Part shown: piece by piece, positions 1 to 64,000 of the stretch | Position numbering within the stretch: position 1 is the first letter of the stretch | Layout: every line of letters starts with the position of its first letter | Assembly: GCF_013265555.1 (NCBI RefSeq) | Contig: NZ_CP041345.1 | Span: forward strand, 2,278,581 to 2,342,580 | Direction of reading: 5' to 3' | Source of the DNA: Tenuifilum thalassicum | GTDB taxonomy: Bacteria > Bacteroidota > Bacteroidia > Bacteroidales > Tenuifilaceae | Length of the DNA: 64,000 nucleotides | The notes under the pieces: generated by a model | Told to the model about the DNA's origin: nothing | Databases searched by the model: none | What the model saw: the letters and a program-made list of their open reading frames with translations, nothing else | Program-made: the position numbers and the translations under genes

Positions 1-296
1 TATGGTGGCCAGTTAGCGTAGGCACAATTTCCGATCTACCTTTTAACATATCCATCTACCCTAACCCTGTTAAAGATCAGCTCAACATTGCCGTTGACGG
101 TGAAAAAATAAGTAGCTACACTGTTGAACTTATTTCACCCGCTGGTATGACAATTGAAAAATCGAATATAAACCAAACAAATCGATTTGCACTTAAGTAT
201 GATGTGGCTAAACTCCAACCAGGATTATACTTTATTAGGATCTCAAATAGCACAGGGGAAAGCGCTATCTACAAAATAATTGTTGGAAATAAGTAA
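1..296 (+). CDS. C-terminal end of a T9SS-secreted protein (5' truncated)
   Basis: An open frame runs in from the left edge (first full codon at base 3) to a TAA at 294-296. The visible 97 residues end in a type A T9SS sorting domain: the SIYPNPV box, a short beta-rich stretch, then GLYFIRI and a final KIIVGNK. Such domains send proteins across the outer membrane through the type IX machinery and are then cleaved. The catalytic or binding part lies outside the window, so the cargo's function cannot be told. Confidence 0.85.
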   Translation, partial: WWPVSVGTISDLPFNISIYPNPVKDQLNIAVDGEKISSYTVELISPAGMTIEKSNINQTNRFALKYDVAKLQPGLYFIRISNSTGESAIYKIIVGNK

Positions 297-320
297 AATC
301 ACCTAAATCAATTACCCAAA

Positions 321-350
321 GAGCCAGAAGTCAAATCTGGCTCTTTTCTT
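321..350 (+). terminator. Rho-independent terminator
   Basis: The perfect arms GAGCCAGA and TCTGGCTC are separated by 7 nt and followed by TTTTCTTTT. It lies 25 nt after the stop of the T9SS protein. Confidence 0.85.
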
Positions 351-457
351 TTATCAAGCATTAAAACATCTTTTAAAATTTCGCTTTAATCTATTAACTT
401 GCAGAGTTGATTTTGAACAATGCCAAAAAATGGATGTTAACTAAAAAACATATAGCT

Positions 458-883
458 ATGGATAAAATAAGCATACAAACCGATTGGTTAGAGGGAATGG
501 CATTTGAAACCGAGGTAAATGGCCATAAAATAATAATTGATGCCGACGAGAAAGTTGGTGGTACCAATCGTGGTCCACGCCCCAAACCTTTAATGCTTGT
601 TGCACTTGCTGGTTGTACCGGGATGGATGTAATATCTATTCTCAAAAAAATGCGCGAAGATGTTAAGAACTTTAGAGTTACCGTTGAAGCCCTTCAAACC
701 GATGAGCATCCAAAGCATTATGTTGAGATGAAAGTGATATACGAATTCTGGGGAAAAAACCTAGACCCAGAAAAAGTAAACAAAGCCGTTAAGCTTAGCG
801 ATGAAAGGTATTGTGGTGTTAGTGCCGCATATAAGAAAGGGATGAAGCTGACTCACGAAGTGGTTATTCACAACGAAGAATAA
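458..883 (+). CDS. OsmC family protein
   Basis: The 142-residue product matches the OsmC/Ohr fold family of thiol peroxidases. The two family cysteines are visible: C53 in AGCTGMD at the start of the central helix and C119 in DERYCGV. OsmC proteins reduce organic hydroperoxides in the cytoplasm; many Bacteroidetes members have no defined substrate. The frame stays open upstream to a TTG at 407, but that stretch overlaps a promoter-like TTAACTTGC near 394-402, so the ATG at 458 (MDKISIQ) is preferred. The next gene starts 1 nt after the stop, indicating an operon with the DUF1858 protein. Confidence 0.85.
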   Translation: MDKISIQTDWLEGMAFETEVNGHKIIIDADEKVGGTNRGPRPKPLMLVALAGCTGMDVISILKKMREDVKNFRVTVEALQTDEHPKHYVEMKVIYEFWGKNLDPEKVNKAVKLSDERYCGVSAAYKKGMKLTHEVVIHNEE

Positions 884-884
884 A

Positions 885-1082
885 ATGAAAATAACACCTG
901 AAATCAGCATTGAAGAGCTAATTGAGGAAATGCCCGAATCGGTTAAGTTCTTGCGCGACAAAGGGATTATTTGTGTGATTTGCGGGGAACCCGTGTGGGG
1001 CACTCTTTATGACCTGGCATCGGAAAAGGGATTCACCGATGCAGAAATTGATGAAATTGTAAACGAGCTTAACTCACTTTAA
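885..1082 (+). CDS. DUF1858 domain protein
   Basis: A 65-residue protein that is essentially one DUF1858 domain: N-terminal ITPEISIEELIEEMPES, then FLRDKGIICVICGEPVWGTL with a CxxC pair (C30, C33), then a helical tail. DUF1858 domains often accompany hybrid-cluster, Fe-S or redox proteins, and the CxxC could bind metal or act as a redox thiol; the biochemical role is not known. It begins 1 nt after the osmC-like gene, so the two are co-translated, suggesting a shared oxidative-stress role (inference). Confidence 0.8.
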   Translation: MKITPEISIEELIEEMPESVKFLRDKGIICVICGEPVWGTLYDLASEKGFTDAEIDEIVNELNSL

Positions 1083-1200
1083 GACAAATGAACTAACTCT
1101 AAATTTTAACTACAAAAGCAGTTAGTGCATTAATCTTAGCAATTTCGTTTGATTTTTAAAAAATATTTCAGATATTGCAAAAGGAATTGACAGAACAACG

Positions 1201-1278
1201 ATGACACAACTTTTAAACACCAATCCTAACAATAATTTCAACAATAACTTGTTGAAATGGGAAGGTTTTGGTGTTTAG
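1201..1278 (+). CDS. Asparagine-rich leader peptide 1 (asnA attenuator)
   Basis: A 25-codon ORF, 8 of whose codons are Asn: positions 6, 8, 10-12 and 14-16. It ends at a TAG 25 nt before a perfect terminator stem and lies upstream of asparagine synthetase. Such a run of the cognate amino acid is the hallmark of ribosome-mediated attenuation. Stalling on Asn codons would leave 1259-1269 free to pair with 1304-1314 and block the terminator. An AAGGAA sequence lies about 14 nt before the ATG. Not a functional protein; no database support could be checked. Confidence 0.8.
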   Translation: MTQLLNTNPNNNFNNNLLKWEGFGV

Positions 1279-1303
1279 TCAAAGAAACTATTAAAAATAA
1301 ATC

Positions 1304-1337
1304 AAAGCCTTCCTCAACACAGGAAGGCTTTTTTTAT
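1304..1337 (+). terminator. Attenuator terminator 1 upstream of asnA
   Basis: The arms AAAGCCTTCCT (1304-1314) and AGGAAGGCTTT (1321-1331) are a perfect 11-bp stem followed by a T run. The 5' arm can alternatively pair with GGGAAGGTTTT at 1259-1269 inside leader ORF 1 (11 pairs including two G-U), forming a mutually exclusive antiterminator. Confidence 0.85.
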
Positions 1338-1347
1338 TGATACAATT

Positions 1348-1464
1348 ATGAAAAGGCACTTGAACAATAATAACAATAATCGTCCTCCACCCGTCGGGAA
1401 TGGAATGTGTGCATATTGTTCAAAACCCTTCCCGACAAACGGCGAAGGGATTTTTTTTTACTAA
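1348..1464 (+). CDS. Asparagine-rich leader peptide 2 (asnA attenuator)
   Basis: The ATG at 1348 opens a 38-codon frame with six consecutive Asn codons (positions 6-11, bases 1363-1380), followed by Arg and three Pro codons. It lies between terminator 1 and asnA. The base run GTCGGGAA at 1393-1400, just after the Pro codons, can pair with TTCCCGAC at 1429-1436 and so disrupt terminator 2. The stop (1462-1464) falls beyond terminator 2, unlike classic leaders. The Asn block makes a regulatory role likely; the exact functional 3' end is uncertain. Confidence 0.7.
   Translation: MKRHLNNNNNNRPPPVGNGMCAYCSKPFPTNGEGIFFY
1426..1459 (+). terminator. Attenuator terminator 2 upstream of asnA
   Basis: The stem CCCTTC-CCG / CGG-C-GAAGGG (one bulge) carries a 5-nt loop and is followed by ATTTTTTTTT. 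It ends 25 nt before the asnA start, and its 5' arm overlaps the predicted antiterminator partner 1429-1436. Confidence 0.8.
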
Positions 1465-1484
1465 TAACCCAAAACTTAGATAAG

Positions 1485-2492
1485 ATGAAACTACAAAACT
1501 TTGAAACAATTACAGGAAGCATAAACAGAACGATTGAAACGGAAAAGGCAATAACATTAATTAAGGATACTTTTCCAAAACTACTGGCAGAAAAGCTAAA
1601 CCTTCTTAGGGTAACAGCACCGCTAATAGTTGAATCGCAAACAGGAATTAACGACGATTTAAATGGAGTAGAAAAACCTGTAACCTTCACCTCCCAAGCC
1701 ATTGGTAAACATATAGAAATTGTTCAATCGTTAGCCAAATGGAAACGTTTGGCCCTACATAAATTAAAAATGCAACCAGGCCAGGGCATTTATACTGATA
1801 TGAACGCCCTTAGACCCGATGAAATTCCAGATGCTACACACTCTATATATGTTGACCAATGGGACTGGGAAAAATTTATAGATAGTTCGGATAGAACTGT
1901 CGAGTATTTTCGTAAAACAGTTAATTTAATTTACGCTGCCATTAAAGAAATGGAAATGATAGTTGCAACACAAACCAGAGCAATTACACCAGAGCTGCCA
2001 CAAACCATTCATTTCATTCATACGGCAGAACTAGAAGAGATGTACCCTAGCCTCACGGCAAAAGAACGGGAGCAAAGAATCTGCCAACAATATGGTGCTG
2101 TATGCATTGAGGGAATAGGCTATCCCCTTTCAGACGGTAAGCCAACAGATGGAAGAGCACCCGACTATGATGATTGGTCTACCCTACGACCCGATGGTTA
2201 CAGGGGCTTAAATGGCGACATAATAGTTTGGCACAAACCTTTAGGCATTGCTCTGGAACTCTCATCGATGGGGATTAGAGTGAGCAGAGAGTCATTAATG
2301 ACCCAGCTAAAATTGCAGAATCTTGAAAGCAGAATCAAATACCCATACCATAGCATGCTTATTAACAACATTCTTCCTCAAACAATTGGAGGTGGTATTG
2401 GACAATCGCGACTCTGCATGTACCTGCTGCGAAAGGTGCACATTGCTCAGGTACAAGAATCGGTATGGCCCGATGAAATAGAAACCAATTAG
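1485..2492 (+). CDS. asnA: Aspartate-ammonia ligase (asparagine synthetase A)
   Basis: AsnA makes asparagine from aspartate, ammonia and ATP in the cytoplasm. The 335-residue product matches the length of the E. coli enzyme. It shows the family blocks HSLAKWKR-like (QSLAKWKRLAL), ALRPDE, YVDQWDWE, RAPDYDDWST, GLNGDI.VW, ELSSMGIRV and the near C-terminal TIGGGIGQSR, typical of a class II aminoacyl-tRNA-synthetase-like fold. The frame extends upstream to a GTG at 1407, but that would run through terminator 2. The ATG at 1485 (MKLQNFETI) gives the normal N terminus. It sits behind two Asn-rich leader peptides, so asparagine-tRNA supply probably controls its transcription. A strong terminator follows. 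Confidence 0.95.
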   Translation: MKLQNFETITGSINRTIETEKAITLIKDTFPKLLAEKLNLLRVTAPLIVESQTGINDDLNGVEKPVTFTSQAIGKHIEIVQSLAKWKRLALHKLKMQPGQGIYTDMNALRPDEIPDATHSIYVDQWDWEKFIDSSDRTVEYFRKTVNLIYAAIKEMEMIVATQTRAITPELPQTIHFIHTAELEEMYPSLTAKEREQRICQQYGAVCIEGIGYPLSDGKPTDGRAPDYDDWSTLRPDGYRGLNGDIIVWHKPLGIALELSSMGIRVSRESLMTQLKLQNLESRIKYPYHSMLINNILPQTIGGGIGQSRLCMYLLRKVHIAQVQESVWPDEIETN

Positions 2493-2510
2493 CACATAAT
2501 AAATCGACTC

Positions 2511-2543
2511 AGCCCCGATAATATTCGGGGCTAACTTTTTTTA
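2511..2543 (+). terminator. Rho-independent terminator after asnA
   Basis: AGCCCCGA and TCGGGGCT arms are followed by AACTTTTTTT, 18 nt after the asnA stop. Confidence 0.85.
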
Positions 2544-2603
2544 TCAGCTAACAAAATTTGAAATTAATTAGATAAGATTTTCAAAAAAATAGTTTCATAG
2601 TAA

Positions 2604-2611
2604 TACCTTTG
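2604..2611 (+). promoter_or_regulatory. Promoter -7 box for uvrA (TACCTTTG)
   Basis: It matches the Bacteroidetes TAnnTTTG consensus 29 nt before the uvrA ATG. A T-rich element about 22 nt upstream (2577-2581) could be the -33 region. Confidence 0.6.
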
Positions 2612-2640
2612 TAGGTTCATATTTAAGAGAAAAGAGATTC

Positions 2641-5436
2641 ATGCAAAGGAACGAAAAGGTAATATCGGTAAAAGGGGCAAGGGTTCATAACCTAAAAAAC
2701 ATCAATGTTAACATACCTCGCAATAAGCTTGTTGTCATAACAGGCGTTTCGGGTTCTGGAAAATCTTCGTTAGCTTTTGATACCATATATGCAGAAGGGC
2801 AAAGGCGATATGTTGAGAGCCTATCATCGTATGCTCGTCAGTTTTTAGGCCGAATGAGCAAACCAGAGGTAGACCTAATAAGTGGCATTCCACCTGCCAT
2901 TGCCATTGAACAAAAAGTGAATACTCGCAACCCACGGTCTACGGTTGGAACCTCAACTGAAATTTACGACTACCTAAAACTACTATTTGCACGAATCGGG
3001 AAAACATACTCCCCTATCTCTGGCAGAGAAGTTAAGCGGCATTCCGTAACCGATGTGGTTAACTTCATTAGCTCACACCCCGAAGGAACTCGGATGATGC
3101 TTCTTGCCCCCATCAAAAACAGTGAAAACATCACACAAAAACTAGAAGAGCTCAATAGGGAAGGTTTTACGCGAATTGAAATAGATGGACAGGTGGTTCG
3201 AATTGATGACCCTAAAACTCGCGACCTTATTGGTATGGCAAACAAGTCGATTCGGCTTATTATAGACCGTTTTGCCGTATTAAACGACGAGGATTTCCTA
3301 AGCAGAGTTGCCGATTCCATTCAAACAGCCTTTTCCGAAGGAAATGGATTCCTAAATCTCATAATTGAAACCAACGGCCAAAGGGTTGAGGAGCATTTCT
3401 CCAACCTTTTCGAACTCGATGGAATAAAATTCGAACAACCTAGCGAGCATCTCTTTAATTTCAACAGCCCACTAGGTGCTTGTCCAAAATGCGAAGGATA
3501 CGGCAAAGTAATTGGGGTTGATGAGGACCTTGTTGTACCCAACAAAGCATTATCAATATACGAAGACGCGATTGCCTGCTGGCGTGGAGAATCGATGAGC
3601 TGGTATAAGGATTGGCTTATTGAACACGCATCAAAATATAACATTCCAATACACACCCCCTACTACAAGTTAACCGAAGAGCAAAAGCAAGCACTCTGGA
3701 ATGGTACTAGGCATTTTACGGGTATTAACGACTTCTTCAAGGAACTCGAGGAAAAACGGTATAAGATTCAGTATCGGGTTATGCTCTCTCGCTACATGGG
3801 GAAAACGACCTGCCCTGTTTGTAAAGGAGGCCGCTTAAGACCTGAGGCATCTTACGTAAAAGTTACTGGCTACACAATCCACGACATGGTTAATATGCAA
3901 GTGGAAGACTTACACCGTTTTTTCCAAAACATTGAACTTGACGAACACGACAGCCAGGTTGCGAAACGCCTGCTGACAGAAATTAGGAATCGACTAAGTT
4001 TTTTGGTAAATGTTGGATTAGGCTATCTCACCTTAAACAGGCTATCATCAACACTTTCCGGAGGAGAATCACAGCGAATAAACCTGGCCACCTCTCTTGG
4101 TAGCAGCCTTGTTGGTTCCCTTTACATCCTCGATGAACCAAGCATTGGCCTTCATCCTCGAGACACGCATCTACTCATAAATGTTCTAAAAAATCTAAGA
4201 GATTTAGGTAACACTGTAATTGTTGTTGAGCACGATGAGGAGATAATGCGCAGTGCCGACTACATCATTGATATAGGGCCTTTAGCTGGTCAGCATGGAG
4301 GAAAAGTAATTTTTGCCGACCAACCAAGTAAAATAGATAAAGTAAAAGATAGCCTAACCGCAGAATATCTGACAGGAAAAAAATCAATAGCACTGCCAGT
4401 TAGAAGAAGAAAATGGAATAGCTACATCGAAATAAAGGGCGCTAGGGAAAACAACCTGAAAAACATCGATGTTAAATTTCCGCTAAACACATTAACAGTT
4501 GTTACAGGTGTAAGCGGCTCAGGAAAGTCAAGTTTGGTAAAAGGCATTTTATACCCAGCTCTTCAAAAAAGATTAACTGGTTCTGGCGAACGTGCTGGAC
4601 AACACGACGAACTTACAGGCGACCTCAGAATGATTGGTGGAGTGGAAATGGTTGATCAGAATCCCATAGGAAAATCGTCGAGAAGTAATCCGGTTACCTA
4701 CCTAAAAGCGTGGGACGAAATTCGAAAGCTCCTATCGGAACAACCCTACGCCAAAAGCAATGGTTATACCCCTTCGTACTTTTCGTTCAACATCGATGGA
4801 GGCCGTTGCGAAGAGTGCCAGGGCGAAGGGGTAATTCACGTGGAGATGCAATTTATGGCCGACCTCACCCTTACCTGTGAGAGTTGCCATGGGAAACGCT
4901 TTAAGGATGATATTCTAGAGGTTCGTTATCAAGGTGCAAATGTTTACGATATTCTTGAAATGACTGTTGATGAAGCCATTGAATTCTTCAGCAAGGGGAA
5001 AGGCGCTACTTCTAAGAAAGTGGTTGAGAAACTTCAACCACTCCAGGATGTGGGATTGGGCTATATTAAACTTGGACAATCATCTAGTACGTTAAGCGGT
5101 GGTGAGAGTCAACGTGTCAAGCTTGCATCATTCCTCCAAAAAGACAAATCGGACCGCCCAATTCTATTCATTTTTGACGAGCCAACAACTGGATTGCACT
5201 TTCACGACATAAAAAAGCTTCTTGAAGCCTTTGAGGCTTTAATTGCCAAAGGCCATAGCATTGTATTGGTAGAGCACAACCTAGATGTTATAAAGTATGC
5301 CGATTGGATAATTGACTTGGGACCCGATGGAGGAGAAAATGGCGGCCATGTTATATTCGAGGGGACACCTGAAAACATTATCGAATGCAACAACTCCCAT
5401 ACTGGGAAATTCCTTAAGGAAAAACTTTCGCTTTAA
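2641..5436 (+). CDS. uvrA: UvrABC excision repair protein UvrA
   Basis: UvrA is the damage-recognition ATPase of nucleotide excision repair; it loads UvrB on distorted DNA. The 931 residues have the normal UvrA architecture: Walker [10 protein letters not shown] near 35-43; CxxC zinc-binding pairs CPKC near 281 and CPVC near 390; an ABC signature LSGGESQR near 475 with Walker [15 protein letters not shown]. The second half repeats this with GVSGSGKSS near 623, CEEC near 722, CESC near 746, [12 protein letters not shown] near 818 and [15 protein letters not shown] canonical -7 box precedes the start. No neighbour appears functionally linked. Confidence 0.97.
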
Positions 5437-5464
5437 GCCCTAAATATATGCTAACAGATATAAA

Positions 5465-5488
5465 AAAAGCCGCTCAATTGCGGCTTTG
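5465..5488. terminator. Bidirectional terminator between convergent genes
   Basis: AAAGCCGC and GCGGCTTT arms with loop TCAATT. An A run precedes the stem, which becomes a T run for the minus-strand gene. It separates uvrA from the minus-strand exported protein. Confidence 0.75.
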
Positions 5489-5506
5489 CATTTATATATA
5501 GAATGG

Positions 5507-5959
5507 TTAGTCTGTTTTCAAGCCAAACATTATAGCTACGCAACCACTTTTTAGCTCCTCATTACTATCGGAAGCGACGGGGACCTTAACCATAATAATT
5601 AGCTGCTGAGTATTTTCCACTTTAAAATCCCACGAAGTTGCAAAATCGTCTTTTGCATTAGTGTATAATACATTTCTATCTACATCCATAACAATGAACT
5701 CAATCTTAGAGAGAGCATCGGAGCCACAAACAGAAATTCTATACTCTTGACCTGCATAGAATGTTTTAAACAGTTCCGCCTCCTCCCCTTCTGTCAATAT
5801 TGCTGCATTATAGTTACCATCGTGAACATATGGTGCAAGTTCTAATTTGCAAATCTTTTTGGCAAAATTCTTACACTGAGCATTGGCTGAAAAAGGGTGT
5901 GCAAGAAATGTTGATATAGCCAAAATAAGTATATAAACTGATGATCTCATACCAACCAT
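5507..5959 (-). CDS. Exported protein of unknown function
   Basis: 150 residues. The N terminus (VYILILAISTFLAHPFSANAQ) is a clear Sec signal peptide with probable cleavage after NAQ, so the mature protein is periplasmic or secreted. The rest is predicted beta-rich and holds four cysteines after the signal (CKNF, KKICK, VCGSD, SGCV), which could form disulfides. No family recognised. A second ATG three codons in (MRSSVY) is an equally likely start. It follows the lipoprotein gene by 1 nt, so the two form an operon and probably act together. Confidence 0.7.
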   Translation of the reverse strand: MVGMRSSVYILILAISTFLAHPFSANAQCKNFAKKICKLELAPYVHDGNYNAAILTEGEEAELFKTFYAGQEYRISVCGSDALSKIEFIVMDVDRNVLYTNAKDDFATSWDFKVENTQQLIIMVKVPVASDSNEELKSGCVAIMFGLKTD

Positions 5960-5960
5960 T

Positions 5961-6875
5961 TTATGCTGTGTATTTATTACGCAATTCTTTAACTTTTGTT
6001 TTAAGATTCTCGAACGATTTCGGGCTAATTGAGGTTACGTTATTCGACTTAATGGTAGAAACGTTTGATTCTCCACTGTTAACCACCTTTACATCCTTCA
6101 CCTCAATCTTAATATCATTATAAACCTTCTGGAGTTCCAACATGTCATCGTACAACTCTTTGACATCGGCATTACTAATACTCTGTTCAAGCAATTTCAA
6201 AACAGTGCCCAGCGACAACTTTTGGTCTATAATCCTATCAACCATTTCATTATCAACCTTGTTAACATCATCAACTAAAGAGGTAGCTATGTATAATCCT
6301 TCAACCCACCCCCCAACAAGTATCATAGAGCCAACAGCAACCCTGTCGTCCTCTTGTAATATTGAATTGGTATTTAGAAAAGTTTCTGAAATTGTTTCAA
6401 GAATAACATCCCTATTATTAATATTTTCCTCAAGCTTTTCAATGACAGAATTATCAATGGCATTAAGAATTCCTAGTCCCTCAGCCATCTTTTTAGATGC
6501 TGTCATGTACTTAATGGTTGCTTGGGTTTGATCGAAAAGGCTTGCATAGCTTAGGTCGGTGCTGTAGATACCAAGGTTTAAAGCCATACTCTTGGTCGTA
6601 TTATACTTTGATACGCTCTCAATAGAGTTTAAAAGCTCTTCGTTATAAGAAGCCCCTGAACGTTTAAGTATCATTGCAGTTTCAAGAGGCGAAGGCAACG
6701 AGTAGAAAATCTGCTTAACAGATTCTATGCTGCTAATAAGTTCTTCGTCTGATTTAACATCTTCAGGATTTACGTTTAACATATCATCGGGTTCCCGGTT
6801 GCATTTGCAGGAAACTGTTACGACTGCCAACGCAAAAACTGATACTAGAATTATAAACCTCGATCCTTTATTCAT
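5961..6875 (-). CDS. Predicted lipoprotein of unknown function
   Basis: 304 residues beginning MNKGSRFIILVSVFALAVVTVSCKC: a signal peptide with a lipobox (TVSC), so the protein is probably anchored by Cys23 to the inner or outer membrane. The mature part is mostly helical, with heptad-like stretches around ITNRDVILETISETFLNT and ELYDDMLELQKVYNDIKIEVK, and no recognisable catalytic motif. It ends in KTKVKELRNKYTA. It is the first gene of a two-gene operon with the small exported protein. Confidence 0.7.
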   Translation of the reverse strand: MNKGSRFIILVSVFALAVVTVSCKCNREPDDMLNVNPEDVKSDEELISSIESVKQIFYSLPSPLETAMILKRSGASYNEELLNSIESVSKYNTTKSMALNLGIYSTDLSYASLFDQTQATIKYMTASKKMAEGLGILNAIDNSVIEKLEENINNRDVILETISETFLNTNSILQEDDRVAVGSMILVGGWVEGLYIATSLVDDVNKVDNEMVDRIIDQKLSLGTVLKLLEQSISNADVKELYDDMLELQKVYNDIKIEVKDVKVVNSGESNVSTIKSNNVTSISPKSFENLKTKVKELRNKYTA

Positions 6876-7184
6876 AACGGAACGTTTAACTTAGTAAAAT
6901 AATATCAACAAGTAAATATACTATAATTTTGTCAAAGTCAATATAAGTTTATCGATTTTTACCGTATTTAGAAATTCATCTTTGCAACCCTTGTCCTTAA
7001 AATTTGCACATCAATTCACAAAACAACTACTCAAACACCATGCTAAAACAAAAATCGCTTTAATAGGATTTTAATTTTATTCATATTTGAATTTCTTTTT
7101 TACATTTTGTAACTTAGCAAGGTGAAATAGTTTCATTTATTCCATTTCTACATCAAACAGATAACACATTATAACTTTCATAAG
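6876..7184. other. AT-rich divergent intergenic region
   Basis: 309 bases between the divergently transcribed lipoprotein and aminotransferase genes. No ORF with coding character and no RNA structure was seen. The right part holds a possible promoter for the aminotransferase: TTTG at 7086-7089 and TAACTTAG at 7110-7117, 20 nt apart (one mismatch to TAnnTTTG). Confidence 0.4.
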
Positions 7185-8393
7185 ATGATAACAGATTTAG
7201 ATCAGATTCTATCGGCAAGCGCTAAAAGAATGAAGCGCTCAGTTATAAGGGAATTGCTAAAGATGACTCAACGCCCAGAGCTTATTTCTTTTGCAGGAGG
7301 CCTTCCCTCCCCTGAGAGTTTCCCAGTAGAGCAATTAAAGCAAGTTGTTGCCGAGGTGCTTGATACAGATAGTGCCCGCGCTTTACAGTATAGCGAAACT
7401 GAAGGAGATAAAAGACTTAGAGAAATTCTGGTTGAGAGGTACAAAAGCAATGGAGTTAAGAACATTTCGCTCAACAACCTAATGATTTCAACTGCATCGC
7501 AACAAGCTCTCGACCTTATTCCCAAAATCCTTGTCAATCCCGGCGATAAAGTTATATGTGGCTTACCAAGTTACTTGGGGGGTATATCGGCCTTCTCCAT
7601 TTATGGGGCTGAACTCATTGGTATTGAACTCGATGAGCAAGGCATGCGATCCGACCTACTTGAGAAAAAACTAGAGGAGCTAAAATCAAAAGGCGAAAAG
7701 CCTAAGTTTATATACGTTATTCCTGACTTCCAAAATCCTACTGGAATATGCATGCCCGAGAAACGCCGACTAGAAATCATTGAACTTGCCAGAAAATACG
7801 ATGTGCTAATTGTTGAGGACAGCCCATACCGCGAAGTTCGTTTCAGTGGGACACCCCAAAGAACCATGTATGAGCTAGATGGCAATGGCCAAGTAATTCT
7901 CCTTGGTACAATGTCAAAGATTTTTGCACCAGGATTCCGCATAGGATGGATTGTTGCCCATGAAGATGTTATTGACAAGTTGATTGCCGCAAAACAAAAC
8001 ACAGACCTTTGTACATCATCGTTTGTTCAAAAAATTGCAGCCCGGTATTTCGATAATGGGTATTTTGAGGAGAACTTGGCAAAGACCAACGCCATGTATA
8101 AATCAAAAAGGGATGCAATGGTTAAAGCATTTCACAAGTACATGCCCGAAGGGGTAAAATGGACCGAACCCGAGGGCGGCTTGTTCCTTTTTGTTACTTT
8201 ACCTGAACATATCAACGCCGAGGAACTCTTCAAGATTGCGATAAATGAAAATGTGGCATTTGTTCCTGGCACTGTTTTCTACTGTAATGGCGAAGGGAAA
8301 AACACTCTACGAATCAACTTCTCATTCATGTCAGAAGAGATGAATATAGAGGGTAGCCGCCGATTGGCTAACGCCATAAAACAAATGATTTAG
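7185..8393 (+). CDS. PLP-dependent class I/II aminotransferase (2-aminoadipate/aromatic type)
   Basis: 402 residues resembling the LysN/MocR-catalytic group of fold-type I aminotransferases. Visible features are the N-terminal ISFAGGLPSPESFP substrate segment, ALQYSETEGDKRLREIL, the Asp/Tyr region VIPDFQNPTG, VEDSPYREVRF, and the Schiff-base lysine in LGTMSKIFAPGFRIGW. Unlike MocR regulators it has no GntR helix-turn-helix. Family members transaminate 2-aminoadipate, aromatic or branched-chain amino acids with 2-oxoglutarate; the exact substrate cannot be read from sequence. It is monocistronic, with a terminator 35 nt after the stop. Confidence 0.85.
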   Translation: MITDLDQILSASAKRMKRSVIRELLKMTQRPELISFAGGLPSPESFPVEQLKQVVAEVLDTDSARALQYSETEGDKRLREILVERYKSNGVKNISLNNLMISTASQQALDLIPKILVNPGDKVICGLPSYLGGISAFSIYGAELIGIELDEQGMRSDLLEKKLEELKSKGEKPKFIYVIPDFQNPTGICMPEKRRLEIIELARKYDVLIVEDSPYREVRFSGTPQRTMYELDGNGQVILLGTMSKIFAPGFRIGWIVAHEDVIDKLIAAKQNTDLCTSSFVQKIAARYFDNGYFEENLAKTNAMYKSKRDAMVKAFHKYMPEGVKWTEPEGGLFLFVTLPEHINAEELFKIAINENVAFVPGTVFYCNGEGKNTLRINFSFMSEEMNIEGSRRLANAIKQMI

Positions 8394-8427
8394 AACAGCT
8401 AATGTTTTCTATTTTTAATATTTCATT

Positions 8428-8465
8428 GAGGGATGATTAACAGCAGCATCCCTCTTTTTTATTTT
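8428..8465 (+). terminator. Rho-independent terminator
   Basis: GAGGGATG and CATCCCTC arms followed by TTTTTTATTTT. Confidence 0.9.
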
Positions 8466-8544
8466 ATCAAACGGTTTTGTTGTTAAAGAGCCAACAGCCA
8501 AACTCAATATTTAGTATCTTTCGCACTGTTATAACACTTGCTTC

Positions 8545-10467
8545 ATGAAACTATCAGTCATAGTTGTCAATTACAACGTAAGGCATTTCTTAGAACAATG
8601 CTTAGCCAGCGTATACCAAGCACTTGAAGGAATAGATGGCGAAATAATAGTAGTTGACAATGCATCTATAGATGGCTCGGTAGAAATGCTAAAAAACAAG
8701 TTTCCTAGCATAAAAGTTATTGCCAACAAAAAAAACATTGGCTTTTCAAAGGCAAACAACCAAGCAATCAAAGAAGCAAAAGGTGAATATATTCTTTTGC
8801 TCAACCCCGATACGCTTGTTCAAGAAAACACCTTTAGAGAGTGCATCGCATTCATGGATCAGCATCCCGATGCAGGAGGGTTAACAGTTAAAATGATTGA
8901 CGGAAAAGGGAAATATCTTCCTGAATCAAAACGAGGATTTCCATCGCCCTGGACTGCATTTTGCAAAATATTTGGGTTAACAAGTTTGTTCCCAAAATCT
9001 AAAACGTTTGCATCATACTACCTTGGTCATTTAGACAAAAACTCCACGCATGAGATTGAAATACTTCCTGGGGCTTTTATGTTTCTAAGGAAAACCGCAC
9101 TTGATAAAGTAGGGCTACTGGACGAGGATTTTTTTATGTATGGCGAGGATATAGACTTATCGTACCGTATCATTCAGGCTGGTTTTAAAAACTACTACTA
9201 CCCTGCATGCCAGATTATTCACTACAAGGGGGAAAGCACCAAAAAGGGAAGCCTCAACTACGTTTTAGTTTTTTACAAAGCAATGATAATTTTTGCCCAA
9301 AAGCACATTGGGAAAAAAAGTCGCAAATATTTTACCTCCATAATAAAGTTTGCAGTAATAGTTAGAGCTACAGTTTCGGCCCTAAAAAGGCTTTTGGTAA
9401 AAATATGGCTTCCTTTAGTTGATTTGCTAATTTTAATCCTTGGAGCAATCACAATAATTCCTGCGTGGGAACAATATCGACATGGAAATGTTAATGTTTA
9501 CCCCCAAGATATATTACATTGGCTGATTGGGCTTTACTTTACAATTTGGATTTTCTCACTGTGGCTTTATGGTGCTTACGATAAGCCGCAAGCAAGAAAA
9601 TCGGCAGGTAAGGGCATTTTGGTTGGCTCATTGGTTATTCTTTTAATTTATTCGATTTTACCCGGACATTATAGATTTTCAAGAGCCATTATCATTTTAC
9701 TTACCCTATGGACAATTGCTGGTGCTTATCTATCTAGATATCTTTTAAGCCTTTTACAGGAAGGCATTTTCAAACCAAACAAGAAGAATAAAAACATAGC
9801 GTTTGTTGGCACGGATAAAGAACTGGAGAAATCAGCAGCAATACTTCGAAATGTCGGAATATCTGAAAACAAAGTAATTCGATTTTACCCCAATGAAATA
9901 TTTGATCAAAACAAACAAATTAGCACTTCGATACTTGAAGATAGCATATTATATAACAATGTAACTGAGATAATCTTTGGGACACAGCAAATTCCAATGG
10001 CAAGTATTATTCTTTTAATGATTAGCCTTTCTAAGCATGATGTAGAATTCAAAATTGCCCTTCACAGTGGCGATTCCATTGTAGGGAGCAACTCAATCCA
10101 AACCACAGGCGAGCTCTACACCCTTGATTACATGACACTAAGCAGCCCTATGGCCCGAAGGCTTAAAAGGCTATTCGACATCATCGCCTCATTATTCTTA
10201 ATACTCTTTTGGATTATCATTGCTCCTTTCTTAAAAAAACCTTTTCACGTATTATCTAGCGCTATAAAAGTTTTGTTTTATAGGAAAACATGGATAGGAT
10301 ACAACAACTCCCAAAGCAAGTTACTTCCAAATATCAAACCCGCTGTTTATAGCTATGGGAAACATTCTAGCAGCAGTAGTGAAAATTGCAATTTGCTTGA
10401 CTCTCAGTATGCCAAAAACTATAGCATCAAGATTGACTTAAAAGAGCTTATTAAGAATTTGTTTTAG
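8545..10467 (+). CDS. Family 2 glycosyltransferase with C-terminal membrane domain
   Basis: 640 residues. Residues 1-260 are a GT2 (GT-A fold) domain of the rhamnosyltransferase/WbbL type: LSVIVVNYNVRHFLEQCL, IVVDNASIDGS, NIGFSKANNQ, LLLNPDT (DxD equivalent), LPGAFMFLRK and EDFFMYGEDIDLSYR. After about residue 290 come four to five predicted membrane spans (e.g. LLILILGAITIIP, WLIGLYFTIWIFSLWLYGAY). A C-terminal KRLFDIIASLFLILFWIIIAP resembles the start of a polyprenyl-phosphate sugar transferase but lacks its catalytic half. It likely adds sugars to a surface polysaccharide at the inner membrane. It stands alone, not in a polysaccharide cluster. Confidence 0.8.
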   Translation: MKLSVIVVNYNVRHFLEQCLASVYQALEGIDGEIIVVDNASIDGSVEMLKNKFPSIKVIANKKNIGFSKANNQAIKEAKGEYILLLNPDTLVQENTFRECIAFMDQHPDAGGLTVKMIDGKGKYLPESKRGFPSPWTAFCKIFGLTSLFPKSKTFASYYLGHLDKNSTHEIEILPGAFMFLRKTALDKVGLLDEDFFMYGEDIDLSYRIIQAGFKNYYYPACQIIHYKGESTKKGSLNYVLVFYKAMIIFAQKHIGKKSRKYFTSIIKFAVIVRATVSALKRLLVKIWLPLVDLLILILGAITIIPAWEQYRHGNVNVYPQDILHWLIGLYFTIWIFSLWLYGAYDKPQARKSAGKGILVGSLVILLIYSILPGHYRFSRAIIILLTLWTIAGAYLSRYLLSLLQEGIFKPNKKNKNIAFVGTDKELEKSAAILRNVGISENKVIRFYPNEIFDQNKQISTSILEDSILYNNVTEIIFGTQQIPMASIILLMISLSKHDVEFKIALHSGDSIVGSNSIQTTGELYTLDYMTLSSPMARRLKRLFDIIASLFLILFWIIIAPFLKKPFHVLSSAIKVLFYRKTWIGYNNSQSKLLPNIKPAVYSYGKHSSSSSENCNLLDSQYAKNYSIKIDLKELIKNLF

Positions 10468-10589
10468 CTAAAGCCGTCAGAGTTTGCAGTCTGTTTTTCC
10501 TTTTTTAGTTTAGAACAGCCAGAAGGTCACTCAACAATTTGCGATTATGTGTGTTATATGTATAAAAATAATTAATCGCAAATCGAACT

Positions 10590-11909
10590 ATGGCAGATAT
10601 TAAAATAATGCTTCCCGCAATGGGAGAAGGTGTTACAGAGGCAAGAATTACTAAATGGCTTGTTAAACCTGGAGATACCGTTGAAGAGGATCAAGCATTG
10701 GCAGAGATAGCAACTGACAAAGTAGACTCAGAGGTTCCATCGACTACACCTGGAAAGGTTAAACAACTTCTTTTTGAGGAAGGCGACTCCCCCCAAGTTG
10801 GTGACACAATTTGCATTATTGAAGTAGAAGGAGTAGAAGATTCCGAAGAAATGAAAGAAGAGCCCCCGAAAAGTGAGGCAACCTTTACCCAAACATCCTT
10901 TGACTCCTCTTCAGAACCTGTAGCAAAAGATAACAAGACTTCATCAAAACAGGAAACAAAGTATATTTCTCCGCTTGTTAGAAGTATTGCAAAAGAGGAG
11001 GGGATTTCAATTGAGGAGCTAAACAAGCTAGAAGGCTCAGGGCTTAATGGCAGAGTTACCAAAGAAGATCTTTTAAAATATATTGAAACCCGCACAAAAA
11101 AGTTGATTGAGATAGAGAAGAAAGCAAAGCAGGACATTCTAACCGCACAAACTTCACCTACAGCAACTATTTCTGAACAACCAGCATCCGAAAGCAGTTT
11201 GGCCCACGAGATAGTTCCCATGGATCGCATGCGTAAGCTGATTGCTGAGCATATGGTTAGATCGAAACAAACTTCGGCCCATGTTTCTTCATTTATTGAG
11301 GTTGACGTAACCAACATGGTCTCTTGGCGAGAAGCCAACAAAGCAAACTTTCAAAAGTTTTATGGCGATAAGCTAACACTCACTCATCTATTTGCACAGG
11401 CAACAGTAGCCGAGATTAAACGATACCCTTTGTTGAACTCATCGGTTGATGGCGACAATATCATTCTAAAACGCGATGTTAACCTTGGTATTGCAACCGC
11501 ACTTCCAAATGGCAACCTAATAGTGCCAGTTATAAAACGTGCCGAAACGTTAAACCTAACAGGTTTAGCAAAGAGCATAAACGATTTAGCGCAAAGAGCC
11601 CGTGAGAATAAGTTGAAGCCAGACGAAATTGCTGCTGGTACATTTACAATTACAAATCTTGGATCGTTCGACACCCTAACAGGAACCCCCATAATAAACC
11701 AGCCACAAGTGGCCATACTTGCCATTGGTGCTGTTAAGAAACGACCAGTTGTAATTGAAACCCCTTCGGGCGATGTAATCGGTATAAGACAAATCTGTAT
11801 TTTATCGCTATCGTATGACCATAGAGTAATTGATGGTGCACTTGCAGGACAATTCCTAAAATCGCTGCGCGACAGGCTTGAAAACTTCAGCTTAGACCAA
11901 GAACTATAG
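10590..11909 (+). CDS. 2-oxo acid dehydrogenase E2 (dihydrolipoamide acyltransferase)
   Basis: 439 residues with the standard E2 order: a lipoyl domain (1-80) with the modified lysine in ATDKVDSEVP (K44); an acidic, Ser/Thr-rich linker; a peripheral-subunit-binding domain near 125-165 (ISPLVRSIAKEEGIS...GSGLNGRVTKEDLL); and the CAT-like acyltransferase domain from about 205, ending in SYDHRVIDGALAG (catalytic His/Asp near 410-416). It transfers an acyl group from lipoamide to CoA in the pyruvate, 2-oxoglutarate or branched-chain complex. No E1 or E3 gene is adjacent, so the complex type is undetermined; the sequence looks most like branched-chain/pyruvate E2. Confidence 0.9.
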   Translation: MADIKIMLPAMGEGVTEARITKWLVKPGDTVEEDQALAEIATDKVDSEVPSTTPGKVKQLLFEEGDSPQVGDTICIIEVEGVEDSEEMKEEPPKSEATFTQTSFDSSSEPVAKDNKTSSKQETKYISPLVRSIAKEEGISIEELNKLEGSGLNGRVTKEDLLKYIETRTKKLIEIEKKAKQDILTAQTSPTATISEQPASESSLAHEIVPMDRMRKLIAEHMVRSKQTSAHVSSFIEVDVTNMVSWREANKANFQKFYGDKLTLTHLFAQATVAEIKRYPLLNSSVDGDNIILKRDVNLGIATALPNGNLIVPVIKRAETLNLTGLAKSINDLAQRARENKLKPDEIAAGTFTITNLGSFDTLTGTPIINQPQVAILAIGAVKKRPVVIETPSGDVIGIRQICILSLSYDHRVIDGALAGQFLKSLRDRLENFSLDQEL

Positions 11910-11965
11910 CACAAGCCATTTAGGTTGAAATGATGCAGTTTACCATAAGTAACCCTGAAAATATT

Positions 11966-11973
11966 TACCTTTG
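11966..11973 (+). promoter_or_regulatory. Promoter -7 box (TACCTTTG)
   Basis: Exact TAnnTTTG match ending 12 nt before the ATG of the HEAT-like gene, implying a very short 5' leader. It overlaps an in-frame TTG at 11971, which argues against that upstream start. Confidence 0.6.
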
Positions 11974-11985
11974 CAAAAAAAATTC

Positions 11986-12492
11986 ATGAAGCCTAATAAG
12001 TCGGATTTATTTTTAAAGAGTATTACAAAAAGTTCAGATGAAGCCATAATTGGGATGCTTTCTGAACTTCGAGAGAGCGGCGAAGATTACATGACACCTA
12101 TTCTTATAGAACTCCTTTTCTCAGAACGCTCCGAGAAGCTAAAGGAGGAAGTTGTAAACTTCCTAGTCGATTTAAAGAATAAATCGAGTGTTGAGATTAT
12201 CGCAAAATCGCTCAATGAGCACAAACACTCAAAAGATATCCACCGGTTGGTTTCAGTTTGCTGGCAAAGCCGGTTAGATTTCACTCCACACATCGATCTT
12301 TTTATTGAGATTTTAGCAGAAGGTAATTACCAGGCGAGTTTGGAAGCGTTTACCACCATTGAAAACATGACCGAGAACCTCTCACCTGAGAAAATTAAAG
12401 AGGTTGGAAATAAGATTAAAAGCTTACACGCCAAACACCCGAACACCCAACCATTAATCGATGAGCTAGTTAGGGTATTTGAAGATTTATAA
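11986..12492 (+). CDS. HEAT-repeat-like protein of unknown function
   Basis: A 168-residue, all-helical, charged protein (MKPNKSDLFLKSITKSSDEAIIGML...). Pairs of amphipathic helices spaced about 35-40 residues (DYMTPILIELLFSERSEKLK; VVNFLVDLKNKSSVEIIAKSL; HLFIEIL-like DLFIEILAEGNYQASLEAF) suggest HEAT/armadillo-like repeats, a protein-binding scaffold. No catalytic motif and no signal peptide, so cytoplasmic. The ATG at 11986 is chosen because an upstream in-frame TTG lies within the -7 promoter box. It is followed by a strong terminator and stands alone. Confidence 0.7.
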   Translation: MKPNKSDLFLKSITKSSDEAIIGMLSELRESGEDYMTPILIELLFSERSEKLKEEVVNFLVDLKNKSSVEIIAKSLNEHKHSKDIHRLVSVCWQSRLDFTPHIDLFIEILAEGNYQASLEAFTTIENMTENLSPEKIKEVGNKIKSLHAKHPNTQPLIDELVRVFEDL

Positions 12493-12511
12493 ATAGTCTG
12501 TTATAAACAAG

Positions 12512-12546
12512 AAATCCACGCCTGTTTGAGCGTGGATTTGTTTTTA
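12512..12546 (+). terminator. Rho-independent terminator
   Basis: AAATCCACGC and GCGTGGATTT arms (10 bp, perfect), loop of 8 nt, then GTTTTTAG. It also separates the convergent minus-strand gene. Confidence 0.85.
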
Positions 12547-12557
12547 GTGGGTGTATT

Positions 12558-13535
12558 CTACTCGTAGCTAGAAAAATATTTCATGAACTGGCTACGCTCA
12601 TACTGAGCGGGATCGGCAATTGAGCCCATATTTAAACTTCCCCTAAAATCAGCAATTGATTTGTAGCCTTTCTTATCCATCCATTCTTTCAAATCGCGAA
12701 GCATAACCTCAATATGCTGTGCACCATTTTTATAGATTGCAGAACAAACCTGAACAGAGTTTGCTCCTGCAAGGAGCATCTTCACCAGCGCTTCACCATC
12801 GTGTACACCAGTCGAAGCAGAAATGTCTATTTCAGGGATTAAGTGGCTAGCTATTGCAACCCATCTAAGAGTATAACGCAAATCGGAGGGACTACTAAAG
12901 ATATCGGCAGGAACAACCTTCATGGCATTTACATCGATATCAGGCTCAAAGAATCGGTTAAAGAGTACTACACCATTAGCACCGCGAAACCGAAGGTTTT
13001 CAATCACATTTAATGGATTTGTAAAATGGGAGCCTATCTTGTATGCTACAGGGATGGTAATTATCTTATTTAACTTTTCAGCGATGCTATTGTAGATATT
13101 TTCATACTCCTCGGCCTTTCGCTTAGGATCAACAGGCAGGTAGTAAATGTTAACCTCTAACGCATCGGCACCAGCTTCCTGTATGCGAGATGCAAACGAT
13201 AGCCATTGGCTATCACTCATACAGTTTATACTTGCTATTACTGGTATATCAACTGCTTCTTTAACAGCTTTTATATGATTGATATACTCTTGTACGTTGT
13301 TTGCAGTTACGTAGTGTTTGAGATAATCAGCAGCTTCGGTATAATCGGAATGGCGTTCCAAGCTACTAACCTCATTAAGAATCTGCTCTTCGAACAGGGA
13401 TTTAAGTACAACTGCACCTGCTCCATATTTCTTGTATTCTTTTATTTTATCAACCGAAGAGTTCAATCCTGAACTGCTTACAATTAACGGGGATTTTAGT
13501 GAAAGCCCCAAGTAAGATGTTTCTAGTTTAGTCAT
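12558..13535 (-). CDS. Dihydroorotate dehydrogenase-like protein
   Basis: 325 residues with a flavin-binding TIM-barrel resembling class 1 PyrD: N-terminal YLGLSLKSPLIVSSSGLNSS, GAGAVVLKSLFEEQI, PVIASINCMS, AGADALEVNIYY, PVAYKIGSHF, ANGVVLFNRF, and the phosphate/FMN end STGVHDGEALVKMLLAGANSVQVCSAIYKNG. The region that normally carries the catalytic Cys/Ser base differs from true PyrD. This Bacteroidetes group is therefore usually left as DHOD-like; an NAD- or fumarate-linked orotate function is possible but not shown. It starts 42 nt after the PLP homeostasis gene and is probably co-transcribed with it. Confidence 0.8.
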   Translation of the reverse strand: MTKLETSYLGLSLKSPLIVSSSGLNSSVDKIKEYKKYGAGAVVLKSLFEEQILNEVSSLERHSDYTEAADYLKHYVTANNVQEYINHIKAVKEAVDIPVIASINCMSDSQWLSFASRIQEAGADALEVNIYYLPVDPKRKAEEYENIYNSIAEKLNKIITIPVAYKIGSHFTNPLNVIENLRFRGANGVVLFNRFFEPDIDVNAMKVVPADIFSSPSDLRYTLRWVAIASHLIPEIDISASTGVHDGEALVKMLLAGANSVQVCSAIYKNGAQHIEVMLRDLKEWMDKKGYKSIADFRGSLNMGSIADPAQYERSQFMKYFSSYE

Positions 13536-13577
13536 GGTTAAGGTTATTTTATTGCTTGAAATTTACAAAATATCTTT

Positions 13578-14249
13578 TTAAGAATAAATTCGATGACCAA
13601 AAATGTTACTTCCAATTCTTACCATGGTGCTACCCTCCTCAATTGCAATGCGGTAGTCGCCCGACATTCCCATAGAAATCTCTTTAAAAAACGATTCCGT
13701 TTGAAAATTGGCATTCTTCACCTCATCAAAAATATTTTTTAAGTTCCTAAACTCATTTCGCACTTGCTGAATATTATCTGTAAATGTAGCCATTCCCATA
13801 AGTCCGCAAATTCGAATGTTATTAAGTTGGTCAAGTTCTGGGCTCTTTAGAATGTCATGTAACTCTTGGGTTGAAAGGCCAAACTTTGTTTCCTCCTGAG
13901 CTATATGCACTTGTAATAGACAATCGATAACCCGATTATTTTTAGCTGCCTCTTTATTAATGGTTTTTAATAGCTTTAAGCTGTCAACGGAATGAATTAA
14001 AGAGACAAAAGGAGCAATGTACTTCACCTTATTTGTCTGTAAATGCCCAATTAGGTGCCATTCAATATCCTTTGGCATTTGCTCATATTTACTAACAAGT
14101 TCCTGAACCTTATTTTCGCCAAAAAGTCTATGCCCAGCATTATAGGCTTCCATTATCGCCTCTACAGGATGAGTTTTACTTACAGCAATTAGCTTAACAT
14201 GCGAAGGCAACTCACTTTTGATAGTATTTAATTTATCGGCAATGCTCAT
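13578..14249 (-). CDS. YggS/PLPBP family pyridoxal-phosphate homeostasis protein
   Basis: 223 residues, the usual length of the family. The PLP-binding lysine is in LIAVSKTHP (about K25). Other family blocks are HRLFGENKVQEL, IEWHLIGHLQTNKVKYI, LLQVHIAQEETKFGL, GLMGMATF and the phosphate-binding end SMGMSGDYRIAIEEGSTMVRIGSNIFG. These proteins are a PLP-bound single TIM-barrel domain that buffers intracellular PLP; no catalytic reaction is established. A good -7 box lies 20 nt upstream, and the DHOD-like gene follows in the same transcript. Confidence 0.92.
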   Translation of the reverse strand: MSIADKLNTIKSELPSHVKLIAVSKTHPVEAIMEAYNAGHRLFGENKVQELVSKYEQMPKDIEWHLIGHLQTNKVKYIAPFVSLIHSVDSLKLLKTINKEAAKNNRVIDCLLQVHIAQEETKFGLSTQELHDILKSPELDQLNNIRICGLMGMATFTDNIQQVRNEFRNLKNIFDEVKNANFQTESFFKEISMGMSGDYRIAIEEGSTMVRIGSNIFGHRIYS

Positions 14250-14268
14250 AATTCGTTAAACTTTAATG

Positions 14269-14276
14269 CAAAAATA
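14269..14276 (-). promoter_or_regulatory. Promoter -7 box (TATTTTTG) for the PLPBP gene
   Basis: On the minus strand TATTTTTG matches TAnnTTTG and ends 19 nt before the start codon at 14249. Confidence 0.55.
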
Positions 14277-14361
14277 GCTAATACTTACCACAGGAAAACA
14301 AATTACTACAAAGAATAGCATAGACTTAACAGAATTCATAAAAATTGGTTGAATGCTGAAT

Positions 14362-14390
14362 AAAAAAAAGCCCTTAAAGGGCTTTTTTTT
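14362..14390 (-). terminator. Terminator of the serC-serA-DUF1015 transcript
   Basis: A near-perfect palindrome: AGCCCTT and AAGGGCT arms between runs of eight A and eight T. It lies 6 nt downstream of the DUF1015 stop (minus strand). Confidence 0.8.
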
Positions 14391-14395
14391 CATCA

Positions 14396-15640
14396 TTAAT
14401 CCTCAAGGGAATGAATTACTAAACCGCTTCGTAGTTTGGGTTCAAACCAAGTAGTTTTAGGAGGCATAATATTGCCAGTATCAGCAATATCAATTAGCTG
14501 TTTCATTGAAACGGGATAAAGGGCAAAAGCAACCTTCATCTCGCCACTATCAACCCGTTTTTTCAGCTCACCTAATCCTCTAATTCCACCAACAAAATCG
14601 ATACGTTTAGAAGTTCTCAAATCTTTAATATCAAGAATTGGGTCAAGAACAAGGTTTGAAAGTATGGTAACATCTAGTACACCAATAGGATCGTTATCGT
14701 CGTAGGTGCCAGGTTTTGCTGTTAGCGAGTACCACTTACCGTCGAGGTACATGCTGAAATTATGTAACTTTTCGGGCTTGTAAATCTCAGTGCCTTTCTC
14801 CTCTACAACAAATCCCTCACGAAGTTTTTCGAGGAATTGTTCTGAAGTAAGGCCGTTTAGGTCCTTAACCACCCTATTGTAGTCAATAATCTTCAGCTGG
14901 TTATCGGGGAAAATAACAGCAAGGAAGTAGTTATACTCCTCGTCACCACGATGATTTGGGTTAGCATTCTTTTTCTCCAAACCTACACGAGCTGCAGCTG
15001 CAGTACGGTGGTGACCGTCGGCAACATAAAGAGCAGGTATCGATGCGAAAATTTCAGTAATACGCTTAACGGTAGCATCATCATCTATTACCCAAAAGTG
15101 ATGGCCAAATCCATCTTCTGCAACAAAATCGTACTCAGGCTCTTTGCTTTTTACCACATTTGAAATTATTTCGTCCATTTCCTGATGGGCAGGATAAGCA
15201 AAGAATACAGGCTCGATATTTGCGTTCTGAATACGAATATGAATCATTCGGTCTACTTCCTTATCTGGTCGGGTTAGCTCATGCTTTTTAATACGCCCCT
15301 CCATGTAGTCTTCGAAATGACAAGCAGCAACCAAGCCATACTGTGTGCGGCCATCCATTGTTTGGGCATATACATAGTACATATCCTTAGGGTCCTGTAC
15401 TAACCAGCCGCGCTCTTTCCACTTACGGAAGTTCTCAACTGCCTTATCGTAAGCTTGCTGAGAGTGCTCATCGATAATAGGATCGAAATCAATTTCGGGC
15501 TTTGTGATATGTAGCAATGACTTTTCGCCAGCTTCTGCTTTAGCCTCCTGCGAGTTAAGCACGTCGTATGGACGTGCAGCCACCTCCTTAGCAAACTCCT
15601 TAGGTGGACGGATTCCTTTAAATGCTTTAATTTTTACCAT
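14396..15640 (-). CDS. DUF1015 family protein
   Basis: 414 residues spanning the whole DUF1015 family: N-terminal VKIKAFKGIRPPKEFAKEVAARPYDVLNS, then ALYVADGHHRTAAAARVG in the middle (a ParB-like DGHHR motif), YNYFLAVIFPDNQLKI, and a C-terminal PPKTTWFEPKLRSGLVIHSL. The DGHHR box is shared with SerK-type free-serine kinases and ParB CTPases, so nucleotide-dependent phosphate chemistry is plausible. Its usual position next to serA/serC supports a link to serine metabolism (inference). Start at the ATG after the repeat block at 15649-15684. Confidence 0.9.
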   Translation of the reverse strand: MVKIKAFKGIRPPKEFAKEVAARPYDVLNSQEAKAEAGEKSLLHITKPEIDFDPIIDEHSQQAYDKAVENFRKWKERGWLVQDPKDMYYVYAQTMDGRTQYGLVAACHFEDYMEGRIKKHELTRPDKEVDRMIHIRIQNANIEPVFFAYPAHQEMDEIISNVVKSKEPEYDFVAEDGFGHHFWVIDDDATVKRITEIFASIPALYVADGHHRTAAAARVGLEKKNANPNHRGDEEYNYFLAVIFPDNQLKIIDYNRVVKDLNGLTSEQFLEKLREGFVVEEKGTEIYKPEKLHNFSMYLDGKWYSLTAKPGTYDDNDPIGVLDVTILSNLVLDPILDIKDLRTSKRIDFVGGIRGLGELKKRVDSGEMKVAFALYPVSMKQLIDIADTGNIMPPKTTWFEPKLRSGLVIHSLED

Positions 15641-15648
15641 ATTACTTA

Positions 15649-15684
15649 CGTTAAATGTTAATCGTTATACGTTAAACGCTAATC
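15649..15684. repeat. Degenerate heptad repeat, left flank of the four-helix-bundle gene
   Basis: Four heptads of the GTTAAAC type (GTTAAAT, GTTAATC, GTTATAC, GTTAAAC) followed by GCTAATC. The inverted counterpart lies at 16039-16061. It overlaps the 3' end of the enclosed gene. Confidence 0.6.
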
Positions 15685-16019
15685 AGATAACGGATTAATC
15701 CTAAAATCAATTGTTTCACTTTAGTTATCTTCTCATTTACAATAAACTCATCCTTTATGTAGCCTAGTTTTGATGCAATAATTATTTGGGTTTCCAGTTC
15801 CGCTAAGGAGCCAAGAGCGATATAAAGGAAACGTAATGTTTCTTTTGCGCTGCTCCTTGCACAGCCCTCTGCGATATTTGAAGGTATTGATATAGCAGAA
15901 CGTCTAATTTGCTGAACAAGGCCGAAAAGTTCCACTTTAGGAAACTTATCCGTCAAAGAATAAATATCAACAGATAATTCTACAGATACATTCCAAGCGT
16001 CTAAGCTTTTATGATCCAT
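15672..16019 (-). CDS. Four-helix-bundle protein (S23/IVP family)
   Basis: 115 residues of the family first seen as proteins encoded in 23S rRNA intervening sequences: MDHKSLDAWNVSVELSVDIYSLTDKFPKVELFGLVQQIRRSAISIPSNIAEGCARSSAKETLRFLYIALGSLAELETQIIIA. The KFPxxELFGLxxQIRRSAxSIPSNIAEG block is diagnostic. The protein forms a helical pentamer-like bundle; its job is unknown, although relatives (Avd) bind RNA. It interrupts the serA-DUF1015 order and is enclosed by inverted GTTAAAC heptads, which suggests a small inserted element. Confidence 0.88.
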   Translation of the reverse strand: MDHKSLDAWNVSVELSVDIYSLTDKFPKVELFGLVQQIRRSAISIPSNIAEGCARSSAKETLRFLYIALGSLAELETQIIIASKLGYIKDEFIVNEKITKVKQLILGLIRYLISV

Positions 16020-16038
16020 TTAGTTCTATCTAATCAAT

Positions 16039-16061
16039 CGTTTAACGTTTAACGTTTAACG
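16039..16061. repeat. Heptad repeat, right flank of the four-helix-bundle gene
   Basis: Three perfect tandem copies of GTTTAAC (plus strand), the inverse of the left flank. Adjacent TAATCAATC also mirrors the left-hand GCTAATCAGAT. Confidence 0.65.
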
Positions 16062-16076
16062 ATAATTTTTCTTAAA

Positions 16077-17000
16077 CTATTTATTTACCTGAAATGTAGT
16101 GTCGCCGTTTTTAATGTATGCAACAATTTGGCGGGCAGCAGCTAACCCTGCGTTAACGTTAGCTTCTTTAGTTTGTGCGCCCATTTTTTTAGGTGTTGCA
16201 AATACTCTTCCCTGGAACTTCTCAACTAGTTCAGCATGGCAATCGGCCATTATATCAGTGGCATACTTAAAATCTGGGCGTTCCTCAAGGACTTTCTTTA
16301 ACCCATCCTCGTCAATCACCTCCTTACGAGCAGTATTTACGAGTGTGGCGCCTTGGGGCATTTTGCTCAACAAATCGTAGCCTATTGATTTTTTGGTCTT
16401 TTCATTAGCAGGGATATGAAGCGATACATAATCGCAAGTAGAATAAAGTTCTTCAATTGACCCCACAGGTTTAACACCGTCGTTTTCAATTACGGCTTTA
16501 TCCACAAATGGGTCGAATGCAAAAACTTCCATTCCAAAACCTTTTCCATACTTAGCAACAAGCTTACCAACATTACCGTAAGCATGAATACCAATTTTCT
16601 TGCCAGCAATTTCGGTACCGCTAACAGGTTGAAACTGATTCCTAGCCATGTAAATCATCATACCAATTGCAAGTTCAGCAACTGCATTCGAATTCTGGCC
16701 AGGGGTATTCATAGCAACAACTCCTTTAGCCGAGCAAGCAGCAAGGTCTAGGTTATCGTAACCTGCGCCAGCGCGAACAACAATCTTAAGGTTTTTAGCA
16801 GCGTCAACTACCTCTTTAGTAACCTTATCGCTTCTAACAATAAGAGCATCAACATCGGCAACGGCTTTTATCAAGTCGTTGTGATCGGTATATTTCTCAA
16901 GCAAGGCAAGTTCAAAGCCAGCTTCTTCTACAATTTTACGAATGCCATCCACAGCAGCCTTTGCAAAAGGTTTCTCTGTGGCAACAAGAACTTTAGTCAT
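16077..17000 (-). CDS. serA: D-3-phosphoglycerate dehydrogenase
   Basis: First step of serine synthesis: oxidation of 3-phosphoglycerate with NAD. The ATG at 17000 (MTKVLVATEKPF) gives 307 residues; an upstream in-frame ATG at 17033 would add 11 unlikely residues. Visible features are the substrate loop VRAGAGYDNLDLAAC, the Rossmann motif GKKIGIHAYGNVGKLVAKYGKGFGMEVFAFDP, the catalytic Arg in NTARKEVIDE and a Glu/His region near the C terminus. There is no ACT domain, the short form common in Bacteroidetes. The glycine motif reads GxxGxxG as AYGNVGKL. It directly follows serC in the same transcript. Confidence 0.9.
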   Translation of the reverse strand: MTKVLVATEKPFAKAAVDGIRKIVEEAGFELALLEKYTDHNDLIKAVADVDALIVRSDKVTKEVVDAAKNLKIVVRAGAGYDNLDLAACSAKGVVAMNTPGQNSNAVAELAIGMMIYMARNQFQPVSGTEIAGKKIGIHAYGNVGKLVAKYGKGFGMEVFAFDPFVDKAVIENDGVKPVGSIEELYSTCDYVSLHIPANEKTKKSIGYDLLSKMPQGATLVNTARKEVIDEDGLKKVLEERPDFKYATDIMADCHAELVEKFQGRVFATPKKMGAQTKEANVNAGLAAARQIVAYIKNGDTTFQVNK

Positions 17001-17073
17001 AGCTTTAATTTTTTGTATTAACAATAAGGGCAACCAAATAATGCTCTTCTGTTGCCCTATTAGCTATTTGATT

Positions 17074-18144
17074 TTAAGCATTTTGCTTTTCAAATTCCTT
17101 CATGCAATCAACTAAAGCCTGAACACTTTCAATTGGTAGAGCATTGTATATTGAAGCACGGAAACCACCTACTGAACGGTGCCCTTTAATACCAACCATT
17201 CCAGCATTTTTTGCAAATTCTAAGAATTCAGCTTCCTTTTCCTTGTAATCAGGTTTCATTACGAAGCAAACATTCATTATTGAACGTGAGTCTTTCTCAG
17301 CTGTTCCAACAAACATCTTGCTGTTGTCAATAGCATTGTAAAGAAGTTCTGCTTTTTTCTTGTTTAGCTCGTTAATTTTCTCAACTCCACCAATGCCTTT
17401 TAACCATTTTAAAGTTTCACGCATGGTATAAATAGCACCGCAAGGAGGAGTGTTAAACATAGACCCCTTATCGATATGGGTTTTATAGTTAAGCATTGTA
17501 GGAATTTGGCGCTCAACCTTTCCTAGAATATCCTCGCGGATAATAACAAACGTAACACCAGCAGGACCAACATTCTTTTGAGCGCCACCATATATCAAGC
17601 CGTACTTCTTGATATCAACAGGGCGGCTCATAATATCGGAACTCATATCGGCAACAAGTGTTACAGGACAATCAATATCCTCCTTAATCTCAGTGCCGTA
17701 AATGGTATTGTTAGTTGTAATATGGAAATAATCGGCATCAGTAGGAATATTAAACCCTTTAGGGATATAAGAGTAATTTTTATCCGAAGATGAGGCAACA
17801 ACCTCAACCTCGCCAAAAAGTTTAGCTTCTTTTATTGCCTTTGAAGCCCAAGTTCCGGTATCGAGGTAAGCAGCCTTTTTTTGTAATAGGTTGTAGGGTA
17901 CCATGCAGAACTGAAGGCTAGCACCACCACCTAAAAACAGAATGTGATAGTTTTCAGGGATGTTAAGCAGTTCACGCCATAGGGCTTTGGTTTCTTCAAT
18001 AATTGCATCAAACTCCTTAGAGCGATGTGAAATGGTTAGAACTGATAAACCAGTACCATCGAGATCAACTACAGCTTTTGCTGTGTTTTCAAGTGCTACA
18101 TCAGGCAGTATACAAGGGCCTGCATTAAAATTATGTTTTTTCAT
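17074..18144 (-). CDS. serC: Phosphoserine aminotransferase
   Basis: Second step of serine synthesis; it also acts in PLP synthesis in some bacteria. 356 residues, typical for SerC. Family blocks are [73 protein letters not shown], and the PLP lysine in [21 protein letters not shown], ending [17 protein letters not shown]. It is first in the run serC-serA-(four-helix bundle)-DUF1015. No clean TAnnTTTG box upstream; TAACTTGG at 18164-18171 is a weak candidate. Confidence 0.95.
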
Positions 18145-18276
18145 AGTTTCGTGGTTTAAGTTTCCAAGTTAGAATATTATGGATTGTTCAAATTTCTTAG
18201 TTTTTTTCCAATTTTCCTAAATAGATGTTATCAAACAGAAAGTGTAAATCGCAATTTAACAAACGTTTGCAAAAAA

Positions 18277-18996
18277 CTATTTAGGTGAAATGGCTTTAAG
18301 CCTGTCGCCTACTAATACTGGTAAAACATCTGTCACGTCAGGGGTGAAACAATACCCAATAACATCATCAAGTCCCATTTTCTTCAACCTATGACGCTGA
18401 GCTACTTTTTCCAGATAATTAGCCAAATCGTCCTTGGCCAAGTTCCACAAATCCATTGAGGCATTAGCAGAATCGCAAATAGTAGAAAATTTATTGGTAC
18501 TAATTAGCGCTTTGGATAACGCTCCCGCAAACAGTGCATCCTCAAGGCTGAACTTCCCTTTCCACCCAGCACACATAATAAGAACATCGTGGGACTTGTC
18601 AACAAGATAGTTGATAACAGAAGAAATGTTAAGAAAAGAACCAATGATAACCTGATTTGCATCTTTACCCATGGTAATGGCATTGGTGCCATTTGTGGTA
18701 CTATATACAACAATTTTCCCGCCTATGGTTTCGGGTGTAAAATAGAAGGGAGAGTTTCCAAAGTCTGCAAAATCTAGTTTTTGGCCATTTCTTTCGGCAA
18801 CAACAAGATACCCCTTTTCTTTATAGGCACGTGCCTCCTCGATATTTCTTACAGGAATAATCTCTGTTACACCATTTTTAAACATTGTGCAAATCACTGA
18901 GGTGGCTCTAAGTATATCAGCCACAACAACTATTTTATTATCAATATCGTAATGGTTAAAAATTGTAGGTGAAAAGGCTACTTCAACTTGATTCAT
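18277..18996 (-). CDS. 2-phosphosulfolactate phosphatase (ComB family)
   Basis: 239 residues of the ComB family: VVVADILRATSVICTMFKNGVTEIIPV, YLVVAERNGQKLDFADFGNSPF, GGKIVVYSTTNGTNAI, VLIMCAGWKGKFSLEDALFAGAL. ComB removes phosphate from 2-phosphosulfolactate in coenzyme M synthesis in archaea. Bacterial copies without the rest of that pathway are common, and here their substrate is unproven, possibly sulfolactate-related. Mg-dependent, cytoplasmic. No other sulfolactate or CoM genes occur in the window. Confidence 0.88.
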   Translation of the reverse strand: MNQVEVAFSPTIFNHYDIDNKIVVVADILRATSVICTMFKNGVTEIIPVRNIEEARAYKEKGYLVVAERNGQKLDFADFGNSPFYFTPETIGGKIVVYSTTNGTNAITMGKDANQVIIGSFLNISSVINYLVDKSHDVLIMCAGWKGKFSLEDALFAGALSKALISTNKFSTICDSANASMDLWNLAKDDLANYLEKVAQRHRLKKMGLDDVIGYCFTPDVTDVLPVLVGDRLKAISPK

Positions 18997-19064
18997 TTTA
19001 TTCCCTTTAAATGACGAGTAATAACTATCTCTCCTGAAAATTAAATTTCGTAGAACTAGTAAGG

Positions 19065-19072
19065 CAAATTTA
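19065..19072 (-). promoter_or_regulatory. Possible promoter -7 box (TAAATTTG) for the comB-like gene
   Basis: TAAATTTG on the minus strand is formed by the tail of the gcvT terminator T run. It would give a 5' leader of about 60 nt. Confidence 0.4.
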
Positions 19073-19097
19073 AAAAAAGGGGGCGTAGCCCCCTTTC
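19072..19097 (-). terminator. Terminator of gcvT
   Basis: On the minus strand AAAGGGGGC and GCCCCCTTT arms with a 3-nt loop run into a seven-T tract just after the gcvT stop. Confidence 0.85.
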
Positions 19098-19100
19098 GGA

Positions 19101-20210
19101 TTACACCTCAGCCAAATGGAAAGGTGGTTTTACTATTTTAGCCTTTAGCTTTTTGTCTCGAATTCCGATAAAAATTTCTGTACCTTCTTTCCAGAATCCT
19201 TTTTTAACGTACCCCATACCAATGCCACGTTTACTTATAGGCGACATGGTGCCAGATGTTACCTCTCCAATCTCATTGCCATCAGCATCATAAATAAGAT
19301 AATGCTGACGAGGGATACCACGGTCAATCATCACAAAACCTTTTAAGCGACGCTCAGTTCCTTCGGTTTTATGTTTTTCCCAAATATCGCGACTGATAAA
19401 ATTCTTACCAGGAACAAATTTGGTAATCCATCCTAAGCCAGCTTCAATTGCAGAGGTTGTATCGTTTATATCATTTCCATAAAGGCAAAAACCAGACTCA
19501 AGACGAAGGGTATCGCGAGCACCTAACCCAATTGGTTTAATGCCAAACTCTGCGCCAGCCTCAAAAACTGCTTTCCAAAGTTTATCGGCATCCTCATTTG
19601 CGCAATAGATTTCACATCCACCTGCACCAGTATAACCAGTTGTAGAGAAAATCACCTCCTTGATACCTGCAAAAGGAATCTTTTTAAATGTGTAGTACTC
19701 CATATCTACAACATTCTCAGAGGTAAGTTTTTGCATAGCCTTTAAAGCCAAAGGTCCTTGAACAGCAAGCTGGGCAAACTCATCGGAGGCATTATAAAGT
19801 TCCTTGCCAGGAGTTAATCCAAACTTCTCACCTTGCTTGCATAACCAGTTCCAGTCCTTTTCAATATTTGCAGCGTTAACAACCAACAGGTATGTTTCTT
19901 CATTTATTCGATATACCAAGAGGTCATCAACAATACCTCCTTTATCGTTAGGAAAGCAGCTGTATTGTACCTTTCCATCGAATAATGCAGAAACATCGTT
20001 GCTTGTAACAGTTTGTAGAAAATCTAACGCTTTAGGTCCTTTTACCCATATCTCACCCATGTGAGAAACATCAAAAACACCTACTTTCTCACGAACAGTA
20101 ATATGCTCATCGTTAATACCAGTGTACTCAATGGGCATGTTGTACCCAGCGAATGGTGCCATACGGGCTCCTAGCTCTATATGGTACTTTGTGAAGGCTG
20201 TATTTTTCAT
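19101..20210 (-). CDS. gcvT: Aminomethyltransferase (glycine cleavage T protein)
   Basis: GcvT takes the aminomethyl group from lipoylated H protein, releases ammonia and makes methylene-tetrahydrofolate. 369 residues, usual length. Motifs are the N-terminal [30 protein letters not shown] with folate-binding Asp, [66 protein letters not shown], and the GMGYVKKGF end. Its position beside serine-synthesis genes fits one-carbon metabolism. The other gcv genes are not in the window. It has its own promoter candidate and terminator. Confidence 0.96.
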
Positions 20211-20240
20211 TTACTTTACTTTTAATTGGTTTTGGATTTA

Positions 20241-20248
20241 CAAAACTA
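20241..20248 (-). promoter_or_regulatory. Promoter -7 box (TAGTTTTG) for gcvT
   Basis: Minus-strand TAGTTTTG matches TAnnTTTG and lies 30 nt before the gcvT start. Confidence 0.5.
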
Positions 20249-20332
20249 TTATTTTTATTTGTATGTTTAGTTCTAAAACGTTTTCTACTTAAAGATTAAC
20301 CTCTATGTTTTTCAACATATAGTTTTTTTTAC

Positions 20333-20340
20333 TAAATTTG
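20333..20340 (+). promoter_or_regulatory. Promoter -7 box (TAAATTTG) for the Hpt/STAS operon
   Basis: Exact TAnnTTTG match 29 nt before the Hpt start, preceded by a T-rich -33-like region near 20307-20312. Confidence 0.55.
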
Positions 20341-20369
20341 AAAACAAGGGTATTCATTAAACAATTAAA

Positions 20370-20732
20370 ATGGCAGTCAAAAATACTACTAACCACGTTA
20401 AACTCGAATTTTTAAAAGAGATTTCGGAAGGCAGCTCCGATTTAATGCGCGATTTAATTACCCTATTCACCACTCAAGTCCCGACATTTAGCAACCAAAT
20501 GGATGCTTATTTTAAAAATAATGACTACTGTAATCTTGCCAAATTAGCCCACAAGATTAAAAATTCAGTAGCAATGATGGGTATTGAAGAGTTAGTTTCT
20601 GATATGAAAAAACTTGAAAAAGTTTGCAACGAATCGCCCAATGCCGAAGTAATTAAAAATTATATCGACAAATTTAAAAGAATTGCTTCAGAAGCAACAA
20701 TTGAGTTGAACGACATACTCAAAGACCTATGA
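20370..20732 (+). CDS. Hpt domain phosphotransfer protein
   Basis: A 120-residue stand-alone histidine phosphotransfer domain. The phospho-accepting His is H61 in LAKLAHKIKNSVAMMGIEEL, matching the Hpt pattern HxxKNS/G. The rest is four helices. No kinase or output domain is attached, so it must relay phosphate between separate hybrid kinases and response regulators. The next gene, a STAS protein, starts 24 nt later in the same transcript, joining a phosphorelay and a partner-switching component. Confidence 0.88.
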   Translation: MAVKNTTNHVKLEFLKEISEGSSDLMRDLITLFTTQVPTFSNQMDAYFKNNDYCNLAKLAHKIKNSVAMMGIEELVSDMKKLEKVCNESPNAEVIKNYIDKFKRIASEATIELNDILKDL

Positions 20733-20756
20733 GAACAACCAAAAAAACTCAATCAT

Positions 20757-21089
20757 ATGATTAATGTTGAAAAGATAAATGATGCGCTTGTTATCTCGTT
20801 TACCGAGAATAGCAAGCTTAATGTAACCGTAACCCAAAAAATCAAATCAGAGGTTATCAATGTAATCACTCCTAACTCAAAGGTTGTGCTCAACCTTAAT
20901 GGAGTTAACTATATTGATAGCACTGGATTTGGAATGTTACTCTCAATTTTGCGTCATTGCAAAAACTCAGGCTCTAAACTTAAGATTTGCAATGTTAGCC
21001 CTGAAGTAATGGAACTTATAAAACTTTTACAACTCCAAACTGTTTTTGATATTAAAGATAGCGTTGACGACTGCATAAAAAGTTTTTAA
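20757..21089 (+). CDS. STAS-domain anti-sigma-factor antagonist
   Basis: 110 residues forming one STAS domain of the SpoIIAA/RsbV type. The regulatory serine is S55 in GVNYIDSTGFGMLLSILRHC; in this family it is phosphorylated by an RsbW/SpoIIAB-like kinase and dephosphorylated by a PP2C phosphatase. No kinase lies next to it. The window holds one RsbW-like ATPase at 36981-37394, a possible but unproven partner. Co-transcribed with the Hpt gene; a terminator follows. Confidence 0.88.
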   Translation: MINVEKINDALVISFTENSKLNVTVTQKIKSEVINVITPNSKVVLNLNGVNYIDSTGFGMLLSILRHCKNSGSKLKICNVSPEVMELIKLLQLQTVFDIKDSVDDCIKSF

Positions 21090-21108
21090 TGGCATAAAGC
21101 CTAGCAAA

Positions 21109-21138
21109 GAGCCACAAGAAATTGTGGCTCTTTTTTTT
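21109..21138 (+). terminator. Rho-independent terminator
   Basis: GAGCCACAA and TTGTGGCTC arms with a 4-nt loop followed by eight T. Confidence 0.9.
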
Positions 21139-21195
21139 ATAAACCTTTTGGATATCAGCACGTCAAAGTATAAAATCCAACCTAAACCAAAATTT

Positions 21196-23787
21196 ATGAA
21201 AAGAATAGTAAATGTTTTAGCGGCCATTTTATTGGGTTTTATAACATCGTATGCCCAAGAGATTACGCCTCCAGATCAACATTTTGGGTTTAAGCCAGGT
21301 GACGATAAGATGCTATTTAAGTATGAGAAGTTAATCGACTACCTAAAAAAAATTGAAGCACAAAGCAATATGGTAAAGGTAATCCCTATTGGTCAATCGG
21401 CCATGGGGAAAGCGCTTTACGTTGTGTTTGTTAGCGATAGCCAAAACATTGCTAGGCTCGATGAGCTAAAAGAGATAAATAAGCAGCTAGCAATTAACCC
21501 TAACCTATCTACTAATGAGGTTGATGAACTAGCAAGTAAAGGCAAAGCTTTTGTGTTGGCTACCCTATCAATGCATGCTACAGAAGTTGGGCCTTCGCAA
21601 GCGCTTCCAACAATCATTTACCAACTTATCACAAAAGAATCGCTAAAAAGCACACTTCACAACGTTGTATACATGGCAGTTCCAAGCCATAATCCCGATG
21701 GGATGGACATGGTAGTAGACTACTACAACAAATATAAAGGCACTAAGTACGAGGGAAGTTCCCTACCCTTCTTGTACCACAAATATGTAGGTCATGACAA
21801 CAACAGAGACTTTATCACTTTAACACAGCCAGAAACAAAAGCTATTTCAAGTCTAACCAGCCAGGAATGGTTTCCTCAAGTAATGGTTGAAAAACATCAA
21901 ATGGGCCTGACAGGACCAAGGTTCTTTGTGCCACCATACCACGATCCCATAGCCCAAAATATTGATGCAGAACTCTATGCATGGGTTAATCTATTTGGTC
22001 AAAACATGGTTAACGACCTAACCTCAAAAGGCCTTCAAGGAGTTAGCCAGCAGAATCTTTTTGACAATTATTGGCCTGGTTCAACAGAAACCTGCTTGTG
22101 GAAGAATGTAATTAGCATGTTAACCGAAGCTGCAAGTGTTAAAATTGCCACACCAGTCTACATAGAACCAACTGAGTTAAAGGGAACATCTAAAGGCCTT
22201 GCCGAGTACAAAAAAGGAACAAACCTATTATTGCCATGGCAAGGTGGATGGTGGAAACTATCAGACATAGTAAAGCTTGAGTTAGAGTCAACAATATCAA
22301 TGCTACAAACTGCAAGTAAGTATAAAGAACGAATACTTCGATTTCGCAATAATATTTGTAAAAAACAGATATTACTTGGTCAAACAACACCTCCTTTTAG
22401 TTACATATTACCTGCAAAACAAAAGGATCCAAGCGAGTTAGTTGCTCTCATAAACCTGCTTAGAGAACATGGAGTTCAAGTTTACCAGCTCAAACAAGAT
22501 ATTGAAATCCAAAATCGTTTATTTCATTCTGACGATATTGTTGTTCCATTAGCACAGCCTTTCAGAATGTTCATCAAGGAAGTCATGGAGGCACAAACTT
22601 TTCCAGAACGAAGGCTAGAAAAAAGTGGGGATATTATAAAACCATACGATATTACAAGTTGGTCGTTACCCCTGCATAAAGGTTTAACATGCTTTGCGTT
22701 GCAAACCAAAAGCATTGATAAGGAGTTATTAAATCCAATACCCTCGGACTTTTCATTTAACAGGAAAACATTACCAGAAAACGGAGTTGCAGTTCTACCT
22801 TCCACTATTAACCAATCATACCACTTGGTTTTTCAATGCTTAAAACAAGGCCTGCAAGTTGACAGGATAAATGAATCTGCACTGGTAAACAACCAAGAAA
22901 TACCTGCAGGAAGTTTCTTGGTTAAAGTGAACAATAAAACAAGAAGCATTCTTAAACAGGCAACCTTTGATGTAATGGTTATCCAAGGCAAACCTTCAAT
23001 TAAAAATATTACGATTGACAAGCTCCCTCGAATTGCATTACTTGAATCACAAGTTCAAAGCATGGATGCCGGATGGACAAAATACATACTTGACTCTTAT
23101 GGTGTGCCATTTACAACATTAAGCCCAGCCCAAATCGCTAAAAGCGATTTAACTTCCAAGTTTGATATTATTGTTATTCCGAATTCAAATGCAAGCCTGT
23201 TAAAAGATGGCAAATACAAATGGGATGGCGAATACTTCCCGCTCTACTACCCTCCAGAGTATACCAAAGGAATGGGGCAGAAGGGAGTGGAGAAACTTAT
23301 TAAATTTATTCAAAACGGCGGAACCGTAATTGCTTGGGAACAGGCAACAGAACTCTTTGAAGGAAATATTACAATAAACAATGGTGATAGCAAGGAAGAG
23401 TTTAAGTTTCCGTTTAACAACATCGCCAAAAAGTTAAAAAAATCAGGTTTTGAATGCACGGGATCATTGGTTAAACTTAAATTAAATCCTATCGCACCCT
23501 TTACATTTGGGTTAGAAGACGAAGTTGGAATTTTCATGCGAGACAAGTACATCTTTGAGACTAGCATCCCAACGCTCGATATGGACCGTAGAGTCATTGG
23601 ATATTTCTCTGGCAAGCCGAAGTTACTAAGTGGCTATTTAAAGGGCGAAGAACTTATTGAAAGAAAAACTGCTGCTATTTGGTTAAAGAAAGGGAACGGA
23701 CAAATAATACTCTTAGGCTTTAGCCCAATTTTTAGAGCATCGGTTCCATCGAACTACAAAATACTTTTTAATACCATTCTTCAATAA
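21196..23787 (+). CDS. Secreted M14 family zinc carboxypeptidase
   Basis: 863 residues from the ATG at 21196. The preceding in-frame GTG at 21124 lies in a terminator, and only the later start places the signal peptide (KRIVNVLAAILLGFITSYAQ) at the N terminus. The peptidase M14 fold covers about residues 25-350: zinc ligands in LSMHATEVGPSQ (HxxE), NPDGMDMV, HDNNRDF and the third ligand in VEKHQMG. The C-terminal half has a GATase1-like segment (IALLESQ... FDIIVIPN... GGTVIAWEQ). It is probably periplasmic or secreted and cleaves C-terminal residues or peptidoglycan peptides; substrate unknown. Confidence 0.88.
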   Translation: MKRIVNVLAAILLGFITSYAQEITPPDQHFGFKPGDDKMLFKYEKLIDYLKKIEAQSNMVKVIPIGQSAMGKALYVVFVSDSQNIARLDELKEINKQLAINPNLSTNEVDELASKGKAFVLATLSMHATEVGPSQALPTIIYQLITKESLKSTLHNVVYMAVPSHNPDGMDMVVDYYNKYKGTKYEGSSLPFLYHKYVGHDNNRDFITLTQPETKAISSLTSQEWFPQVMVEKHQMGLTGPRFFVPPYHDPIAQNIDAELYAWVNLFGQNMVNDLTSKGLQGVSQQNLFDNYWPGSTETCLWKNVISMLTEAASVKIATPVYIEPTELKGTSKGLAEYKKGTNLLLPWQGGWWKLSDIVKLELESTISMLQTASKYKERILRFRNNICKKQILLGQTTPPFSYILPAKQKDPSELVALINLLREHGVQVYQLKQDIEIQNRLFHSDDIVVPLAQPFRMFIKEVMEAQTFPERRLEKSGDIIKPYDITSWSLPLHKGLTCFALQTKSIDKELLNPIPSDFSFNRKTLPENGVAVLPSTINQSYHLVFQCLKQGLQVDRINESALVNNQEIPAGSFLVKVNNKTRSILKQATFDVMVIQGKPSIKNITIDKLPRIALLESQVQSMDAGWTKYILDSYGVPFTTLSPAQIAKSDLTSKFDIIVIPNSNASLLKDGKYKWDGEYFPLYYPPEYTKGMGQKGVEKLIKFIQNGGTVIAWEQATELFEGNITINNGDSKEEFKFPFNNIAKKLKKSGFECTGSLVKLKLNPIAPFTFGLEDEVGIFMRDKYIFETSIPTLDMDRRVIGYFSGKPKLLSGYLKGEELIERKTAAIWLKKGNGQIILLGFSPIFRASVPSNYKILFNTILQ

Positions 23788-23792
23788 TTTTA

Positions 23793-23815
23793 AGGGGTGC
23801 TTTTTTAGCACCCCT
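23793..23815. terminator. Hairpin between convergent genes
   Basis: AGGGGTGC and GCACCCCT arms with a T-rich 7-nt loop. Flanking T runs are modest on both strands; it likely ends both transcripts. Confidence 0.6.
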
Positions 23816-23821
23816 CTAAAT

Positions 23822-24952
23822 TTAAACCAACTTTTTCTGAAAAATCCGATACCGCTTATAAACTACACCACCCATTTTTTCCATCTCGGCACGCATTTTT
23901 TTGTTAGTCTCAAGTTCAAGATGGCTATCGATAGTTGTCATACCTGCCTTTCTTGCCTCATTTAGCATTTCGGCACCCATCCAAGTATCAAAGCCTAAAT
24001 TTCTATACTGCGGATGTATTGCACCAAGCAAAAGGCTTAACATTTTTGCTGATTTCATTGCTTTTAGGATATGAATAAACCCAAATGGGAAGAGGTGTCC
24101 CTTACTCTTTTGAATTCCTGGGCAGATATCAGGAACTCCAAGGATAAATGCTAATGGCTTATTATCCGAATTAACAATAATCTTAATAAAACGTGGATCA
24201 ATAAAGGTTAAATATTTTGCTGCTAATTCTTCCATCTCCTCTGGATCCATGGGATTAAATCCATAAATATCAACAAAAGTCTCATTTACCAGCGAAAGAA
24301 CAGGCTTAATAAAGGGTTTCAGTTCACTCCTTTTTGAGAAGTTGAGCATCTTAAAACTATTGGCTCTTCGCTTTACTCTTTCAAGAATCCGTAAATAAAA
24401 ATCAGGCAGCTCATCGGGTATAGGAACTTTATAAACAACTAAATCAATATCCTTTTCAAAACCGCTTTGGGTTACAAAATCAACCAAATACGGATAATTG
24501 CAATTTGAAGCCAGCACAATAGGCTGGTCGTAGCCCTCAATTAGCAATCCTTGGGGGTCCTTATCTGAGAATCCCATTGGCCCAATTAACCGTTCCATTC
24601 CTTTAGAATGTGCCCATTCTTCAACCTTTCGCAATAGAGCTTTTGCAACATCGAGATCCTTGTAAGTTTCTAAATTAAAGAATCGGGCAGTTTTTTCGTT
24701 ATGGATCTCATTATACCTATTATTGATAATGCCCATTATTCGCCCAACAGTTCTCCCATCTTTCCTGGCTAAAAACAGTATTGTGTCGGAATACGACATT
24801 GCCCTATTCTTTTTAGGATTATAAAAATCCCACTCGTCGGAATATATTGGAGGTACCCAGTTAGCATGGCCGCTGTGAATTTTGGCTGGAACGTAGATAA
24901 ACTCACGAAGCTGCCTTTTTGTTTTGACTTGTATAATCTGCATAAAAAACAA
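23822..24952 (-). CDS. GNAT/YghO-like acetyltransferase-fold protein
   Basis: 376 residues. The N-terminal part (MQIIQVKTKRQLREFIYVPAKIHSGHANWVPP) and the block ILFLARKDGRTVGRIMGIINNRYNE resemble GNAT-type acyltransferases. The C-terminal GAIHPQYRNLGFDTWMGAEMLNEARKAGMTTIDSHLELETNKKMRAEMEKMGG looks like a second acetyl-CoA-binding core, with the usual RxxGxG loop reduced to RNLGFDT. Members are often annotated as YghO-like or hypothetical. Substrate unknown; cytoplasmic. The start could also be the fourth codon (MQIIQV). Confidence 0.7.
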   Translation of the reverse strand: MFFMQIIQVKTKRQLREFIYVPAKIHSGHANWVPPIYSDEWDFYNPKKNRAMSYSDTILFLARKDGRTVGRIMGIINNRYNEIHNEKTARFFNLETYKDLDVAKALLRKVEEWAHSKGMERLIGPMGFSDKDPQGLLIEGYDQPIVLASNCNYPYLVDFVTQSGFEKDIDLVVYKVPIPDELPDFYLRILERVKRRANSFKMLNFSKRSELKPFIKPVLSLVNETFVDIYGFNPMDPEEMEELAAKYLTFIDPRFIKIIVNSDNKPLAFILGVPDICPGIQKSKGHLFPFGFIHILKAMKSAKMLSLLLGAIHPQYRNLGFDTWMGAEMLNEARKAGMTTIDSHLELETNKKMRAEMEKMGGVVYKRYRIFQKKLV

Positions 24953-24992
24953 AATTCAATTAGCAACTTTAACAATAATTCTTTACGGAAAC

Positions 24993-25020
24993 AAAAAAAG
25001 CGTGGAAATAATTCCACGCT
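24993..25020 (-). terminator. Terminator of the nhaD gene
   Basis: Minus strand: AGCGTGGAA and TTCCACGCT arms, 4-nt loop, then TTTTTTTGT. Confidence 0.85.
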
Positions 25021-25044
25021 AGAGAAATAAAAGGGTGATGTTGT

Positions 25045-26448
25045 CTAACCAAACATAAGGAAATATGTGGCAATACCGGCAAAGTAGCCTACCAAAGCAA
25101 GCAAGCTAATGCGTTTAGCATACCACATGAAATCGATTTTTTCAAGTCCCATTACAGCAACACCTGCTGCAGAACCTATAATAAGAATGCTACCACCTGT
25201 TCCAGCACAATAGGCAAGCAAGTTCCAGAAACTCCCATCAATTGCATAATTTGCTAGCTCACCAGTAGCCTGAGCCAAAGGTAAAGCCTCGTGCATTCCC
25301 ATTGCACCAGCAACCAGAGGAACATTATCAACGATAGAAGACAAAACGCCAATTAGGATATTTGGGGGATATGGGCTAGTAAAAGTTTTATCGAGCCACT
25401 CCGACAACAAGGTCAAATGGCCGGCGGTTTGAAGGGCATCTACAGCCATAAGAATTCCCAAAAAGAATAGAATTGTTGGAACATCAACATTTTTAATCAC
25501 CCTTGCCACTGTCCTTTTTTCCTTATCATCTAGATTTCGCTTACGATGGTACATCAACTCTGTAAATATCCAAAGTACCGAAAGTCCTAAGAGCATACCC
25601 ATGAATGGGGGCAAATGACTAATCAGCTTAAACACAGGGGTAAACAGCAGAGCCCCAACACCAAGTATAAAAATGATATGTCTTTCTCTACGAGTAGCTG
25701 GTGATGGCTGATGTACCTTTTCTGGATGATGTTTCTCCTTTGCAGGCATCTCGCCTTTAAGTTTAAACGAAAGGATAATGAGGGGAACAATCATACTCAC
25801 TAGGCTAGGGATAAAAAGTTTGGTAACAATGCTAGCCGTTGTAACATTTCCTTTTATCCACAACATAATTGTTGTAACATCGCCAATGGGCGACCAAGCC
25901 CCGCCAGCATTTGCAGCCAATACCACAACACCTGCAAACAACCAACGCTCATGTTTTTCATGAATTAACTTACGCAGCAATGCTACCATAACAATCGATG
26001 TTGTTAAGTTATCGAGAGCAGCAGACATAAAGAATGTAATGAAGGAGATAACCCACAAAAGCTTTACCTTATTACGAGTCTTAATCCTATTGGTTATGAT
26101 TTTAAACCCTCCATGCTGGTCGACAATTTCAACTATGGTCATTGCTCCCATCAGGAAGAAAAGTATCTCTGCAATTTCACCAAGAAACTCAACTACCTGG
26201 TTATCGGCCACATACTTAACATACTGCTCCCATTTTGGCAAGGAGAGCAGGTCGGGATGATTACTTAAAAACTCTGAGAAACGCCCGCCAATATCAAGTC
26301 CCAGAATACCACTAGCATCGAGCATGAGCATTGTCCACATGGCTACCCCAAGAAATAGTGCCGATGCTGTTTTGTTTACCTTTATGTTATGCTCAAGGGC
26401 TATCGCTGTATAACCCAAAACAAAAACAACAATCATCAATGAAAACAT
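25045..26448 (-). CDS. nhaD: NhaD-type sodium/proton antiporter
   Basis: 467 residues with about 12 hydrophobic spans. Family features are MFSLMIVVFVLGYTAIALEHNIKVNKTASAL at the N terminus, FFLMGAMTIVEIVDQHGGF, ITFFMSAALDNLTTSIVMV (with the DNLT motif of this ion-transporter superfamily), LAANAGGAWSPIGDVTTIMLW, LSSIVDNVPLVAGAM and AGTGGSILIIGSAAGVAVMG. NhaD exchanges Na+ or Li+ for protons at the inner membrane, which suits a marine or saline anaerobe. Monocistronic. Confidence 0.92.
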   Translation of the reverse strand: MFSLMIVVFVLGYTAIALEHNIKVNKTASALFLGVAMWTMLMLDASGILGLDIGGRFSEFLSNHPDLLSLPKWEQYVKYVADNQVVEFLGEIAEILFFLMGAMTIVEIVDQHGGFKIITNRIKTRNKVKLLWVISFITFFMSAALDNLTTSIVMVALLRKLIHEKHERWLFAGVVVLAANAGGAWSPIGDVTTIMLWIKGNVTTASIVTKLFIPSLVSMIVPLIILSFKLKGEMPAKEKHHPEKVHQPSPATRRERHIIFILGVGALLFTPVFKLISHLPPFMGMLLGLSVLWIFTELMYHRKRNLDDKEKRTVARVIKNVDVPTILFFLGILMAVDALQTAGHLTLLSEWLDKTFTSPYPPNILIGVLSSIVDNVPLVAGAMGMHEALPLAQATGELANYAIDGSFWNLLAYCAGTGGSILIIGSAAGVAVMGLEKIDFMWYAKRISLLALVGYFAGIATYFLMFG

Positions 26449-26572
26449 ACCTGAACAGTTTTTTAGTTTGGCTGCAAAAGAATAAAAGAATCCTCACATT
26501 AAAAAATCCAGATACTTATATTTTACAAAGATTCATCCTCGAAAGTGGTAATTCCTTTATACTACAAATAAA

Positions 26573-26595
26573 AGCCGCCTTTTAAAAAGGCGGCT
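26573..26595 (-). terminator. Terminator of the outer-membrane receptor gene
   Basis: AGCCGCCT and AGGCGGCT arms, T-rich on the minus-strand 3' side (TTTTATTTG). Confidence 0.7.
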
Positions 26596-26616
26596 AGAAT
26601 TCACATAACCAAAAAC

Positions 26617-29142
26617 TTATTCAATTATATCAAAAGAGTCATCCATTTCATTGTTTTTCGTTTGCCTCATTTTATAGTTGTTTATGCGATAAGAAAACCC
26701 AACAAATATCATCCTACTGTCTCTCCAGTTTTCATTATAGGAGTAGAAATTGGTATCCCACGAGCTATACTTTAATTTTCGGGTATCAAATATATCTCTA
26801 ACATTTACAGTAATGGTTCCTTTTCTTTTTAGCACATATATTCTTGCACCCAAATCGAACCAAAACATTTCCTTTGTTTCACCTTGTGCTCCTCCAATCA
26901 TATGAAAACCTCTGCCTGAGCCTCCAACAGTAACGGAAGGAGCTCTATAGTTTCCTCTCACCTGCAGATCAACATTTTTACCTATCGTAAAGTAAGAGGC
27001 CAACTTAACGTTCCAGGAGCTACCCTCATCGGCCCCACTAACCACATCACCGTATAGTTTAGAGTAGTAGTAGCTATAGCTAGCATTTATCCTCCACCAT
27101 TTTGCAATGTTCTGTGTAAGAACAAACTCACTACCCCAGTTCTCATAATGCGATAGGTTAATAAAAGTTGAAAGAGTTGGGAAATAACCAAGCGTATCAA
27201 AGCCCATAGCATTTAAATCGTCTTGGGTCAGAACTTTCATATTACGGGAAAAACCATTTCGTGTATCGCGATAATAAACCGAGGCTGTCACCTTAGTTTT
27301 TCTCAAATTGAGATTATAACTCAAATCTATTGAACTTGTAAATTCTGGTTCTAGATATGGGTTTCCTTGACTCCAGTTATACTTATCCGACGTATTAAGG
27401 AAAGGATTCAATACTCTTGAGTAAGGTCTATTAACTCTTCTACTATACGAAAGTTGGAAACTGTGTGCATTTGAAGGTTCCCAACGGATATGGGCAGTAG
27501 GAAAGAAATTTAGTCTATTAGTATCGGCAACTGTGTTAGTATTTTTCAGTTCCGATTTAGCCAGCTGATCCTCAACCCTTAACCCAAGCTGATAGCTAAA
27601 CTTTCCATCGGCAAAGGTATTAGAATAAATGCCGTAAGCCGAGAAAATTTGTTCCGTATAGATAAAATGGTTTGAACGTGTTGCATCATACTCCCAAATG
27701 TTACCGCTTGTATTGAATACGTTGTATACATAATCGGCATCCGACTTTCTAATAAATGCTTTCACACCGGTTTCAAGCCTACCTCCATTACCTATAGGTG
27801 CAACATAATCGGTTTGAGCGGTAAACGCATTCATCCAGTCATCGTTAGTGGCACGTTCAAAAACATCAGGTGAGGTTATTGAGTTGAAAATTTCTTCCTC
27901 ACTAATATCGCTTAAAAAATCGTTATTTCTTCTTGAGAAGAAAACATCAGCCGTCCATTCCTTACCAGCTATATCGTATTTACGCTTAAAGTTTAATGAA
28001 TACTCATGACCGAGTCCATCGTATCCATTGTTTGTTATACGGTTATTTTGCAAAAAGTCCGAATTAAAATTATTATAGCTATTGGAAAACAAATCGGTCC
28101 CCATATCAAAAGATCGAAAATTAAGATTTCCTGTAAACGAAAGGGTAGTTTTATTATCGAGGAAAAAGTCGAAGCCTCCTCTAATATTATGAAACATCAT
28201 TTTAGCTTGCCCGGTTGAGTTCTGATCAAGGAATGATGAATCGGTTGTATTTTCAAAGAATGTAACACGATTTCCTAAAGAATAGCGATTCATTTCTCCT
28301 TTTCTGAAGCTATAGCTAGCAAATAGGTTAACTTTCTCCTGACGCCAGTTCATACTAGCAATGGCGCTATATTTATCTCCGCTTCCTGCATTAAAGCTAA
28401 CCATCCCGTTGTACCCGGGTTCTTTTCTTTTTTTAATAACAATATTTATTATTCCAGTATTCCCATCGGGGTCGTACTTAGCAGAAGGATTTGTAATAAC
28501 CTCAACCCTTTCTATCATTTGAGCAGGAAGTTCATCCATACTTGTAAGCATCGATGGACGACCATCTATCAGTATATTAACATTAGAGCTTCCCCTTAAA
28601 CTAACGTTACCATCGGTATCCACCTCTATAGATGGAATATTTTCAAGCACATCGGCAGCGGTTCCACCTTCAACCGAAACATCTTTATCAACATTAAAAA
28701 CCTTTTTATCGAGGTTATGCAGTAGCATCTTTTTTTCTCCTGTTACAACTACTGCCTCGATATTCTCATTTGCCGCAAGTATGGAACATGTTTCAAGGTT
28801 AATATTTGGACTACGAGGTGTTATTGCAATTCCTCCTATCCTTCTTGTTTCATAGCCAATAAATTTAATTTCGGCATAATACCTACCTGGTTTTAGCTTT
28901 TCAATAATAAATTTTCCAGACTCATCGGTAAGGGATCCCGTTACTAACGATGAATCTTTCTGCCTATAAAGGGCAACAGTAGCATACTCAACAGGTGTCC
29001 TATCAAGCGAGTCGACAACCTTACCTGTGACTACACCATTGAAGTTGCTCATATCATAGCCCCTCCTACCTTGAGAGCGATCTTGAGCTATTGATGCAAT
29101 ACTTATAACGCTAAGTACAAAAAGGATAAAATAGTTCTTCAT
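26617..29142 (-). CDS. TonB-dependent outer-membrane beta-barrel protein
   Basis: 841 residues. Signal peptide MKNYFILFVLSVISIASIAQ. Next comes a carboxypeptidase-regulatory-like beta domain (GVVTGKVVDSLDRTPVEYATVALYRQKD...GKFIIEKLKPGRYYAEIKFIGYETRR). A plug domain follows (EAVVVTGEKKMLLHNLDKKVFNVDKD, SLRGSSNVNILIDGRPSML, VEVITNPSAKYDPDGNTGIINIVIKK). The rest is a long outer-membrane-barrel-type domain. It is likely a TonB-linked transporter or surface adhesin of the Bacteroidetes outer membrane beta-barrel family; substrate unknown. No SusD partner is adjacent. Confidence 0.88.
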   Translation of the reverse strand: MKNYFILFVLSVISIASIAQDRSQGRRGYDMSNFNGVVTGKVVDSLDRTPVEYATVALYRQKDSSLVTGSLTDESGKFIIEKLKPGRYYAEIKFIGYETRRIGGIAITPRSPNINLETCSILAANENIEAVVVTGEKKMLLHNLDKKVFNVDKDVSVEGGTAADVLENIPSIEVDTDGNVSLRGSSNVNILIDGRPSMLTSMDELPAQMIERVEVITNPSAKYDPDGNTGIINIVIKKRKEPGYNGMVSFNAGSGDKYSAIASMNWRQEKVNLFASYSFRKGEMNRYSLGNRVTFFENTTDSSFLDQNSTGQAKMMFHNIRGGFDFFLDNKTTLSFTGNLNFRSFDMGTDLFSNSYNNFNSDFLQNNRITNNGYDGLGHEYSLNFKRKYDIAGKEWTADVFFSRRNNDFLSDISEEEIFNSITSPDVFERATNDDWMNAFTAQTDYVAPIGNGGRLETGVKAFIRKSDADYVYNVFNTSGNIWEYDATRSNHFIYTEQIFSAYGIYSNTFADGKFSYQLGLRVEDQLAKSELKNTNTVADTNRLNFFPTAHIRWEPSNAHSFQLSYSRRVNRPYSRVLNPFLNTSDKYNWSQGNPYLEPEFTSSIDLSYNLNLRKTKVTASVYYRDTRNGFSRNMKVLTQDDLNAMGFDTLGYFPTLSTFINLSHYENWGSEFVLTQNIAKWWRINASYSYYYSKLYGDVVSGADEGSSWNVKLASYFTIGKNVDLQVRGNYRAPSVTVGGSGRGFHMIGGAQGETKEMFWFDLGARIYVLKRKGTITVNVRDIFDTRKLKYSSWDTNFYSYNENWRDSRMIFVGFSYRINNYKMRQTKNNEMDDSFDIIE

Positions 29143-29213
29143 ATTAAATCAGTATTATTCGACATCTTTTAAACATCAATAGGACACCTAGGTTAAAAAA
29201 AACTTGCGCTAAT

Positions 29214-29252
29214 AAGTAAAAAAAATAGGGACCCACATTGAGCAGGTCCCTA
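29214..29252 (-). terminator. Terminator of hydrogenase operon 1
   Basis: Minus strand: TAGGGACC and GGTCCCTA arms (perfect 8 bp, 11-nt loop), then a run of T. It lies 46 nt downstream of the hydC stop. Confidence 0.9.
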
Positions 29253-29297
29253 ATCTTAACCAACCTAAACTAATACCTGAGAACCAGGCATTATGCT

Positions 29298-29786
29298 TTA
29301 CTGTTCTTCGTACTCTTTGATGATATCTTTCACACCATCGGGTGAAACGCGTCCGTAAACCTTTTCCCCAATTAGAACAACAGGTGCAAGTCCACATGCC
29401 CCAACACAACGTAAGCAGTTGAGCGAGAACTTGCCATCTGGGGTTGTTTCACCAACTTTAACATTAAGTATGCGCTTAAACTCATCGAGCACTTTTTCTG
29501 CACCACGCACGTAGCATGCTGTACCAGTACAGATGCTGATAGGATGCTTACCTTTTGGTATCATGGTGAAGAATGAGTAAAAGGTAACAACTCCGTAAAC
29601 CTTTGCTACTGAGACATTAAGTTCAGCAGCAACAACCTCCTGTACCTCGGCAGGCAGATAGCCAAAAGTTTCCTGAGTTTTGTGAAGAACGTTAATTAGT
29701 TCACCAGGGTCGTTATTAAACGACTTGCATATCTCTTTAATCTTGGCTACCTGTTCAGGCTTAAGCTCAAGTTTTATATGTGACAT
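29298..29786 (-). CDS. hydC: NuoE-like [2Fe-2S] hydrogenase subunit (operon 1)
   Basis: 162 residues. An N-terminal helical NuoE region (IKEICKSFNNDPGELINVLHKTQETFGYLPAEVQEVVAAEL) is followed by a thioredoxin-like [2Fe-2S] domain: ICTGTACYVRG supplies two cysteines and LNCLRCVGACGLAPVVLI two more. It shuttles electrons between the NADH-binding subunit and the catalytic subunit of a multisubunit NADH-linked [FeFe] hydrogenase. It is the last gene of the four-gene operon; hydA lies 13 nt upstream. Confidence 0.93.
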   Translation of the reverse strand: MSHIKLELKPEQVAKIKEICKSFNNDPGELINVLHKTQETFGYLPAEVQEVVAAELNVSVAKVYGVVTFYSFFTMIPKGKHPISICTGTACYVRGAEKVLDEFKRILNVKVGETTPDGKFSLNCLRCVGACGLAPVVLIGEKVYGRVSPDGVKDIIKEYEEQ

Positions 29787-29799
29787 TTGTTAATCCTCC

Positions 29800-31584
29800 C
29801 TATTTAATGTAGATATCTTTTTTCTTGTCGAAATAGTGTGTATGCAGCAAGTGATGCGCTTTTTCGCTCATTGGCTTACCTAAGAACTCTTCGTAAAGCT
29901 GTTTGATATAAGGGTTCTCATGCGATTTGCGAATTGGCTTGCCAGCATCTTCACGATAGATGGCTTCCATACGAGCCTTAATAATTGCGGAATTACCATG
30001 GTGTAATGGTTGACCACCACCACCGATACATCCACCAGGGCATGCCATTACCTCAATTGCATGGTAGTTTGCTTTACCTGAGCGAACATCCTCAAGTAGT
30101 TTACGAGCATTACCTAAACCATGAGCAATACCTATATTAATTGGCAAGCCATTGAAATCGATGGTAGCGGAACGAATTCCGTCCATTCCACGAAGTTCGG
30201 TAAAGTCGATTTTAGGAAGTGGTTTTCCAGTATAAACTTCGTATGCTGTACGAACAGCAGCTTCAATCACACCACCTGTTGCACCAAAAATTACACCAGC
30301 ACCTGTTGATTCACCTAGAGGACGGTCAAAATCCTCTTCGGGTAGCTCTTCAAAGTTAATGTTGAACTCCTTAATAAGATGAGCAAGCTCGCGAGTTGAG
30401 ATTGAGAAATCAACATCTGGGTTGTCATCAACCTTAAACTCATCGCGTTGGCATTCATATTTCTTAGCCAAGCATGGCATCACCGATACAACTACAAGTT
30501 CCTCACGTTTTTTACCAAGTTTTTCGGCAAAGTACGATTTTGCAATTGCACCAAACATTTGCTGAGGCGACTTAGCGCTTGAGGGAACATCGAGCATATC
30601 GGTAAAGTTGTGCTCAAAGAAGTTCACCCAACCAGGGCAGCAACTTGTAAGAATTGGGAGCTTAACATCCTTATCGCCATTCAAGAAACGAGTTAAACGA
30701 TCAAGAAGTTCGGTACCCTCTTCCATGATGGTTAGGTCGGCTGCAAAATCGGTGTCAAAGATGTAATCAAAACCAATTTGACGTAGAGCAGCTACCATTT
30801 TACCAGTAACCAGAGTACCAGGTTTCATTCCGAACTCTTCGCCTAAAGCAGCACGAACAGCAGGAGCAGTCTGAACTAGTACAGTTTTATTAGGATCGGC
30901 AATAGCTCTAATTACTTTAGCAGTATGGTCAACCTCGGTAAGTGCACCAGTAGGACATACTGCAACACACTGGCCACAGTAAGTACAAGGCGACTTTTCA
31001 AGATCCTGTTCAAAAGCAGGAGCAACTACAGCCATGAAACCACGGTTAACTGCGCTTAGCGCACCAACGGTTTGAACATCGTTACACATGGTTTCGCAAC
31101 GGCGGCACATGATACACTTGTCAACATCACGAATGATAGAAGGAGAAAAGTCCTTCTTATATGTTGACATCTCGGCATACTCCTGACCAGGAATTTCACG
31201 GATACCCAGTTTAATTGCCATATCCTGAAGGTCGCAACGGCCACTCTTTGCGCAGGTTAAGCAATCCTTTGGATGGTCGGAGAGAATAAGCTCCATAACA
31301 GTACGGCGAGCGTTAATTACACGCGAGGTGTGAGTTTTTACCACCATACCTTCGGCGCACTCAGTTGCACAGCTAGGTGCCAGGTTTCTACGACCTTCCA
31401 CCTCAACAACACAAATACGACAACCTGCTGGCTTATTCTCAACACCAAGGTCGTGAAGTTCCATGTAGCAAAGTGCAGGAATATCGATACCTAATTTCCT
31501 AGCAGCTTTATAAATTGTAGTACCCTTAGGTACTTCAACTTGTTTGTTATCTATTGTAAGTTTTACTGTTTCCATTGTTATCAC
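29800..31584 (-). CDS. hydA: NADH-linked [FeFe] hydrogenase catalytic subunit 1
   Basis: 594 residues, group A architecture. Order: a [2Fe-2S] ferredoxin domain (CYMELHD..GCRICVVEVEG..LAPSC), a His-ligated [4Fe-4S] motif (HPKDCLTCAKSGRCDLQ), two [4Fe-4S] clusters (CIMCRRCETMC; CTYCGQCVAVCPTGAL), the H-cluster domain and a small-subunit-like C terminus (NPYIKQLYEEFLGKP). H-cluster motifs are complete: TSCCPGW near 313, MPCLAKKYE, and MACPGGCIGGGGQP. It reduces protons or oxidises H2 using NADH and probably ferredoxin. An alternate start (METVKLT) lies three codons in. No hydEFG maturases are in the window. Confidence 0.97.
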   Translation of the reverse strand: MITMETVKLTIDNKQVEVPKGTTIYKAARKLGIDIPALCYMELHDLGVENKPAGCRICVVEVEGRRNLAPSCATECAEGMVVKTHTSRVINARRTVMELILSDHPKDCLTCAKSGRCDLQDMAIKLGIREIPGQEYAEMSTYKKDFSPSIIRDVDKCIMCRRCETMCNDVQTVGALSAVNRGFMAVVAPAFEQDLEKSPCTYCGQCVAVCPTGALTEVDHTAKVIRAIADPNKTVLVQTAPAVRAALGEEFGMKPGTLVTGKMVAALRQIGFDYIFDTDFAADLTIMEEGTELLDRLTRFLNGDKDVKLPILTSCCPGWVNFFEHNFTDMLDVPSSAKSPQQMFGAIAKSYFAEKLGKKREELVVVSVMPCLAKKYECQRDEFKVDDNPDVDFSISTRELAHLIKEFNINFEELPEEDFDRPLGESTGAGVIFGATGGVIEAAVRTAYEVYTGKPLPKIDFTELRGMDGIRSATIDFNGLPINIGIAHGLGNARKLLEDVRSGKANYHAIEVMACPGGCIGGGGQPLHHGNSAIIKARMEAIYREDAGKPIRKSHENPYIKQLYEEFLGKPMSEKAHHLLHTHYFDKKKDIYIK

Positions 31585-31589
31585 CCTAA

Positions 31590-33383
31590 TTATTTAATGC
31601 TGATAGCATCGAATTTACACTTCTCATAACATGCGCCACACTTAATACAAATTGCTGTATTGATTTCGTGTGGTTTTTTACGCTCACCGCTAATAGCGTT
31701 AACAGGACAGTTCCTAGCACAAGCTGTACAACCCACGCAGGCCTCTGGGTCAATTACATATTTCATTAATGATTTACATTGACCTGCAGGACACTTCTTA
31801 TCTTCAACGTGAGCAACGTACTCATCGTAGAAGTTATCGAGTGTAGAAAGTACAGGGTTTGGCGAAGTTTGTCCTAAACCGCAAAGTGAGGTATCCTTAA
31901 TAACTTGAGATAGGTTACGTAGACGCTCAAGATCTTCCATAGTACCTTCACCTTTAGTGATGCGGTCGAGCAACTCGTAAAGGCGTTTGTTACCGATACG
32001 ACAGGGTGAACACTTACCACAACTTTCCTCAACGGTAAAATCGAGATAGAACTTGGCAACCGAAACCATACAGTCGTCTTCGTCCATTACAATCATACCA
32101 CCAGACCCCATCATCGATCCAGCAGCAACTAGGTTGTCAAAATCGATTGGTGTATCAAGGTGACTCTCTGTTAAGCAGCCACCCGAAGGTCCACCAGTTT
32201 GAACTGCTTTAAATTTCTTGCCATTTTTAATACCACCACCAATTTCGAAGATAACTTCGCGTAGGGTGATACCCATTGGAACCTCAATAAGACCAACATT
32301 GTTTATTTTACCAGCAAGAGCGAACACCTTAGTTCCCTTGCTCTTCTCAGTTCCAATTGAAGAGTACCAGTCGGCACCTTTTAGAATGATTGGAGGTACG
32401 TTGGCATATGTTTCAACGTTATTAACGTTGGTTGGTTTTCCCATATAACCACTCTGTGCAGGGTAAGGAGGTTTATTGCTTGGCTCACCGCGTAAACCTT
32501 CCATTGAGTGGATTAGAGCAGTTTCCTCACCACAAACAAAGGCACCTGCACCATAGCGAAGTTCTAAATCGAAGCTAAAACCAGTGCCAAATATATCGTT
32601 TCCTAGCAATCCATATTCACGAGCCTGCTCAATTGCTATTTTTAGACGATTAATAGCGAGAGGATATTCAGCACGGATATAGATAAGACCTTTTGAAGCA
32701 CCAATACAATAGCCGCAGATAGCCATGGCCTCAATTACAGAGTGAGGGTCGCCTTCAAGAATTGAACGGTCCATAAAAGCACCAGGGTCACCCTCATCGG
32801 CATTACAAACCACATATTTTTGGTCTGCCTGATTTTTGCTAGCAATTTCCCATTTTAAGCCAGTGGGGAAACCACCACCTCCACGACCACGTAGGCCAGA
32901 TTTCTTAATTACCTCAATTGTCTCCTGAGGAGTATATTCGGTTAAAACTTTTCCTAATGCCTGATAACCATCACGAGCAATATATTCATCAATATTCTCA
33001 GGGTTGATGAAACCGCAGTTACGAAGCGCAATACGCATTTGTTTGCGGTAAAAGCCCATTTGCTTTGAGTCCTCAATTGTTTCTTTTTTGGTAGGATCTA
33101 TATAAAGCAGGCGTTCAACTTTACGTCCCTTAATCACGTGCTCCTTAACAATTTCAGAAGCATCCTCAGGTTTTACTTGAGTATAGAAAGTATTATCGGG
33201 TAGTACCTTAACAATTGGACCTTTCTCGCAAAAGCCAAAACATCCAGTCAAAATAACTTGAACATCTTCCTGAAGGTTATTGGCAGCAAGTTCGGCTTTT
33301 AGTTTTTCTGCTATTGCATCGCTTGCAGAGGCTTTACAACCTGTTCCCCCACAAATTAGCAGGTGCATTTTATACTTTGACAT
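31590..33383 (-). CDS. hydB: NuoF-like NADH-binding hydrogenase subunit (operon 1, long form)
   Basis: 597 residues. The N-terminal thioredoxin-like [2Fe-2S] domain has all four cysteines (LLICGGTGCKAS, ILTGCFGFCEKGP). The central NADH/FMN domain shows GLRGRGGGGFPTGLKWE, YVVCNADEGDPGAFMDR and GAGAFVCGEETALIHSMEG, with SLBB and a [4Fe-4S] site SCGKCSPCRIG. Two C-terminal ferredoxin clusters follow (CVGCTACARNCPV, CIKCGACYEKC). This is the flavin subunit thought to carry out electron bifurcation in HydABC-type enzymes. It follows the small Fe-S gene by 20 nt. Confidence 0.95.
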   Translation of the reverse strand: MSKYKMHLLICGGTGCKASASDAIAEKLKAELAANNLQEDVQVILTGCFGFCEKGPIVKVLPDNTFYTQVKPEDASEIVKEHVIKGRKVERLLYIDPTKKETIEDSKQMGFYRKQMRIALRNCGFINPENIDEYIARDGYQALGKVLTEYTPQETIEVIKKSGLRGRGGGGFPTGLKWEIASKNQADQKYVVCNADEGDPGAFMDRSILEGDPHSVIEAMAICGYCIGASKGLIYIRAEYPLAINRLKIAIEQAREYGLLGNDIFGTGFSFDLELRYGAGAFVCGEETALIHSMEGLRGEPSNKPPYPAQSGYMGKPTNVNNVETYANVPPIILKGADWYSSIGTEKSKGTKVFALAGKINNVGLIEVPMGITLREVIFEIGGGIKNGKKFKAVQTGGPSGGCLTESHLDTPIDFDNLVAAGSMMGSGGMIVMDEDDCMVSVAKFYLDFTVEESCGKCSPCRIGNKRLYELLDRITKGEGTMEDLERLRNLSQVIKDTSLCGLGQTSPNPVLSTLDNFYDEYVAHVEDKKCPAGQCKSLMKYVIDPEACVGCTACARNCPVNAISGERKKPHEINTAICIKCGACYEKCKFDAISIK

Positions 33384-33403
33384 TCTTTTTACCTCCCAAT
33401 GGA

Positions 33404-33802
33404 TTATTTGTTATCAATTGACTCGTAGTTCACAGGAATAATTCCATCTACTAGTTCGCCATTCTTAATATACTTCTCAATTATCTCGTCGGCTTTTTTG
33501 GTATCAACATAACCAAAAACAACGGGATCGGCATTTGGAAGTTTAACCTCAATGGTTGGTTCTGCATAGCAGTAACCCATACATCCAGTTTGAGTTACAA
33601 CTGCATTTACACCACGTTTTTCGAGTTCCTCTAAAAGGAAATCCATCACATTCTTAGCACCAGAGGCTATACCGCAGGTAGCCATAGCCACCTTGATTTG
33701 AACGAGATTCTCAGCCGAATCGCCTTTCTCCCTAAGGTCGATTTTTGACTGAAGGGTCTCCTTCATTTTCTTAAGATCGGCAAGCGATTTTACTTTTGTC
33801 AT
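33404..33802 (-). CDS. HndB-like (2Fe-2S) ferredoxin-fold subunit
   Basis: 132 residues: a helical N terminus, then a thioredoxin-like fold with VAMATCGIASGAKNV and VVTQTGCMGYCYAEPTIEV. Three cysteines are at expected ligand positions; the second ligand of the usual CxxxxxxxC pair is not seen, as seems common for HndB-type proteins (from memory, not checked). It probably holds or docks a [2Fe-2S] cluster in the hydrogenase complex. It is first in operon 1, directly behind the promoter and the Rex-like palindrome. The second hydrogenase operon lacks this gene. Confidence 0.85.
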   Translation of the reverse strand: MTKVKSLADLKKMKETLQSKIDLREKGDSAENLVQIKVAMATCGIASGAKNVMDFLLEELEKRGVNAVVTQTGCMGYCYAEPTIEVKLPNADPVVFGYVDTKKADEIIEKYIKNGELVDGIIPVNYESIDNK

Positions 33803-33861
33803 AACTTATTCTCCTTGTGAGTATTTGGTTGGTTTTTATAATTTATCTCAAAATTCCATTG

Positions 33862-33869
33862 CAAAAATA
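33862..33869 (-). promoter_or_regulatory. Promoter -7 box (TATTTTTG) of hydrogenase operon 1
   Basis: Minus-strand TATTTTTG is an exact TAnnTTTG match, 60 nt before the HndB-like start. A TTG about 21 nt upstream falls inside the palindrome at 33878-33895. Confidence 0.6.
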
Positions 33870-33877
33870 GAAATCAA

Positions 33878-33895
33878 TTGTTAACCGATTAACAA
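33878..33895. promoter_or_regulatory. Rex-like operator TTGTTAA-CCGA-TTAACAA
   Basis: A perfect 7-bp inverted repeat with a 4-nt spacer, identical in form to the clostridial consensus of the NADH-sensing repressor Rex. It covers the -33 region of the operon 1 promoter, so a bound repressor would block RNA polymerase when NADH/NAD is low. No rex gene lies in the window. Confidence 0.65.
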
Positions 33896-33909
33896 TAAAA
33901 ATATGTTTT

Positions 33910-34464
33910 TCAACCTAAATCTGTTATTTGTAATTCGTCTAAATTTGAATAGATGAATTCTTTTACAATGGGATATACCTGTGGGTTGTTCAATGGTATG
34001 CCATCTAGAGCTTTACTAATATCAGAAGAAGAGACTTCAAAAAGTTCATTTTCCTTTTTAACTCTGATTTTAAATTCAATGGCGGGGTACGAGCATATTA
34101 AAAGCGCAAAAGTACCTGCTATATCGCCAAGGGGTAAACAGTCTATATTTGATGGGATAAAACGAGCTAATAGTTCAGTTCCTTGGCCCAATTGCGAATC
34201 AATACTAAAGGATCCTCCGGTGAGTTCTGCATTTTGTTTTAGCAATGGAATGCCTAATCCTACTTTTCGGGTAGTACGTGTGGTAGTAAATGGGTCAGTA
34301 ACATATTTTAGGAACTCGGAGTCCATCCCTTTTCCGTTATCCTTAACAGCTAGCTTAATATAATCTTTTTCAGTGTCAATATCAAGGTTTATTTCGATAA
34401 CTGAAGAATTGGCAGAAACAGAATTCTGGACTATATCAAGGATATGAAGCGATAAATCTTTCAC
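33910..34464 (-). CDS. Histidine-kinase-like ATPase of the hydrogenase regulatory block
   Basis: 184 residues. A GHKL ATPase fold: N box DIVQNSVSANSSVIEI, G1 box VKDNGKGMD, and KVGLGIPLLKQNAELTGGSFSIDSQLGQGTEL. There is no sensor, membrane or typical DHp phospho-acceptor domain, though SLHILDIVQNS near residue 5 places a His before the N box. The C-terminal 80 residues are not recognised. It is the last gene of the regulatory block before hydrogenase operon 1. Similar ATPases accompany bifurcating hydrogenases in Firmicutes and Thermotogae (established association, function unknown). Confidence 0.82.
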   Translation of the reverse strand: MKDLSLHILDIVQNSVSANSSVIEINLDIDTEKDYIKLAVKDNGKGMDSEFLKYVTDPFTTTRTTRKVGLGIPLLKQNAELTGGSFSIDSQLGQGTELLARFIPSNIDCLPLGDIAGTFALLICSYPAIEFKIRVKKENELFEVSSSDISKALDGIPLNNPQVYPIVKEFIYSNLDELQITDLG

Positions 34465-34511
34465 GGTTAACTACTAGTTTATAAAGGATTTAAATAATTC
34501 AAATAAACACG

Positions 34512-35252
34512 CTATTGGAAGGGGTAAACAAAAGCCCCATTCTTTTTATCGAAGGCATCGCGCAAACCAGCCAACGAAATATCATTTATCTCATACTCTG
34601 TATATATCTCTCCAACCTGATGAATGTAATGGGCATCGGAATTACGAATAAAAGTCTTGGAAGATTCTATCCTATTATGGCTACAAAAATCGCTCACCTT
34701 CGAATTCTTTGAAATCTCAAGAGCATCGAATTTCAAATCTGGTGGAATAAAACCAAGCTGACTGGTAAGGCTATACTTAAGTCTATCGACATGTGCTGGG
34801 ATGAATATCCCCTGAATTGATTGTAAAAATTCAGACACCTCATTTATGCTCTTATTTAATGCAGCATGAAGGTAGTAATCAACCTCTTGGATTATCTCTT
34901 CCTGCTCATTCACCACAACCTGATAACCAAACACATCGGGTTTGTTTGATATTTTCAAAATGTTATTCTCAATGAAATCCTGCAGGGCAACTCTTTGATT
35001 CTCGGTTTCAACTATACAGAGGCAATGTATTTCTTCCTTTGATGTTATCTCTGCACCATACAAGCAATGAATGCCATGCCTTTTAGCCAATTCTTTAGTC
35101 AATGGGCCATGTAAAGTGCTGTTATGATCGGCAATGGCTATAAGTTGAAGGTTATTGGCTAAAGCTCGATTAACTATATTCACCGGACTCATTTCCAAGT
35201 CGGCACATGGTGAAATTACCGAATGAATATGTAAATCGGCTTTTACCCTCAT
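34512..35252 (-). CDS. PHP-domain metal-dependent phosphoesterase
   Basis: 246 residues. The PHP metal motifs are clear: KADLHIHSVISPCADLEMSP at the N terminus, AIADHNSTLHGP, CLYGAEITSKEEIHCLCIV, IPAHVDR and NSDAHYIHQVGE. PHP proteins hydrolyse phosphoesters with three metal ions. In this block it may act as a phosphatase opposing the kinase-like ATPases, but the substrate is unknown. Its start overlaps the DRTGG protein stop by 1 nt, so the two are translationally coupled. Confidence 0.88.
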   Translation of the reverse strand: MRVKADLHIHSVISPCADLEMSPVNIVNRALANNLQLIAIADHNSTLHGPLTKELAKRHGIHCLYGAEITSKEEIHCLCIVETENQRVALQDFIENNILKISNKPDVFGYQVVVNEQEEIIQEVDYYLHAALNKSINEVSEFLQSIQGIFIPAHVDRLKYSLTSQLGFIPPDLKFDALEISKNSKVSDFCSHNRIESSKTFIRNSDAHYIHQVGEIYTEYEINDISLAGLRDAFDKKNGAFVYPFQ

Positions 35253-35590
35253 TACTTTTTATTGATAAGATTGTAAAGCCTGCCACTAATTTCAAAAGCC
35301 TGCAGTTCTGTTGATAAAATGGGAATATTTTCCTCATTACTTTTATCGGCCGTATTGGCATCGGGTTCAAGCCCTTTTACCAAAATTATGGCTGCCAAAT
35401 CTTTTAGCGAGGCAACGGCAATAGTATTAATGTGTGTTTGAAGGGTAATCCAAACAGCACCTGCTGGGGCATTTCCCATCACATCGCTTAGCAAATCGGA
35501 TGTATAGCCTCCAGTTACCTCGTTATCAAGGCCATTATGGCCTGAACACACTTTCAGGTTCAAAGCCTCAGAAATATCTTTAACAGTCAT
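35252..35590 (-). CDS. DRTGG domain protein (copy 2)
   Basis: A single-domain DRTGG protein, 112 residues from MTVKDISEALN; an in-frame ATG at 35620 would add 10 residues and overlap the HydS-like stop. Visible: LKVCSGHNGLDNEVTGGYTSDLLSDVMGNAPAGAVWITLQTHINTIAVASLKDLAAIILVKG. The fold binds nucleotide or ligand in other proteins (e.g. next to CBS domains) and probably acts as a small sensor module. A paralogue (copy 1) opens the same block at 37394-37738. Confidence 0.85.
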   Translation of the reverse strand: MTVKDISEALNLKVCSGHNGLDNEVTGGYTSDLLSDVMGNAPAGAVWITLQTHINTIAVASLKDLAAIILVKGLEPDANTADKSNEENIPILSTELQAFEISGRLYNLINKK

Positions 35591-35600
35591 ATTGAGAATT

Positions 35601-36977
35601 CTATTTAATGGGTTTATCACAATCCTTTTTAAACCTGTTTTCGCCCCAAATCTTTTTCATAATTCGAAAAGAGTGCTCTGGATTAAGCTTATTATTCTCC
35701 ATAATCTTTTGCAGGAAAACGCATTGCGACAGAGCACCATTTCCCTGTACGATATCTTCGGCTAGGGCAACACACGATGGGGCACCACAAACACCACAAT
35801 CGATACCAGGCAAGTAACACATTAAACGATTAACACGTTCCATCTTCCCCATGGCTCGAACCATATCCTCATCAAGTTTTAGCATTGAACGTGGCTTAAG
35901 TGGTTTTAAATTGGCAATATCTTCTACTCTCTTCTGGTAATCTTTAATCCTCGACATGCTTTGATCTATGCTCCAAACCACCTTGCTATTAGCATCGCGC
36001 AACATGTTTTCGGCAGTAAGAAAGCGATTACCTGGGGCTAGTATTCCACCAGCACAACTCTCATCACAAGCTCTCAGTTCCAAATAATCAACACCAGTGA
36101 GCTCTTCATTTTCTACCATTTCCAAGAATTCTATAACATTCCAGATCCCATCGATAGCCAAAGCTTTACCATGAATGCTTGCAGCCTCGCCTTTTGTCAG
36201 AGCCCACGAACTCGATCTCAGCCCAAGGCTGGGTTTGCTATCAGGTTCACCATTTTTATCATTGTTACCATTACTTAACACCTTCAGAATCTTGTTATAG
36301 ATAAAATCCATGTTGATGATTCCAGTAACATCGGAGCTATCGTCGCCTTCTGGTCGACGGACTGCTACAATTTTAGCGGCGCAAGGTGTGACATAGAAAA
36401 TTCCAATATCGCTATTGTGATTCCCCTCCTCTATATATTTAGATTTGACGTATGAGGCAGTCAAATCAATTGGAGGGCGAATAAGGGCAATATTATCAAC
36501 AAGTGATGGAAATTTTACCTGAATCAATCGTACAATAGCAGGGCAAAATGAGGAAATAACGGGTTTATGCGAAGCATTTTTGGTATACTCATTAATTTTG
36601 GTTACTAAGTAATCAACAGAATCCTCAACTGGCCAAACATCAGTAAATCCAATAGTAATTAATGCCCTGTGAACATCGTTTTGAGAAAAACTGCTAGAGA
36701 ATTGTCCATAAAGAACTGAAGGAATGAGCGCAATGCGAACTTTGTAGTTAAATATCTGGCTAAAATCGTCTTGTTCAATACTAATTGCATGAGTAGGGCA
36801 TACCCTATAGCATTCACCGCAATCAATACAACGATTGTTTATAAGCTCCGCCTTCCCATTTCTGACCCTAAGAGCTTCGGTAGGGCAAGCCCTCATGCAG
36901 TGCGAGCAACCAATACACAAATCGGTTTGTATATTTAATGCATGGTAGAACTCGCTACTACTTTTCATTTTCATCAC
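35601..36977 (-). CDS. HydS-like putative sensory [FeFe] hydrogenase
   Basis: 458 residues. Two N-terminal [4Fe-4S] clusters (C21-C31, C50-C60) precede a divergent H-cluster domain. L1 reads SSFCPAI (F144, C145), L2 TPCAAK (C199), L3 RACDESCAGG (C304, C308). All four cluster-ligand cysteines remain, but the proton-relay Cys of catalytic enzymes is Phe and the GGGxP tail is lost. A C-terminal Cys cluster (C394, C397, C402, C419; DCGVCGAPSC) resembles the RnfB/CO-dehydrogenase-type Fe-S domain. These traits match putative sensory groups C/D such as HydS, so it probably detects H2 or redox state rather than making H2. Confidence 0.85.
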   Translation of the reverse strand: MMKMKSSSEFYHALNIQTDLCIGCSHCMRACPTEALRVRNGKAELINNRCIDCGECYRVCPTHAISIEQDDFSQIFNYKVRIALIPSVLYGQFSSSFSQNDVHRALITIGFTDVWPVEDSVDYLVTKINEYTKNASHKPVISSFCPAIVRLIQVKFPSLVDNIALIRPPIDLTASYVKSKYIEEGNHNSDIGIFYVTPCAAKIVAVRRPEGDDSSDVTGIINMDFIYNKILKVLSNGNNDKNGEPDSKPSLGLRSSSWALTKGEAASIHGKALAIDGIWNVIEFLEMVENEELTGVDYLELRACDESCAGGILAPGNRFLTAENMLRDANSKVVWSIDQSMSRIKDYQKRVEDIANLKPLKPRSMLKLDEDMVRAMGKMERVNRLMCYLPGIDCGVCGAPSCVALAEDIVQGNGALSQCVFLQKIMENNKLNPEHSFRIMKKIWGENRFKKDCDKPIK

Positions 36978-36980
36978 TCT

Positions 36981-37394
36981 TTACTTAAGATTAACCTCAA
37001 ATTCCAACCTTGTTCCAACATCAATAACGCTAGAGATCTTCATCTTATCTGTATTTTCTTTGATATTGGGCAAGCCCATTCCAGCGCCAAACCCCATTTC
37101 ACGAACTATATTAGAGGCAGTTGAGAATCCTGGTTTCATTGCCAAATCAATATCAGGAATACCTGGACCGATATCATCAAGCACTACTTTAATTTTATCC
37201 GCATCGATATCGACATAAATCTTTCCCTGAAAAGCATGGGCAACAATATTAACCTCGCCTTCGTAAAGGGCAACAACAACCCGTTTTATAATAGCCGGAG
37301 GGACATTAAGGCGCTTAAGCACTTTTTTAACCTGGCTTGAAGCCTGGCCTGCTCTCACAAAATCGCCACCCTGAACTTTATATTCTAACTTCAT
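36981..37394 (-). CDS. RsbW-like anti-sigma-factor-type ATPase/kinase
   Basis: 137 residues with a GHKL ATPase fold of the serine kinase type: N box VVVALYEGEVNIVAHAFQ, G1 box LDDIGPGIPDIDLAMKPG, and FGAGMGLPNIKENTDKMKISS. RsbW-type kinases phosphorylate STAS antagonists or bind sigma factors; neither partner is next to it. It lies between DRTGG copy 1 (1-nt overlap) and the HydS-like gene (3-nt gap), so all three are co-translated, suggesting it takes signal from or feeds signal to that sensor. Confidence 0.85.
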   Translation of the reverse strand: MKLEYKVQGGDFVRAGQASSQVKKVLKRLNVPPAIIKRVVVALYEGEVNIVAHAFQGKIYVDIDADKIKVVLDDIGPGIPDIDLAMKPGFSTASNIVREMGFGAGMGLPNIKENTDKMKISSVIDVGTRLEFEVNLK

Positions 37395-37738
37395 TAATAC
37401 ACAGGTTTTAAACCTTTCCCGTAAAGTACGCCAGAAGCCCTAAACATCGTATAGGGGCTCTCAATAAGGACAATCCCATTCTCCTCGGCAAGCCTAATCA
37501 TATCCTGACTAATAGTTTTGCCTCGCACAAACACTACAGCCAGAATATCAGCCATCTCTGCGGTTCTAACAGCTTGCATGTTAGCCAAACCAGTAATCAG
37601 AACCAGTCTATCTTTGCTTACAGTAAGCACATCGCTCATCAGGTCTGAGGCAAAAGCGTACTCAACATCCTGCTCAAGGCCATCGGGACAACAAACAACA
37701 CTTCCCTCGATTAAATCGGCTAGTTCCTTTAATTTCAT
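37394..37738 (-). CDS. DRTGG domain protein (copy 1)
   Basis: 114 residues from MKLKELADLIEG; a TTG three codons earlier (37747) lies inside the -7 box and is rejected. The DRTGG-type core is CCPDGLEQDVEYAFASDLMSDVLTVSKDRLVLITGLANMQAVRTAEMADILAVVFVRGK, clearly paralogous to copy 2 (same ASDLMSDV / TSDLLSDV step). It is the first gene of the regulatory block, with the promoter only a few nucleotides upstream. Probably a ligand-sensing module; the ligand is unknown. Confidence 0.85.
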   Translation of the reverse strand: MKLKELADLIEGSVVCCPDGLEQDVEYAFASDLMSDVLTVSKDRLVLITGLANMQAVRTAEMADILAVVFVRGKTISQDMIRLAEENGIVLIESPYTMFRASGVLYGKGLKPVY

Positions 37739-37744
37739 TATAGA

Positions 37745-37752
37745 CAAATATA
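37745..37752 (-). promoter_or_regulatory. Promoter -7 box (TATATTTG) of the hydrogenase regulatory block
   Basis: Exact TAnnTTTG on the minus strand, ending 6 nt before the ATG of DRTGG copy 1. The mRNA would be leaderless or nearly so. Confidence 0.6.
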
Positions 37753-37984
37753 ATTTTTGTTAGCTCAACTACTCTTAACCATTTACGCCTCAAATATACG
37801 TTATTTTATTAACATTGTTATCTTTTTCACACACATAATACACCTGTCTGATTTTCTACAAAATACGCTTTCCTGGCTTCACCGAACAAAACAAGTTACG
37901 AAAAAAATTGTATGAAGAATATTTAATCATACTTTAAGCATCATTTTGTTCATTAATAGTTCGCATTTAAGTGAGTTAAAGAAT

Positions 37985-38014
37985 AAAACAAAGGGTGTCC
38001 AAAACTAGACACCC
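37985..38014 (-). terminator. Terminator of hydrogenase operon 2
   Basis: Minus strand: GGGTGTC and GACACCC arms, 8-nt loop, then TTTGTTTTATTC, 30 nt after the hydA2 stop. Confidence 0.8.
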
Positions 38015-38043
38015 CTCATTGAAATTAAATCAATGCTATTTGA

Positions 38044-39834
38044 CTAGTAACGCTGACGCTCTTTGTAGTGGGTATGGAGCAGTTCATGCGACTTGTGGCT
38101 GTTAGGCTCACCAAGGAACTCCTTGTAAATGGCAAGAACTTCAGGGTTCTCATGAGATTTACGAATTGGCATACCCTCGTCCTCACGATATATAGCCTCG
38201 GCACGCTTTTTACGAATTTCCTCGTTAGTTGGGATTGGCTGTCCGCCACCACCGATACATCCACCAGGGCACGCCATTATCTCAATGAAGTGCCAATTTG
38301 CCTTTCCATCGCGAACGGCATCCATAACCTTTTTGGCATTGGTTAAACCATGAGCTACTACCGTTTTAAGCTCTGCACCCTCAAGGAAGCTCCACTCTGG
38401 CTTGGTTCCTTCAATCTTAACAGCAGCCTCACGTACGCCATCCATACCACGAACTGGAGTGATGTTAAGCCCATCGAAAGGCACCTCTCTTCCAGTAACC
38501 ACCTCATAAGCAGTTCTTAAAGCAGCCTCCATAACACCACCAGTTGCACCAAATATAACAGCAGCCCCTGTTGAAGCCCCCATTACGCTATCGTAATGCG
38601 ACTCAGGCAACGAGGCAAAATCGATACCAGCCTGTTTGATCATAATAGCTAGCTCGCGGGTAGTAAGAACATAGTCCACATCCTTATAACCGCTAGAGCG
38701 CATTTCAGGGCGATCGGCCTCAAACTTCTTAGCAGTACAAGGCATTATGGAAACAGAAACAATTTTGGCAGGGTCAAGGTTTCGTTTTTGGGCGTAATAT
38801 GTTTTGGCTAGGGCGCCAAACATTTGTTGGGGTGATTTACAGGTTGAAAGGTTGTCGAGGTATTCGGGATAGGTATGCTCAATAAACTTTATCCAACCTG
38901 GAGAGCAGCTAGTAGCCATTGGCAGTCGAACATTCGGATCTTTATCTACCAACGCTTTCTTAAGGCGGCCAAGTAACTCAAAGCCCTCTTCCATAATGGT
39001 AAGGTCGGCTGAAAAATCGGTATCAAGCACTGAATCGAAGCCTAAACGTTTAAGAGCGGTAACCATTTTACCTGTTACAATTTCGCCAGGCTCCATACCT
39101 AGAGCCTCACCTAGAGCAACCCTAACAGCAGGTGCTGTTTGAACTACCACATGCTTATCCTCATCAAAGATGGCTTGCCATACCTCGTCAACATAGTTGC
39201 GTTCAACTAATGCGCCAGTTGGGCAACGGTTAACGCACTGACCGCAATTGGTACAAACCACCTCGAACATTGGATTCTCAAAGAAGGTGGAAATCTTCAT
39301 TTTATCACCCTTATAGGCTACCCCAAGCGCGCTAACATGCTGGAGTTCCTCGCAAGTACGAACACAACGCTGACAACGAATACACTTGCTGTCGTCCTTT
39401 ATAATTGAAGGAGAGTATGCATCCATTTGGTAGTTCTTATGAGGCACCAAATCGATAAACATGGGCTCAGAAATTTTATATTCTGCAGCAAGCTCCTGAA
39501 GTTCACAATTACCATTCTTATAACAGGTTGTACACTTAGCGTTGTGCTCTGAGAGCAAAAGGTCAATGATGTGCTTACGAGCGGTACGCACCTTAATAGT
39601 ATTAGTTTGGATTTCCATACCTTCGGCAACAGGCATTGCGCAGGATGCAGGAAGAGTTCTAGAACCCTTCATTTCAACCACACACACACGACAGTTCCCT
39701 GCAACGCAAAGGTCGTCGTGATAGCATAGAGTGGGAATGTGAATGTTTAATTTCTTGGCAGCCTGCAAAATGGTAGTGCCCTCATCAACTGTAATAGGCA
39801 TGCCGTCGATTGTGAGATTTATCTGTTTAGCCAT
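38044..39834 (-). CDS. hydA: NADH-linked [FeFe] hydrogenase catalytic subunit 2
   Basis: 596 residues, paralogous to the first HydA over its length. Domains: [2Fe-2S] (CYHDDLCVAGNCRVCVVEMKG), His-ligated [4Fe-4S] (HNAKCTTCYKNGNCELQ), two [4Fe-4S] (CIRCQRCVRTC; CTNCGQCVNRCPTGAL), the H-cluster domain and the small-subunit C terminus (NPEVLAIYKEFLGEP). L2 (MPCTAKKFE) and L3 (MACPGGCIGGGGQP) are normal. L1, near residue 306, reads TSCSPGW: the second Cys of TSCCPGW, an H-cluster [4Fe-4S] ligand in structures, is Ser (TCT codon). It is the last gene of operon 2. Confidence 0.95.
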   Translation of the reverse strand: MAKQINLTIDGMPITVDEGTTILQAAKKLNIHIPTLCYHDDLCVAGNCRVCVVEMKGSRTLPASCAMPVAEGMEIQTNTIKVRTARKHIIDLLLSEHNAKCTTCYKNGNCELQELAAEYKISEPMFIDLVPHKNYQMDAYSPSIIKDDSKCIRCQRCVRTCEELQHVSALGVAYKGDKMKISTFFENPMFEVVCTNCGQCVNRCPTGALVERNYVDEVWQAIFDEDKHVVVQTAPAVRVALGEALGMEPGEIVTGKMVTALKRLGFDSVLDTDFSADLTIMEEGFELLGRLKKALVDKDPNVRLPMATSCSPGWIKFIEHTYPEYLDNLSTCKSPQQMFGALAKTYYAQKRNLDPAKIVSVSIMPCTAKKFEADRPEMRSSGYKDVDYVLTTRELAIMIKQAGIDFASLPESHYDSVMGASTGAAVIFGATGGVMEAALRTAYEVVTGREVPFDGLNITPVRGMDGVREAAVKIEGTKPEWSFLEGAELKTVVAHGLTNAKKVMDAVRDGKANWHFIEIMACPGGCIGGGGQPIPTNEEIRKKRAEAIYREDEGMPIRKSHENPEVLAIYKEFLGEPNSHKSHELLHTHYKERQRY

Positions 39835-39856
39835 AATCTTTGTCTGTTTAGTTGGA

Positions 39857-41020
39857 TTAGTAAATCATCTCCTCCTTAAAGTTCTCAACAATAGAGAAGA
39901 AAGAGTTTGCAACACTTTGTCCTAGACCGCACTTAGCAGTTATCTTCATGGTTTGAGCGAGTTTTTGAAGCTGTTCAAGATAATTTGCATGCTTTTCGCC
40001 TTTTTTCACAGCCTCAATACCGAGCTTAAGTTGTTGGCACCCCACACGGCAAGGGGTACACTGACCGCAAGACTCCTCCTCAAAGAACTCTAGGTAGTTA
40101 TGGAGTACGTTAAACATTGAGCGCGAGCTATTAAAAAGCATCATAGAACCTCCAGTAGGCACGCCCTCAAAACCGATTATGGTGTCTTTGAATTTCTTAC
40201 GAGGAACACAAAAACCGGAAGCACCACCAACCTGAACTGCTTTTGTATCGCCATCGCCAAACTCCTCAACGAATTGCTCAACGGTCATACCCAGCTCCAA
40301 CTCATAGATACCAGGTTTGGGGGTATCGCCTGAAACAGAGAAAACCTTAGAACCGCGAGAGTCAGCAGTACCAAGCTCTTTGAATTTGCGGGCTCCATAA
40401 CGGAAAATCATAAAGGAGTACACAAGGGTTTCAACGTTATTGATAACTGTTGGCTTTTTACGAAAACCAGAAACAGTAGGATAAGGAGGCTTGTTGCGAG
40501 GCTCACCCCTGTCGCCCTCCATTGATTCGAATAAAGCACTCTCTTCGCCACATATATACGCACCGCTTCCCATAATAATTTTAATGCGGAAAGGGATTTT
40601 CATTTCGTCAAGCAAGGCGTGAAAAACTTCGAGCTGGCTTTCTAGCTCTTTTAAGAGGAAACGATACTCGCCTCTCAGGTAGATATAGCCTTCTTTTGCG
40701 CCAATTGCTTTTGCACAAATGGCCATTCCTCCAAATACCTTCATGGGAACCTGGAATAGTATTTCACGATCCTTAAAGGTACCAGGCTCACCCTCATCGG
40801 CATTACACACCACGTACTTTTCGGGATCGGGTTGTTCGGCTGTAAACTTCCACTTCAGAGCGGTTGGGAAACCAGCGCCTCCCCTACCCTTGAGGCCAGA
40901 CTCAAGGAGTTCGTTGATAATTTCGTCGTTACTCTTTTGGTAAGCTGACTGTAAGACCTGTTTAAAGTCGCAATCCTTATCAAAAATCAGGTCAACGCGA
41001 CGTAAGAAATTATTTGACAT
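39857..41020 (-). CDS. hydB: NuoF-like NADH-binding hydrogenase subunit (operon 2, short form)
   Basis: 387 residues: only the NADH/FMN core (SGLKGRGGAGFPTALKWK, YVVCNADEGEPGTFKDRE, GSGAYICGEESALFESMEG), an SLBB-like part and one [4Fe-4S] site (SCGQCTPCRVGC). It lacks the N-terminal thioredoxin-like [2Fe-2S] domain and the C-terminal two-cluster ferredoxin domain of the operon 1 subunit. Electron routing therefore differs between the two enzymes. It sits between hydC (14-nt gap) and hydA (22-nt gap). Confidence 0.94.
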   Translation of the reverse strand: MSNNFLRRVDLIFDKDCDFKQVLQSAYQKSNDEIINELLESGLKGRGGAGFPTALKWKFTAEQPDPEKYVVCNADEGEPGTFKDREILFQVPMKVFGGMAICAKAIGAKEGYIYLRGEYRFLLKELESQLEVFHALLDEMKIPFRIKIIMGSGAYICGEESALFESMEGDRGEPRNKPPYPTVSGFRKKPTVINNVETLVYSFMIFRYGARKFKELGTADSRGSKVFSVSGDTPKPGIYELELGMTVEQFVEEFGDGDTKAVQVGGASGFCVPRKKFKDTIIGFEGVPTGGSMMLFNSSRSMFNVLHNYLEFFEEESCGQCTPCRVGCQQLKLGIEAVKKGEKHANYLEQLQKLAQTMKITAKCGLGQSVANSFFSIVENFKEEMIY

Positions 41021-41034
41021 AATCGAATCTCCTT

Positions 41035-41499
41035 TTACTTTTTAATGTACTCACTAATAATTTCACGAACTTTCTCTGGAGTAAGTTCTGTGTAAGCCTC
41101 ATCGTTAATGAGCATAGCAGGTCCCTTATGACACCAACCTAAACAGTTAGTTTCAAGCAAGGTGAACTTCCTGTTGGAAGTGGTTTCGCCCACTTTAATC
41201 TTGAGTAAATCCTCAATCTCCTGAATAATCAAATTTTTACCCTTCATGGAACAGGAGATTGTGCGACAAACGCGAATCACATACTTACCCCTTGGTTGGG
41301 TGTCAAGAAAAGAATAGAAGGTAGCAGTCCCATACACTTTGGCTGCTGACATGTCGAGCTCACGCGCTATTTCTGACATTGCCTCGCTCGAGATGTAGCG
41401 TTCTTCCTGAACCACACCTTGTAGGATAGGAATCAAACTCTCCCTTGTCCGCCCATACTTGTCGGCAAGAGTTTTCACTAATTCTTTGGTATCCGTCAT
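41035..41499 (-). CDS. hydC: NuoE-like [2Fe-2S] hydrogenase subunit (operon 2)
   Basis: 154 residues: helical N terminus (KYGRTRESLIPILQGVVQEERYISSEAMSEIARELDM), then a thioredoxin-like [2Fe-2S] domain. Ligands are visible in VCRTISCSMKG and ETNCLGWCHKGPAMLI. It passes electrons between the NADH subunit and hydA. First gene of operon 2, behind a TATCTTTA -7-like box and two Rex-like palindromes. Confidence 0.93.
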   Translation of the reverse strand: MTDTKELVKTLADKYGRTRESLIPILQGVVQEERYISSEAMSEIARELDMSAAKVYGTATFYSFLDTQPRGKYVIRVCRTISCSMKGKNLIIQEIEDLLKIKVGETTSNRKFTLLETNCLGWCHKGPAMLINDEAYTELTPEKVREIISEYIKK

Positions 41500-41511
41500 A
41501 ACCTTTTAATT

Positions 41512-41519
41512 TAAAGATA
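41512..41519 (-). promoter_or_regulatory. Promoter -7-like box (TATCTTTA) of hydrogenase operon 2
   Basis: One mismatch to TAnnTTTG on the minus strand, ending 12 nt before hydC. The region 20 nt upstream is occupied by the first Rex-like palindrome. Confidence 0.45.
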
Positions 41520-41526
41520 TCAATAC

Positions 41527-41559
41527 TGTTATTTAACTAACACTGTTATATTAATAACA
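41527..41559. promoter_or_regulatory. Two tandem Rex-like palindromes upstream of hydrogenase operon 2
   Basis: Site 1 (41527-41542): TGTTA-N6-TAACA. Site 2 (41544-41559): TGTTAT-ATTA-ATAACA, a perfect 6-bp dyad. Both have the 16-bp TGTTA...TAACA geometry of the site upstream of operon 1 and overlap the expected -33 region. Confidence 0.5.
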
Positions 41560-41930
41560 TACATTTTTTACGTAAATACCTGATTTACTTTTCTAAATAT
41601 AATTTTACCAACCAATCTTAAAACTGACTTTTGTCAGCTTTTAACAACAAAAGGGCTTAAATGATAAATTTAGAATCATTCAAAAAAAGAGACACAACAA
41701 CGTCTAAGACAAGTCATTCAGCTAGATGCCCTCACAAATCACATTAAATCAGCATGGAAAGCACGCATAAATACATCTACCTTAGAAGAGTCAAAAGCGA
41801 GAGGCTTTAAACTCTATTTTCCCATTCATTAGAGAGTAATAAAATGAGAGTTTGTATTAATCAAAAAATGTTGCTTAAATCTTCTTGAAATATTTAATAC
41901 AACAAATTATCCTAAATATGAAAGAAAAAC
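41560..41930. other. AT-rich divergent intergenic region
   Basis: About 370 bases between hydrogenase operon 2 and the SH3 gene. Only very short ORFs without coding character and a weak AATGAT...ATCATT dyad near 41660 were seen; no recognised RNA. Confidence 0.35.
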
Positions 41931-41938
41931 TAAATTTG
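41931..41938 (+). promoter_or_regulatory. Promoter -7 box (TAAATTTG)
   Basis: Exact TAnnTTTG match 24 nt before the ATG at 41963. It lies downstream of other in-frame start candidates (41885, 41918), which it therefore rules out. Confidence 0.55.
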
Positions 41939-41962
41939 CGTTTAATAGATTTGGGACAAAAA

Positions 41963-42805
41963 ATGCGACTTAAAAAGTATTATTTACTTATTGGGATTAG
42001 CTTTTTATTCATTCTATCATCGTGTATACATCCTGGGGAGTATAGAATGCGCGATAGGTATGTTGTTACTACAAAATCGCTCTATATACGCTCAGCCCCC
42101 TCAACTGTTTCCGACGTAATTGGTAGTCTGAGCAAAGGAGACACAATTATAGCTGCGGCTACAGACAAGTATTGGGTTATGATTCGAGATGGTGCATATA
42201 CCGGTTATGTATCAACAGAATACTTAAAAAAAATTAACTACCCTATAACACCTCAATACCTAGAAACAATAGAAAAACTTGCCAACTGGCAAAAGTGGTA
42301 CTTTTGGTTAGTAGCAGCAGGGTTGCTATTTATTTGGGTTACGGTTGATGAGTTCTTTATTAATGCCAAGCATAAGCTTAGACGTAAGTTTGGGTTCAAC
42401 ACGAAAGGCATAATTATTTCACATGTCACCTTTTTTGTTGTAGGTATATTATCGGGTATCATATACATTTACTGGAAAGACTCATTCATTGAGGGCCTTA
42501 GTAAAGGGTTTGAATCATCAATCACTAGCGATATATCCTCGATGTCGTTTTGGATTCAAGCGGTTCTAATCCTTATCAGCTTACTGATTGATTACCTGGG
42601 GTCAATCTTTATAAGCGGGATTCGATTTGGGACCTTACTAACATTTTTTGACTTTACTTTAGGGATGATAATTCTTATAATCTCGTTCTACTTTACCATT
42701 GCACTTAGCTTCTATGCTATAGCATTTCTAATTATCTTTTTTACGGCTCGGTTCATACACGCCGTATACCAGAACAGCAACAAGTTTAAGCCGAATCGAA
42801 TCTAG
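41963..42805 (+). CDS. SH3-domain membrane lipoprotein
   Basis: 280 residues from the ATG at 41963. That start fits the -7 box and puts a lipoprotein signal first (MRLKKYYLLIGISFLFILSSC, lipobox LSSC). Next is a bacterial SH3b domain (YVVTTKSLYIRSAPSTVSDVIGSLSKGDTIIAAATDKYWVMIRDGAYTGYVSTEYLKKI), then about five predicted membrane spans (e.g. WYFWLVAAGLLFIWVTVDEFF, ILISLLIDYLGSIFISG). SH3b domains often bind cell-wall peptides. A lipid anchor plus C-terminal multi-span region is unusual; function unknown. It ends 1 nt before the convergent wtpC stop. Confidence 0.75.
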   Translation: MRLKKYYLLIGISFLFILSSCIHPGEYRMRDRYVVTTKSLYIRSAPSTVSDVIGSLSKGDTIIAAATDKYWVMIRDGAYTGYVSTEYLKKINYPITPQYLETIEKLANWQKWYFWLVAAGLLFIWVTVDEFFINAKHKLRRKFGFNTKGIIISHVTFFVVGILSGIIYIYWKDSFIEGLSKGFESSITSDISSMSFWIQAVLILISLLIDYLGSIFISGIRFGTLLTFFDFTLGMIILIISFYFTIALSFYAIAFLIIFFTARFIHAVYQNSNKFKPNRI

Positions 42806-42806
42806 T

Positions 42807-43868
42807 TTAGGCTCCGGGGATAAACCTTATGGCACTTGCTTTTATTGAGGCGAATAGTTCAACTCCCGGCTCAATATTTAGTTTTTCCTTTGATTCCCAT
42901 GTTATGTGAGCATGAATTCTAAAGCCACAATCGAGGACTACCTCATAGCCATAGGGCTGAGCAAAAACATCTACAACCTTTCCTTTAAAAATATTTAAAG
43001 CACTTTGCTCTGATATGGTGTGAGCAAGAACTACTGCAGCCTCAGAAAAAAGAATATAACCTGACTTGTAATTACTATTGGCAAAAAACGCTATCTTATG
43101 ATTATTGGTAATATTCCCAATCACTAGCCCATGTTGGGAATCAGAGGTTTGTTCTACTTTAAAAAAATTCCTTGCCCCAGTAAAATGGGCAACAAAATCG
43201 TTGTTTGGGTTTTGAAAAACCTTTAAGGTTTCGCCTACTTGAACTAGGGAGCCATTTCTTATAACACCAACCCTGTTTGCTAACGTGATTGCCTCATCAA
43301 AGCTGTGGGTTACATGAATCATGGTTGTTCCATTTCTATTTAACTCACGCAGCAACGCACTTATTTCAAGATGCAAGCTTGTGTCTAATGCAGAAAGGGG
43401 CTCGTCGAGTAAAAGGACCCTAGGATTAAGAGCAAGAGTACGCGCCATGGCAACTCTCTGTAGTTCACCACCAGAGAGATTTCTAGTATCTCTTTTTATG
43501 ATATTAGAAATAGAAAACCTTTCTGCCAATTCATGTACGCGCTTTTTTACACTTTTTGATTCGAGTCCTTTCACTTTAAGGGGATATGCAATGTTGTCGA
43601 AAACATTCATATGTGGAAAAATGGCCAGGTCCTGAAATAGGATTCCCAACTGACGCTGCCCTACTGGTTCATGCGTAATATTTTTCCCATCAAGAAACAC
43701 CCTGCCTTTATCGGGAGAAACTAATCCAACTAGAACCTTTAACAAGATTGATTTTCCAGAGCCAGAAGGTCCTAGCAAAACGAAGTAATCGCCCTGATTA
43801 ACCCTAAATGAAATGTCGGCTAACTTAAAAGTTGGAAATGACTTTGATATCTGATCTGCAATAAGCAT
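42807..43868 (-). CDS. wtpC: Tungstate/molybdate ABC transporter ATP-binding protein
   Basis: 353 residues: ABC ATPase core with Walker A LLGPSGSGKSILLK, Q-loop LFQDLAIFPHMNV, signature NLSGGELQRVAMARTLA, Walker B VLLLDEPLSALD and the switch VTHSFDEA. The C-terminal region (residues 230-353) is a regulatory OB/TOBE-like domain (VDVFAQPYGYEVVLDCGFRIHAHIT), as in ModC/WtpC. It powers oxyanion import at the inner membrane. Last of the four-gene operon; the permease lies 3 nt upstream. Confidence 0.88.
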   Translation of the reverse strand: MLIADQISKSFPTFKLADISFRVNQGDYFVLLGPSGSGKSILLKVLVGLVSPDKGRVFLDGKNITHEPVGQRQLGILFQDLAIFPHMNVFDNIAYPLKVKGLESKSVKKRVHELAERFSISNIIKRDTRNLSGGELQRVAMARTLALNPRVLLLDEPLSALDTSLHLEISALLRELNRNGTTMIHVTHSFDEAITLANRVGVIRNGSLVQVGETLKVFQNPNNDFVAHFTGARNFFKVEQTSDSQHGLVIGNITNNHKIAFFANSNYKSGYILFSEAAVVLAHTISEQSALNIFKGKVVDVFAQPYGYEVVLDCGFRIHAHITWESKEKLNIEPGVELFASIKASAIRFIPGA

Positions 43869-43871
43869 AGA

Positions 43872-44666
43872 TTACCTTTTTCGCGATAAAAGTCTTAAAA
43901 AGACAAAAACAAAAAGTGAAATAGATAGGAAAACAATAGCAGCAGGGCGAGCATATTTTAGCCCAAAGGTAGTAAACCTATCATATATCATAACAGAAGC
44001 CACCATAGGATGGTAAGCAACAATAACCACGGCGCCAAATTCGCTTAGCCCTCTTGCAAACATCATAACAAAGCCAGTCAATATGTTTCGGAATGCCAAC
44101 GGCAACGAGATGGTATAAAAGACCTTGAATGGACTTGCACCAAGAGTCAACGCTGCTTGTTCTAACTTAACAGGCACTTGCAGAAATCCATCTCTTGCTG
44201 CATTAACCAGGAATGGTAAGCTTACAAACGCCATAGCAACAGCAATTGCCACTGGTGTTCCAATAAGATTAACCCCTAAAACACTCATTGCATTTCCAAT
44301 AATGCTATCGCCACTGATAATTCCAATTAATGCGATACCCGCAACGGAATGAGGTATAACAACTGGCAAATCGACAAGCCCATTGATTAATCCCTTTAAA
44401 GGAAAATCGTAACGGGCTAACAAATAGGATAAAGGGATTGCAGGTATAGCAAAAAAAACAGTTGCAATAGCGGATATCGAGATTGAAAGCCAAATGGAAT
44501 GAAGTACTTGGCTTTCATTTGCCGTTGCAGCAATATCCTTAAATGGAGTATGAACAACCATGCCAACCAAAGGTGCAACAATAAAAAGAATTACAATGGA
44601 GCTAAGAAGCATCAATGCTAACCTAAATGGAGAAAACTGTTTGGTCATGCCAGCCAATTGCATCAC
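43872..44666 (-). CDS. wtpB: Tungstate/molybdate ABC transporter permease
   Basis: 264 residues with about six membrane spans. The inner-membrane-component signature is present in AALTLGASPFKVFYTISLPLAFRNI (EAA loop, contact site for the ATPase). It resembles ModB/WtpB: RLALMLLSSIVILFIVAPL, PLVGMVVHTP, RYDFPLKGLINGLVDLPVVIPHSVAGIALIG. It forms the membrane channel of the oxyanion importer and overlaps the wtpA stop by 1 nt. Confidence 0.88.
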   Translation of the reverse strand: MMQLAGMTKQFSPFRLALMLLSSIVILFIVAPLVGMVVHTPFKDIAATANESQVLHSIWLSISISAIATVFFAIPAIPLSYLLARYDFPLKGLINGLVDLPVVIPHSVAGIALIGIISGDSIIGNAMSVLGVNLIGTPVAIAVAMAFVSLPFLVNAARDGFLQVPVKLEQAALTLGASPFKVFYTISLPLAFRNILTGFVMMFARGLSEFGAVVIVAYHPMVASVMIYDRFTTFGLKYARPAAIVFLSISLFVFVFLRLLSRKR

Positions 44667-45622
44667 TAATTCATTTTAGCAAACTTCAAAAACTCCTTGG
44701 GTACTTCACCACATCCATCAGGGTTAAATGGGACTAACACGTTCTGCCCCATTGCTTCAACGATACTAAGTCCACCATTTTTGGAAAGGAAGAAGCTAGC
44801 AAACTTTTGAGCAAGTTCAGCATTTGGTGCATTTGTTGGAATAGTAAATGCATATAAAATGGGCTCACCATGAATGGACAAAACCTCATCGGGTTTTGAG
44901 CCTTTAATTTGAGTAGAAACGCTTGAATAATAGTCGGATAAATCAGGATTGCCTAAGTTAATAGAATCTGGGAGGGACAGGAAAGACAAGTCATGCTGCA
45001 AGGCAACAGATTCATAGATAAAGAAATAATCGATAGCTCCGGCCTCAAGCAAGGCAATTAAATCAACCTCTTTGGGACGAATATACTTATTGTCTTTAGC
45101 AAGAATTTGGCTTGCAACACCTGTGCGTGAATAATACTTCTCTGCCAGCTCAAGCAACAGAACCGTGCGGTATCCACAAGGGTCATTGTTTGGATCGCTC
45201 CGACCATATCTTACATCTTGGTTAAGCAAAATATCAATCCAGCTATCGGCGCTAATTGAATCTGCTAATCTTGAATCGGGGCGGTAGGCCACAACCATTT
45301 TATTGCTTGCAAAAGGGATGAAATAAGTAGCATACTCAGTAAGGAGTAGATTCTTAATTACGTTATAATCTGCTGAGAAAAACAAATCACACTTGCGCCC
45401 GAGTTCAGTAATTTTTCTTGAACACTCAACACTTCCTGCGGATTCTAGGACGACCTGCACTCCTGGATTGGCCTTCATAAAGCTATCGGCAGCGGCCTTC
45501 AGTGGCAAGGAAAGGCTCCCTGCATGAAATATAGTAATTGTATTACTTTTATCGCTACTGTTACATCCAAGCAAGAACAGCAATAAAGGAAGGACTAAAA
45601 CATTTACCTTTTTCATTATCAA
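44666..45622 (-). CDS. wtpA: Tungstate/molybdate-binding lipoprotein
   Basis: 318 residues. Signal peptide with lipobox (VLVLPLLLFLLGCN). The mature part matches WtpA/ModA-like oxyanion-binding proteins: ITIFHAGSLSLPLKAAADSF, ESAGSVECSRKITELGRKCDLFFSADY, RYGRSDPNNDPCGYRTVLLLELAEKYY, and the GAIDYFFIYESVA segment. The DPCGYR form is typical of the WtpA class, which prefers tungstate, so tungsten enzymes (e.g. formate or aldehyde oxidoreductases) may exist elsewhere in the genome. Anchored outside the inner membrane. Confidence 0.88.
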   Translation of the reverse strand: MIMKKVNVLVLPLLLFLLGCNSSDKSNTITIFHAGSLSLPLKAAADSFMKANPGVQVVLESAGSVECSRKITELGRKCDLFFSADYNVIKNLLLTEYATYFIPFASNKMVVAYRPDSRLADSISADSWIDILLNQDVRYGRSDPNNDPCGYRTVLLLELAEKYYSRTGVASQILAKDNKYIRPKEVDLIALLEAGAIDYFFIYESVALQHDLSFLSLPDSINLGNPDLSDYYSSVSTQIKGSKPDEVLSIHGEPILYAFTIPTNAPNAELAQKFASFFLSKNGGLSIVEAMGQNVLVPFNPDGCGEVPKEFLKFAKMN

Positions 45623-45623
45623 G

Positions 45624-46004
45624 CTACTGATTTATTGTTTGAAAAAATTTCTTAACAACTCTCTTTACCGATTCATCAAACTCATCGCGTAGCTGGCGGT
45701 AGGCATTTACAAGTAGCTTTCCATCGTTGGTCATTTCGGATTTTCCTCCTTGGCTACCACCACGCGACTTAACAACTAAAGGGAAGCCTAGTTCCTCCTC
45801 AGCCCGTTTTACCAGCTCCCAAGCTTTACGGTAACTTATTTGCATTTTTTTAGCTGCAGCAGAAATGGACTCCAGCTCATCGATATTCAACAAAAGGCAA
45901 AGCTGCTCATTAGACAGAAAGAGCTCATCATCCTGTCGATGACGAAGAAAGATTGAGTAATCAAGAAAAACGTCGTAATACTTTGAACCCTTTGGACCAG
46001 CCAT
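45624..46004 (-). CDS. ModE-like winged-helix regulator
   Basis: 126 residues, equal to the N-terminal DNA-binding half of ModE: SISAAAKKMQISYRKAWELVKRAEEELGFPLVVKSRGGSQGGKSEMTNDGKLLVNAYRQL. It has no molybdate-binding MopB/TOBE domain, so it may sense metal through another protein or act without ligand. It starts the wtp operon (1-nt gap to wtpA). An inverted repeat GCGATA/TATCGC overlaps its start region and could be its own operator. Confidence 0.87.
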   Translation of the reverse strand: MAGPKGSKYYDVFLDYSIFLRHRQDDELFLSNEQLCLLLNIDELESISAAAKKMQISYRKAWELVKRAEEELGFPLVVKSRGGSQGGKSEMTNDGKLLVNAYRQLRDEFDESVKRVVKKFFQTINQ

Positions 46005-46005
46005 A

Positions 46006-46031
46006 GCGATATGTGTTTAATTTCCTATCGC
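46006..46031. promoter_or_regulatory. Candidate operator of the ModE-like regulator
   Basis: GCGATA and TATCGC arms separated by 14 nt lie just upstream of the regulator start. E. coli ModE sites also have CG..TA/TA..CG outer arms, so autoregulation is plausible but not shown. Confidence 0.35.
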
Positions 46032-46036
46032 AAGGT

Positions 46037-46063
46037 AATAAAAAATGGGGAAATACACCCCAT
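46037..46063 (-). terminator. Terminator of ppnP
   Basis: Minus strand: ATGGGG and CCCCAT arms with a 7-nt loop, followed by TTTTTATT, just after the ppnP stop. Confidence 0.75.
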
Positions 46064-46069
46064 AATTAA

Positions 46070-46351
46070 CTACTTATAAAGGCAACGGTAAGCAGTATCG
46101 CCGCTAAGGCGAACCTTAAACTTAGCATCTTTAGGAACTACAAACGTTTCAAATTCCTTATAGGTTTTCCACTCTTTTTCGCCAGGAAGCAAGACATTCA
46201 TTTCGCCAGAAATTACTGTCATGTACTCCACAGTAGTAGTTCCAAATTCGTATTCACCTTCAGCCATAACGCCAATGGTGGCACGGCCTTCTGTGGTTTG
46301 AAAGGCAATGGATTTTACCTTTCCATCGAAATATTCATTTGTTTGAAACAT
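46070..46351 (-). CDS. ppnP: Pyrimidine/purine nucleoside phosphorylase
   Basis: 93 residues from MFQTNEYFDGKVKS, the length of E. coli PpnP (formerly DUF1255). An upstream ATG at 46405 would add 18 residues and cover the promoter, so it is rejected. Conserved: SIAFQTTEGRATIGVMAEGEYEFGTTTVEYMTVISGEMNVLLPGEKEWKTY and the C-terminal YRCLYK. A small cupin that splits nucleosides with phosphate into base plus ribose-1-phosphate. Single gene with its own -7 box and terminator. Confidence 0.92.
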   Translation of the reverse strand: MFQTNEYFDGKVKSIAFQTTEGRATIGVMAEGEYEFGTTTVEYMTVISGEMNVLLPGEKEWKTYKEFETFVVPKDAKFKVRLSGDTAYRCLYK

Positions 46352-46368
46352 GGCTAAATTATTTTTCT

Positions 46369-46376
46369 CAAAAATA
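46369..46376 (-). promoter_or_regulatory. Promoter -7 box (TATTTTTG) for ppnP
   Basis: Exact TAnnTTTG on the minus strand, 17 nt before the ATG at 46351. Confidence 0.55.
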
Positions 46377-46533
46377 ACAGATAAATAGAATTTTAAGTAT
46401 GACAATAATCAGAAAAACATTAATTAAAATGAATTACGCCCAATAAAAGTTGATTAAATAATGGTATACAAAAATTTCATCTTACATGCTCATTGAAAAA
46501 TAAATTAATCCGAAATTTCTATCAAAAAAGCTA

Positions 46534-46563
46534 AACAAAAAATCCGCACCCTTAGGCACGGAT
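46534..46563 (-). terminator. Terminator of the KAS III gene
   Basis: Minus strand: ATCCGTGCC / GGGTGCGGAT (with two G-U pairs) followed by TTTTTTGTTT. Confidence 0.75.
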
Positions 46564-46590
46564 CTTTTTATTAAATCACTATACAAGGCA

Positions 46591-47667
46591 TTAATGCTTA
46601 TAAACGACAGCATTAATATTCATTCCTGCTCCAACCGAGGCAAACATTACGATATCATCTTTATCAATTTTATGTTCAGGCTGTTTACCTTTAATTATCA
46701 TATCGTAAAGAGTAGGGATTGTTCCCACAGAACTATTTCCTAACTCCCTAATGCTCATGGGCATCAGTTCAGGAACGCTTTTTTCAATCCTACATTTTTT
46801 AACAAAGCGTTTAACAATGGCCTCGTCCATTTTTTCGTTGGCCTGGTGTATTAATATTTTCGTTATTTCATTTGGTTCAACGCCGGCGTTCTCAACTGCA
46901 ACTTTCATTGCTTCAGGTACATTTATTAAAGCATATTCATATATCTTCCGGCCTTCCATTTTAATGTACCTAATATTAGGATCTGATTCTGGATGATATG
47001 ATTTGCCTAGATATAGATAGAAAGCCTCTTCCTCGGTATGCGACATGGCAGCAGCAGAAAGGATTCCACGCTTGGCCTCCTCCTCTTTAGCTTCAATAAC
47101 TACAGCACCAGCGCCATCGGCGAAAATCATACAGTCGCGGTCGTGCTTGTCAATAAGTCTTGAAAGCGTATCTGTTCCAATAACCAGACATCTCTTAGCC
47201 AAACCAGATTTAATGTAAGAATCGGCCTGTATTACTCCCTGAACCCATCCTGGACATCCAAAAATTAAATCATATGGTATGCACGAAGGATTCTTAATAC
47301 CAAGATGATGTTTTATACGTGATGCTAGGCTAGGCAATATGTCGGTTTGAATAGTTCCATGCTTTATATCCCCAAAGTTATGGGCTACTATGATTTGATC
47401 AATGGTTTCAGGATCAACACCAGCATCCTCAATAGCACGCCTGGCCGCAATAGCTCCAATATCTGATGCGCACAAATCGTCGGACACCCAACGGCGCTCT
47501 TCAATACCAGTAATGTCCTTAAACTTGGCAATAACCTCATCGACCAAAGTCTCAATTTTAGTTTCATCTTCATTATAAAATGTATGACGAGTAAACTCAC
47601 GGTTTGTAACACGAACGGTTGGAATATAACTGCCCGTTCCTGTAATGACGGAATTTAAATGCTTCAT
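46591..47667 (-). CDS. 3-oxoacyl-ACP synthase III family protein
   Basis: 358 residues of the FabH-like thiolase fold. The catalytic triad is visible: Cys in DLIFGCPGWVQGVIQ, His in IHQANEKM and Asn in ELGNSSVGTIP. Also DITGIEERRWV at the N terminus and FADGAGAVVIEA. FabH starts fatty-acid synthesis by condensing an acyl-CoA with malonyl-ACP. This longer, divergent group may instead make branched, aryl or other specialised chains. No other fatty-acid genes are adjacent. Upstream lies a perfect TTTGAAA/TTTCAAA palindrome. Confidence 0.88.
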   Translation of the reverse strand: MKHLNSVITGTGSYIPTVRVTNREFTRHTFYNEDETKIETLVDEVIAKFKDITGIEERRWVSDDLCASDIGAIAARRAIEDAGVDPETIDQIIVAHNFGDIKHGTIQTDILPSLASRIKHHLGIKNPSCIPYDLIFGCPGWVQGVIQADSYIKSGLAKRCLVIGTDTLSRLIDKHDRDCMIFADGAGAVVIEAKEEEAKRGILSAAAMSHTEEEAFYLYLGKSYHPESDPNIRYIKMEGRKIYEYALINVPEAMKVAVENAGVEPNEITKILIHQANEKMDEAIVKRFVKKCRIEKSVPELMPMSIRELGNSSVGTIPTLYDMIIKGKQPEHKIDKDDIVMFASVGAGMNINAVVYKH

Positions 47668-47709
47668 GATTTTAAAAACGTTTGATTAGTCCCGCCGTAA
47701 AAGTAATAA

Positions 47710-47727
47710 TTTGAAACATATTTCAAA
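47710..47727. promoter_or_regulatory. Palindrome TTTGAAA-CATA-TTTCAAA upstream of the KAS III gene
   Basis: A perfect 7-bp inverted repeat with a 4-nt spacer, 43 nt before the start codon; a further half-site-like ATTCAAA follows at 47730-47737. Form and place suit a repressor-binding site. Confidence 0.45.
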
Positions 47728-47905
47728 ATGATTCAAAGCATATTAATTCTATTTGATTGTATATCTGCATTTTAAAAGTCTTTCAATTTGACATATCAAT
47801 TAATAAAATCTATGTAAAATATTACATAAAATCTACCTAGACTTATCATAAAACACTGTATTACAAAACACTACTCAGAGTGTAACACTAAAAATAAATT
47901 TTGTT

Positions 47906-48535
47906 TTAATATTTTAGATAGATTATCAATGGCCCAGGTGAGAAGGATATCTCAAATTTATCGCCAAGGCTTTCGTTTAGAGTTCCCATCCAAAACTCTG
48001 GCAGTGTTTTATTTTCAATCGGGTATTTCAAATTTTTTGTTGTTATTACAGTTTGGTTGTTGGGTGAAAAAATAGACACCTGTTGCCCCACATAGCTGCC
48101 TATTGTTGATGAAGATAATAAAGGATAGAAAACTCCAGTATCGGTTAGCATCTTAACATTCGCCCCCATTCTAGCATAATTACTAAGCAACCCGATATTG
48201 CCTAATGTGTGATCCTCGCGTTTACCAGTTGCACCAACAATCACAATATCGTTTATTCTATTTCCAATACACCATTTAACAGCTTTAGTTAAATCGTTAG
48301 TATTTTGGTCTGGATCGTGATGCAAAATGCTCTGATATTTCTTTTTAAGGTGTTCCTTAATAGAATCCAAATCGCCTACTAGAGCATTAGGTGTTATTGC
48401 AAGTTTTTCGAGATTTTCAATAGCCCCATCGCAACACACTAATAGGGGAGCATCTAACAGCTCGTTGAGAGGAGTTGGGTGGCTAGGAAATTCACCATTA
48501 GCTAATATTACTGCTTTCATAATAATAATGTTCAA
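47906..48535 (-). CDS. Thiamine diphosphokinase
   Basis: 209 residues; MKAVILANGEFP five codons in (48520) is an alternative start. Family motifs: LLVCCDGAIENLEKLAITPNALVGDLDSI (DG and GDxDS), HHDPDQNTNDLTKAVKWC, IVGATGKREDHTLGNIGLL, and a C-terminal beta domain. It transfers pyrophosphate from ATP to thiamine, giving TPP in the cytoplasm. It lies 3 nt after the PnuC-type transporter gene and downstream of a TPP-riboswitch-controlled receptor, completing a thiamine uptake and activation unit. Confidence 0.92.
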   Translation of the reverse strand: MNIIIMKAVILANGEFPSHPTPLNELLDAPLLVCCDGAIENLEKLAITPNALVGDLDSIKEHLKKKYQSILHHDPDQNTNDLTKAVKWCIGNRINDIVIVGATGKREDHTLGNIGLLSNYARMGANVKMLTDTGVFYPLLSSSTIGSYVGQQVSIFSPNNQTVITTKNLKYPIENKTLPEFWMGTLNESLGDKFEISFSPGPLIIYLKY

Positions 48536-48538
48536 GGT

Positions 48539-49120
48539 TTAATTACATTTTTTTTCATTTTTCCATTGCGAGTAACCGACAAAGGACATAATAGTGTAAA
48601 ACAAAAACAAAACAGATGTAGGATACAACCCCTTATAAATATAAAGGATAAGCGAGACCGAGTTTACAACTACCCAGATCCACCAATGCTCAATATACTT
48701 TCTTGCAAGCATCCACGTTGCAGTTATGCTTAATGCAGTAGTAAAGGCATCGCCAGTTGGAACAGGTGAATCGGTATAGGTTGTCAACACAAAACGAATC
48801 AGAACAAAAAGCACAGCACTGGCAACCACCAACGGAACAACAAACCGTTTAGGAGTATTGGTTACAGGTAAAGAATTTTTTGAATTGGCATTACCTCCAA
48901 ACAACCAGTGGTACCAACCATAAATGCTGATTATTAGGTAATACCATTGCAATCCCATATCGGCATAAAATTTCGAAACATAAAATATGTAGATGTAAAA
49001 TGCCGAGGTAAGAATACCTAATGGCCACAGCCAGACTTTTTGCTTAATTTCCAGATAAAGGTAAATTAAGCCAGTGATAGCTCCAATCAGTTCGATATAG
49101 TTATTTGATATCCAAGACAT
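48539..49120 (-). CDS. pnuT: PnuC-family transporter (probable thiamine transporter PnuT)
   Basis: 193 residues with about seven membrane spans. PnuC signatures: IELIGAITGLIYLYLEIKQKVWLWPLGILTSAFYIYIFYVSKFYADMGLQWYYLIISIYGWYHW and WMLARKYIEHWWIWVVVNSVSLILYIYKGLYPTSVLFLFY. PnuC takes up nicotinamide riboside, but copies next to thiamine diphosphokinase and TPP riboswitches are thiamine transporters (PnuT). Context therefore favours thiamine. Confidence 0.87.
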   Translation of the reverse strand: MSWISNNYIELIGAITGLIYLYLEIKQKVWLWPLGILTSAFYIYIFYVSKFYADMGLQWYYLIISIYGWYHWLFGGNANSKNSLPVTNTPKRFVVPLVVASAVLFVLIRFVLTTYTDSPVPTGDAFTTALSITATWMLARKYIEHWWIWVVVNSVSLILYIYKGLYPTSVLFLFYTIMSFVGYSQWKNEKKCN

Positions 49121-49250
49121 TGAATAAGATTAAAGGTTAAAGAATTAAGGATAAAGGTTAAAGGATTAAGGATAAAAGTTAAAGGATAAAGGTTAAAAGT
49201 AAAGGATTAAAGATAAATTTTAAGTTAAAAGACAAAAAAGATAAATCCAA
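49121..49250. repeat. Degenerate AT-rich heptad repeat array
   Basis: About 12-15 imperfect copies of a 7-mer (GGTTAAA, GGATTAA, GGATAAA) fill the space before pnuT. The array resembles the GTTAAAC heptads around the four-helix-bundle gene. It would be transcribed as the 5' leader if the TAAATTTG box at 49256-49263 is used. Confidence 0.65.
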
Positions 49251-49255
49251 GAATT

Positions 49256-49263
49256 CAAATTTA
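49256..49263 (-). promoter_or_regulatory. Possible promoter -7 box (TAAATTTG) for pnuT
   Basis: Exact TAnnTTTG on the minus strand, between the receptor-gene terminator and the heptad array. It would give pnuT and the kinase their own transcript. Confidence 0.4.
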
Positions 49264-49296
49264 AGTTTAAAGACTTGATTAAGTAGCAGTTATTTA

Positions 49297-49343
49297 TTTA
49301 AAAAAAAGAAAGGAGCCCAGCCAGCAGGGCTGGGTTTGGGCTC
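49297..49343 (-). terminator. Terminator of the thiamine receptor gene
   Basis: Minus strand: GAGCCCA / TGGGCTC outer arms enclosing CCAGC / GCTGG, then TTTCTTTTTTTT. It lies 18 nt after the receptor stop, so pnuT needs read-through or its own promoter. Confidence 0.8.
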
Positions 49344-49361
49344 GGGTTAAATTGATTTATA

Positions 49362-51812
49362 CTAAAACTCAATTCCAAATTTCAGCATGTAATGGGTTGT
49401 TGCTTGTGGATAGTAGCCAATAAGAACATACTCGGGATCTCCACTTTGGAACAACGTTCTATACACCCAAGCATTTGCCGAATATTTTTCATTTAAAATA
49501 TTGTTAACGCTTAGCTGAATATAAGCGGAATGACTTGACTGTTTTTTAGTCCTGTATTCTAAAACAACATTATTTACGAAATACGGATCCAAACTTCTAC
49601 TTTTTGTTTCAGTGTTATCGATATATTGACGGCTAACATATTTTGCCACCCATGAGAAGCTAACAGAAGGTAAAGGGTAGAACGTTACACGTGATCCAGA
49701 AACGATGGATGGTGAAAAGGAAATGGTAGTGTTACCCAGATTTTCAGGAACAGGTGTATACAATTCATTCCAATCGTTAGGATTATCTACCAGATTTGCA
49801 TAATTCGTATAATCTTTAATAATGTTCTTGCTAAAAGTTGAATTGGCATCAATTCTTAACCAATCTGCAGGTTTATAAGATAACGAAACCTCAACACCAG
49901 TCCTGTAACTATTTGGAACATTAGTCATTCTAGCATAACCAACATCGGTTAGTTCACCAGTTAAAACAAGCTGATCCTTATAAAGCATGTAATAGTAGTT
50001 TAGATCAACAGAGAGGTTTTGTAAACGCAAACGATAACCTAACTCCCAATCGTTCAACCTTTCAGGTTTAGGAGTAAAGTCGGATGAACCCTTTTGAGCA
50101 TCTTTTAAATCACTCCTAGCAGGTTCACGATGGGCAACAGCATAGGAAGCGTAAACTTCATGAGCAGAGCTAATTCGATATGTCAATCCAAATTTTGGGT
50201 TAAGGAAACTCCAACTATGATCTTGGTCGAGAGGCATTACGTCGGAATCGATTCCTTCAAGCTTATACTCAATGCCACGGTACTGAACATCGGCAAAAAC
50301 AGATAAAGCATCATTAATTTGCCAGATTGATTTTGCAAAAACATTCCAATCGGTTTTTAAACCATTATTCCGGTACCACTCGTACTTATTAGGTAGACCA
50401 ATATTTATTTTGCTCCAAAGCACCTTGCCAAAATGGTCGCCATCGTATTGATTCCATCCACCGCCAACAATAACATTAAGATTATTAAGGCGATAGGTAA
50501 GAGAAGCAACTCCACCGTAGAAGAGATTATCCATCCACTTCTGTTGAATAAAGTCAGTTTTACTTATGGCGGTATCGCGAACAGTAAATTGAGTTAGTCC
50601 AAACTTTGAGAGCTTACGATCTGGTTTATACTCCTCGTAGTAACCTCTTCCATCTGTAAGATGAAGCGTAATGTTTGCAGTTAAATTATTTGAGAAAGAG
50701 TGAGTTCCAATCAAATGGTAATGTGTTTGCCAGTAGTTATCCTTCTGATCATCGTAATAACGTGTAACTCCGTCATCATCTACGTATTCACCTGCAGGAT
50801 TGTAGCGTCTATTGGTTTCCATCATGTAATCGGGTGTTCCTTCCCAGGTGATACCGGTATGTTCCTCGCCATGAATAATATTTGCTCTAATCTGGCTGTT
50901 CTCGCCATGCCACGCTGCTGTAATAAACATGGAGCGATGGTCGGAAGTAGCACGCTCAACATAGCCATCGGTGTGGAGCTGAGAGAAACGACCTTCCATA
51001 CTAAAACCGTTATCCATCACCCCTGTACCTACTCTAGCAGATGTTTTCCAGGAATTGAATGAACCTTGTAGAAAATCAACGGCAGCAAAAGGTTTTTCAG
51101 TTAAAGTATTAGTTTGAAAATTCACGGTTGCACCAAAGGCAGCAGCACCATTTGTAGATGTGCCAACACCGCGCTGCACCTGGAGATTATCAACCGAAGC
51201 AGCAAAATCTGGCAAGTCGACCCAATACACTCCTTGCGATTCAGCATCGTTTAATGGTACACCATTAATTGTAACATTTATTCTAGTAGGGTCGGTTCCT
51301 CTAATACGGAATGCGGTATTACCAATCCCAATACCGCTCTCGGACGAAATAACAACCGAGGGTAACATTTCTAATAGGTAAGGGGTATCTCCACCAGTAT
51401 TTAGCTTTTGGATTTGTTCTCGATTTAAAGTGGTTTGAGCAATTGGCATACGATTCGAAGCTCGAGTAGACGAAACCACGACAGCATCTAGGTACTGAGA
51501 AGACTGCTTTAACTGAATATTAAGTTCAACATCTTTATCAACTTTAACATTAATCCTCGAGGTTTCAAAACCAAGATAATTAACAATAATGGTATAGTTC
51601 CCCTCTTTAACTTGTGATAAACGATACTCACCATTAACCCCGCTGTAGGTTCCCAAAAAGGTGTTCTCTAAAATTACAGATGCGCCTACTAGTGGATTTC
51701 CATTTGTATCGGTTACCTTACCATAAATAGAAAATCCAAGATTTTCAGCCCAGCTAGTTTGCAAGGCACCAACGAGCATAAGCGCAAGAAACGCTAAAAC
51801 ATTTTTTTTCAT
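49362..51812 (-). CDS. TonB-dependent receptor, probably for thiamine
   Basis: 816 residues. Signal peptide (KKNVLAFLALMLVGALQTSWA), then a carboxypeptidase-like beta domain (FSIYGKVTDTNGNPLVGASVILENTFLGTYSGVNGEYRL...NYLGFETSRI). A plug domain follows (TTLNREQIQKLNTGGDTPYLLEMLPSVV, FRIRGTDPTRINVTINGVPLNDAESQGVYWVDLPD). The 22-strand barrel type C terminus ends YMLKFGIEF. The TPP riboswitch upstream and the downstream PnuT and thiamine kinase genes point to thiamine or its precursors as substrate. Confidence 0.9.
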   Translation of the reverse strand: MKKNVLAFLALMLVGALQTSWAENLGFSIYGKVTDTNGNPLVGASVILENTFLGTYSGVNGEYRLSQVKEGNYTIIVNYLGFETSRINVKVDKDVELNIQLKQSSQYLDAVVVSSTRASNRMPIAQTTLNREQIQKLNTGGDTPYLLEMLPSVVISSESGIGIGNTAFRIRGTDPTRINVTINGVPLNDAESQGVYWVDLPDFAASVDNLQVQRGVGTSTNGAAAFGATVNFQTNTLTEKPFAAVDFLQGSFNSWKTSARVGTGVMDNGFSMEGRFSQLHTDGYVERATSDHRSMFITAAWHGENSQIRANIIHGEEHTGITWEGTPDYMMETNRRYNPAGEYVDDDGVTRYYDDQKDNYWQTHYHLIGTHSFSNNLTANITLHLTDGRGYYEEYKPDRKLSKFGLTQFTVRDTAISKTDFIQQKWMDNLFYGGVASLTYRLNNLNVIVGGGWNQYDGDHFGKVLWSKINIGLPNKYEWYRNNGLKTDWNVFAKSIWQINDALSVFADVQYRGIEYKLEGIDSDVMPLDQDHSWSFLNPKFGLTYRISSAHEVYASYAVAHREPARSDLKDAQKGSSDFTPKPERLNDWELGYRLRLQNLSVDLNYYYMLYKDQLVLTGELTDVGYARMTNVPNSYRTGVEVSLSYKPADWLRIDANSTFSKNIIKDYTNYANLVDNPNDWNELYTPVPENLGNTTISFSPSIVSGSRVTFYPLPSVSFSWVAKYVSRQYIDNTETKSRSLDPYFVNNVVLEYRTKKQSSHSAYIQLSVNNILNEKYSANAWVYRTLFQSGDPEYVLIGYYPQATTHYMLKFGIEF

Positions 51813-51821
51813 GGTTATAAT

Positions 51822-51888
51822 CCCTTTAAATAGTTAAACACAATACAGGCATGACGTAAAGCCAAACAACCTGAATAACTATAAAGGG
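51822..51888 (-). promoter_or_regulatory. Predicted expression platform of the TPP riboswitch
   Basis: On the minus strand CCCTTTATAGTTA (51888-51876) can pair with TAACTATTTAAAGGG (51836-51822, 2-nt bulge). The second arm contains the likely ribosome-binding AAAGGG 9 nt before the ATG, so the hairpin would block translation. A CCCCC run at its base could pair alternatively with the aptamer's GGGGG. Confidence 0.45.
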
Positions 51889-51911
51889 GGAAAATTTGAG
51901 ATGTTGGAACT

Positions 51912-51984
51912 CTTTTTCCCTTCGCCGGCATTATCCGGATCAGGTTCAAAGGGTATGATCTCAGCCCTACGGGCACCCCCAAAG
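51912..51984 (-). ncRNA. TPP riboswitch aptamer (THI element)
   Basis: Read on the minus strand it contains the classic THI-box core: GGGGGTGCCC, GGGCTGAGATCATACCC, then TGAACCTGATCCGGATAATG and CCGGCGAAGGGA in order. It lies about 100 nt upstream of the TonB receptor start and senses thiamine pyrophosphate. Confidence 0.95.
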
Positions 51985-52081
51985 TCATTGCAAAACTAAA
52001 CAAATTATTTTAGTAAAAGTTTAAACCCCAGAAAACAATTTCAGAACAACAAGGGAACGAGGTGGAAATCAGCAAAAAACA

Positions 52082-53065
52082 TTAAAAAGTGGGACAAGGT
52101 AAAGCCTTCCATTTTTTTCTGGCAATTGTCTTTAACAAGATAGATGCGGAAAGTTCATGTGAACCACCAGAGCCAATACCTAAACGTGAAATAGTAAAAT
52201 CGTAGCTATAACCGACACTAATATTGTCGAATTTGTACCCTATCATAAAAGCTAATGCATCGATTCGTTTATTCACCTTACCTTTAGGCATACCTCGCCA
52301 CCAAAATCCAAAACTTAAGGGTTCGTTCATAAAATAGAAACCTAAGTCGAGCTGTTTATACTCACCCTGTACTCTAAAATTAAAAGCGGCTGTTACACTT
52401 TGTTCTATCTTGCTCATTAGGAACCCTTTGGTAATGTAGCGATATCCTCCATAAACCGAAAACTTAAATGGAGTTCGTGCATCGTCGTTATAAAATGAGT
52501 TAACGGGTCGAAGCATATGGTCCCAAGTAACCCCAAACCAAGCGTTATAGGAATAGGCCATAACAGAAGTAGCCACATCAATATCCCAAACAGAAGATTT
52601 TCCAGGATATATTAGCGAACTTGGCGGTGCAGGATCTAAGGCTAACTGATCGCCAAATGTAAGGTTGAAAAAGTTTAGTGAGATTTGCTGAACATAAAAG
52701 CCCAAACCAGGACGAATATGAATATCGGGCGTAGGAGTGAAGTCGTAGGAATAAAGAGTTCCTATGCGGGTATTACCAAAGTTCCCAACTCCTGCCTGGT
52801 CGCGTTGAGCAACTAACCCCACCCCACTTTTAAAGGCTGTCATATTATAATCCCACGAAACTCCATATGTTTGAAACCCATGCGGTACGCCAATCCACTG
52901 ATTTCGATAGTTAACCACTGCTCTTTGTCCTGGAACCCCACCTGCAAAAGATGGGCCCAAATACATAGGATTAGAATAGAATTGAGTAAAATGCGAATCT
53001 TGTGCACATGCTCCAATGTTAAGAGCAAATGATATAATAGTACATAAAAGAAACCTTCGAAACAT
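52082..53065 (-). CDS. PorP/SprF family type IX secretion membrane protein
   Basis: 327 residues. Signal peptide (MFRRFLLCTIISFALNIGACAQ), then the family start DSHFTQFYSNPMYLGPSFAGG and an outer-membrane beta-barrel with the end EDNISVGYSYDFTISRLG-like (FDNISVGYSYDFTISRLGIGSGGSHELSASI). PorP/SprF proteins assist secretion and surface attachment of large T9SS type B cargo. It begins 5 nt after the giant PKD protein stop, the usual SprB/SprF-like pairing, so it is probably dedicated to that cargo. Confidence 0.92.
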   Translation of the reverse strand: MFRRFLLCTIISFALNIGACAQDSHFTQFYSNPMYLGPSFAGGVPGQRAVVNYRNQWIGVPHGFQTYGVSWDYNMTAFKSGVGLVAQRDQAGVGNFGNTRIGTLYSYDFTPTPDIHIRPGLGFYVQQISLNFFNLTFGDQLALDPAPPSSLIYPGKSSVWDIDVATSVMAYSYNAWFGVTWDHMLRPVNSFYNDDARTPFKFSVYGGYRYITKGFLMSKIEQSVTAAFNFRVQGEYKQLDLGFYFMNEPLSFGFWWRGMPKGKVNKRIDALAFMIGYKFDNISVGYSYDFTISRLGIGSGGSHELSASILLKTIARKKWKALPCPTF

Positions 53066-53070
53066 TTTAA

Positions 53071-56000
53071 CTACCTAATTAAAGTTACTGTACCTCGTTT
53101 ATCAAACACTTTACCATTGGTATATTTACCAATTGCACGCCAAACGTACACACCTTGTTCAGCAAGGCGACCATTTATATAACCATCCCAACCAATGTTC
53201 ACATCTCTAGATGTAAATACTTGTTCTCCCCATCTAGTAAATATCATCAATTTATATTCAACTACGCCATAATGAATCGGGTGGAAAACCTCGTTTGTCA
53301 TATCATGATCGTCGTATGAACCGCCATTTGGACCACTAGGATTGGGCTTGAAAGCATCTGGAAATTTCACGTAACCAATACCTTCAACCCATACTGCAGG
53401 ATATTTTGATATGGAGTCGATACATACAGCATCGGGATACTTACGAGAAGCCCAAAGTGATACCCTATACTCCCCCATTTCTTTATAAATATGGTTAGGA
53501 TCTTTAACATCTAAATACTGTGTTCCATCTCCCATATCCCAATCATATGTACAAGAATCACAGTTGGTTGTAAGATTTTGCAATCGAACCTCGGCATCGG
53601 GTAACATAACCCGCTGAGGGTATGCAACAAAGTCGGCTTTTGGAGTTGGGTAAACTCTTATAATTCCATAATCGAAACTCTCACCACCTTCTCCAGTCAC
53701 CTTCAGTTTAACCCTGTAATAACCAGGTTCTGTAAATGTGTGAACTGGCTGGAATTCTTTAACTGGAGGTGTACCATCATCAAAATCCCATTCATAACCA
53801 TCATCGTTGCCATAGAGCGAATTATTAACGAAATGAACCTCATGAGGGGCACATCCATTTGCCTTATTTTGGGTAAAATCGGCAATTGGCTTAGGAGGCA
53901 TTAGATAAACAACCTTTGATGTTGAATCTTTACAGTGGGGGCTATTGATCACTAAGGAAACATCATAAGTAAAGCCTTTCTCCTTATGCCCCCAACGAGT
54001 ATAAGTATGAGTTCCAGGATTTTTTTCAGTACTAGTTGTGTTATCATCAAAATACCAATTGTATGTCCAGGAATCGGCAGCAGGAGATGATTCATTAATT
54101 ATAGAAAAGGTATTATCGGGAAATTCTTTTAAAGGAGGCTCAACGCCAATTAGTGCTTGTGGTGTAGCCCAAATGGTTATCTGCTTAACGGTATCGTCGA
54201 TACAATCGTACTCTGAGAGAGCTGTTAAACGAACATTATAAACCTTGTCGTTTTCGGTATCGTTCAAAAAGGTTTGTGTTGGATTAGTTGAAGATGATGT
54301 GTACCCATCGTCAAAATCCCATTCAAAGAGTTTCGCATTTGTAGAGAGGTTATTGAACTTCACTTCGTGTGGACTACAGTTCTCATAGCCTGGGCTCACA
54401 TCATAGTTGGCAATCACCCTAGGGAAGACCTGAACTGTCTGCGAAACAGAATCGGCACAATCGTGAGGGGTTACAGCCTTCAGCCATATTTGATAAGAAA
54501 CTGGATTACTGTCGAGGTTATCAAACTGATGCAGCATATTATCATGCAAAGTGGTAATGCTATCGGTACCATCTCCAAAGTCGTATGTAAAGGTGAGGTT
54601 CGTTCCTAAGGTATTATTCTGTATTTCAACATCGAAAGGAGGGCATGAGATATAATCGCCAGTCAGTTCCATTGCTGCATAAGGTCGTGGATAAACTGTA
54701 ACATCTTTTTTTACAGAATCTACGCAGCCATGTTCGCTTTTCGCTGTTAAGGTTACAGTAAATGTCTTATCGTTATTTGTATCGGGGTTCTTGTACTCCT
54801 CAACGGGTTCGAACTCGTAGCTATGATTACCATTTCCAAACTTCCATATAAACTCATTATTAGAGCTAAAGGCCTGCGTTTGGTTCACAAACTCAACACG
54901 ATGAGGTGTACAGCCTGCAAAATTTGCGTCAAAATCGGGGTAGATGCGAGGGTAAATATTTAAAGGTAATGTTTTAACATCGAAACAGGTAGGATCGTCG
55001 CGATACGATGTGGTTAGGGTAATTGATGGATTATCAATGTTTAGAGTGATATTAATATACTCATGCGCTAATGGCTGTTCGTCGGATGATGTTTGGCCGT
55101 CGCCAAAGTCCCAGTTATACTGATACAACGGAGAAGTTGACACGTTATTTAATCCAACTGTAACAGGAGAACAACCTTCTGTTTTGTCCCATGTAAAATC
55201 GGCAACCATTTTAGGATTAACTGTAATTGTGCTGCTTGTACTATCGCTGCAGCCAATAGCATTAACTGCTTTTAGCCAAACAGTATAATTAGCTAGCTGC
55301 TCTTTACTACTATTGGAAAATGTAATTCCAGAAGGATTCTCTTGATCGGTTTGTTTGCCATTACCGAAATCCCACAAGTAAGATCCCAGTCCTGTTGAAT
55401 TATTAGTAAAATCAACAGATAATGGGTTACAGCCTCTGTTAATGCTTGGAGTAAAAGAGGTTATCACCTTTGGGTAGATATCAATAAACTCTTTCTGAAT
55501 AGTGCTACGACAGGTTAGGCCACTATTTGAGTGGTTTTGTGTTGCTGTGAGAGTAATAGTTGGTTTAAAAACTGTATTGGGCTGGTCATTATCAAAGGTA
55601 TAAACATGTTCAAGAGTGGGCCTAGATGTTACTTGTTGTTGAGCCACACCATTTAGAGTATACCCGTAGTCCCAGCTAAAGGTTGAGCCATTGAGAGATG
55701 TGTTGGTAAACTTAACATCAAAAGGAACACAGATGCTATCGTAGGTCATGGTAAAATCTGCTTCGACCCTAGGATGAATAGTTACAGGCACATCAACAGA
55801 TTTTTCACATCCATTTGCATTTAACGCAGTAAGCGAAACTGTGAATACCTTGTCGGTAGAGGTTCTATTATCGAAATAATGGTCAAAATTATCCTGCAAA
55901 TCTGTTGAATAGCTTTGACCATCCTTAAAATCCCATGTATACACCAAATCGCCACCAGTAGAACTATTAGTAAAGGTAATTGGGCTACCTGGGCAGGCAA

Positions 56001-59000
56001 ATTGTTGAAGTGATGCTGCCTGAGGTACTAAACGTGGGTAAACCTTAAGGGTTTTAGAAACAGGTTGACTAACACAAGCTCCATTAGCATTTGAGGTTAT
56101 TAGGGTTATTGTATGGGTTGAAATATTATCGGGATCAGGATTATCTGCCTGATAGGTAAAAGGTGTAGAATTGTTGCGGGTTTCATTAGGGAATAACCCA
56201 CCAAACGACCATTCGTATGAAGTTGCACCAACTCCAGTAGGCGTAAATGATACATCAAACGGCGTACACTCACCGCTCATTTGCATGGTAAAGCCATTGG
56301 TTAGCTTAGGGTGAACAGTAACATCAAGTGTTTCGGTGTCGGAGCATCCATGAACATTAGAGGCGGTAAGAGTTACTGTATATGTTTTATCGTTTTGGGT
56401 ATCGTCATTATTAAAAGTGTGACTAACTGATTTACTAGTTGATGTGAGACCATCGCCAAAATCCCAATTAACGTATTGAGGGTGAGTTGCCGTTCCATTA
56501 ACTATACTAGTGCTGTTAAATGAAACAGAAGCTCCCTCGCAAATAACCTGATCGGAATTGGGTGTAAAACTTGCTGTAACGCCAGGGTAAACCCTTACGG
56601 GGATTTTAGACTCGTTTGTACAGCCTGCGGAATTAGAAACCCTTAGAGTAACATCATATAGCTGTTCTGTTCCGGTTAGGTTATCCTGAGTGTGAGGAAT
56701 AGTTTTAGGTACTGTAGCAGAAGTAAACGACTGATCATAGCCGCCATCGCCATCAAAATCGAACTCATAAGATGATATTCCAGGATACTTAGTAAGCGAG
56801 ATGCTATAATCATGCGGAGCACAACCAACAAGATTATCGATACTAAACTCCGACTTAATATATGGATATAAAGTTAGCTGCTTTGTTACAGGCTGTGAAG
56901 AACAGCCATGTTCCGATTTAGCAACTAGAGTGATATCAAATGTCTTATTATTCTCGGTAACATTATTAAATGAGTGTACAGGGTCGCGTTCGTTAGATGT
57001 GGAGCCATCGCCAAAACTCCAGCTATAGGTAGCATTATTCAAAACACCACCTCCCGAGTACTCACTAAGGTTCGTAAGAGTTAGTGTTTGAGGGTTACAT
57101 AATGGACCTGTAGGTAGGCTAAAGTCGGCAGTAACCTCTGGATAGATTGGAATTGGCGTGTCAAGTTCTTTAGAACGAGTACAACCAGCAAGGTTAACAA
57201 CAGTAAGTTTTGGTTTGAAGTTGCTGATTGCCCCCGTCTGGTTAACCTCTTGACGGGTAAAAACATCCTGTTGAGTAGTTTGGTCAAATGTAGCATCAAT
57301 AGTTCCGTCATTATTCCAATCCCATCGATATTCGCTAATACCTGCATACTTCTGAACATCAAAACTCAGATCAACTGGGGAGCAGTTTGTATTATTTAAA
57401 ACCGTAAAATCGGCATCTACAAAAGGCTGAACAGTAACAGGAGTTGGATTAGAAAGGAATTGGCATCCTTTGTCGGAAAGGGCACGAAACTGAATATCGT
57501 AATTATGGGCAAATGCATCGTAATTTTGAATGTTATACGTGGTTGTTGGTTGAGTAGAAATTACATTAGAATTACCACCCTCTGAAAGAATCCACTCAAT
57601 TGTGCTACCATTAGTAATGTTTGTTGCGCTAAGATTAACCGCTAAAGGCGAACAGGTCACATCGCCTTGAGTTGCAATAGCAACATCGGCATATGGCGTT
57701 GGGTTAACAGTAATGGTTTGCGAAAAAGTATTTGTACATCCACCAGCGTTTTGCACTTTAATACCAACGGTTGTAGTTGTGGTTCTGTTAAACACCCAAT
57801 TGCCAGGATCGCTACTTTCAAAAGTGCCATCGCCATCTTTATCCCAATAGGTATTTGTAATACCACCCGTGCTATTATTAATGATAGGTATAGCTTCACC
57901 AGAACAGATTTCAACCTTGTCAACTGCAAAACTTGCTCTTATATATGGCTGAATAGTAACAGGTACAGGTTTAGTTACAGAGCAATAGTTATACTTATCG
58001 GTAATTGTGAGCTGAGCATTTAAATTCTTTGGGTTGGGGTCGTAATTGTAATAAGTATGTGTAGGATCGGGCGATGAAGATGTTGCGCCATCGCCAAAAT
58101 CCCATCGAAAAGTTGCGGTACCGCTATTCCCAATTGGGTTTGCCTTAAAATCGACAGTTAACGGATGGCAATCGTCGGGGTTTGATTTGGCATCCAGAAC
58201 AGGATTTATATCAATGAAAGGGTAAACCAAAATATCCTTAGAAAAAGTTTTCTGGCAAATACCTGTAGCATCAACAACCATTTGTGTAATGGTATATCGT
58301 AACGTATCCGATCCATTGTTAGTAAAAGGTACAGAAAAAGTTGGAGAGTTATTTAAACCCTCGTCTGGATCGTTCCAATCACCATCGCTATTAAAATCCC
58401 ACCAGCTTTGAGCCGCACCCGTGGCATTATTAATAATTGTAGGTTGAAACGGTGAGCAACCCTCAAAGTGATCGGTTGTAAAACCTGGATATATAGGATC
58501 AGAAACCAAAAAGTTAACCTCGCGAGTATCGGATAGCCCACAGGCACCGCTAACTGTAACTGTGTATTTTAAAGAACGAGTAATATTCGTAGCAACAGGG
58601 GTAGGACTTGCAGGATCGTCTAAAAAATCGCTTGGTGACCAAAGGTAGTGAGTACCTCCGCTAGCATATAGCTGCCTTGAATCGCCATAACAAATTTTAC
58701 CACCCTGTGACTCGTTAACAACGACAAAAGCATCGGGGTTAAAGGTATTAAAGTCGGAAAAATAGCCATAAAAAGCATCAGCATTTGGATGTCCGTTTAA
58801 AATACCTAAGTGAAAAACATCCTTTGTGTTTTCCAATAAGTAAGCCTCATCAACACCTGCTTGTATATTATCTGCTTTAAACCGTGCATACCTCCATTCA
58901 TCGAAAGGAGGAGTGGTACCCACATCTGTATAGCTTGCTGGATCATTAAGCCCAGGGATAATACCAGTTACATCATTACCATTTTTATCGTAAAGTTTAA

Positions 59001-60327
59001 ATCCATCTTCGGCACCCTTGCGGACAAGAATATTCATGTAAAACTCATAATACTTAGATCCATACCCATTATCGTAGTCGGCTTTAGTCCTATTAAAACC
59101 CACACGAGAAGAGCCGGTGCATGTAGAAATGGTTGGAATAATTGCACCAGCAACCTGAGTTTGAGTACCATTCCCAAAACCCGATAGGTGGAAAACGTAA
59201 ACAGGATTATCGGTCTCAATTGTTGTAATAAGATTTGCTGAAGGGATTTGAACAGGCAGCACCCCTCTTTCATTTATAGTTCCTACCGACACTCCATTTA
59301 CTTTTACATTGGTATTATTTGCAGTAGCCAAGACATAAACGTATTCTTGGGTATCGGCTAAAACTCCACGCACAACAGCATAGTGGTTTCCTATATGATC
59401 AGTAGGCACTAGCTGATCGCCAACAAAATCGACACCACCCCCAGGGCTAACCATATCGTGCCGGGTATTTATTGCAATATCACCGCCGCTTACTACCTCC
59501 ACCTTGGTTCCTGCTAGCGTTTTGTTAGGATCAACCTTGTATGCAACCTGACTGTCATTTTTGTAGGGTGCAATTATTGCTGTTTCCCCCCTATTGAGCC
59601 AAATGGTAAATGGGACATTTGCTGGTTTGAAACCGCTTGGATAAACAAAAACATCGGCTGTAGGAGTAATGCGAATTTCGGTATTATCCTCCGTAGCAAC
59701 AATCTCAAATGAATTATAGGGTCGGTATTTATAGTTAGCATTATTTGCTACATATTGTGAAATACCATAAGTGGTCTCGAATGGAATATAAAAGGTTCTC
59801 CCCAATGCGTTCTTACCTTTAAGGGCAAGCAGTTCCATATTATAGATAGCACTAATCTCGTAGTATACGGTTACTGGGGAGGTTGCCTCAATAAGCAAAC
59901 CCTTATTATTTTTATTGATATAGGGATTAGGAATCGCAGTATTCGAAGATGTCCATAAAAGCCTGTTCTCGATAGATGTTGCTGGAGTGGTCTTATCATC
60001 ACCTATTAGATTTAAAGCAGCCAAATCAATAGTATAGGTCCGATTAGCTGGAATGTCAATTACTAAAGGGCTTCCTCCATTAAAAACTGCAGCATTAGCA
60101 GGCATCGATATGGTAACCCTACTTGCAAGAGTACCTGTTGTTATTCTAAGAAAAACCGGATAACCCTTATTTCCTGGAGAAGACTCGTTTCCATTCCAAT
60201 GGTAACGATTTATTTCGGGAACACTAAACCAAAACTCCGTATCAGTTTGCGCATTTACCTTATAATCAGAAAAAAAGGACAGGATAAACAACACAAAAGT
60301 AGCAGTAGAAATCTTCCTCAACACCAT
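53071..60327 (-). CDS. Giant PKD-repeat surface protein with gliding-type T9SS C-terminal domain
   Basis: 2418 residues. Signal peptide at 1-27 (ends VNAQ). Residues about 28-590 resemble an IgGFc-binding-type N-terminal region (EFWFSVPEINRY, PANRTYTIDL, VVRGVLADTQEYVYVLATANNTNVKVNG). By eye 19 PKD-like repeats of roughly 85-100 residues follow, each with a CxP-V-F-N-S start, a WDFGDG-like core and a V-A-GC-D end. The end GYVKFPDAFKPNPSG...YKLMIFTRWGEQVFTSRD..GWDGYINGR is the gliding-motility (CHU_C, type B) sorting domain. Probably a cell-surface adhesin, secreted by T9SS with the adjacent SprF. Confidence 0.93.
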   Translation of the reverse strand: MVLRKISTATFVLFILSFFSDYKVNAQTDTEFWFSVPEINRYHWNGNESSPGNKGYPVFLRITTGTLASRVTISMPANAAVFNGGSPLVIDIPANRTYTIDLAALNLIGDDKTTPATSIENRLLWTSSNTAIPNPYINKNNKGLLIEATSPVTVYYEISAIYNMELLALKGKNALGRTFYIPFETTYGISQYVANNANYKYRPYNSFEIVATEDNTEIRITPTADVFVYPSGFKPANVPFTIWLNRGETAIIAPYKNDSQVAYKVDPNKTLAGTKVEVVSGGDIAINTRHDMVSPGGGVDFVGDQLVPTDHIGNHYAVVRGVLADTQEYVYVLATANNTNVKVNGVSVGTINERGVLPVQIPSANLITTIETDNPVYVFHLSGFGNGTQTQVAGAIIPTISTCTGSSRVGFNRTKADYDNGYGSKYYEFYMNILVRKGAEDGFKLYDKNGNDVTGIIPGLNDPASYTDVGTTPPFDEWRYARFKADNIQAGVDEAYLLENTKDVFHLGILNGHPNADAFYGYFSDFNTFNPDAFVVVNESQGGKICYGDSRQLYASGGTHYLWSPSDFLDDPASPTPVATNITRSLKYTVTVSGACGLSDTREVNFLVSDPIYPGFTTDHFEGCSPFQPTIINNATGAAQSWWDFNSDGDWNDPDEGLNNSPTFSVPFTNNGSDTLRYTITQMVVDATGICQKTFSKDILVYPFIDINPVLDAKSNPDDCHPLTVDFKANPIGNSGTATFRWDFGDGATSSSPDPTHTYYNYDPNPKNLNAQLTITDKYNYCSVTKPVPVTIQPYIRASFAVDKVEICSGEAIPIINNSTGGITNTYWDKDGDGTFESSDPGNWVFNRTTTTTVGIKVQNAGGCTNTFSQTITVNPTPYADVAIATQGDVTCSPLAVNLSATNITNGSTIEWILSEGGNSNVISTQPTTTYNIQNYDAFAHNYDIQFRALSDKGCQFLSNPTPVTVQPFVDADFTVLNNTNCSPVDLSFDVQKYAGISEYRWDWNNDGTIDATFDQTTQQDVFTRQEVNQTGAISNFKPKLTVVNLAGCTRSKELDTPIPIYPEVTADFSLPTGPLCNPQTLTLTNLSEYSGGGVLNNATYSWSFGDGSTSNERDPVHSFNNVTENNKTFDITLVAKSEHGCSSQPVTKQLTLYPYIKSEFSIDNLVGCAPHDYSISLTKYPGISSYEFDFDGDGGYDQSFTSATVPKTIPHTQDNLTGTEQLYDVTLRVSNSAGCTNESKIPVRVYPGVTASFTPNSDQVICEGASVSFNSTSIVNGTATHPQYVNWDFGDGLTSTSKSVSHTFNNDDTQNDKTYTVTLTASNVHGCSDTETLDVTVHPKLTNGFTMQMSGECTPFDVSFTPTGVGATSYEWSFGGLFPNETRNNSTPFTYQADNPDPDNISTHTITLITSNANGACVSQPVSKTLKVYPRLVPQAASLQQFACPGSPITFTNSSTGGDLVYTWDFKDGQSYSTDLQDNFDHYFDNRTSTDKVFTVSLTALNANGCEKSVDVPVTIHPRVEADFTMTYDSICVPFDVKFTNTSLNGSTFSWDYGYTLNGVAQQQVTSRPTLEHVYTFDNDQPNTVFKPTITLTATQNHSNSGLTCRSTIQKEFIDIYPKVITSFTPSINRGCNPLSVDFTNNSTGLGSYLWDFGNGKQTDQENPSGITFSNSSKEQLANYTVWLKAVNAIGCSDSTSSTITVNPKMVADFTWDKTEGCSPVTVGLNNVSTSPLYQYNWDFGDGQTSSDEQPLAHEYINITLNIDNPSITLTTSYRDDPTCFDVKTLPLNIYPRIYPDFDANFAGCTPHRVEFVNQTQAFSSNNEFIWKFGNGNHSYEFEPVEEYKNPDTNNDKTFTVTLTAKSEHGCVDSVKKDVTVYPRPYAAMELTGDYISCPPFDVEIQNNTLGTNLTFTYDFGDGTDSITTLHDNMLHQFDNLDSNPVSYQIWLKAVTPHDCADSVSQTVQVFPRVIANYDVSPGYENCSPHEVKFNNLSTNAKLFEWDFDDGYTSSSTNPTQTFLNDTENDKVYNVRLTALSEYDCIDDTVKQITIWATPQALIGVEPPLKEFPDNTFSIINESSPAADSWTYNWYFDDNTTSTEKNPGTHTYTRWGHKEKGFTYDVSLVINSPHCKDSTSKVVYLMPPKPIADFTQNKANGCAPHEVHFVNNSLYGNDDGYEWDFDDGTPPVKEFQPVHTFTEPGYYRVKLKVTGEGGESFDYGIIRVYPTPKADFVAYPQRVMLPDAEVRLQNLTTNCDSCTYDWDMGDGTQYLDVKDPNHIYKEMGEYRVSLWASRKYPDAVCIDSISKYPAVWVEGIGYVKFPDAFKPNPSGPNGGSYDDHDMTNEVFHPIHYGVVEYKLMIFTRWGEQVFTSRDVNIGWDGYINGRLAEQGVYVWRAIGKYTNGKVFDKRGTVTLIR

Positions 60328-60560
60328 CTTCTTAATTTACATTAAAAACGAACCAAAAATATGGATTTAGATGATACTAATCAATATCAATAAGCCTGTT
60401 ATCATTTAACAACTTCCAAAAGTGTTGAATATTCAACGATTCATAAAAATCGCATTTTATATTTATGTTATAAAACATATTTTAAAACGAAACCTTTAAT
60501 ACTTTTACTTTTAGATTAAACAAAAAAAACAGAATTTTGCAGATTAATAAAATATGAGTT

Positions 60561-63500
60561 ATGAGTCGATTATTGTTGTTTGTGTTGTTAACTTTATCCT
60601 TTAATGCAATTGGTCAAACAAAGTACTTATCTGAAGATTTTGAAGGAGGAGTTAAGCCAAGCGGTTGGTCAGAAGAAAGAGTTTCAGGGAATAGGTTCTG
60701 GAGATATCAAAGCGGAGGATATGCATCATCGAGTGCTCCAACATATCATCATCCTTCAAGTGCCCATTCAGGTAGTTATAATGCACTTTTCCAGCAGGAA
60801 CAGGTAGGCCCTTCAACAAAACTCATCACCCCTGAAATAGATTTGAGGTTTTCCACAAAGCCCGTCATAGAGTTTTGGCACGCACAAGAATCGTGGGGGG
60901 CAAATGACATGCTTAAAGTGTACTATAGGCTAAGTCCCACCTCACCCTGGGTTTACCTTATAGAATATCCCAATGCAACAATAGGATGGGTGAAACGCGA
61001 AATAATCTTACCCGAAGAGGCAAAGTCGGCCAAATGCCAGATAGGATTTGAGGGGATATCTAATTGGGGATGGGGAGTTTGCTTAGACGACATTGAAGTT
61101 GTTGAGCGCGGCAACGTTCCAAGAGTTGTATACAGTATTAATGCATTACAAAACAACCAGGATATCCCATCTGGAACTCCTGCAAACCCAATTTTCGCCA
61201 TTGAAATAATAGTTAAAGGAAATACAGGAACGCTTAACCTCTCAAACATTAATGCAACATTTACTGGCACATCAATAAGTGACATATCAAATTGGCAGCT
61301 ATTCTACTCAACCGACACTGTAACCGTTACCAAAAATAAAATCTCATGTACAGTAAATGTCTCAGGTAACACCATTACACTATCTAACATCACACAAGAA
61401 CTCCAAACTGGAGAAAACTACATATTTATTGCTGCTGACATTAGCCAAAGTGCAAACCATGGCGATGAGCTTGATTTAATGCTTTCGCCTAATTCAATCA
61501 CCATAAGTGGCTCAACCTATCCGTCATCAGCATTAAACCCTTCTGGGAAATACACTATTTCAGAATCGCTATTAACAGACGACTTTGAGTCCAGCACATC
61601 TAATTGGACTCTAAGTGGCTCGTGGGAGATTGGAGAACCAACAGGCTCTGGCATTAACGACCCCACATACACTTACAACGGAGCAAAGATTCTTGCTACT
61701 AACCTTAATGGCAACTACCCTGCGGGAATTGAAAAGAACTCCCCGCATGAGGCAATAATAGGTCCAGTAAATGCAAAATACTATCAAGACCTAAAAATAC
61801 AATACAAACGATGGCTAAATATTGACTATTTTGATAAAACAAAAATTTACGTTAGCAACGACAACAAAAACTCATGGACACCAATATGGAATAACAACAA
61901 CCTCATTCTTGATAAAAGTTGGAGAGCCACAACCCACAACATTTCAACCCTAGCAACTCGCAAGCAAGATGTTTGGGTTAAAATAAGTATTGACACAAGC
62001 GATAATTCCACTGAATACGGAGGCTGGAATATCGACAACTTTGCTGTTACAGGCGATTTCATTGCCAGTGATGTAGGAGTAACCTCACTTGTATCGCCAA
62101 AACCATATTGTGGATTAACAAACGCGGAGCAAGTAAAAGTTAAGGTAAAGAACTTTGGTGGCAGCCAAATTAACACTCCCTTTGAGGTAGGATATTCGTT
62201 AGACGGAGGAAGCACCTTTACTAGAGAATCGTTTAACCCAACTGTTGACTTTGAGGGTGAAGTTGAGCTTACCTTTAATCAGAAAGCAGATTTAAGCACA
62301 CCAGGGTTAAAAAACATTGTCGTTAAAACCTTTCACCCAGATGATGAGGATAACACAAATGATGCTTTTAGCATAAAGTTCTTTGTTTATCCAACTGTTG
62401 AGCCTCCTATAAGCTATTCCTTTGAAAACTCCACTCAATACTGGTATGGACACGGCACCAACAGCACAATTGCGTGGGGGAAGCCGCAGGGCAATGTCCT
62501 AAACAAAGCCTATGATGGCGTGAATGCTTGGGTAACAAACTTAAAGTATAGCCATAATCCCAATGAAACATCAATACTAGAAAGCCCATGTTTTAACATA
62601 TCAAGCCTTAACTATCCCATACTGTCGTTTTATTTCATGATGCAAGTTGAAGAAGGAATTGATGGTTTTAACATTGAATACAGCATAGACGGCGGAGCTA
62701 CTTGGCAGTTACTAAACTCTCATCCAGGCTACTCACAAAATTGGTACGATACGCCAACAGTAACCGCACTTGGCACTGCTGGCTGGAGTAAAAACACTCA
62801 AAACTTTAAGTATGCATCAACACTACTTCCAAACGATGCTTTACTTGCCGGAAATATTAAGCTGCGTTTTGTTTTTAAATCAAACGCAACAAATAACTAC
62901 GAAGGTGTAGCTATTGACAACATAGTAATCAAAGAACTACCATACGACATAGGCATTTCACAACTCAACGCACCCACCGATGCCTGCGAAATTGGAAAGG
63001 TTCCCTTAAATATCACCTTAAAAAATTACGGCTACAAACCCCTGCCAGCCAATCTAAAAATACCAATAGTTGCAAAAATAGATGGACTCTCATATAAAGA
63101 TACCATTACACTAGCTTCTCAAATTGGGGAAAATGGCAATTTAGAATACACCACAACATTTAAGCACAACTTCAACAAAGCCAAGTTCTATCAAGTTAAT
63201 ATCTACACTAACATTAAAGAAGATAGGGATAGAACTAACGACACGCTAAAAACACAAGTTGAAGTTTATGGAATGCCAGGATACACACTTGGTGCAGATA
63301 TTGGGACTCTACAAGTTGACACAGTAACATTAGATGCTGGGAGCGGCTACAGCGCCTATCAGTGGAAAACCAAAATCCCCGCTACAGCGTCTTCTTGGTC
63401 TACTGGTAAAACAACACAAACTTATAATGCCACGGAGGTTAGCTATGGACTATACGCAATTGCAGTAACTAATAGCAGGGGTTGCCAAGCTCATGATACA

Positions 63501-64000
63501 ATTGAGGTTATTCAATCCGACAAGAATGTAGGAATAATAAGTATCGACAACATTACAAGCGGATGTTCGCACCCCGACCCAATCAGCCCAACAGTAACAA
63601 TAAAACATTTTGGGAACTCTCCATTTGACGGTAGTCAAAGTTTCAACGTTGGCATAAGCATTGATGGGCAAGAGGTACTTTCTGAGAACTTTACTCCCAG
63701 CAATGGCTGGACAACAAACGACACCTATCAGTTTACATTTTCTGGAACTATTGACCTAAGCCAAAAGGGGAACTACGCCATTTCCGCTTATACCAAATAC
63801 CAGGATGACATTGATAAAGACAACGATACCCTTAGCATCAATGTTTCAACATATGGTGTACCTGAAATATCATTTGGTCTTTCCGATACTGTTTCCACAA
63901 GCAATGTTGACACGATTACATTAAGTGTTGACAATGGATTTAATAGCTACCAGTGGGAACGGAAAATTGATGGAACATCTACCTGGGAAACCTTAAGCGA
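60561..64000 (+). CDS. Large secreted multidomain adhesin-like protein (3' truncated)
   Basis: Open frame from the ATG at 60561 to the window edge (over 1146 codons, no stop). Signal peptide [19 protein letters not shown]. At least three MAM/choice-of-anchor-J-like domains: about 25-190 ([17 protein letters not shown]... [11 protein letters not shown]), 340-500 ([14 protein letters not shown]... [12 protein letters not shown]) and 610-800 ([15 protein letters not shown]... [12 protein letters not shown]). They alternate with CARDB-like segments ([47 protein letters not shown]) and SAYQW-type Ig-like repeats. It is typical T9SS cargo; the C-terminal sorting domain must lie beyond the edge. Role: likely surface adhesion or matrix (inference). 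Confidence 0.85.

What the first reader, a model, noticed from the sequence alone, without database searches (positions are those of the whole stretch)
1201..1337. Asparagine-codon attenuator upstream of asnA
A 25-codon ORF with 8 Asn codons is followed by a perfect 11-bp terminator. Its 5' arm (1304-1314) can instead pair over 11 positions with 1259-1269 inside the leader. A third pairing, AAACACCAA (1215-1223) with TTGGTGTTT (1268-1276), competes with the antiterminator. This is a complete 1:2 / 2:3 / 3:4 ribosome-mediated attenuator, responding to charged Asn-tRNA, for an ammonia-dependent asparagine synthetase. Classic examples are trp, his and leu; Asn-specific leaders are not among those I know well.
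Basis: partly seen in the sequence, partly recalled or inferred. Interest (0 to 1): 0.85.

Follow-up and report, generated by a model that had tools for sequence, protein, structure and literature searches.

The report
Double asparagine attenuator before asnA
Upstream of its only recognisable asparagine-making gene, this Bacteroidales bacterium carries two consecutive RNA 'checkpoints' that appear to let the gene be copied only when ribosomes run short of asparagine; the second seems to carry a built-in proline brake, and the arrangement is conserved across related bacteria.

Summary
The reported attenuator is real, but it is only the first half of the element. Leader A (1201-1278, 8 Asn codons), its terminator (1304-1331 plus T run), a 14-bp antiterminator and a 1:2 stem are all present. 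A second, missed attenuator follows directly: leader B (1348-1464, MKRHL-NNNNNN-RPPP...), antiterminator strand about 1394-1403, terminator about 1424-1450 with nine T. Then comes asnA (1485-2492). There is no room for a promoter between the two, so they should act in series on one Asn signal.

Relatives support this. Tandem Asn leaders precede asnA in about ten lineages of Bacteroidota, and others have one. Each terminator arm pairs better with its own leader than with swapped ones (51 of 52, p=5e-10). All 21 second leaders that I compared have Pro within four codons of the Asn run, against 1 of 21 first leaders.

RPPP is a published strong ribosome pauser. It, or a stop after Pro, sits usually at the fourth codon after the run, where a paused ribosome would cover the antiterminator strand. 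I propose a proline brake that lowers leak.

No expression data exist, so all function is inferred. I found no published Asn-responsive attenuator or same-signal tandem; most subscription papers were not searchable.

The parts
1148..1179 (+). Probable Bacteroidota-type promoter (TTTG near -33; ATATTGCA near -7)
   Evidence: Inspection; a TTGC/TTCGC/TTTG box about 15-27 nt before leader A recurs in relatives. Not tested statistically.
1201..1278 (+). Leader peptide A, MTQLLNTNPNNNFNNNLLKWEGFGV, 8 Asn codons
   Evidence: ORF; Asn-rich leader at this place in relatives
1214..1223 (+). Strand 1 of attenuator A (includes Asn codons); pairs with 1268-1277
   Evidence: similar 1:2 hairpin in nearly all A-type leaders
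1259..1272 (+). Strand 2 of attenuator A; antiterminator with 1301-1314
   Evidence: 14-bp duplex -20.5 kcal/mol; covaries
1304..1337 (+). Intrinsic terminator A (3:4), perfect 11-bp stem plus T run
1348..1464 (+). Leader peptide B, MKRHLNNNNNNRPPPVGNGMCAYCSKPFPTNGEGIFFY; Asn codons 1363-1380; its stop lies beyond terminator B
   Evidence: conserved second leader
1381..1392 (+). Arg-Pro-Pro-Pro codons between Asn run and strand 2: proposed ribosome brake
   Evidence: Pro motif in 21 of 21 second leaders, 1 of 21 first leaders; RPPP a strong pauser in E. coli (PMC8129111)
1394..1403 (+). Strand 2 of attenuator B; antiterminator with about 1426-1436
   Evidence: covaries in 26 of 26 distinct leaders
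1424..1460 (+). Intrinsic terminator B (3:4), CCCTTCCCG...CGGCGAAGGG plus nine T
   Evidence: equivalent terminator in most relatives with leader B
1485..2492 (+). asnA, aspartate-ammonia ligase (regulated gene)
   Evidence: TIGR00669 and PF03590
2511..2541 (+). Terminator after asnA; asnA appears monocistronic

Best explanation
The asnA leader is two ribosome-mediated transcription attenuators in series, both reading charged Asn-tRNA. Transcription starts just before leader A. When Asn-tRNA is scarce, the ribosome stalls at Asn codons and covers strand 1 and the Asn run. Strand 2 stays free, pairs with the 5' arm of the terminator, and polymerase reads on. When Asn-tRNA is plentiful, the ribosome reaches the end of leader A, covers strand 2, and terminator A forms. 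Polymerases that pass are tested again at leader B. There the Asn run is followed directly by Arg-Pro-Pro-Pro. A ribosome that has cleared the Asn codons slows on the prolines with its leading edge over strand 2, so terminator B forms; in relatives a stop codon after one or two prolines sits at about the same register. Two checkpoints in series should multiply leak reduction and steepen the response. Shown: sequence, predicted structures, conservation, covariation, geometry. Inferred: all dynamics, the brake, the series logic.
For: Complete A and B attenuator anatomy. Asn-rich leaders at the same place upstream of asnA in many Bacteroidota, tandem in several families. Among 100 Bacteroidales asnA upstream regions, Asn-rich small ORFs occur in 19 on the gene strand against 3 on the other. 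Tandem terminators with T runs. Own 2:3 pairing beats swapped arms in 51 of 52 leaders, Wilcoxon p=5e-10, mean z -3.5 against shuffles. Run-plus-PPP pattern in 393 genomes of the order: three hits, all before asnA, no control hit. Strand 2 of leader B starts a median of 12 nt after the last Asn codon and ends at 24; with my assumed 12-nt reach past the A site, a ribosome stalled on the last Asn leaves it free and one paused at the Pro/stop codon covers most of it. Pro motif 21/21 against 1/21, p=8e-11. Pro codons vary at the third base and the Pro segment does not covary with strand 2, p=0.80. RPPP pauses as strongly as a stop in E. coli (PMC8129111). No asnB over the cut-off in this genome.
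Against: No RNA, ribosome-profiling or reporter data for this organism. In the window, leader B runs through its own terminator, so without a pause the ribosome would melt it: the model needs the brake. 15 of 19 B leaders reach p<0.05 for 2:3 against shuffles, weaker than A (19 of 20). No terminator was found by the scan for L004 leader B. Many asnA genes in the same order have no Asn leader. Footprint distances are general knowledge, not measured here, and the brake inference leans on E. coli.
Confidence: 0.87

Rival explanations
1. Only RNA matters after the Asn run in leader B: the C-rich codons are a spacer or a weak protector hairpin with the G-rich strand 2, and the prolines are a by-product. 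(A rival to the brake part only.)
For: The C-rich segment can pair weakly with strand 2 in many leaders, e.g. CCACCC...GGG..TGG in MFE folds; mean duplex -5.7 kcal/mol.
Against: No covariation between the Pro segment and strand 2 (own equals swap, p=0.80) while 2:3 covaries in 26 of 26. Third bases of the Pro codons are mostly not C (A 34, C 18, T 14, G 5). The preceding Arg uses CGT, CGA, CGC and AGA.
Confidence: 0.3
2. One attenuator does the work; the other is a decaying duplicate or backup with little effect.
For: Many relatives have only leader A, a few only leader B; the tandem state changes repeatedly on the AsnA tree.
Against: In this family both leaders keep Asn runs and covarying pairings, and the two-leader layout is found at AsnA identities down to about 46-60%.
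Confidence: 0.12
3. A riboswitch or T-box-like RNA binds asparagine or uncharged tRNA-Asn; the ORFs are incidental.
For: Alternative pairings upstream of an amino-acid gene would also fit a ligand-binding RNA.
Against: No Rfam family reaches its gathering score. Conservation is of in-frame Asn codons with free choice of AAC/AAT, and spacing fits ribosome footprints.
Confidence: 0.03
4. The small peptides act in trans, as Asn-rich effectors.
For: Leader peptide peTrpL has trans roles in Sinorhizobium (PMC7298713 abstract).
Against: Outside the Asn runs and the Pro motif the peptides diverge in sequence and length; terminators and antiterminators would be unexplained.
Confidence: 0.02

Closest known systems
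trp/his/leu-type ribosome-mediated attenuators
   Same: Short ORF with runs of the codon of the regulated amino acid, 1:2, 2:3 and 3:4 alternative pairings, intrinsic terminator before a biosynthetic gene
   Different: Asparagine is the sensed amino acid, in Bacteroidota, with two attenuators in series and a Pro motif after the run in the second
Salmonella mgtCBR tandem attenuators mgtM/mgtP (PMC3641672)
   Same: Two small ORFs in tandem in one leader; consecutive Pro codons in the second
   Different: mgtM and mgtP read different signals (ATP; charged Pro-tRNA). Here both read Asn, and Pro is proposed as a brake, not a sensor
E. coli pyrBI (pyrL) attenuator and the polyproline-pyrL reporter (PMC5021804)
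   Same: Ribosome position relative to an intrinsic terminator decides termination; a PPPPPP stall upstream of the hairpin increases termination in cells lacking EF-P
   Different: pyrL is controlled by coupling without 2:3 antitermination; the polyproline there was engineered
Engineered HisL reporters with XPPP (PMC8129111)
   Same: RPPP in a leader peptide pauses as strongly as a stop codon
   Different: There the prolines replace the sensing codons and raise read-through; here they follow the sensing codons and should lower it

Membership tests
[quoted passage not shown]
   8 Asn codons in A, 6 consecutive in B, before asnA; conserved
Ribosome-mediated transcription attenuator | Intrinsic terminator between leader and gene | tested here: met
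   Predicted terminators A and B; termination itself not measured
Ribosome-mediated transcription attenuator | Mutually exclusive antiterminator using the 5' arm of the terminator, supported by covariation | tested here: met
Ribosome-mediated transcription attenuator | Protector pairing 1:2 competing with 2:3 | tested here: inconclusive
   Met for A; for B only a weak local hairpin without covariation
Ribosome-mediated transcription attenuator | Stall at regulatory codons frees strand 2; ribosome beyond them covers it | tested here: met
   Geometry only, computed for B and read off coordinates for A; footprint values assumed
Ribosome-mediated transcription attenuator | Read-through rises when the cognate amino acid is scarce | not testable with these tools
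   No expression data
Described RNA family (Rfam 15), T-box included | Match at the gathering score | tested here: not met
   Window stretch: best sub-threshold hits Phe_leader 27.7 of 55 bits and PyrR 29.3 of 54; seven relatives: none
mgtCBR-type tandem attenuator with different signals | The two leaders sense different signals | tested here: not met
   Both leaders carry Asn runs

The most novel reading that the evidence does not exclude
Leader B is a two-step nascent-peptide device: an Asn-codon sensor followed at fixed register by a polyproline brake (or Pro-stop) that parks the ribosome on the antiterminator strand. It works in series with a classical Asn attenuator to give a squared, very low-leak response. 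Termination at the second checkpoint might also depend on EF-P activity.
Probability: 0.5. Interest if true: 0.78.

Novelty: new variant of a known kind. Interest (0 to 1): 0.64.

Why it matters
It would extend ribosome-mediated attenuation to asparagine and to Bacteroidota, where I found only brief mentions of leader-peptide attenuation. It would give a conserved natural case of two attenuators in series on one signal, useful for testing theory on leak and sensitivity. And it would be a natural use of a polyproline pause as a timing element inside a regulatory leader.

Tried and rejected
Rfam matches below threshold (Phe_leader, PyrR and others) were treated as chance. Pro sensing as in mgtP was rejected for leader B: a stall at Pro would cover strand 2 and favour termination. 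A general 'run plus PP' design was tested for His leaders in 148 related genomes: one hit, not pursued. A looser Asn-run-plus-PP pattern in 395 genomes of the phylum gave, besides the window, one hit inside what looks like the coding start of an unrelated secreted-protein gene. The sigma-70 scan found no promoter near the leaders, as expected for Bacteroidota. Literature searches for Asn leaders or same-signal tandem attenuators found none; Naville and Gautheret 2010 does not mention Bacteroidetes in its main text. Subscription journals are mostly missing, so a published description may exist.

Full report
Observation. The antiterminator, 14 bp, is slightly longer than stated, and the stretch folds 7.5 sd better than shuffles. 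The downstream gene is asnA by two curated libraries. No asnB passes the family cut-off in this genome, so AsnA appears to be the only asparagine synthetase.

What was missed. Thirteen bases after the T run of the first terminator starts a second ORF, 1348-1464, MKRHLNNNNNNRPPPVGNGMCAYCSKPFPTNGEGIFFY. Inside it lies a second alternative pair: strand 2 at about 1394-1403 with 1426-1436 (-16 to -18 kcal/mol), and the terminator CCCTTCCCG...CGGCGAAGGG plus nine T. The run of six Asn codons occurs only here in the 3.2-Mb genome, apart from an AAT microsatellite. The short gap leaves no room for a separate promoter for leader B, whereas a promoter-like box precedes leader A in relatives. So B should be reached only by polymerases that passed A (inference).

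Conservation. AsnA loci came from related genomes and a named genome collection and were scanned for Asn-rich small ORFs. Tandem leaders occur in the window's family (L001-L013, L019) and in G496 (L095), L033, L047/L071, L049 (Seonamhaeicola), L060, L067, L080, L178, L184 and L217. Single A-type leaders occur in many others, including Myroides and family f85; single B-type leaders in a few (L015, L157, L186, L238, L251). In 100 further Bacteroidales upstream regions, 19 have an Asn-rich ORF on the gene strand and 3 on the opposite strand, so the leader is common but far from universal. On a quick AsnA tree the leader types cluster and the tandem state changes several times.

Covariation. For 52 leaders the terminator 5' arm was paired with its own leader, with shuffled leaders and with arms of other loci. 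Own pairing was stronger than the mean of swapped pairings in 51 of 52 (Wilcoxon p=5e-10; mean z -3.5 against dinucleotide shuffles), for A, single and B leaders alike. The rows are related, so the p-value is nominal; closely related arms make the swap test conservative. A-type leaders nearly all fold into a long 1:2 hairpin in which Asn codons pair with the strand-2 side.

Two designs. First leaders end with LLK.EG, WK.WEG or IRAGRL-like tails that encode strand 2. Second leaders have one Asn run followed by RPPP, SPPP, PPP, KSPP, GSPP-stop, SSP-stop or FSP-stop. All 21 second leaders compared have Pro in the four codons after the run, against 1 of 21 first leaders. They were collected by Asn content, except the one from G496, which came from a pattern that asked for Pro. 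One further second leader, L006, also has RPPP but was left out of that count. In 28 B-type leaders the slow codon (third Pro, or the codon after the last Pro, mostly a stop) is usually the fourth after the run. In the 27 of these with a terminator found, strand 2 spans a median of 12 to 24 nt after the run. Assuming a leading edge 12 nt past the first base of the A-site codon, a ribosome held on the last Asn reaches to +9 and leaves strand 2 free; one held at the Pro step reaches to +21 and covers most of it. The Pro segment does not covary with strand 2 (p=0.80), whereas strand 2 and the terminator arm do in 26 of 26.

Meaning of the prolines. In E. coli, RPPP in a leader peptide pauses ribosomes about as strongly as a stop codon, while NPPP and TPPP are weak (PMC8129111). 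Polyproline upstream of an intrinsic terminator increases termination when EF-P is missing (PMC5021804). In the window, leader B has no stop before its terminator, so an unpaused ribosome would run over the hairpin. A brake at RPPP would avoid this and keep strand 2 covered. This is inference, and an RNA-only role for the C-rich codons is not excluded.

Comparison. The element works like the trp/his/leu attenuators and meets most of their sequence-testable features; a protector pairing is clear only for A, and response to asparagine is untested. The nearest described tandem case is mgtCBR, whose two leaders sense different signals (PMC3641672). Theory links basal read-through to ribosome release at the leader stop codon (PMC1183508), which gives a reason for a brake and for two checkpoints. 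I found no published Asn-responsive attenuator; a flavobacterial transcriptome paper mentions leader-peptide attenuation at amino-acid operons, and its main text names no Asn case (PMC9723704).

Noticed in passing
L135, L137, L147, L148, L085, L088, about 100-150 nt before asnA: Family f85 loci have an A-type Asn leader and terminator and then a further hairpin, e.g. CTCCC..GGGAGG..GGCCGCTTATTGCC; no Rfam match in the five f85 loci searched; function unknown.
   Followed up: partly
L035, L055, L077 upstream of asnA: Aminicenantes asnA genes have a different Asn leader (TTSNNNRAVPTAR / VSNNNNNRVVSAAQ) with a GC-rich hairpin directly after the Asn run.
   Followed up: partly
L132-L154 (family f85): Two AsnA clades in one family: one with Asn leaders (one member without a detected leader), the other without, so the leader follows the gene lineage.
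   Followed up: no
window 458-1082: Upstream neighbours: an OsmC-like protein and a small protein weakly matching the hybrid-cluster-protein-associated redox disulfide domain (25 bits, below the cut-off of 45).
   Followed up: no

Follow-up and report, generated by a model that had tools for sequence, protein, structure and literature searches.

Leader-peptide attenuators normally rely on a stop codon to fix the waiting place of a ribosome that has passed the sensor codons. The E. coli trp, his, phe, thr, ilv and leu attenuators contain a leader run of codons for the amino acid of the downstream gene, a mutually exclusive antiterminator and intrinsic terminator, and possibly a protector stem; the ribosome is parked at a plain stop codon downstream of the antiterminator arm. 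The last codons of E. coli pheL are Pro-stop, and those of hisL are Pro-Asp-stop.

Two leader ORFs on a single leader RNA have been described for Salmonella mgtCBR, where mgtM and mgtP read different signals (ATP and proline), mgtP contains three consecutive Pro codons, and slow reading of these sensor codons promotes expression (PMC3641672). In an engineered E. coli hisL reporter (hisL-RPPP-lux), Arg-Pro-Pro-Pro caused strong pausing in wild-type cells despite the presence of EF-P, similar to that at a stop codon, and TPPP was weak; the pause in this synthetic construct was placed to give read-through (PMC8129111). In a second synthetic arrangement, a Pro run ahead of the pyrL intrinsic terminator raised termination in efp mutants; in wild-type E. 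coli, where EF-P is present, PPPPPP ahead of pyrL reduced expression by less than 2-fold (PMC5021804). Leader attenuation, tandem leaders (mgtCBR) and RPPP as a stop equivalent are therefore known, the last from an engineered construct only in the literature searched. That literature contained no leader for Asn or asnA, Asn leaders in Bacteroidetes included, and only general mentions of leader peptides in Bacteroidetes. Nor did it describe any naturally occurring amino-acid attenuator that has a Pro brake and stands in series with a classical attenuator for that amino acid.

The window analysed here is a stretch of 64,000 nt from Tenuifilum thalassicum (NZ_CP041345.1). The region from the end of a small gene (885-1082) to asnA contains two serial Asn leader ORFs, each with its own intrinsic terminator (Table 1), with eight Asn codons in the first and six in the second. 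A profile search detected asnA as the sole Asn synthetase in the 3.2-Mb genome; the single PF00733 match reads as an MnmA-like protein. An EF-P gene is also present, with a lysine-type tip (KPGKGGAF). The leader had no match in Rfam at gathering thresholds. At that threshold, Rfam matched the window just once, at a TPP riboswitch (RF00059, 76.2 bits) on the minus strand (51899-51990).

Table 1. Features of the tandem leader region upstream of asnA (positions in the window)
Feature	Position	Strand	Basis or remark
Leader 1 ORF, translation MTQLLNTNPNNNFNNNLLKWEGFGV followed by a stop	1201-1278	+	Classical Asn leader; stop just past the arm, no Pro brake
Leader 1 antiterminator arm, GGGAAGGTTTTG	1259-1270	+	Pairs with 1303-1314
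Terminator 1	1304-1335	+	11-bp stem plus T run
Leader 2 ORF, translation MKRHLNNNNNNRPPPVGNGMCAYCSKPFPTNGEGIFFY followed by a stop	1348-1464	+	Start, Asn run and Pro run kept in relatives
Start of Asn run, candidate protector stem	1360-1369	+	Pairs with 1414-1423 in free RNA
Putative Asn sensor, six consecutive codons (AAC AAT AAT AAC AAT AAT)	1363-1380	+	Sequence
Proposed Pro-Pro-Pro brake (CCT CCA CCC)	1384-1392	+	Codon-type conservation; preceded by Arg (1381-1383)
Antiterminator arm of leader 2, GTCGGGAA	1393-1400	+	Folding, compensatory changes
Arm partner, TTCCCGAC, within 5' half of terminator 2	1429-1436	+	Folding, compensatory changes
Terminator 2	1426-1459	+	Stem 1426-1449 (CCCTTCCCG...CGGCGAAGGG), T-tract 1451-1459
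asnA, aspartate-ammonia ligase, predicted regulated gene	1485-2492	+	PF03590, E 1.7e-96

Leader 2 starts with ATG (1348-1350), reads M KRHL NNNNNN RPPP and ends with TAA (1462-1464) 3' of terminator 2; its arm is the exact reverse complement (8 bp) of the arm partner. The ORF, its six Asn codons, Arg-Pro-Pro-Pro, this pairing and terminator 2 had all been claimed in a sequence-only reading, and each could be read directly. Both leaders are short ORFs rich in Asn codons ahead of asnA that recur in relatives, each followed by an intrinsic terminator before the structural gene and with a conserved antiterminator pairing exclusive with the terminator. In leader 1 the stop codon is placed so that a terminating ribosome would cover the antiterminator arm. 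The stop of leader 2 lies past its terminator, and Pro-Pro-Pro, with three consecutive Pro preceded by Arg as in known polyproline pause motifs, occupies the parking place; leader 2 is therefore best regarded as a variant that would work like the attenuator family. It appears to be an attenuator of the Trp/His type, in tandem and with a Pro brake.

We consider it probable (about three in four) that leader 2 is a translation-dependent transcription attenuator of asnA in which the ribosome is parked at Pro-Pro-Pro, serial with a classical Asn leader. From the sequence we infer that both leader ORFs are translated, that leader 2 senses Asn, that the ribosome pauses at Pro and that asnA is affected. 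A shortage of Asn-tRNA would stall the ribosome on the six Asn codons; with the last of these in the A site its leading edge would lie at about 1389-1392, leaving the arm free to pair with its partner and block terminator 2. With ample Asn-tRNA, the ribosome would be four codons further and slowed at Arg-Pro-Pro-Pro; once the second Pro occupied the P site, its leading edge would lie at about 1401-1404, so that the arm would be covered and terminator 2 would form before asnA. The prolines would thus park the ribosome as does the stop codon of leader 1 and of relatives (+4 after the last Asn). The ribosome covers 12-15 nt beyond the P site, a value cited in PMC3641672; with a leading edge of this size and these positions, the four-codon step would just span the arm. 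A brake would be needed because an unbraked ribosome running to 1462 would melt the terminator, as in pyrBI.

The predicted arrangement differs from that of the E. coli amino-acid leaders in that two leaders stand in series and in that leader 2 is parked by PPP (in some relatives Pro-stop), with the arm under the leading edge of the ribosome. Like mgtM/mgtP, it has two leader ORFs with a Pro triplet in the second, but Asn would be the signal for both leaders here, and the Pro triplet should favour termination rather than expression since the arm follows directly after PPP. With the hisL-RPPP-lux construct leader 2 shares Arg-Pro-Pro-Pro within an amino-acid leader, Arg being the residue found in the family of the window; the opposite sign of the effect in that reporter is explained by the position of the pause. 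With polyproline in pyrBI it shares a Pro pause ahead of an intrinsic terminator that would uncouple the ribosome and let the terminator form, but in pyrBI the effect was seen without EF-P and there was no antiterminator arm to cover. The small effect of PPPPPP in the presence of EF-P implies that strong braking may depend on Arg before the prolines or on weak activity of EF-P.

Upstream sequences of asnA were gathered from the family of the window, from genome contigs, and from the order and the class. Among 146 distinct sequences, 31 contained two Asn-rich leader ORFs, 24 contained one and 91 none, in a non-random sample picked by asnA similarity in which a few rows are near-copies. The asnA-proximal leader had Pro at most four codons after the last Asn in all 31 tandem loci, and the promoter-proximal leader only at one of them (L129), as one lone Pro. 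Single leaders were mostly of the first type, e.g. NNNLNNNSIRAGRLLL followed by a stop. Four loci of one family group (L118, L123, L126 and L133) contained only a Pro-ended leader, NNNNNNCPP, and no first leader was found upstream of it. The sequence-only reading had made absence of the Asn run plus PPP from orthologous loci its own refuting test; all asnA-bearing members of the family examined contained N(3-6)-R-PPP, except L008 (NNNTNNYP followed by a stop). More distant loci had, at the same place, either N7-R-PPP or an Asn run that a few codons separate from one or two Pro and a stop. At two loci (L006 and L014), the frame of leader 2 runs without a stop as far as the start of asnA or into it.

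A search for N4-R-PPP (AAYx4-MGN-CCNx3) in 345 Bacteroidota genomes matched only one, that of the window. In 325 genomes of the class, N4-X-PP matched the window locus; the other matches were long ORFs or ORF fragments, and no further second leader of this kind was found among them. This rarity, together with the recurrence upstream of asnA in many relatives, indicates that the arrangement of leader 2 is not due to chance. The his leaders of the same family, located upstream of hisG (L165-L178 including L172; e.g. MKALGYTTLHHHHHSHHWRMADDHLV followed by a stop), have no Pro at their end and resemble classical attenuators that occur singly. These leaders and the N4-X-PP scan speak against a Pro ending as a general habit of Bacteroidota; the brake seems to be peculiar to the second Asn leader. 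The same recurrence bears on the reading in which ORF2 is not translated at all, terminator 2 being constitutive or controlled by a protein and the Asn run a product of chance or low complexity. The stretch before 1348 has no evident Shine-Dalgarno sequence, as that reading would predict, but an ATG is conserved a few codons 5' of the Asn run, conservation is of the codon type and the leader recurs specifically before asnA in many families, which makes an untranslated ORF2 extremely unlikely.

The position of the Pro codons relative to the other elements fits the proposed brake, the arm of leader 2 starting directly after them. In 31/31 tandem loci the arm starts at -3 to +8 nt relative to the 3' end of the final Pro codon; L130 is without a convincing antiterminator arm. 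Measured from the same point in the 31 loci, the terminator starts at +21 to +39 nt and the stop of the leader lies anywhere from 0 to beyond +111 nt. The brake geometry of the sequence-only reading agrees with this placement and with the use of RPPP as a stand-in for a stop in the engineered hisL leader (PMC8129111). First leaders are built differently: their arm is mostly inside the 25 nt before their own stop codon and, in nearly all loci, the terminator starts 22-38 nt past that stop, which is the geometry predicted for classical stop parking.

Comparison of leaders with and without an immediate stop points to Pro as a replacement for the stop codon. Four codons past the last Asn (+4), 15 of 16 PPP leaders have their third Pro, and 9 of 13 stop-ended ones have a stop preceded by Pro. 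Since third Pro and stop are both mostly found at +4, they look interchangeable at this position. At least three Pro (three or four) were present in 17 of 19 leaders without an immediate stop and in 0 of 12 with one, the latter all having one or two Pro (12/12); the association has a Fisher p of 6e-7, uncorrected for relatedness. The AsnA tree contains 4-6 independent stop/Pro pairs, 2-3 of which are in the expected direction and none against, which is not significant after phylogenetic correction. Three leaders (L123, L128 and L186) have PP only, without a stop. Relevant to the stop-ended relatives, slow termination after a C-terminal Pro is reported, and EF-P is said not to aid the release of peptides ending in Pro (discussion in PMC7246954).

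This distribution also bears on two other interpretations of the Pro codons. They might be a second sensor, as in Salmonella mgtP, where runs of Pro codons sense proline (PMC3641672): a shortage of proline or tRNA-Pro would stall the ribosome, and the leader would read Asn as well as Pro. From the position of the Pro codons, termination would indeed be reinforced by Pro starvation. However, some lineages have a single Pro and a stop, there is no evident pathway reason for reading Pro at asnA, and the interchange of stop and Pro at +4 is explained by parking and not by sensing; we regard a second sensor as quite unlikely. Alternatively, leader 2 could be a classical leader with an incidental terminal Pro, parking at its stop, with lineages in which the stop is late relying on ribosome release or another route. 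A stop directly follows Pro in 13 loci, and leader 1 would park the ribosome at its own stop, both as expected from a classical leader. Against it, 19 loci have no stop directly after the Pro run (the nearest is 12 nt on), a fast ribosome would melt the terminator in the 10 loci where the stop lies beyond it, and Pro is found in every second leader (31/31) but in hardly any first leader. Incidental prolines are therefore very unlikely.

The sequence-only reading had noted the stop past terminator 2. Its location is true for the window, but as a design feature it is not borne out and looks incidental, as the late stop is not conserved: of 19 loci that have no immediate stop, 10 have the stop past the terminator, and its distance from PPP (12 to over 111 nt) is no greater than in the two other frames. 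Selection for a late stop was ruled out by this comparison of frames. The position past terminator 2 is best read as a constraint lost since the prolines would do the parking. The central proposal of the sequence-only reading is otherwise supported.

Whether the Pro codons are conserved as amino acids or as RNA can be judged from their variation. Across 13 family sequences, the codons for R-P-P-P were invariant at 8 of 8 first and second positions and at 0 of 4 third positions; the Asn codons show a like tendency with third-base variation, and past PPP the conservation becomes of the pairing type. The Pro codons were CCA (37), CCC (18), CCT (16) and CCG (5), always in the reading frame of the Asn codons. 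The bases at their third positions show no tuning towards pairing (-4.25 kcal/mol for the native codons, -4.68 kcal/mol as the mean of synonymous ones). Variation restricted to the third base, and synonymous codons that would pair no more weakly, indicate that Pro is kept as an amino acid. The opposite explanation would be a C-rich region 1 pairing with the G-rich arm (region 2), as in trp and without a translational brake. UCCACCC (1386-1392) can in fact pair with GGGAAUGGA (1396-1404) at -6.2 kcal/mol. This explanation is nevertheless unlikely, because it accounts neither for the constant frame nor for variation at third positions only, synonymous codons would pair equally or better, and loci with the arms AGGAAAGGAA (L131) and AGCAGGC (L117) keep Pro despite poor complementarity to the Pro codons. 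A role of the Pro codons as an RNA arm is thus unsupported by frame, third-position variation and in silico synonymous recoding.

Folding was in agreement with the proposed attenuation by Pro parking. The segment 1390-1438 folds as antiterminator (-18.0 kcal/mol; terminator 2 alone -13.7), and 1405-1460, in which the arm is hidden as it would be under the ribosome, folds into terminator 2. In the fold of the free whole leader, the Asn codons pair with 1414-1423 and the Pro codons with the arm, and terminator 2 is formed. One sequence thus gives three states, corresponding to free RNA, an Asn-stalled and a Pro-parked ribosome. The stem of 1360-1369 with 1414-1423 possibly sequesters the arm and favours termination when the ribosome is absent; protector pairing between the Asn codons and the spacer has a Fisher p of 1e-4 over families and is strong in the window and several distant families and weak in most close relatives. 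Complementarity of the arm exceeded that of shuffled sequences family-wise (Fisher p 7e-10). In the family alignment, the outer pair of the antiterminator stem varies between A-U, U-A, C-G and G-C and the second pair between C-G and U-A, with a covariation score of 0.165 versus 0.086 in shuffles (0/500 as high). The terminator stem is nearly invariant and so uninformative on covariation.

The asnA switch is predicted to be built of two serial attenuators, for which a steeper response, as proposed in the sequence-only reading, is plausible on arithmetic grounds. In this switch a pause caused by the nascent chain seems to set the waiting place of the ribosome, and stop-ended and Pro-ended versions of the leader occur naturally. 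That proline runs are natural, evolutionarily exchangeable stop substitutes in attenuators, making asnA dependent also on EF-P and prolyl-tRNA, we give an even chance. If true, polyproline stalling would have a positive regulatory use, and Pro pauses and the action of EF-P in Bacteroidota could readily be measured with this system.

Follow-up and report, generated by a model that had tools for sequence, protein, structure and literature searches.

A conserved six-gene set around a group D HydS, a putative regulatory module for the bifurcating hydrogenase of Tenuifilum thalassicum

The closest described systems are the group D (M2e) [FeFe] hydrogenases, putative sensory enzymes whose hydS gene is already known to lie upstream of the genes for a trimeric bifurcating hydrogenase, with a GHKL ATPase nearby. 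The biochemically studied member, TamHydS of Thermoanaerobacter mathranii, lacks the proton-transfer cysteine and both methionines, and it catalyses H+/H2 interconversion with low turnover and high H2 affinity (PMC8163306). H2 does not reduce its C-terminal cluster (PMC13104023), and its authors posed as an open question how a group D sensory hydrogenase transduces a signal without a PAS domain (PMC8163306). Cthe_0335 of C. thermocellum and Csac_1857 are likewise group D enzymes, and T. maritima has been reported with a HydS of a different type, group C (M2f) (PMC3561251). By the published C. thermocellum gene numbers, Cthe_0338-0342 form the bifurcating hydrogenase, and Cthe_0339, inside this run, is annotated as a histidine kinase. 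Within the literature we searched, we found neither an experiment on in vivo H2 sensing by any group D HydS nor a paper joining DRTGG, hydrogenase and PHP domain. How H2 controls bifurcating hydrogenases is relevant to fermentation and to the H2 balance of gut and rumen.

T. thalassicum is a fermenting Bacteroidales bacterium in which HydABC, the main hydrogen-producing enzyme, is probably tuned by the module described here. The window is a stretch of 64,000 nucleotides from its genome, a single 3.2-Mb contig. As an earlier note on this DNA had stated, six genes lie between two hydrogenase operons, and all the open reading frames are present in the order given there: DRTGG1 (D1), a SpoIIAB-like ATPase (RW), HydS, DRTGG2 (D2), a PHP protein and a GHKL ATPase (HK), all on the minus strand (Table 1). 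The flanking operons are of the hydC-hydB-hydA type (41499-38044), divided from the module by a strong intrinsic terminator, and of the trx-hydB-hydA-hydC type (33802-29298), 107 nt beyond HK. The packing is tight, as that note had described, and conserved, but of the five junctions only two show a 1-nt overlap (TAATG), the one between DRTGG1 and the ATPase gene at 37394 and the one between DRTGG2 and PHP at 35252; PHP and HK are separated by 47 nt. Homologues place the start of DRTGG1 at ATG 37738, not at 37747 or 37752, and that of DRTGG2 at ATG 35590. We propose with moderate confidence that these genes form a regulatory module for the bifurcating HydABC under Rex control, with the group D HydS as its H2/redox sensor.

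Table 1. Features of the hydrogenase region, in window coordinates.
Feature	Position	Strand	Remarks
HydC/NuoE-type subunit, upstream hydrogenase operon	41035..41499	-	NuoE family match
HydB/NuoF-type subunit, upstream operon	39857..41020	-	
Catalytic [FeFe] hydrogenase HydA, upstream operon (NCBIfam A6, NADH-dependent)	38044..39834	-	NF040763, 905 bits, cut-off 765
Intrinsic terminator, ends upstream operon	37987..38020	-	15 pairs, T tail
Rex-like operator upstream of module, imperfect	37815..37832	.	3 mismatches to strict palindrome, 2 if G allowed at variable position
Putative Bacteroidetes-type -7 element of module, TATATTTG	37791..37798	-	read from sequence
DRTGG1 (D1), 114 aa	37394..37738	-	SDLMSD motif invariant
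SpoIIAB/RsbW-like GHKL ATPase (RW), 137 aa	36981..37394	-	E45/N49, G1 and G2 boxes invariant (59 sequences)
Group D (M2e) [FeFe] hydrogenase, putative H2 sensor HydS	35601..36968	-	alternative starts GTG 36977 or ATG 36974 possible
DRTGG2 (D2), about 112 aa	35252..35590	-	SDLLSDVMG motif invariant
PHP metallophosphoesterase	34512..35252	-	metal-ligand positions all invariant; EndoQ-like fold
GHKL ATPase (HK)	33910..34464	-	MutL/GyrB-like fold, no histidine phosphoacceptor domain
Perfect Rex-type palindrome TTGTTAATCGGTTAACAA overlapping hydABC promoter	33878..33895	.	sole exact match in 3.2-Mb genome
Putative Bacteroidetes-type -7 element of trx-hydBAC operon, TATTTTTG	33862..33869	-	read from sequence
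Thioredoxin-like [2Fe-2S] ferredoxin (Trx), hydABC operon gene 1	33404..33802	-	
HydB (FMN/NADH, Fe-S)	31590..33383	-	
HydA, catalytic [FeFe] subunit of bifurcating-type hydrogenase	29800..31584	-	
HydC [2Fe-2S] subunit	29298..29786	-	

The hydrogenase-like protein agrees with the sequence criteria for group D (M2e) taken from PMC8163306 wherever these can be applied, so that the earlier suggestion of a HydS-like sensory hydrogenase is well founded at the level of class, the sensing role being putative. It comprises two N-terminal [4Fe-4S] motifs and the H-domain (Pfam Fer4, Fe_hyd_lg_C and FeS), and a Pfam search found no PAS domain in it; kinase and phosphatase domains are lacking too. Across 20 aligned HydS sequences the four H-cluster cysteines (C142, C196, C301 and C305) are invariant. 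The proton-transfer cysteine (Cys299) is absent from every one of them, with TSCCP changed to SFCP at L1, where the variable residue is F or Y, or A in a clostridial relative. At L2, MPC has become TPC (the Met353 position), and nearly all of the 20 carry Thr or Ser there. The C-terminal Cx2Cx4Cx16C is exact (C391-C394-C399-C416), and the gene lies upstream of those for a trimeric bifurcating hydrogenase. The domain plan, the lost cysteine, Ser/Thr at Met353, the C-terminal motif and the lack of a PAS domain are shared with TamHydS, Cthe_0335 and Csac_1857 (PMC8163306, PMC13104023, PMC3561251), whereas the second methionine (Met497 position) is replaced by Arg in the Tenuifilum protein and by Leu in TamHydS. 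We infer that the Tenuifilum HydS senses H2.

In a tree of 13 HydS rows together with enzymes of groups A, B and C, HydS branches as a clade of its own (support 100/100). Group C enzymes (the kinase-fused C1 type, and the C3 type with PAS domain and SpoIIE phosphatase, such as the HydS of R. albus) resemble it in the H-domain and Fe-S plan and in putative H2 sensing by hydrogenase genes. They differ in forming a separate clade with their own PAS, kinase or phosphatase partner, and in having Gly, where the motif was read, at the Met353 position. Eight Fe_hyd_lg_C genes occur in the genome; among the group C enzymes they encode, one carries a histidine kinase fusion, and SpoIIE phosphatase genes adjoin those of two others.

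The gene preceding hydS encodes a GHKL ATPase for which SpoIIAB (TIGR01925, E 8.9e-13) is the closest relative with a name. Its E45, N49, D74, G76, G78 and G103-G107 are invariant in 59 sequences, i.e. the ATP and catalytic boxes are intact, and like the SpoIIAB/RsbW anti-sigma kinases it has the GHKL fold, the catalytic Glu/Asn pair and a small partner gene directly upstream. These features would suit classical partner switching, in which the protein is an anti-sigma factor with sigma and STAS partners elsewhere. However, its score of 48.3 bits lies far under the equivalog cut-off of 135, and a search for a STAS antagonist or sigma gene next to it within the module found none. The genome holds only two STAS genes, one of them stand-alone behind an Hpt gene (20370-21089), 13 kb from the module. 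We thus judge the classical sigma/STAS switch highly improbable.

The second GHKL protein was described in the earlier note as a histidine-kinase-like ATPase and counted as a kinase, a label that did not survive. The protein begins at the N box and consists of HATPase_c/HATPase_c_3 only; a HisKA/DHp phosphoacceptor domain was sought and is not present, so we dropped the histidine-kinase assignment. Its model (pLDDT 90) folds most like MutL/GyrB, superimposing on MutL/PMS2 with Z 13.5 and an rmsd of 2.2 over 126 residues, and GyrB also scores high. Kinase activity of either ATPase is hypothetical. In one homologous locus (L119, 10619-11899), PHP and HK are fused into one reading frame.

The two DRTGG genes of the module are the only ones in the genome, and each product carries an invariant polar motif, SDLMSD in DRTGG1 and SDLLSDVMG in DRTGG2. 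The PHP protein has both the fold and the metal-binding residues of a PHP phosphoesterase, with H8, H10, D42, H43, E68, H76, H154, D206 and H208 invariant. Its model (pLDDT 97) matches best the nucleic-acid enzyme EndoQ (TM 0.74), and the fold of RNase AM is also alike; the earlier idea that it is the phosphatase of the kinases is therefore doubtful. DRTGG domains occur in nucleotide-regulated enzymes. Taken with the preserved metal ligands, the EndoQ- and RNase AM-like fold and the invariant DRTGG motifs, this would fit a nucleotide signal that PHP makes or degrades and the DRTGG proteins bind, gated by HydS via the ATPases. We consider such signalling distinctly unlikely, as the module contains no nucleotide cyclase or synthetase and PHP is missing from a three-gene core (L110/L111, see below) and from some other loci.

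Both promoters of the region carry Rex-type sites. The sites TATATTTG and TATTTTTG, which we take to be -7 elements from the Bacteroidetes consensus, mark the promoters of the module and of trx-hydBAC, respectively; scans for sigma-70 promoters in the region did no better than shuffles, as expected for promoters of the Bacteroidetes type. The palindrome TTGTTAATCGGTTAACAA overlaps the second of these promoters. With at most two mismatches, a Rex-like site is found upstream of D1 in 48% of 118 homologous loci and ahead of the second operon in 58% of 36 loci, compared with 2% in shuffled sequence, 2.9% in AT-rich control windows and 1-2% inside the module. The genome encodes a rex gene, which belongs to one of two other hydrogenase clusters with one-mismatch Rex-type sites nearby. 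The palindrome and the enrichment imply that the redox repressor Rex probably controls transcription of the module and of hydABC by binding these sites. The earlier note had seen no transcription or sigma factor and so named no output; the module indeed contains no regulator, but the Rex-type operators at its promoters supply part of the answer. T. mathranii hydS differs in this respect, having an adjoining AraC-type regulator.

The six-gene set is a conserved and largely all-or-none unit in Bacteroidales and in one clostridium. The intact order is found in 50 of the 58 Bacteroidales loci sampled, so the tight packing is not due to chance, and in 42 of the 58 the module runs directly into trx-hydB. 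Among 295 genomes of the order, HydS occurs in 83, a close HydA in 112, and both in 80; the resulting table (80/3/32/180) gives a Fisher p of 1.5e-41, uncorrected for relatedness and inflated, like the mirror-tree values below, by adjacency and shared ancestry. The tie to the bifurcating hydrogenase assumed in the earlier note is thus upheld by adjacency and by co-occurrence in 80 of the 83 HydS genomes.

That note had also mentioned similar sets in Firmicutes and Thermotogae. The former holds: Subdoligranulum (Clostridia, L246) has all six genes and hydABC in a rearranged order, in which HK lies within a HydC-HK-Trx-HydB-HydA run and the remaining five genes are divergent from it, and Cthe_0335-0342 fits the same layout as judged by the published gene numbering. 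For the latter, the HydS reported from T. maritima is of a different type, group C. In C. thermocellum, too, a kinase-annotated gene is tied to hydABC, inside the hydABC run, whereas its Bacteroidales counterpart is the last gene of the module and precedes trx-hydBAC.

The position of HK within these clostridial runs, its MutL/GyrB-like fold and its lack of a phosphoacceptor domain lend some weight to a different role, in which the GHKL ATPases are ATP-driven conformational clamps (MutL/GyrB/Hsp90-like) that mature or gate HydABC, and HydS is an accessory electron-transfer or H-cluster subunit, not a sensor. HydABC evidently works without the six genes, however, because HydS is absent from 32 of the 112 genomes with a close HydA, and in 23 of the 26 hydABC loci that lack HydS and extend at least 2 kb upstream, no gene of the set is found nearby (of the other three, two miss just HydS and one retains only D2 and HK). 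The low turnover and high H2 affinity of HydS-type enzymes also fit a sensor better, and we regard the clamp role as unlikely.

In two loci (L230, about 14463-15535, and L234, 4474-7104) HydS is cleanly gone from between RW and D2, and D1, RW, D2, PHP, HK and hydABC are kept. In a third (L221, 5161-6287) only D2, with a degraded SDLLSD, and HK are left upstream of hydABC. The first two losses count against the sensor model, as do the placement of the module away from hydABC in some genomes and on a Parabacteroides distasonis record, and the C-terminal cluster of TamHydS that H2 does not reduce. The losses would agree with HydS being just a slow catalytic enzyme whose gene happens to lie beside those for HydABC, the remaining genes being unrelated riders, as would the H+/H2 interconversion catalysed by TamHydS. 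With the proton-transfer cysteine gone from all aligned HydS sequences, the gene order strictly conserved across Bacteroidales and the same six genes in a clostridium, we find this quite improbable.

A three-gene core of DRTGG, RW and HydS, at 31% identity, adjoins hydCB in L110/L111. The best 80 matches of a scan of genome contigs are all from Bacteroidota; phyla beyond Bacteroidota were sampled through a plasmid collection, and a search of viral contigs for relatives gave none. Mirror-tree partial correlations join HydS with RW (0.29) and D1 (0.23), and HK with PHP (0.27) and D2 (0.21), in a table that recovers HydA-HydB at 0.40; the resulting groups {D1, RW, HydS} and {D2, PHP, HK} are suggestive only, because neighbouring genes may share history.

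For the module with HydS as sensor, we envisage that the H-cluster binds H2 or becomes reduced as H2 and reduced carriers accumulate, and that this state would be handed by protein contact to the adjoining SpoIIAB-like ATPase and its small partner DRTGG1. Contact is proposed because HydS itself is devoid of PAS, kinase and phosphatase domains. Given the question of PAS-less signalling raised for TamHydS and its C-terminal cluster that H2 does not reduce, such a relay is a reasonable guess rather than a result. The second arm, DRTGG2, PHP and the MutL/GyrB-like ATPase, which is most closely tied to the hydABC operon, may complete the response, its likeliest target being HydABC itself, in activity or assembly; Rex would separately set transcription of the module and hydABC according to NADH/NAD+. 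A more specific version, which we offer tentatively and consider rather unlikely, pairs DRTGG1 with the SpoIIAB-like kinase and DRTGG2 with the MutL-like ATPase in a STAS-free switch, with the H2-sensing hydrogenase governing whether the conserved SD-L-SD serines become phosphorylated or bound. If true, a gas-sensing signal relay of an undescribed class would act directly on the bifurcating enzyme.

The two DRTGG proteins, the SpoIIAB-like and MutL/GyrB-like ATPases and the EndoQ-like PHP enzyme are thus candidate signalling partners of a group D HydS; in the literature searched we came across neither the six-gene unit nor its Rex-type operators nor the fold corrections. The set is testable, since Parabacteroides distasonis, a culturable gut species, also has the six genes (L247, 8200-11971), annotated by domain only, beside gyrA and without hydABC nearby. 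Its record is labelled a plasmid but looks chromosomal.

Some further genes were noted in T. thalassicum. Genes for a molybdate-type ABC transporter and a ModE-like regulator adjoin the hydrogenase region at 42807-46004. A second hydrogenase cluster (L063, 3079-15097) comprises rex, response regulators, a kinase-fused HydS (C1), a third hydABC, and a PAS-HydS with a SpoIIE phosphatase, and has a one-mismatch Rex-type site between divergent operons. A third (L064, 11053-16636) encodes a Rex-like CoA-binding-domain protein, a PAS-HydS, a SpoIIE phosphatase and a group B-like hydrogenase.
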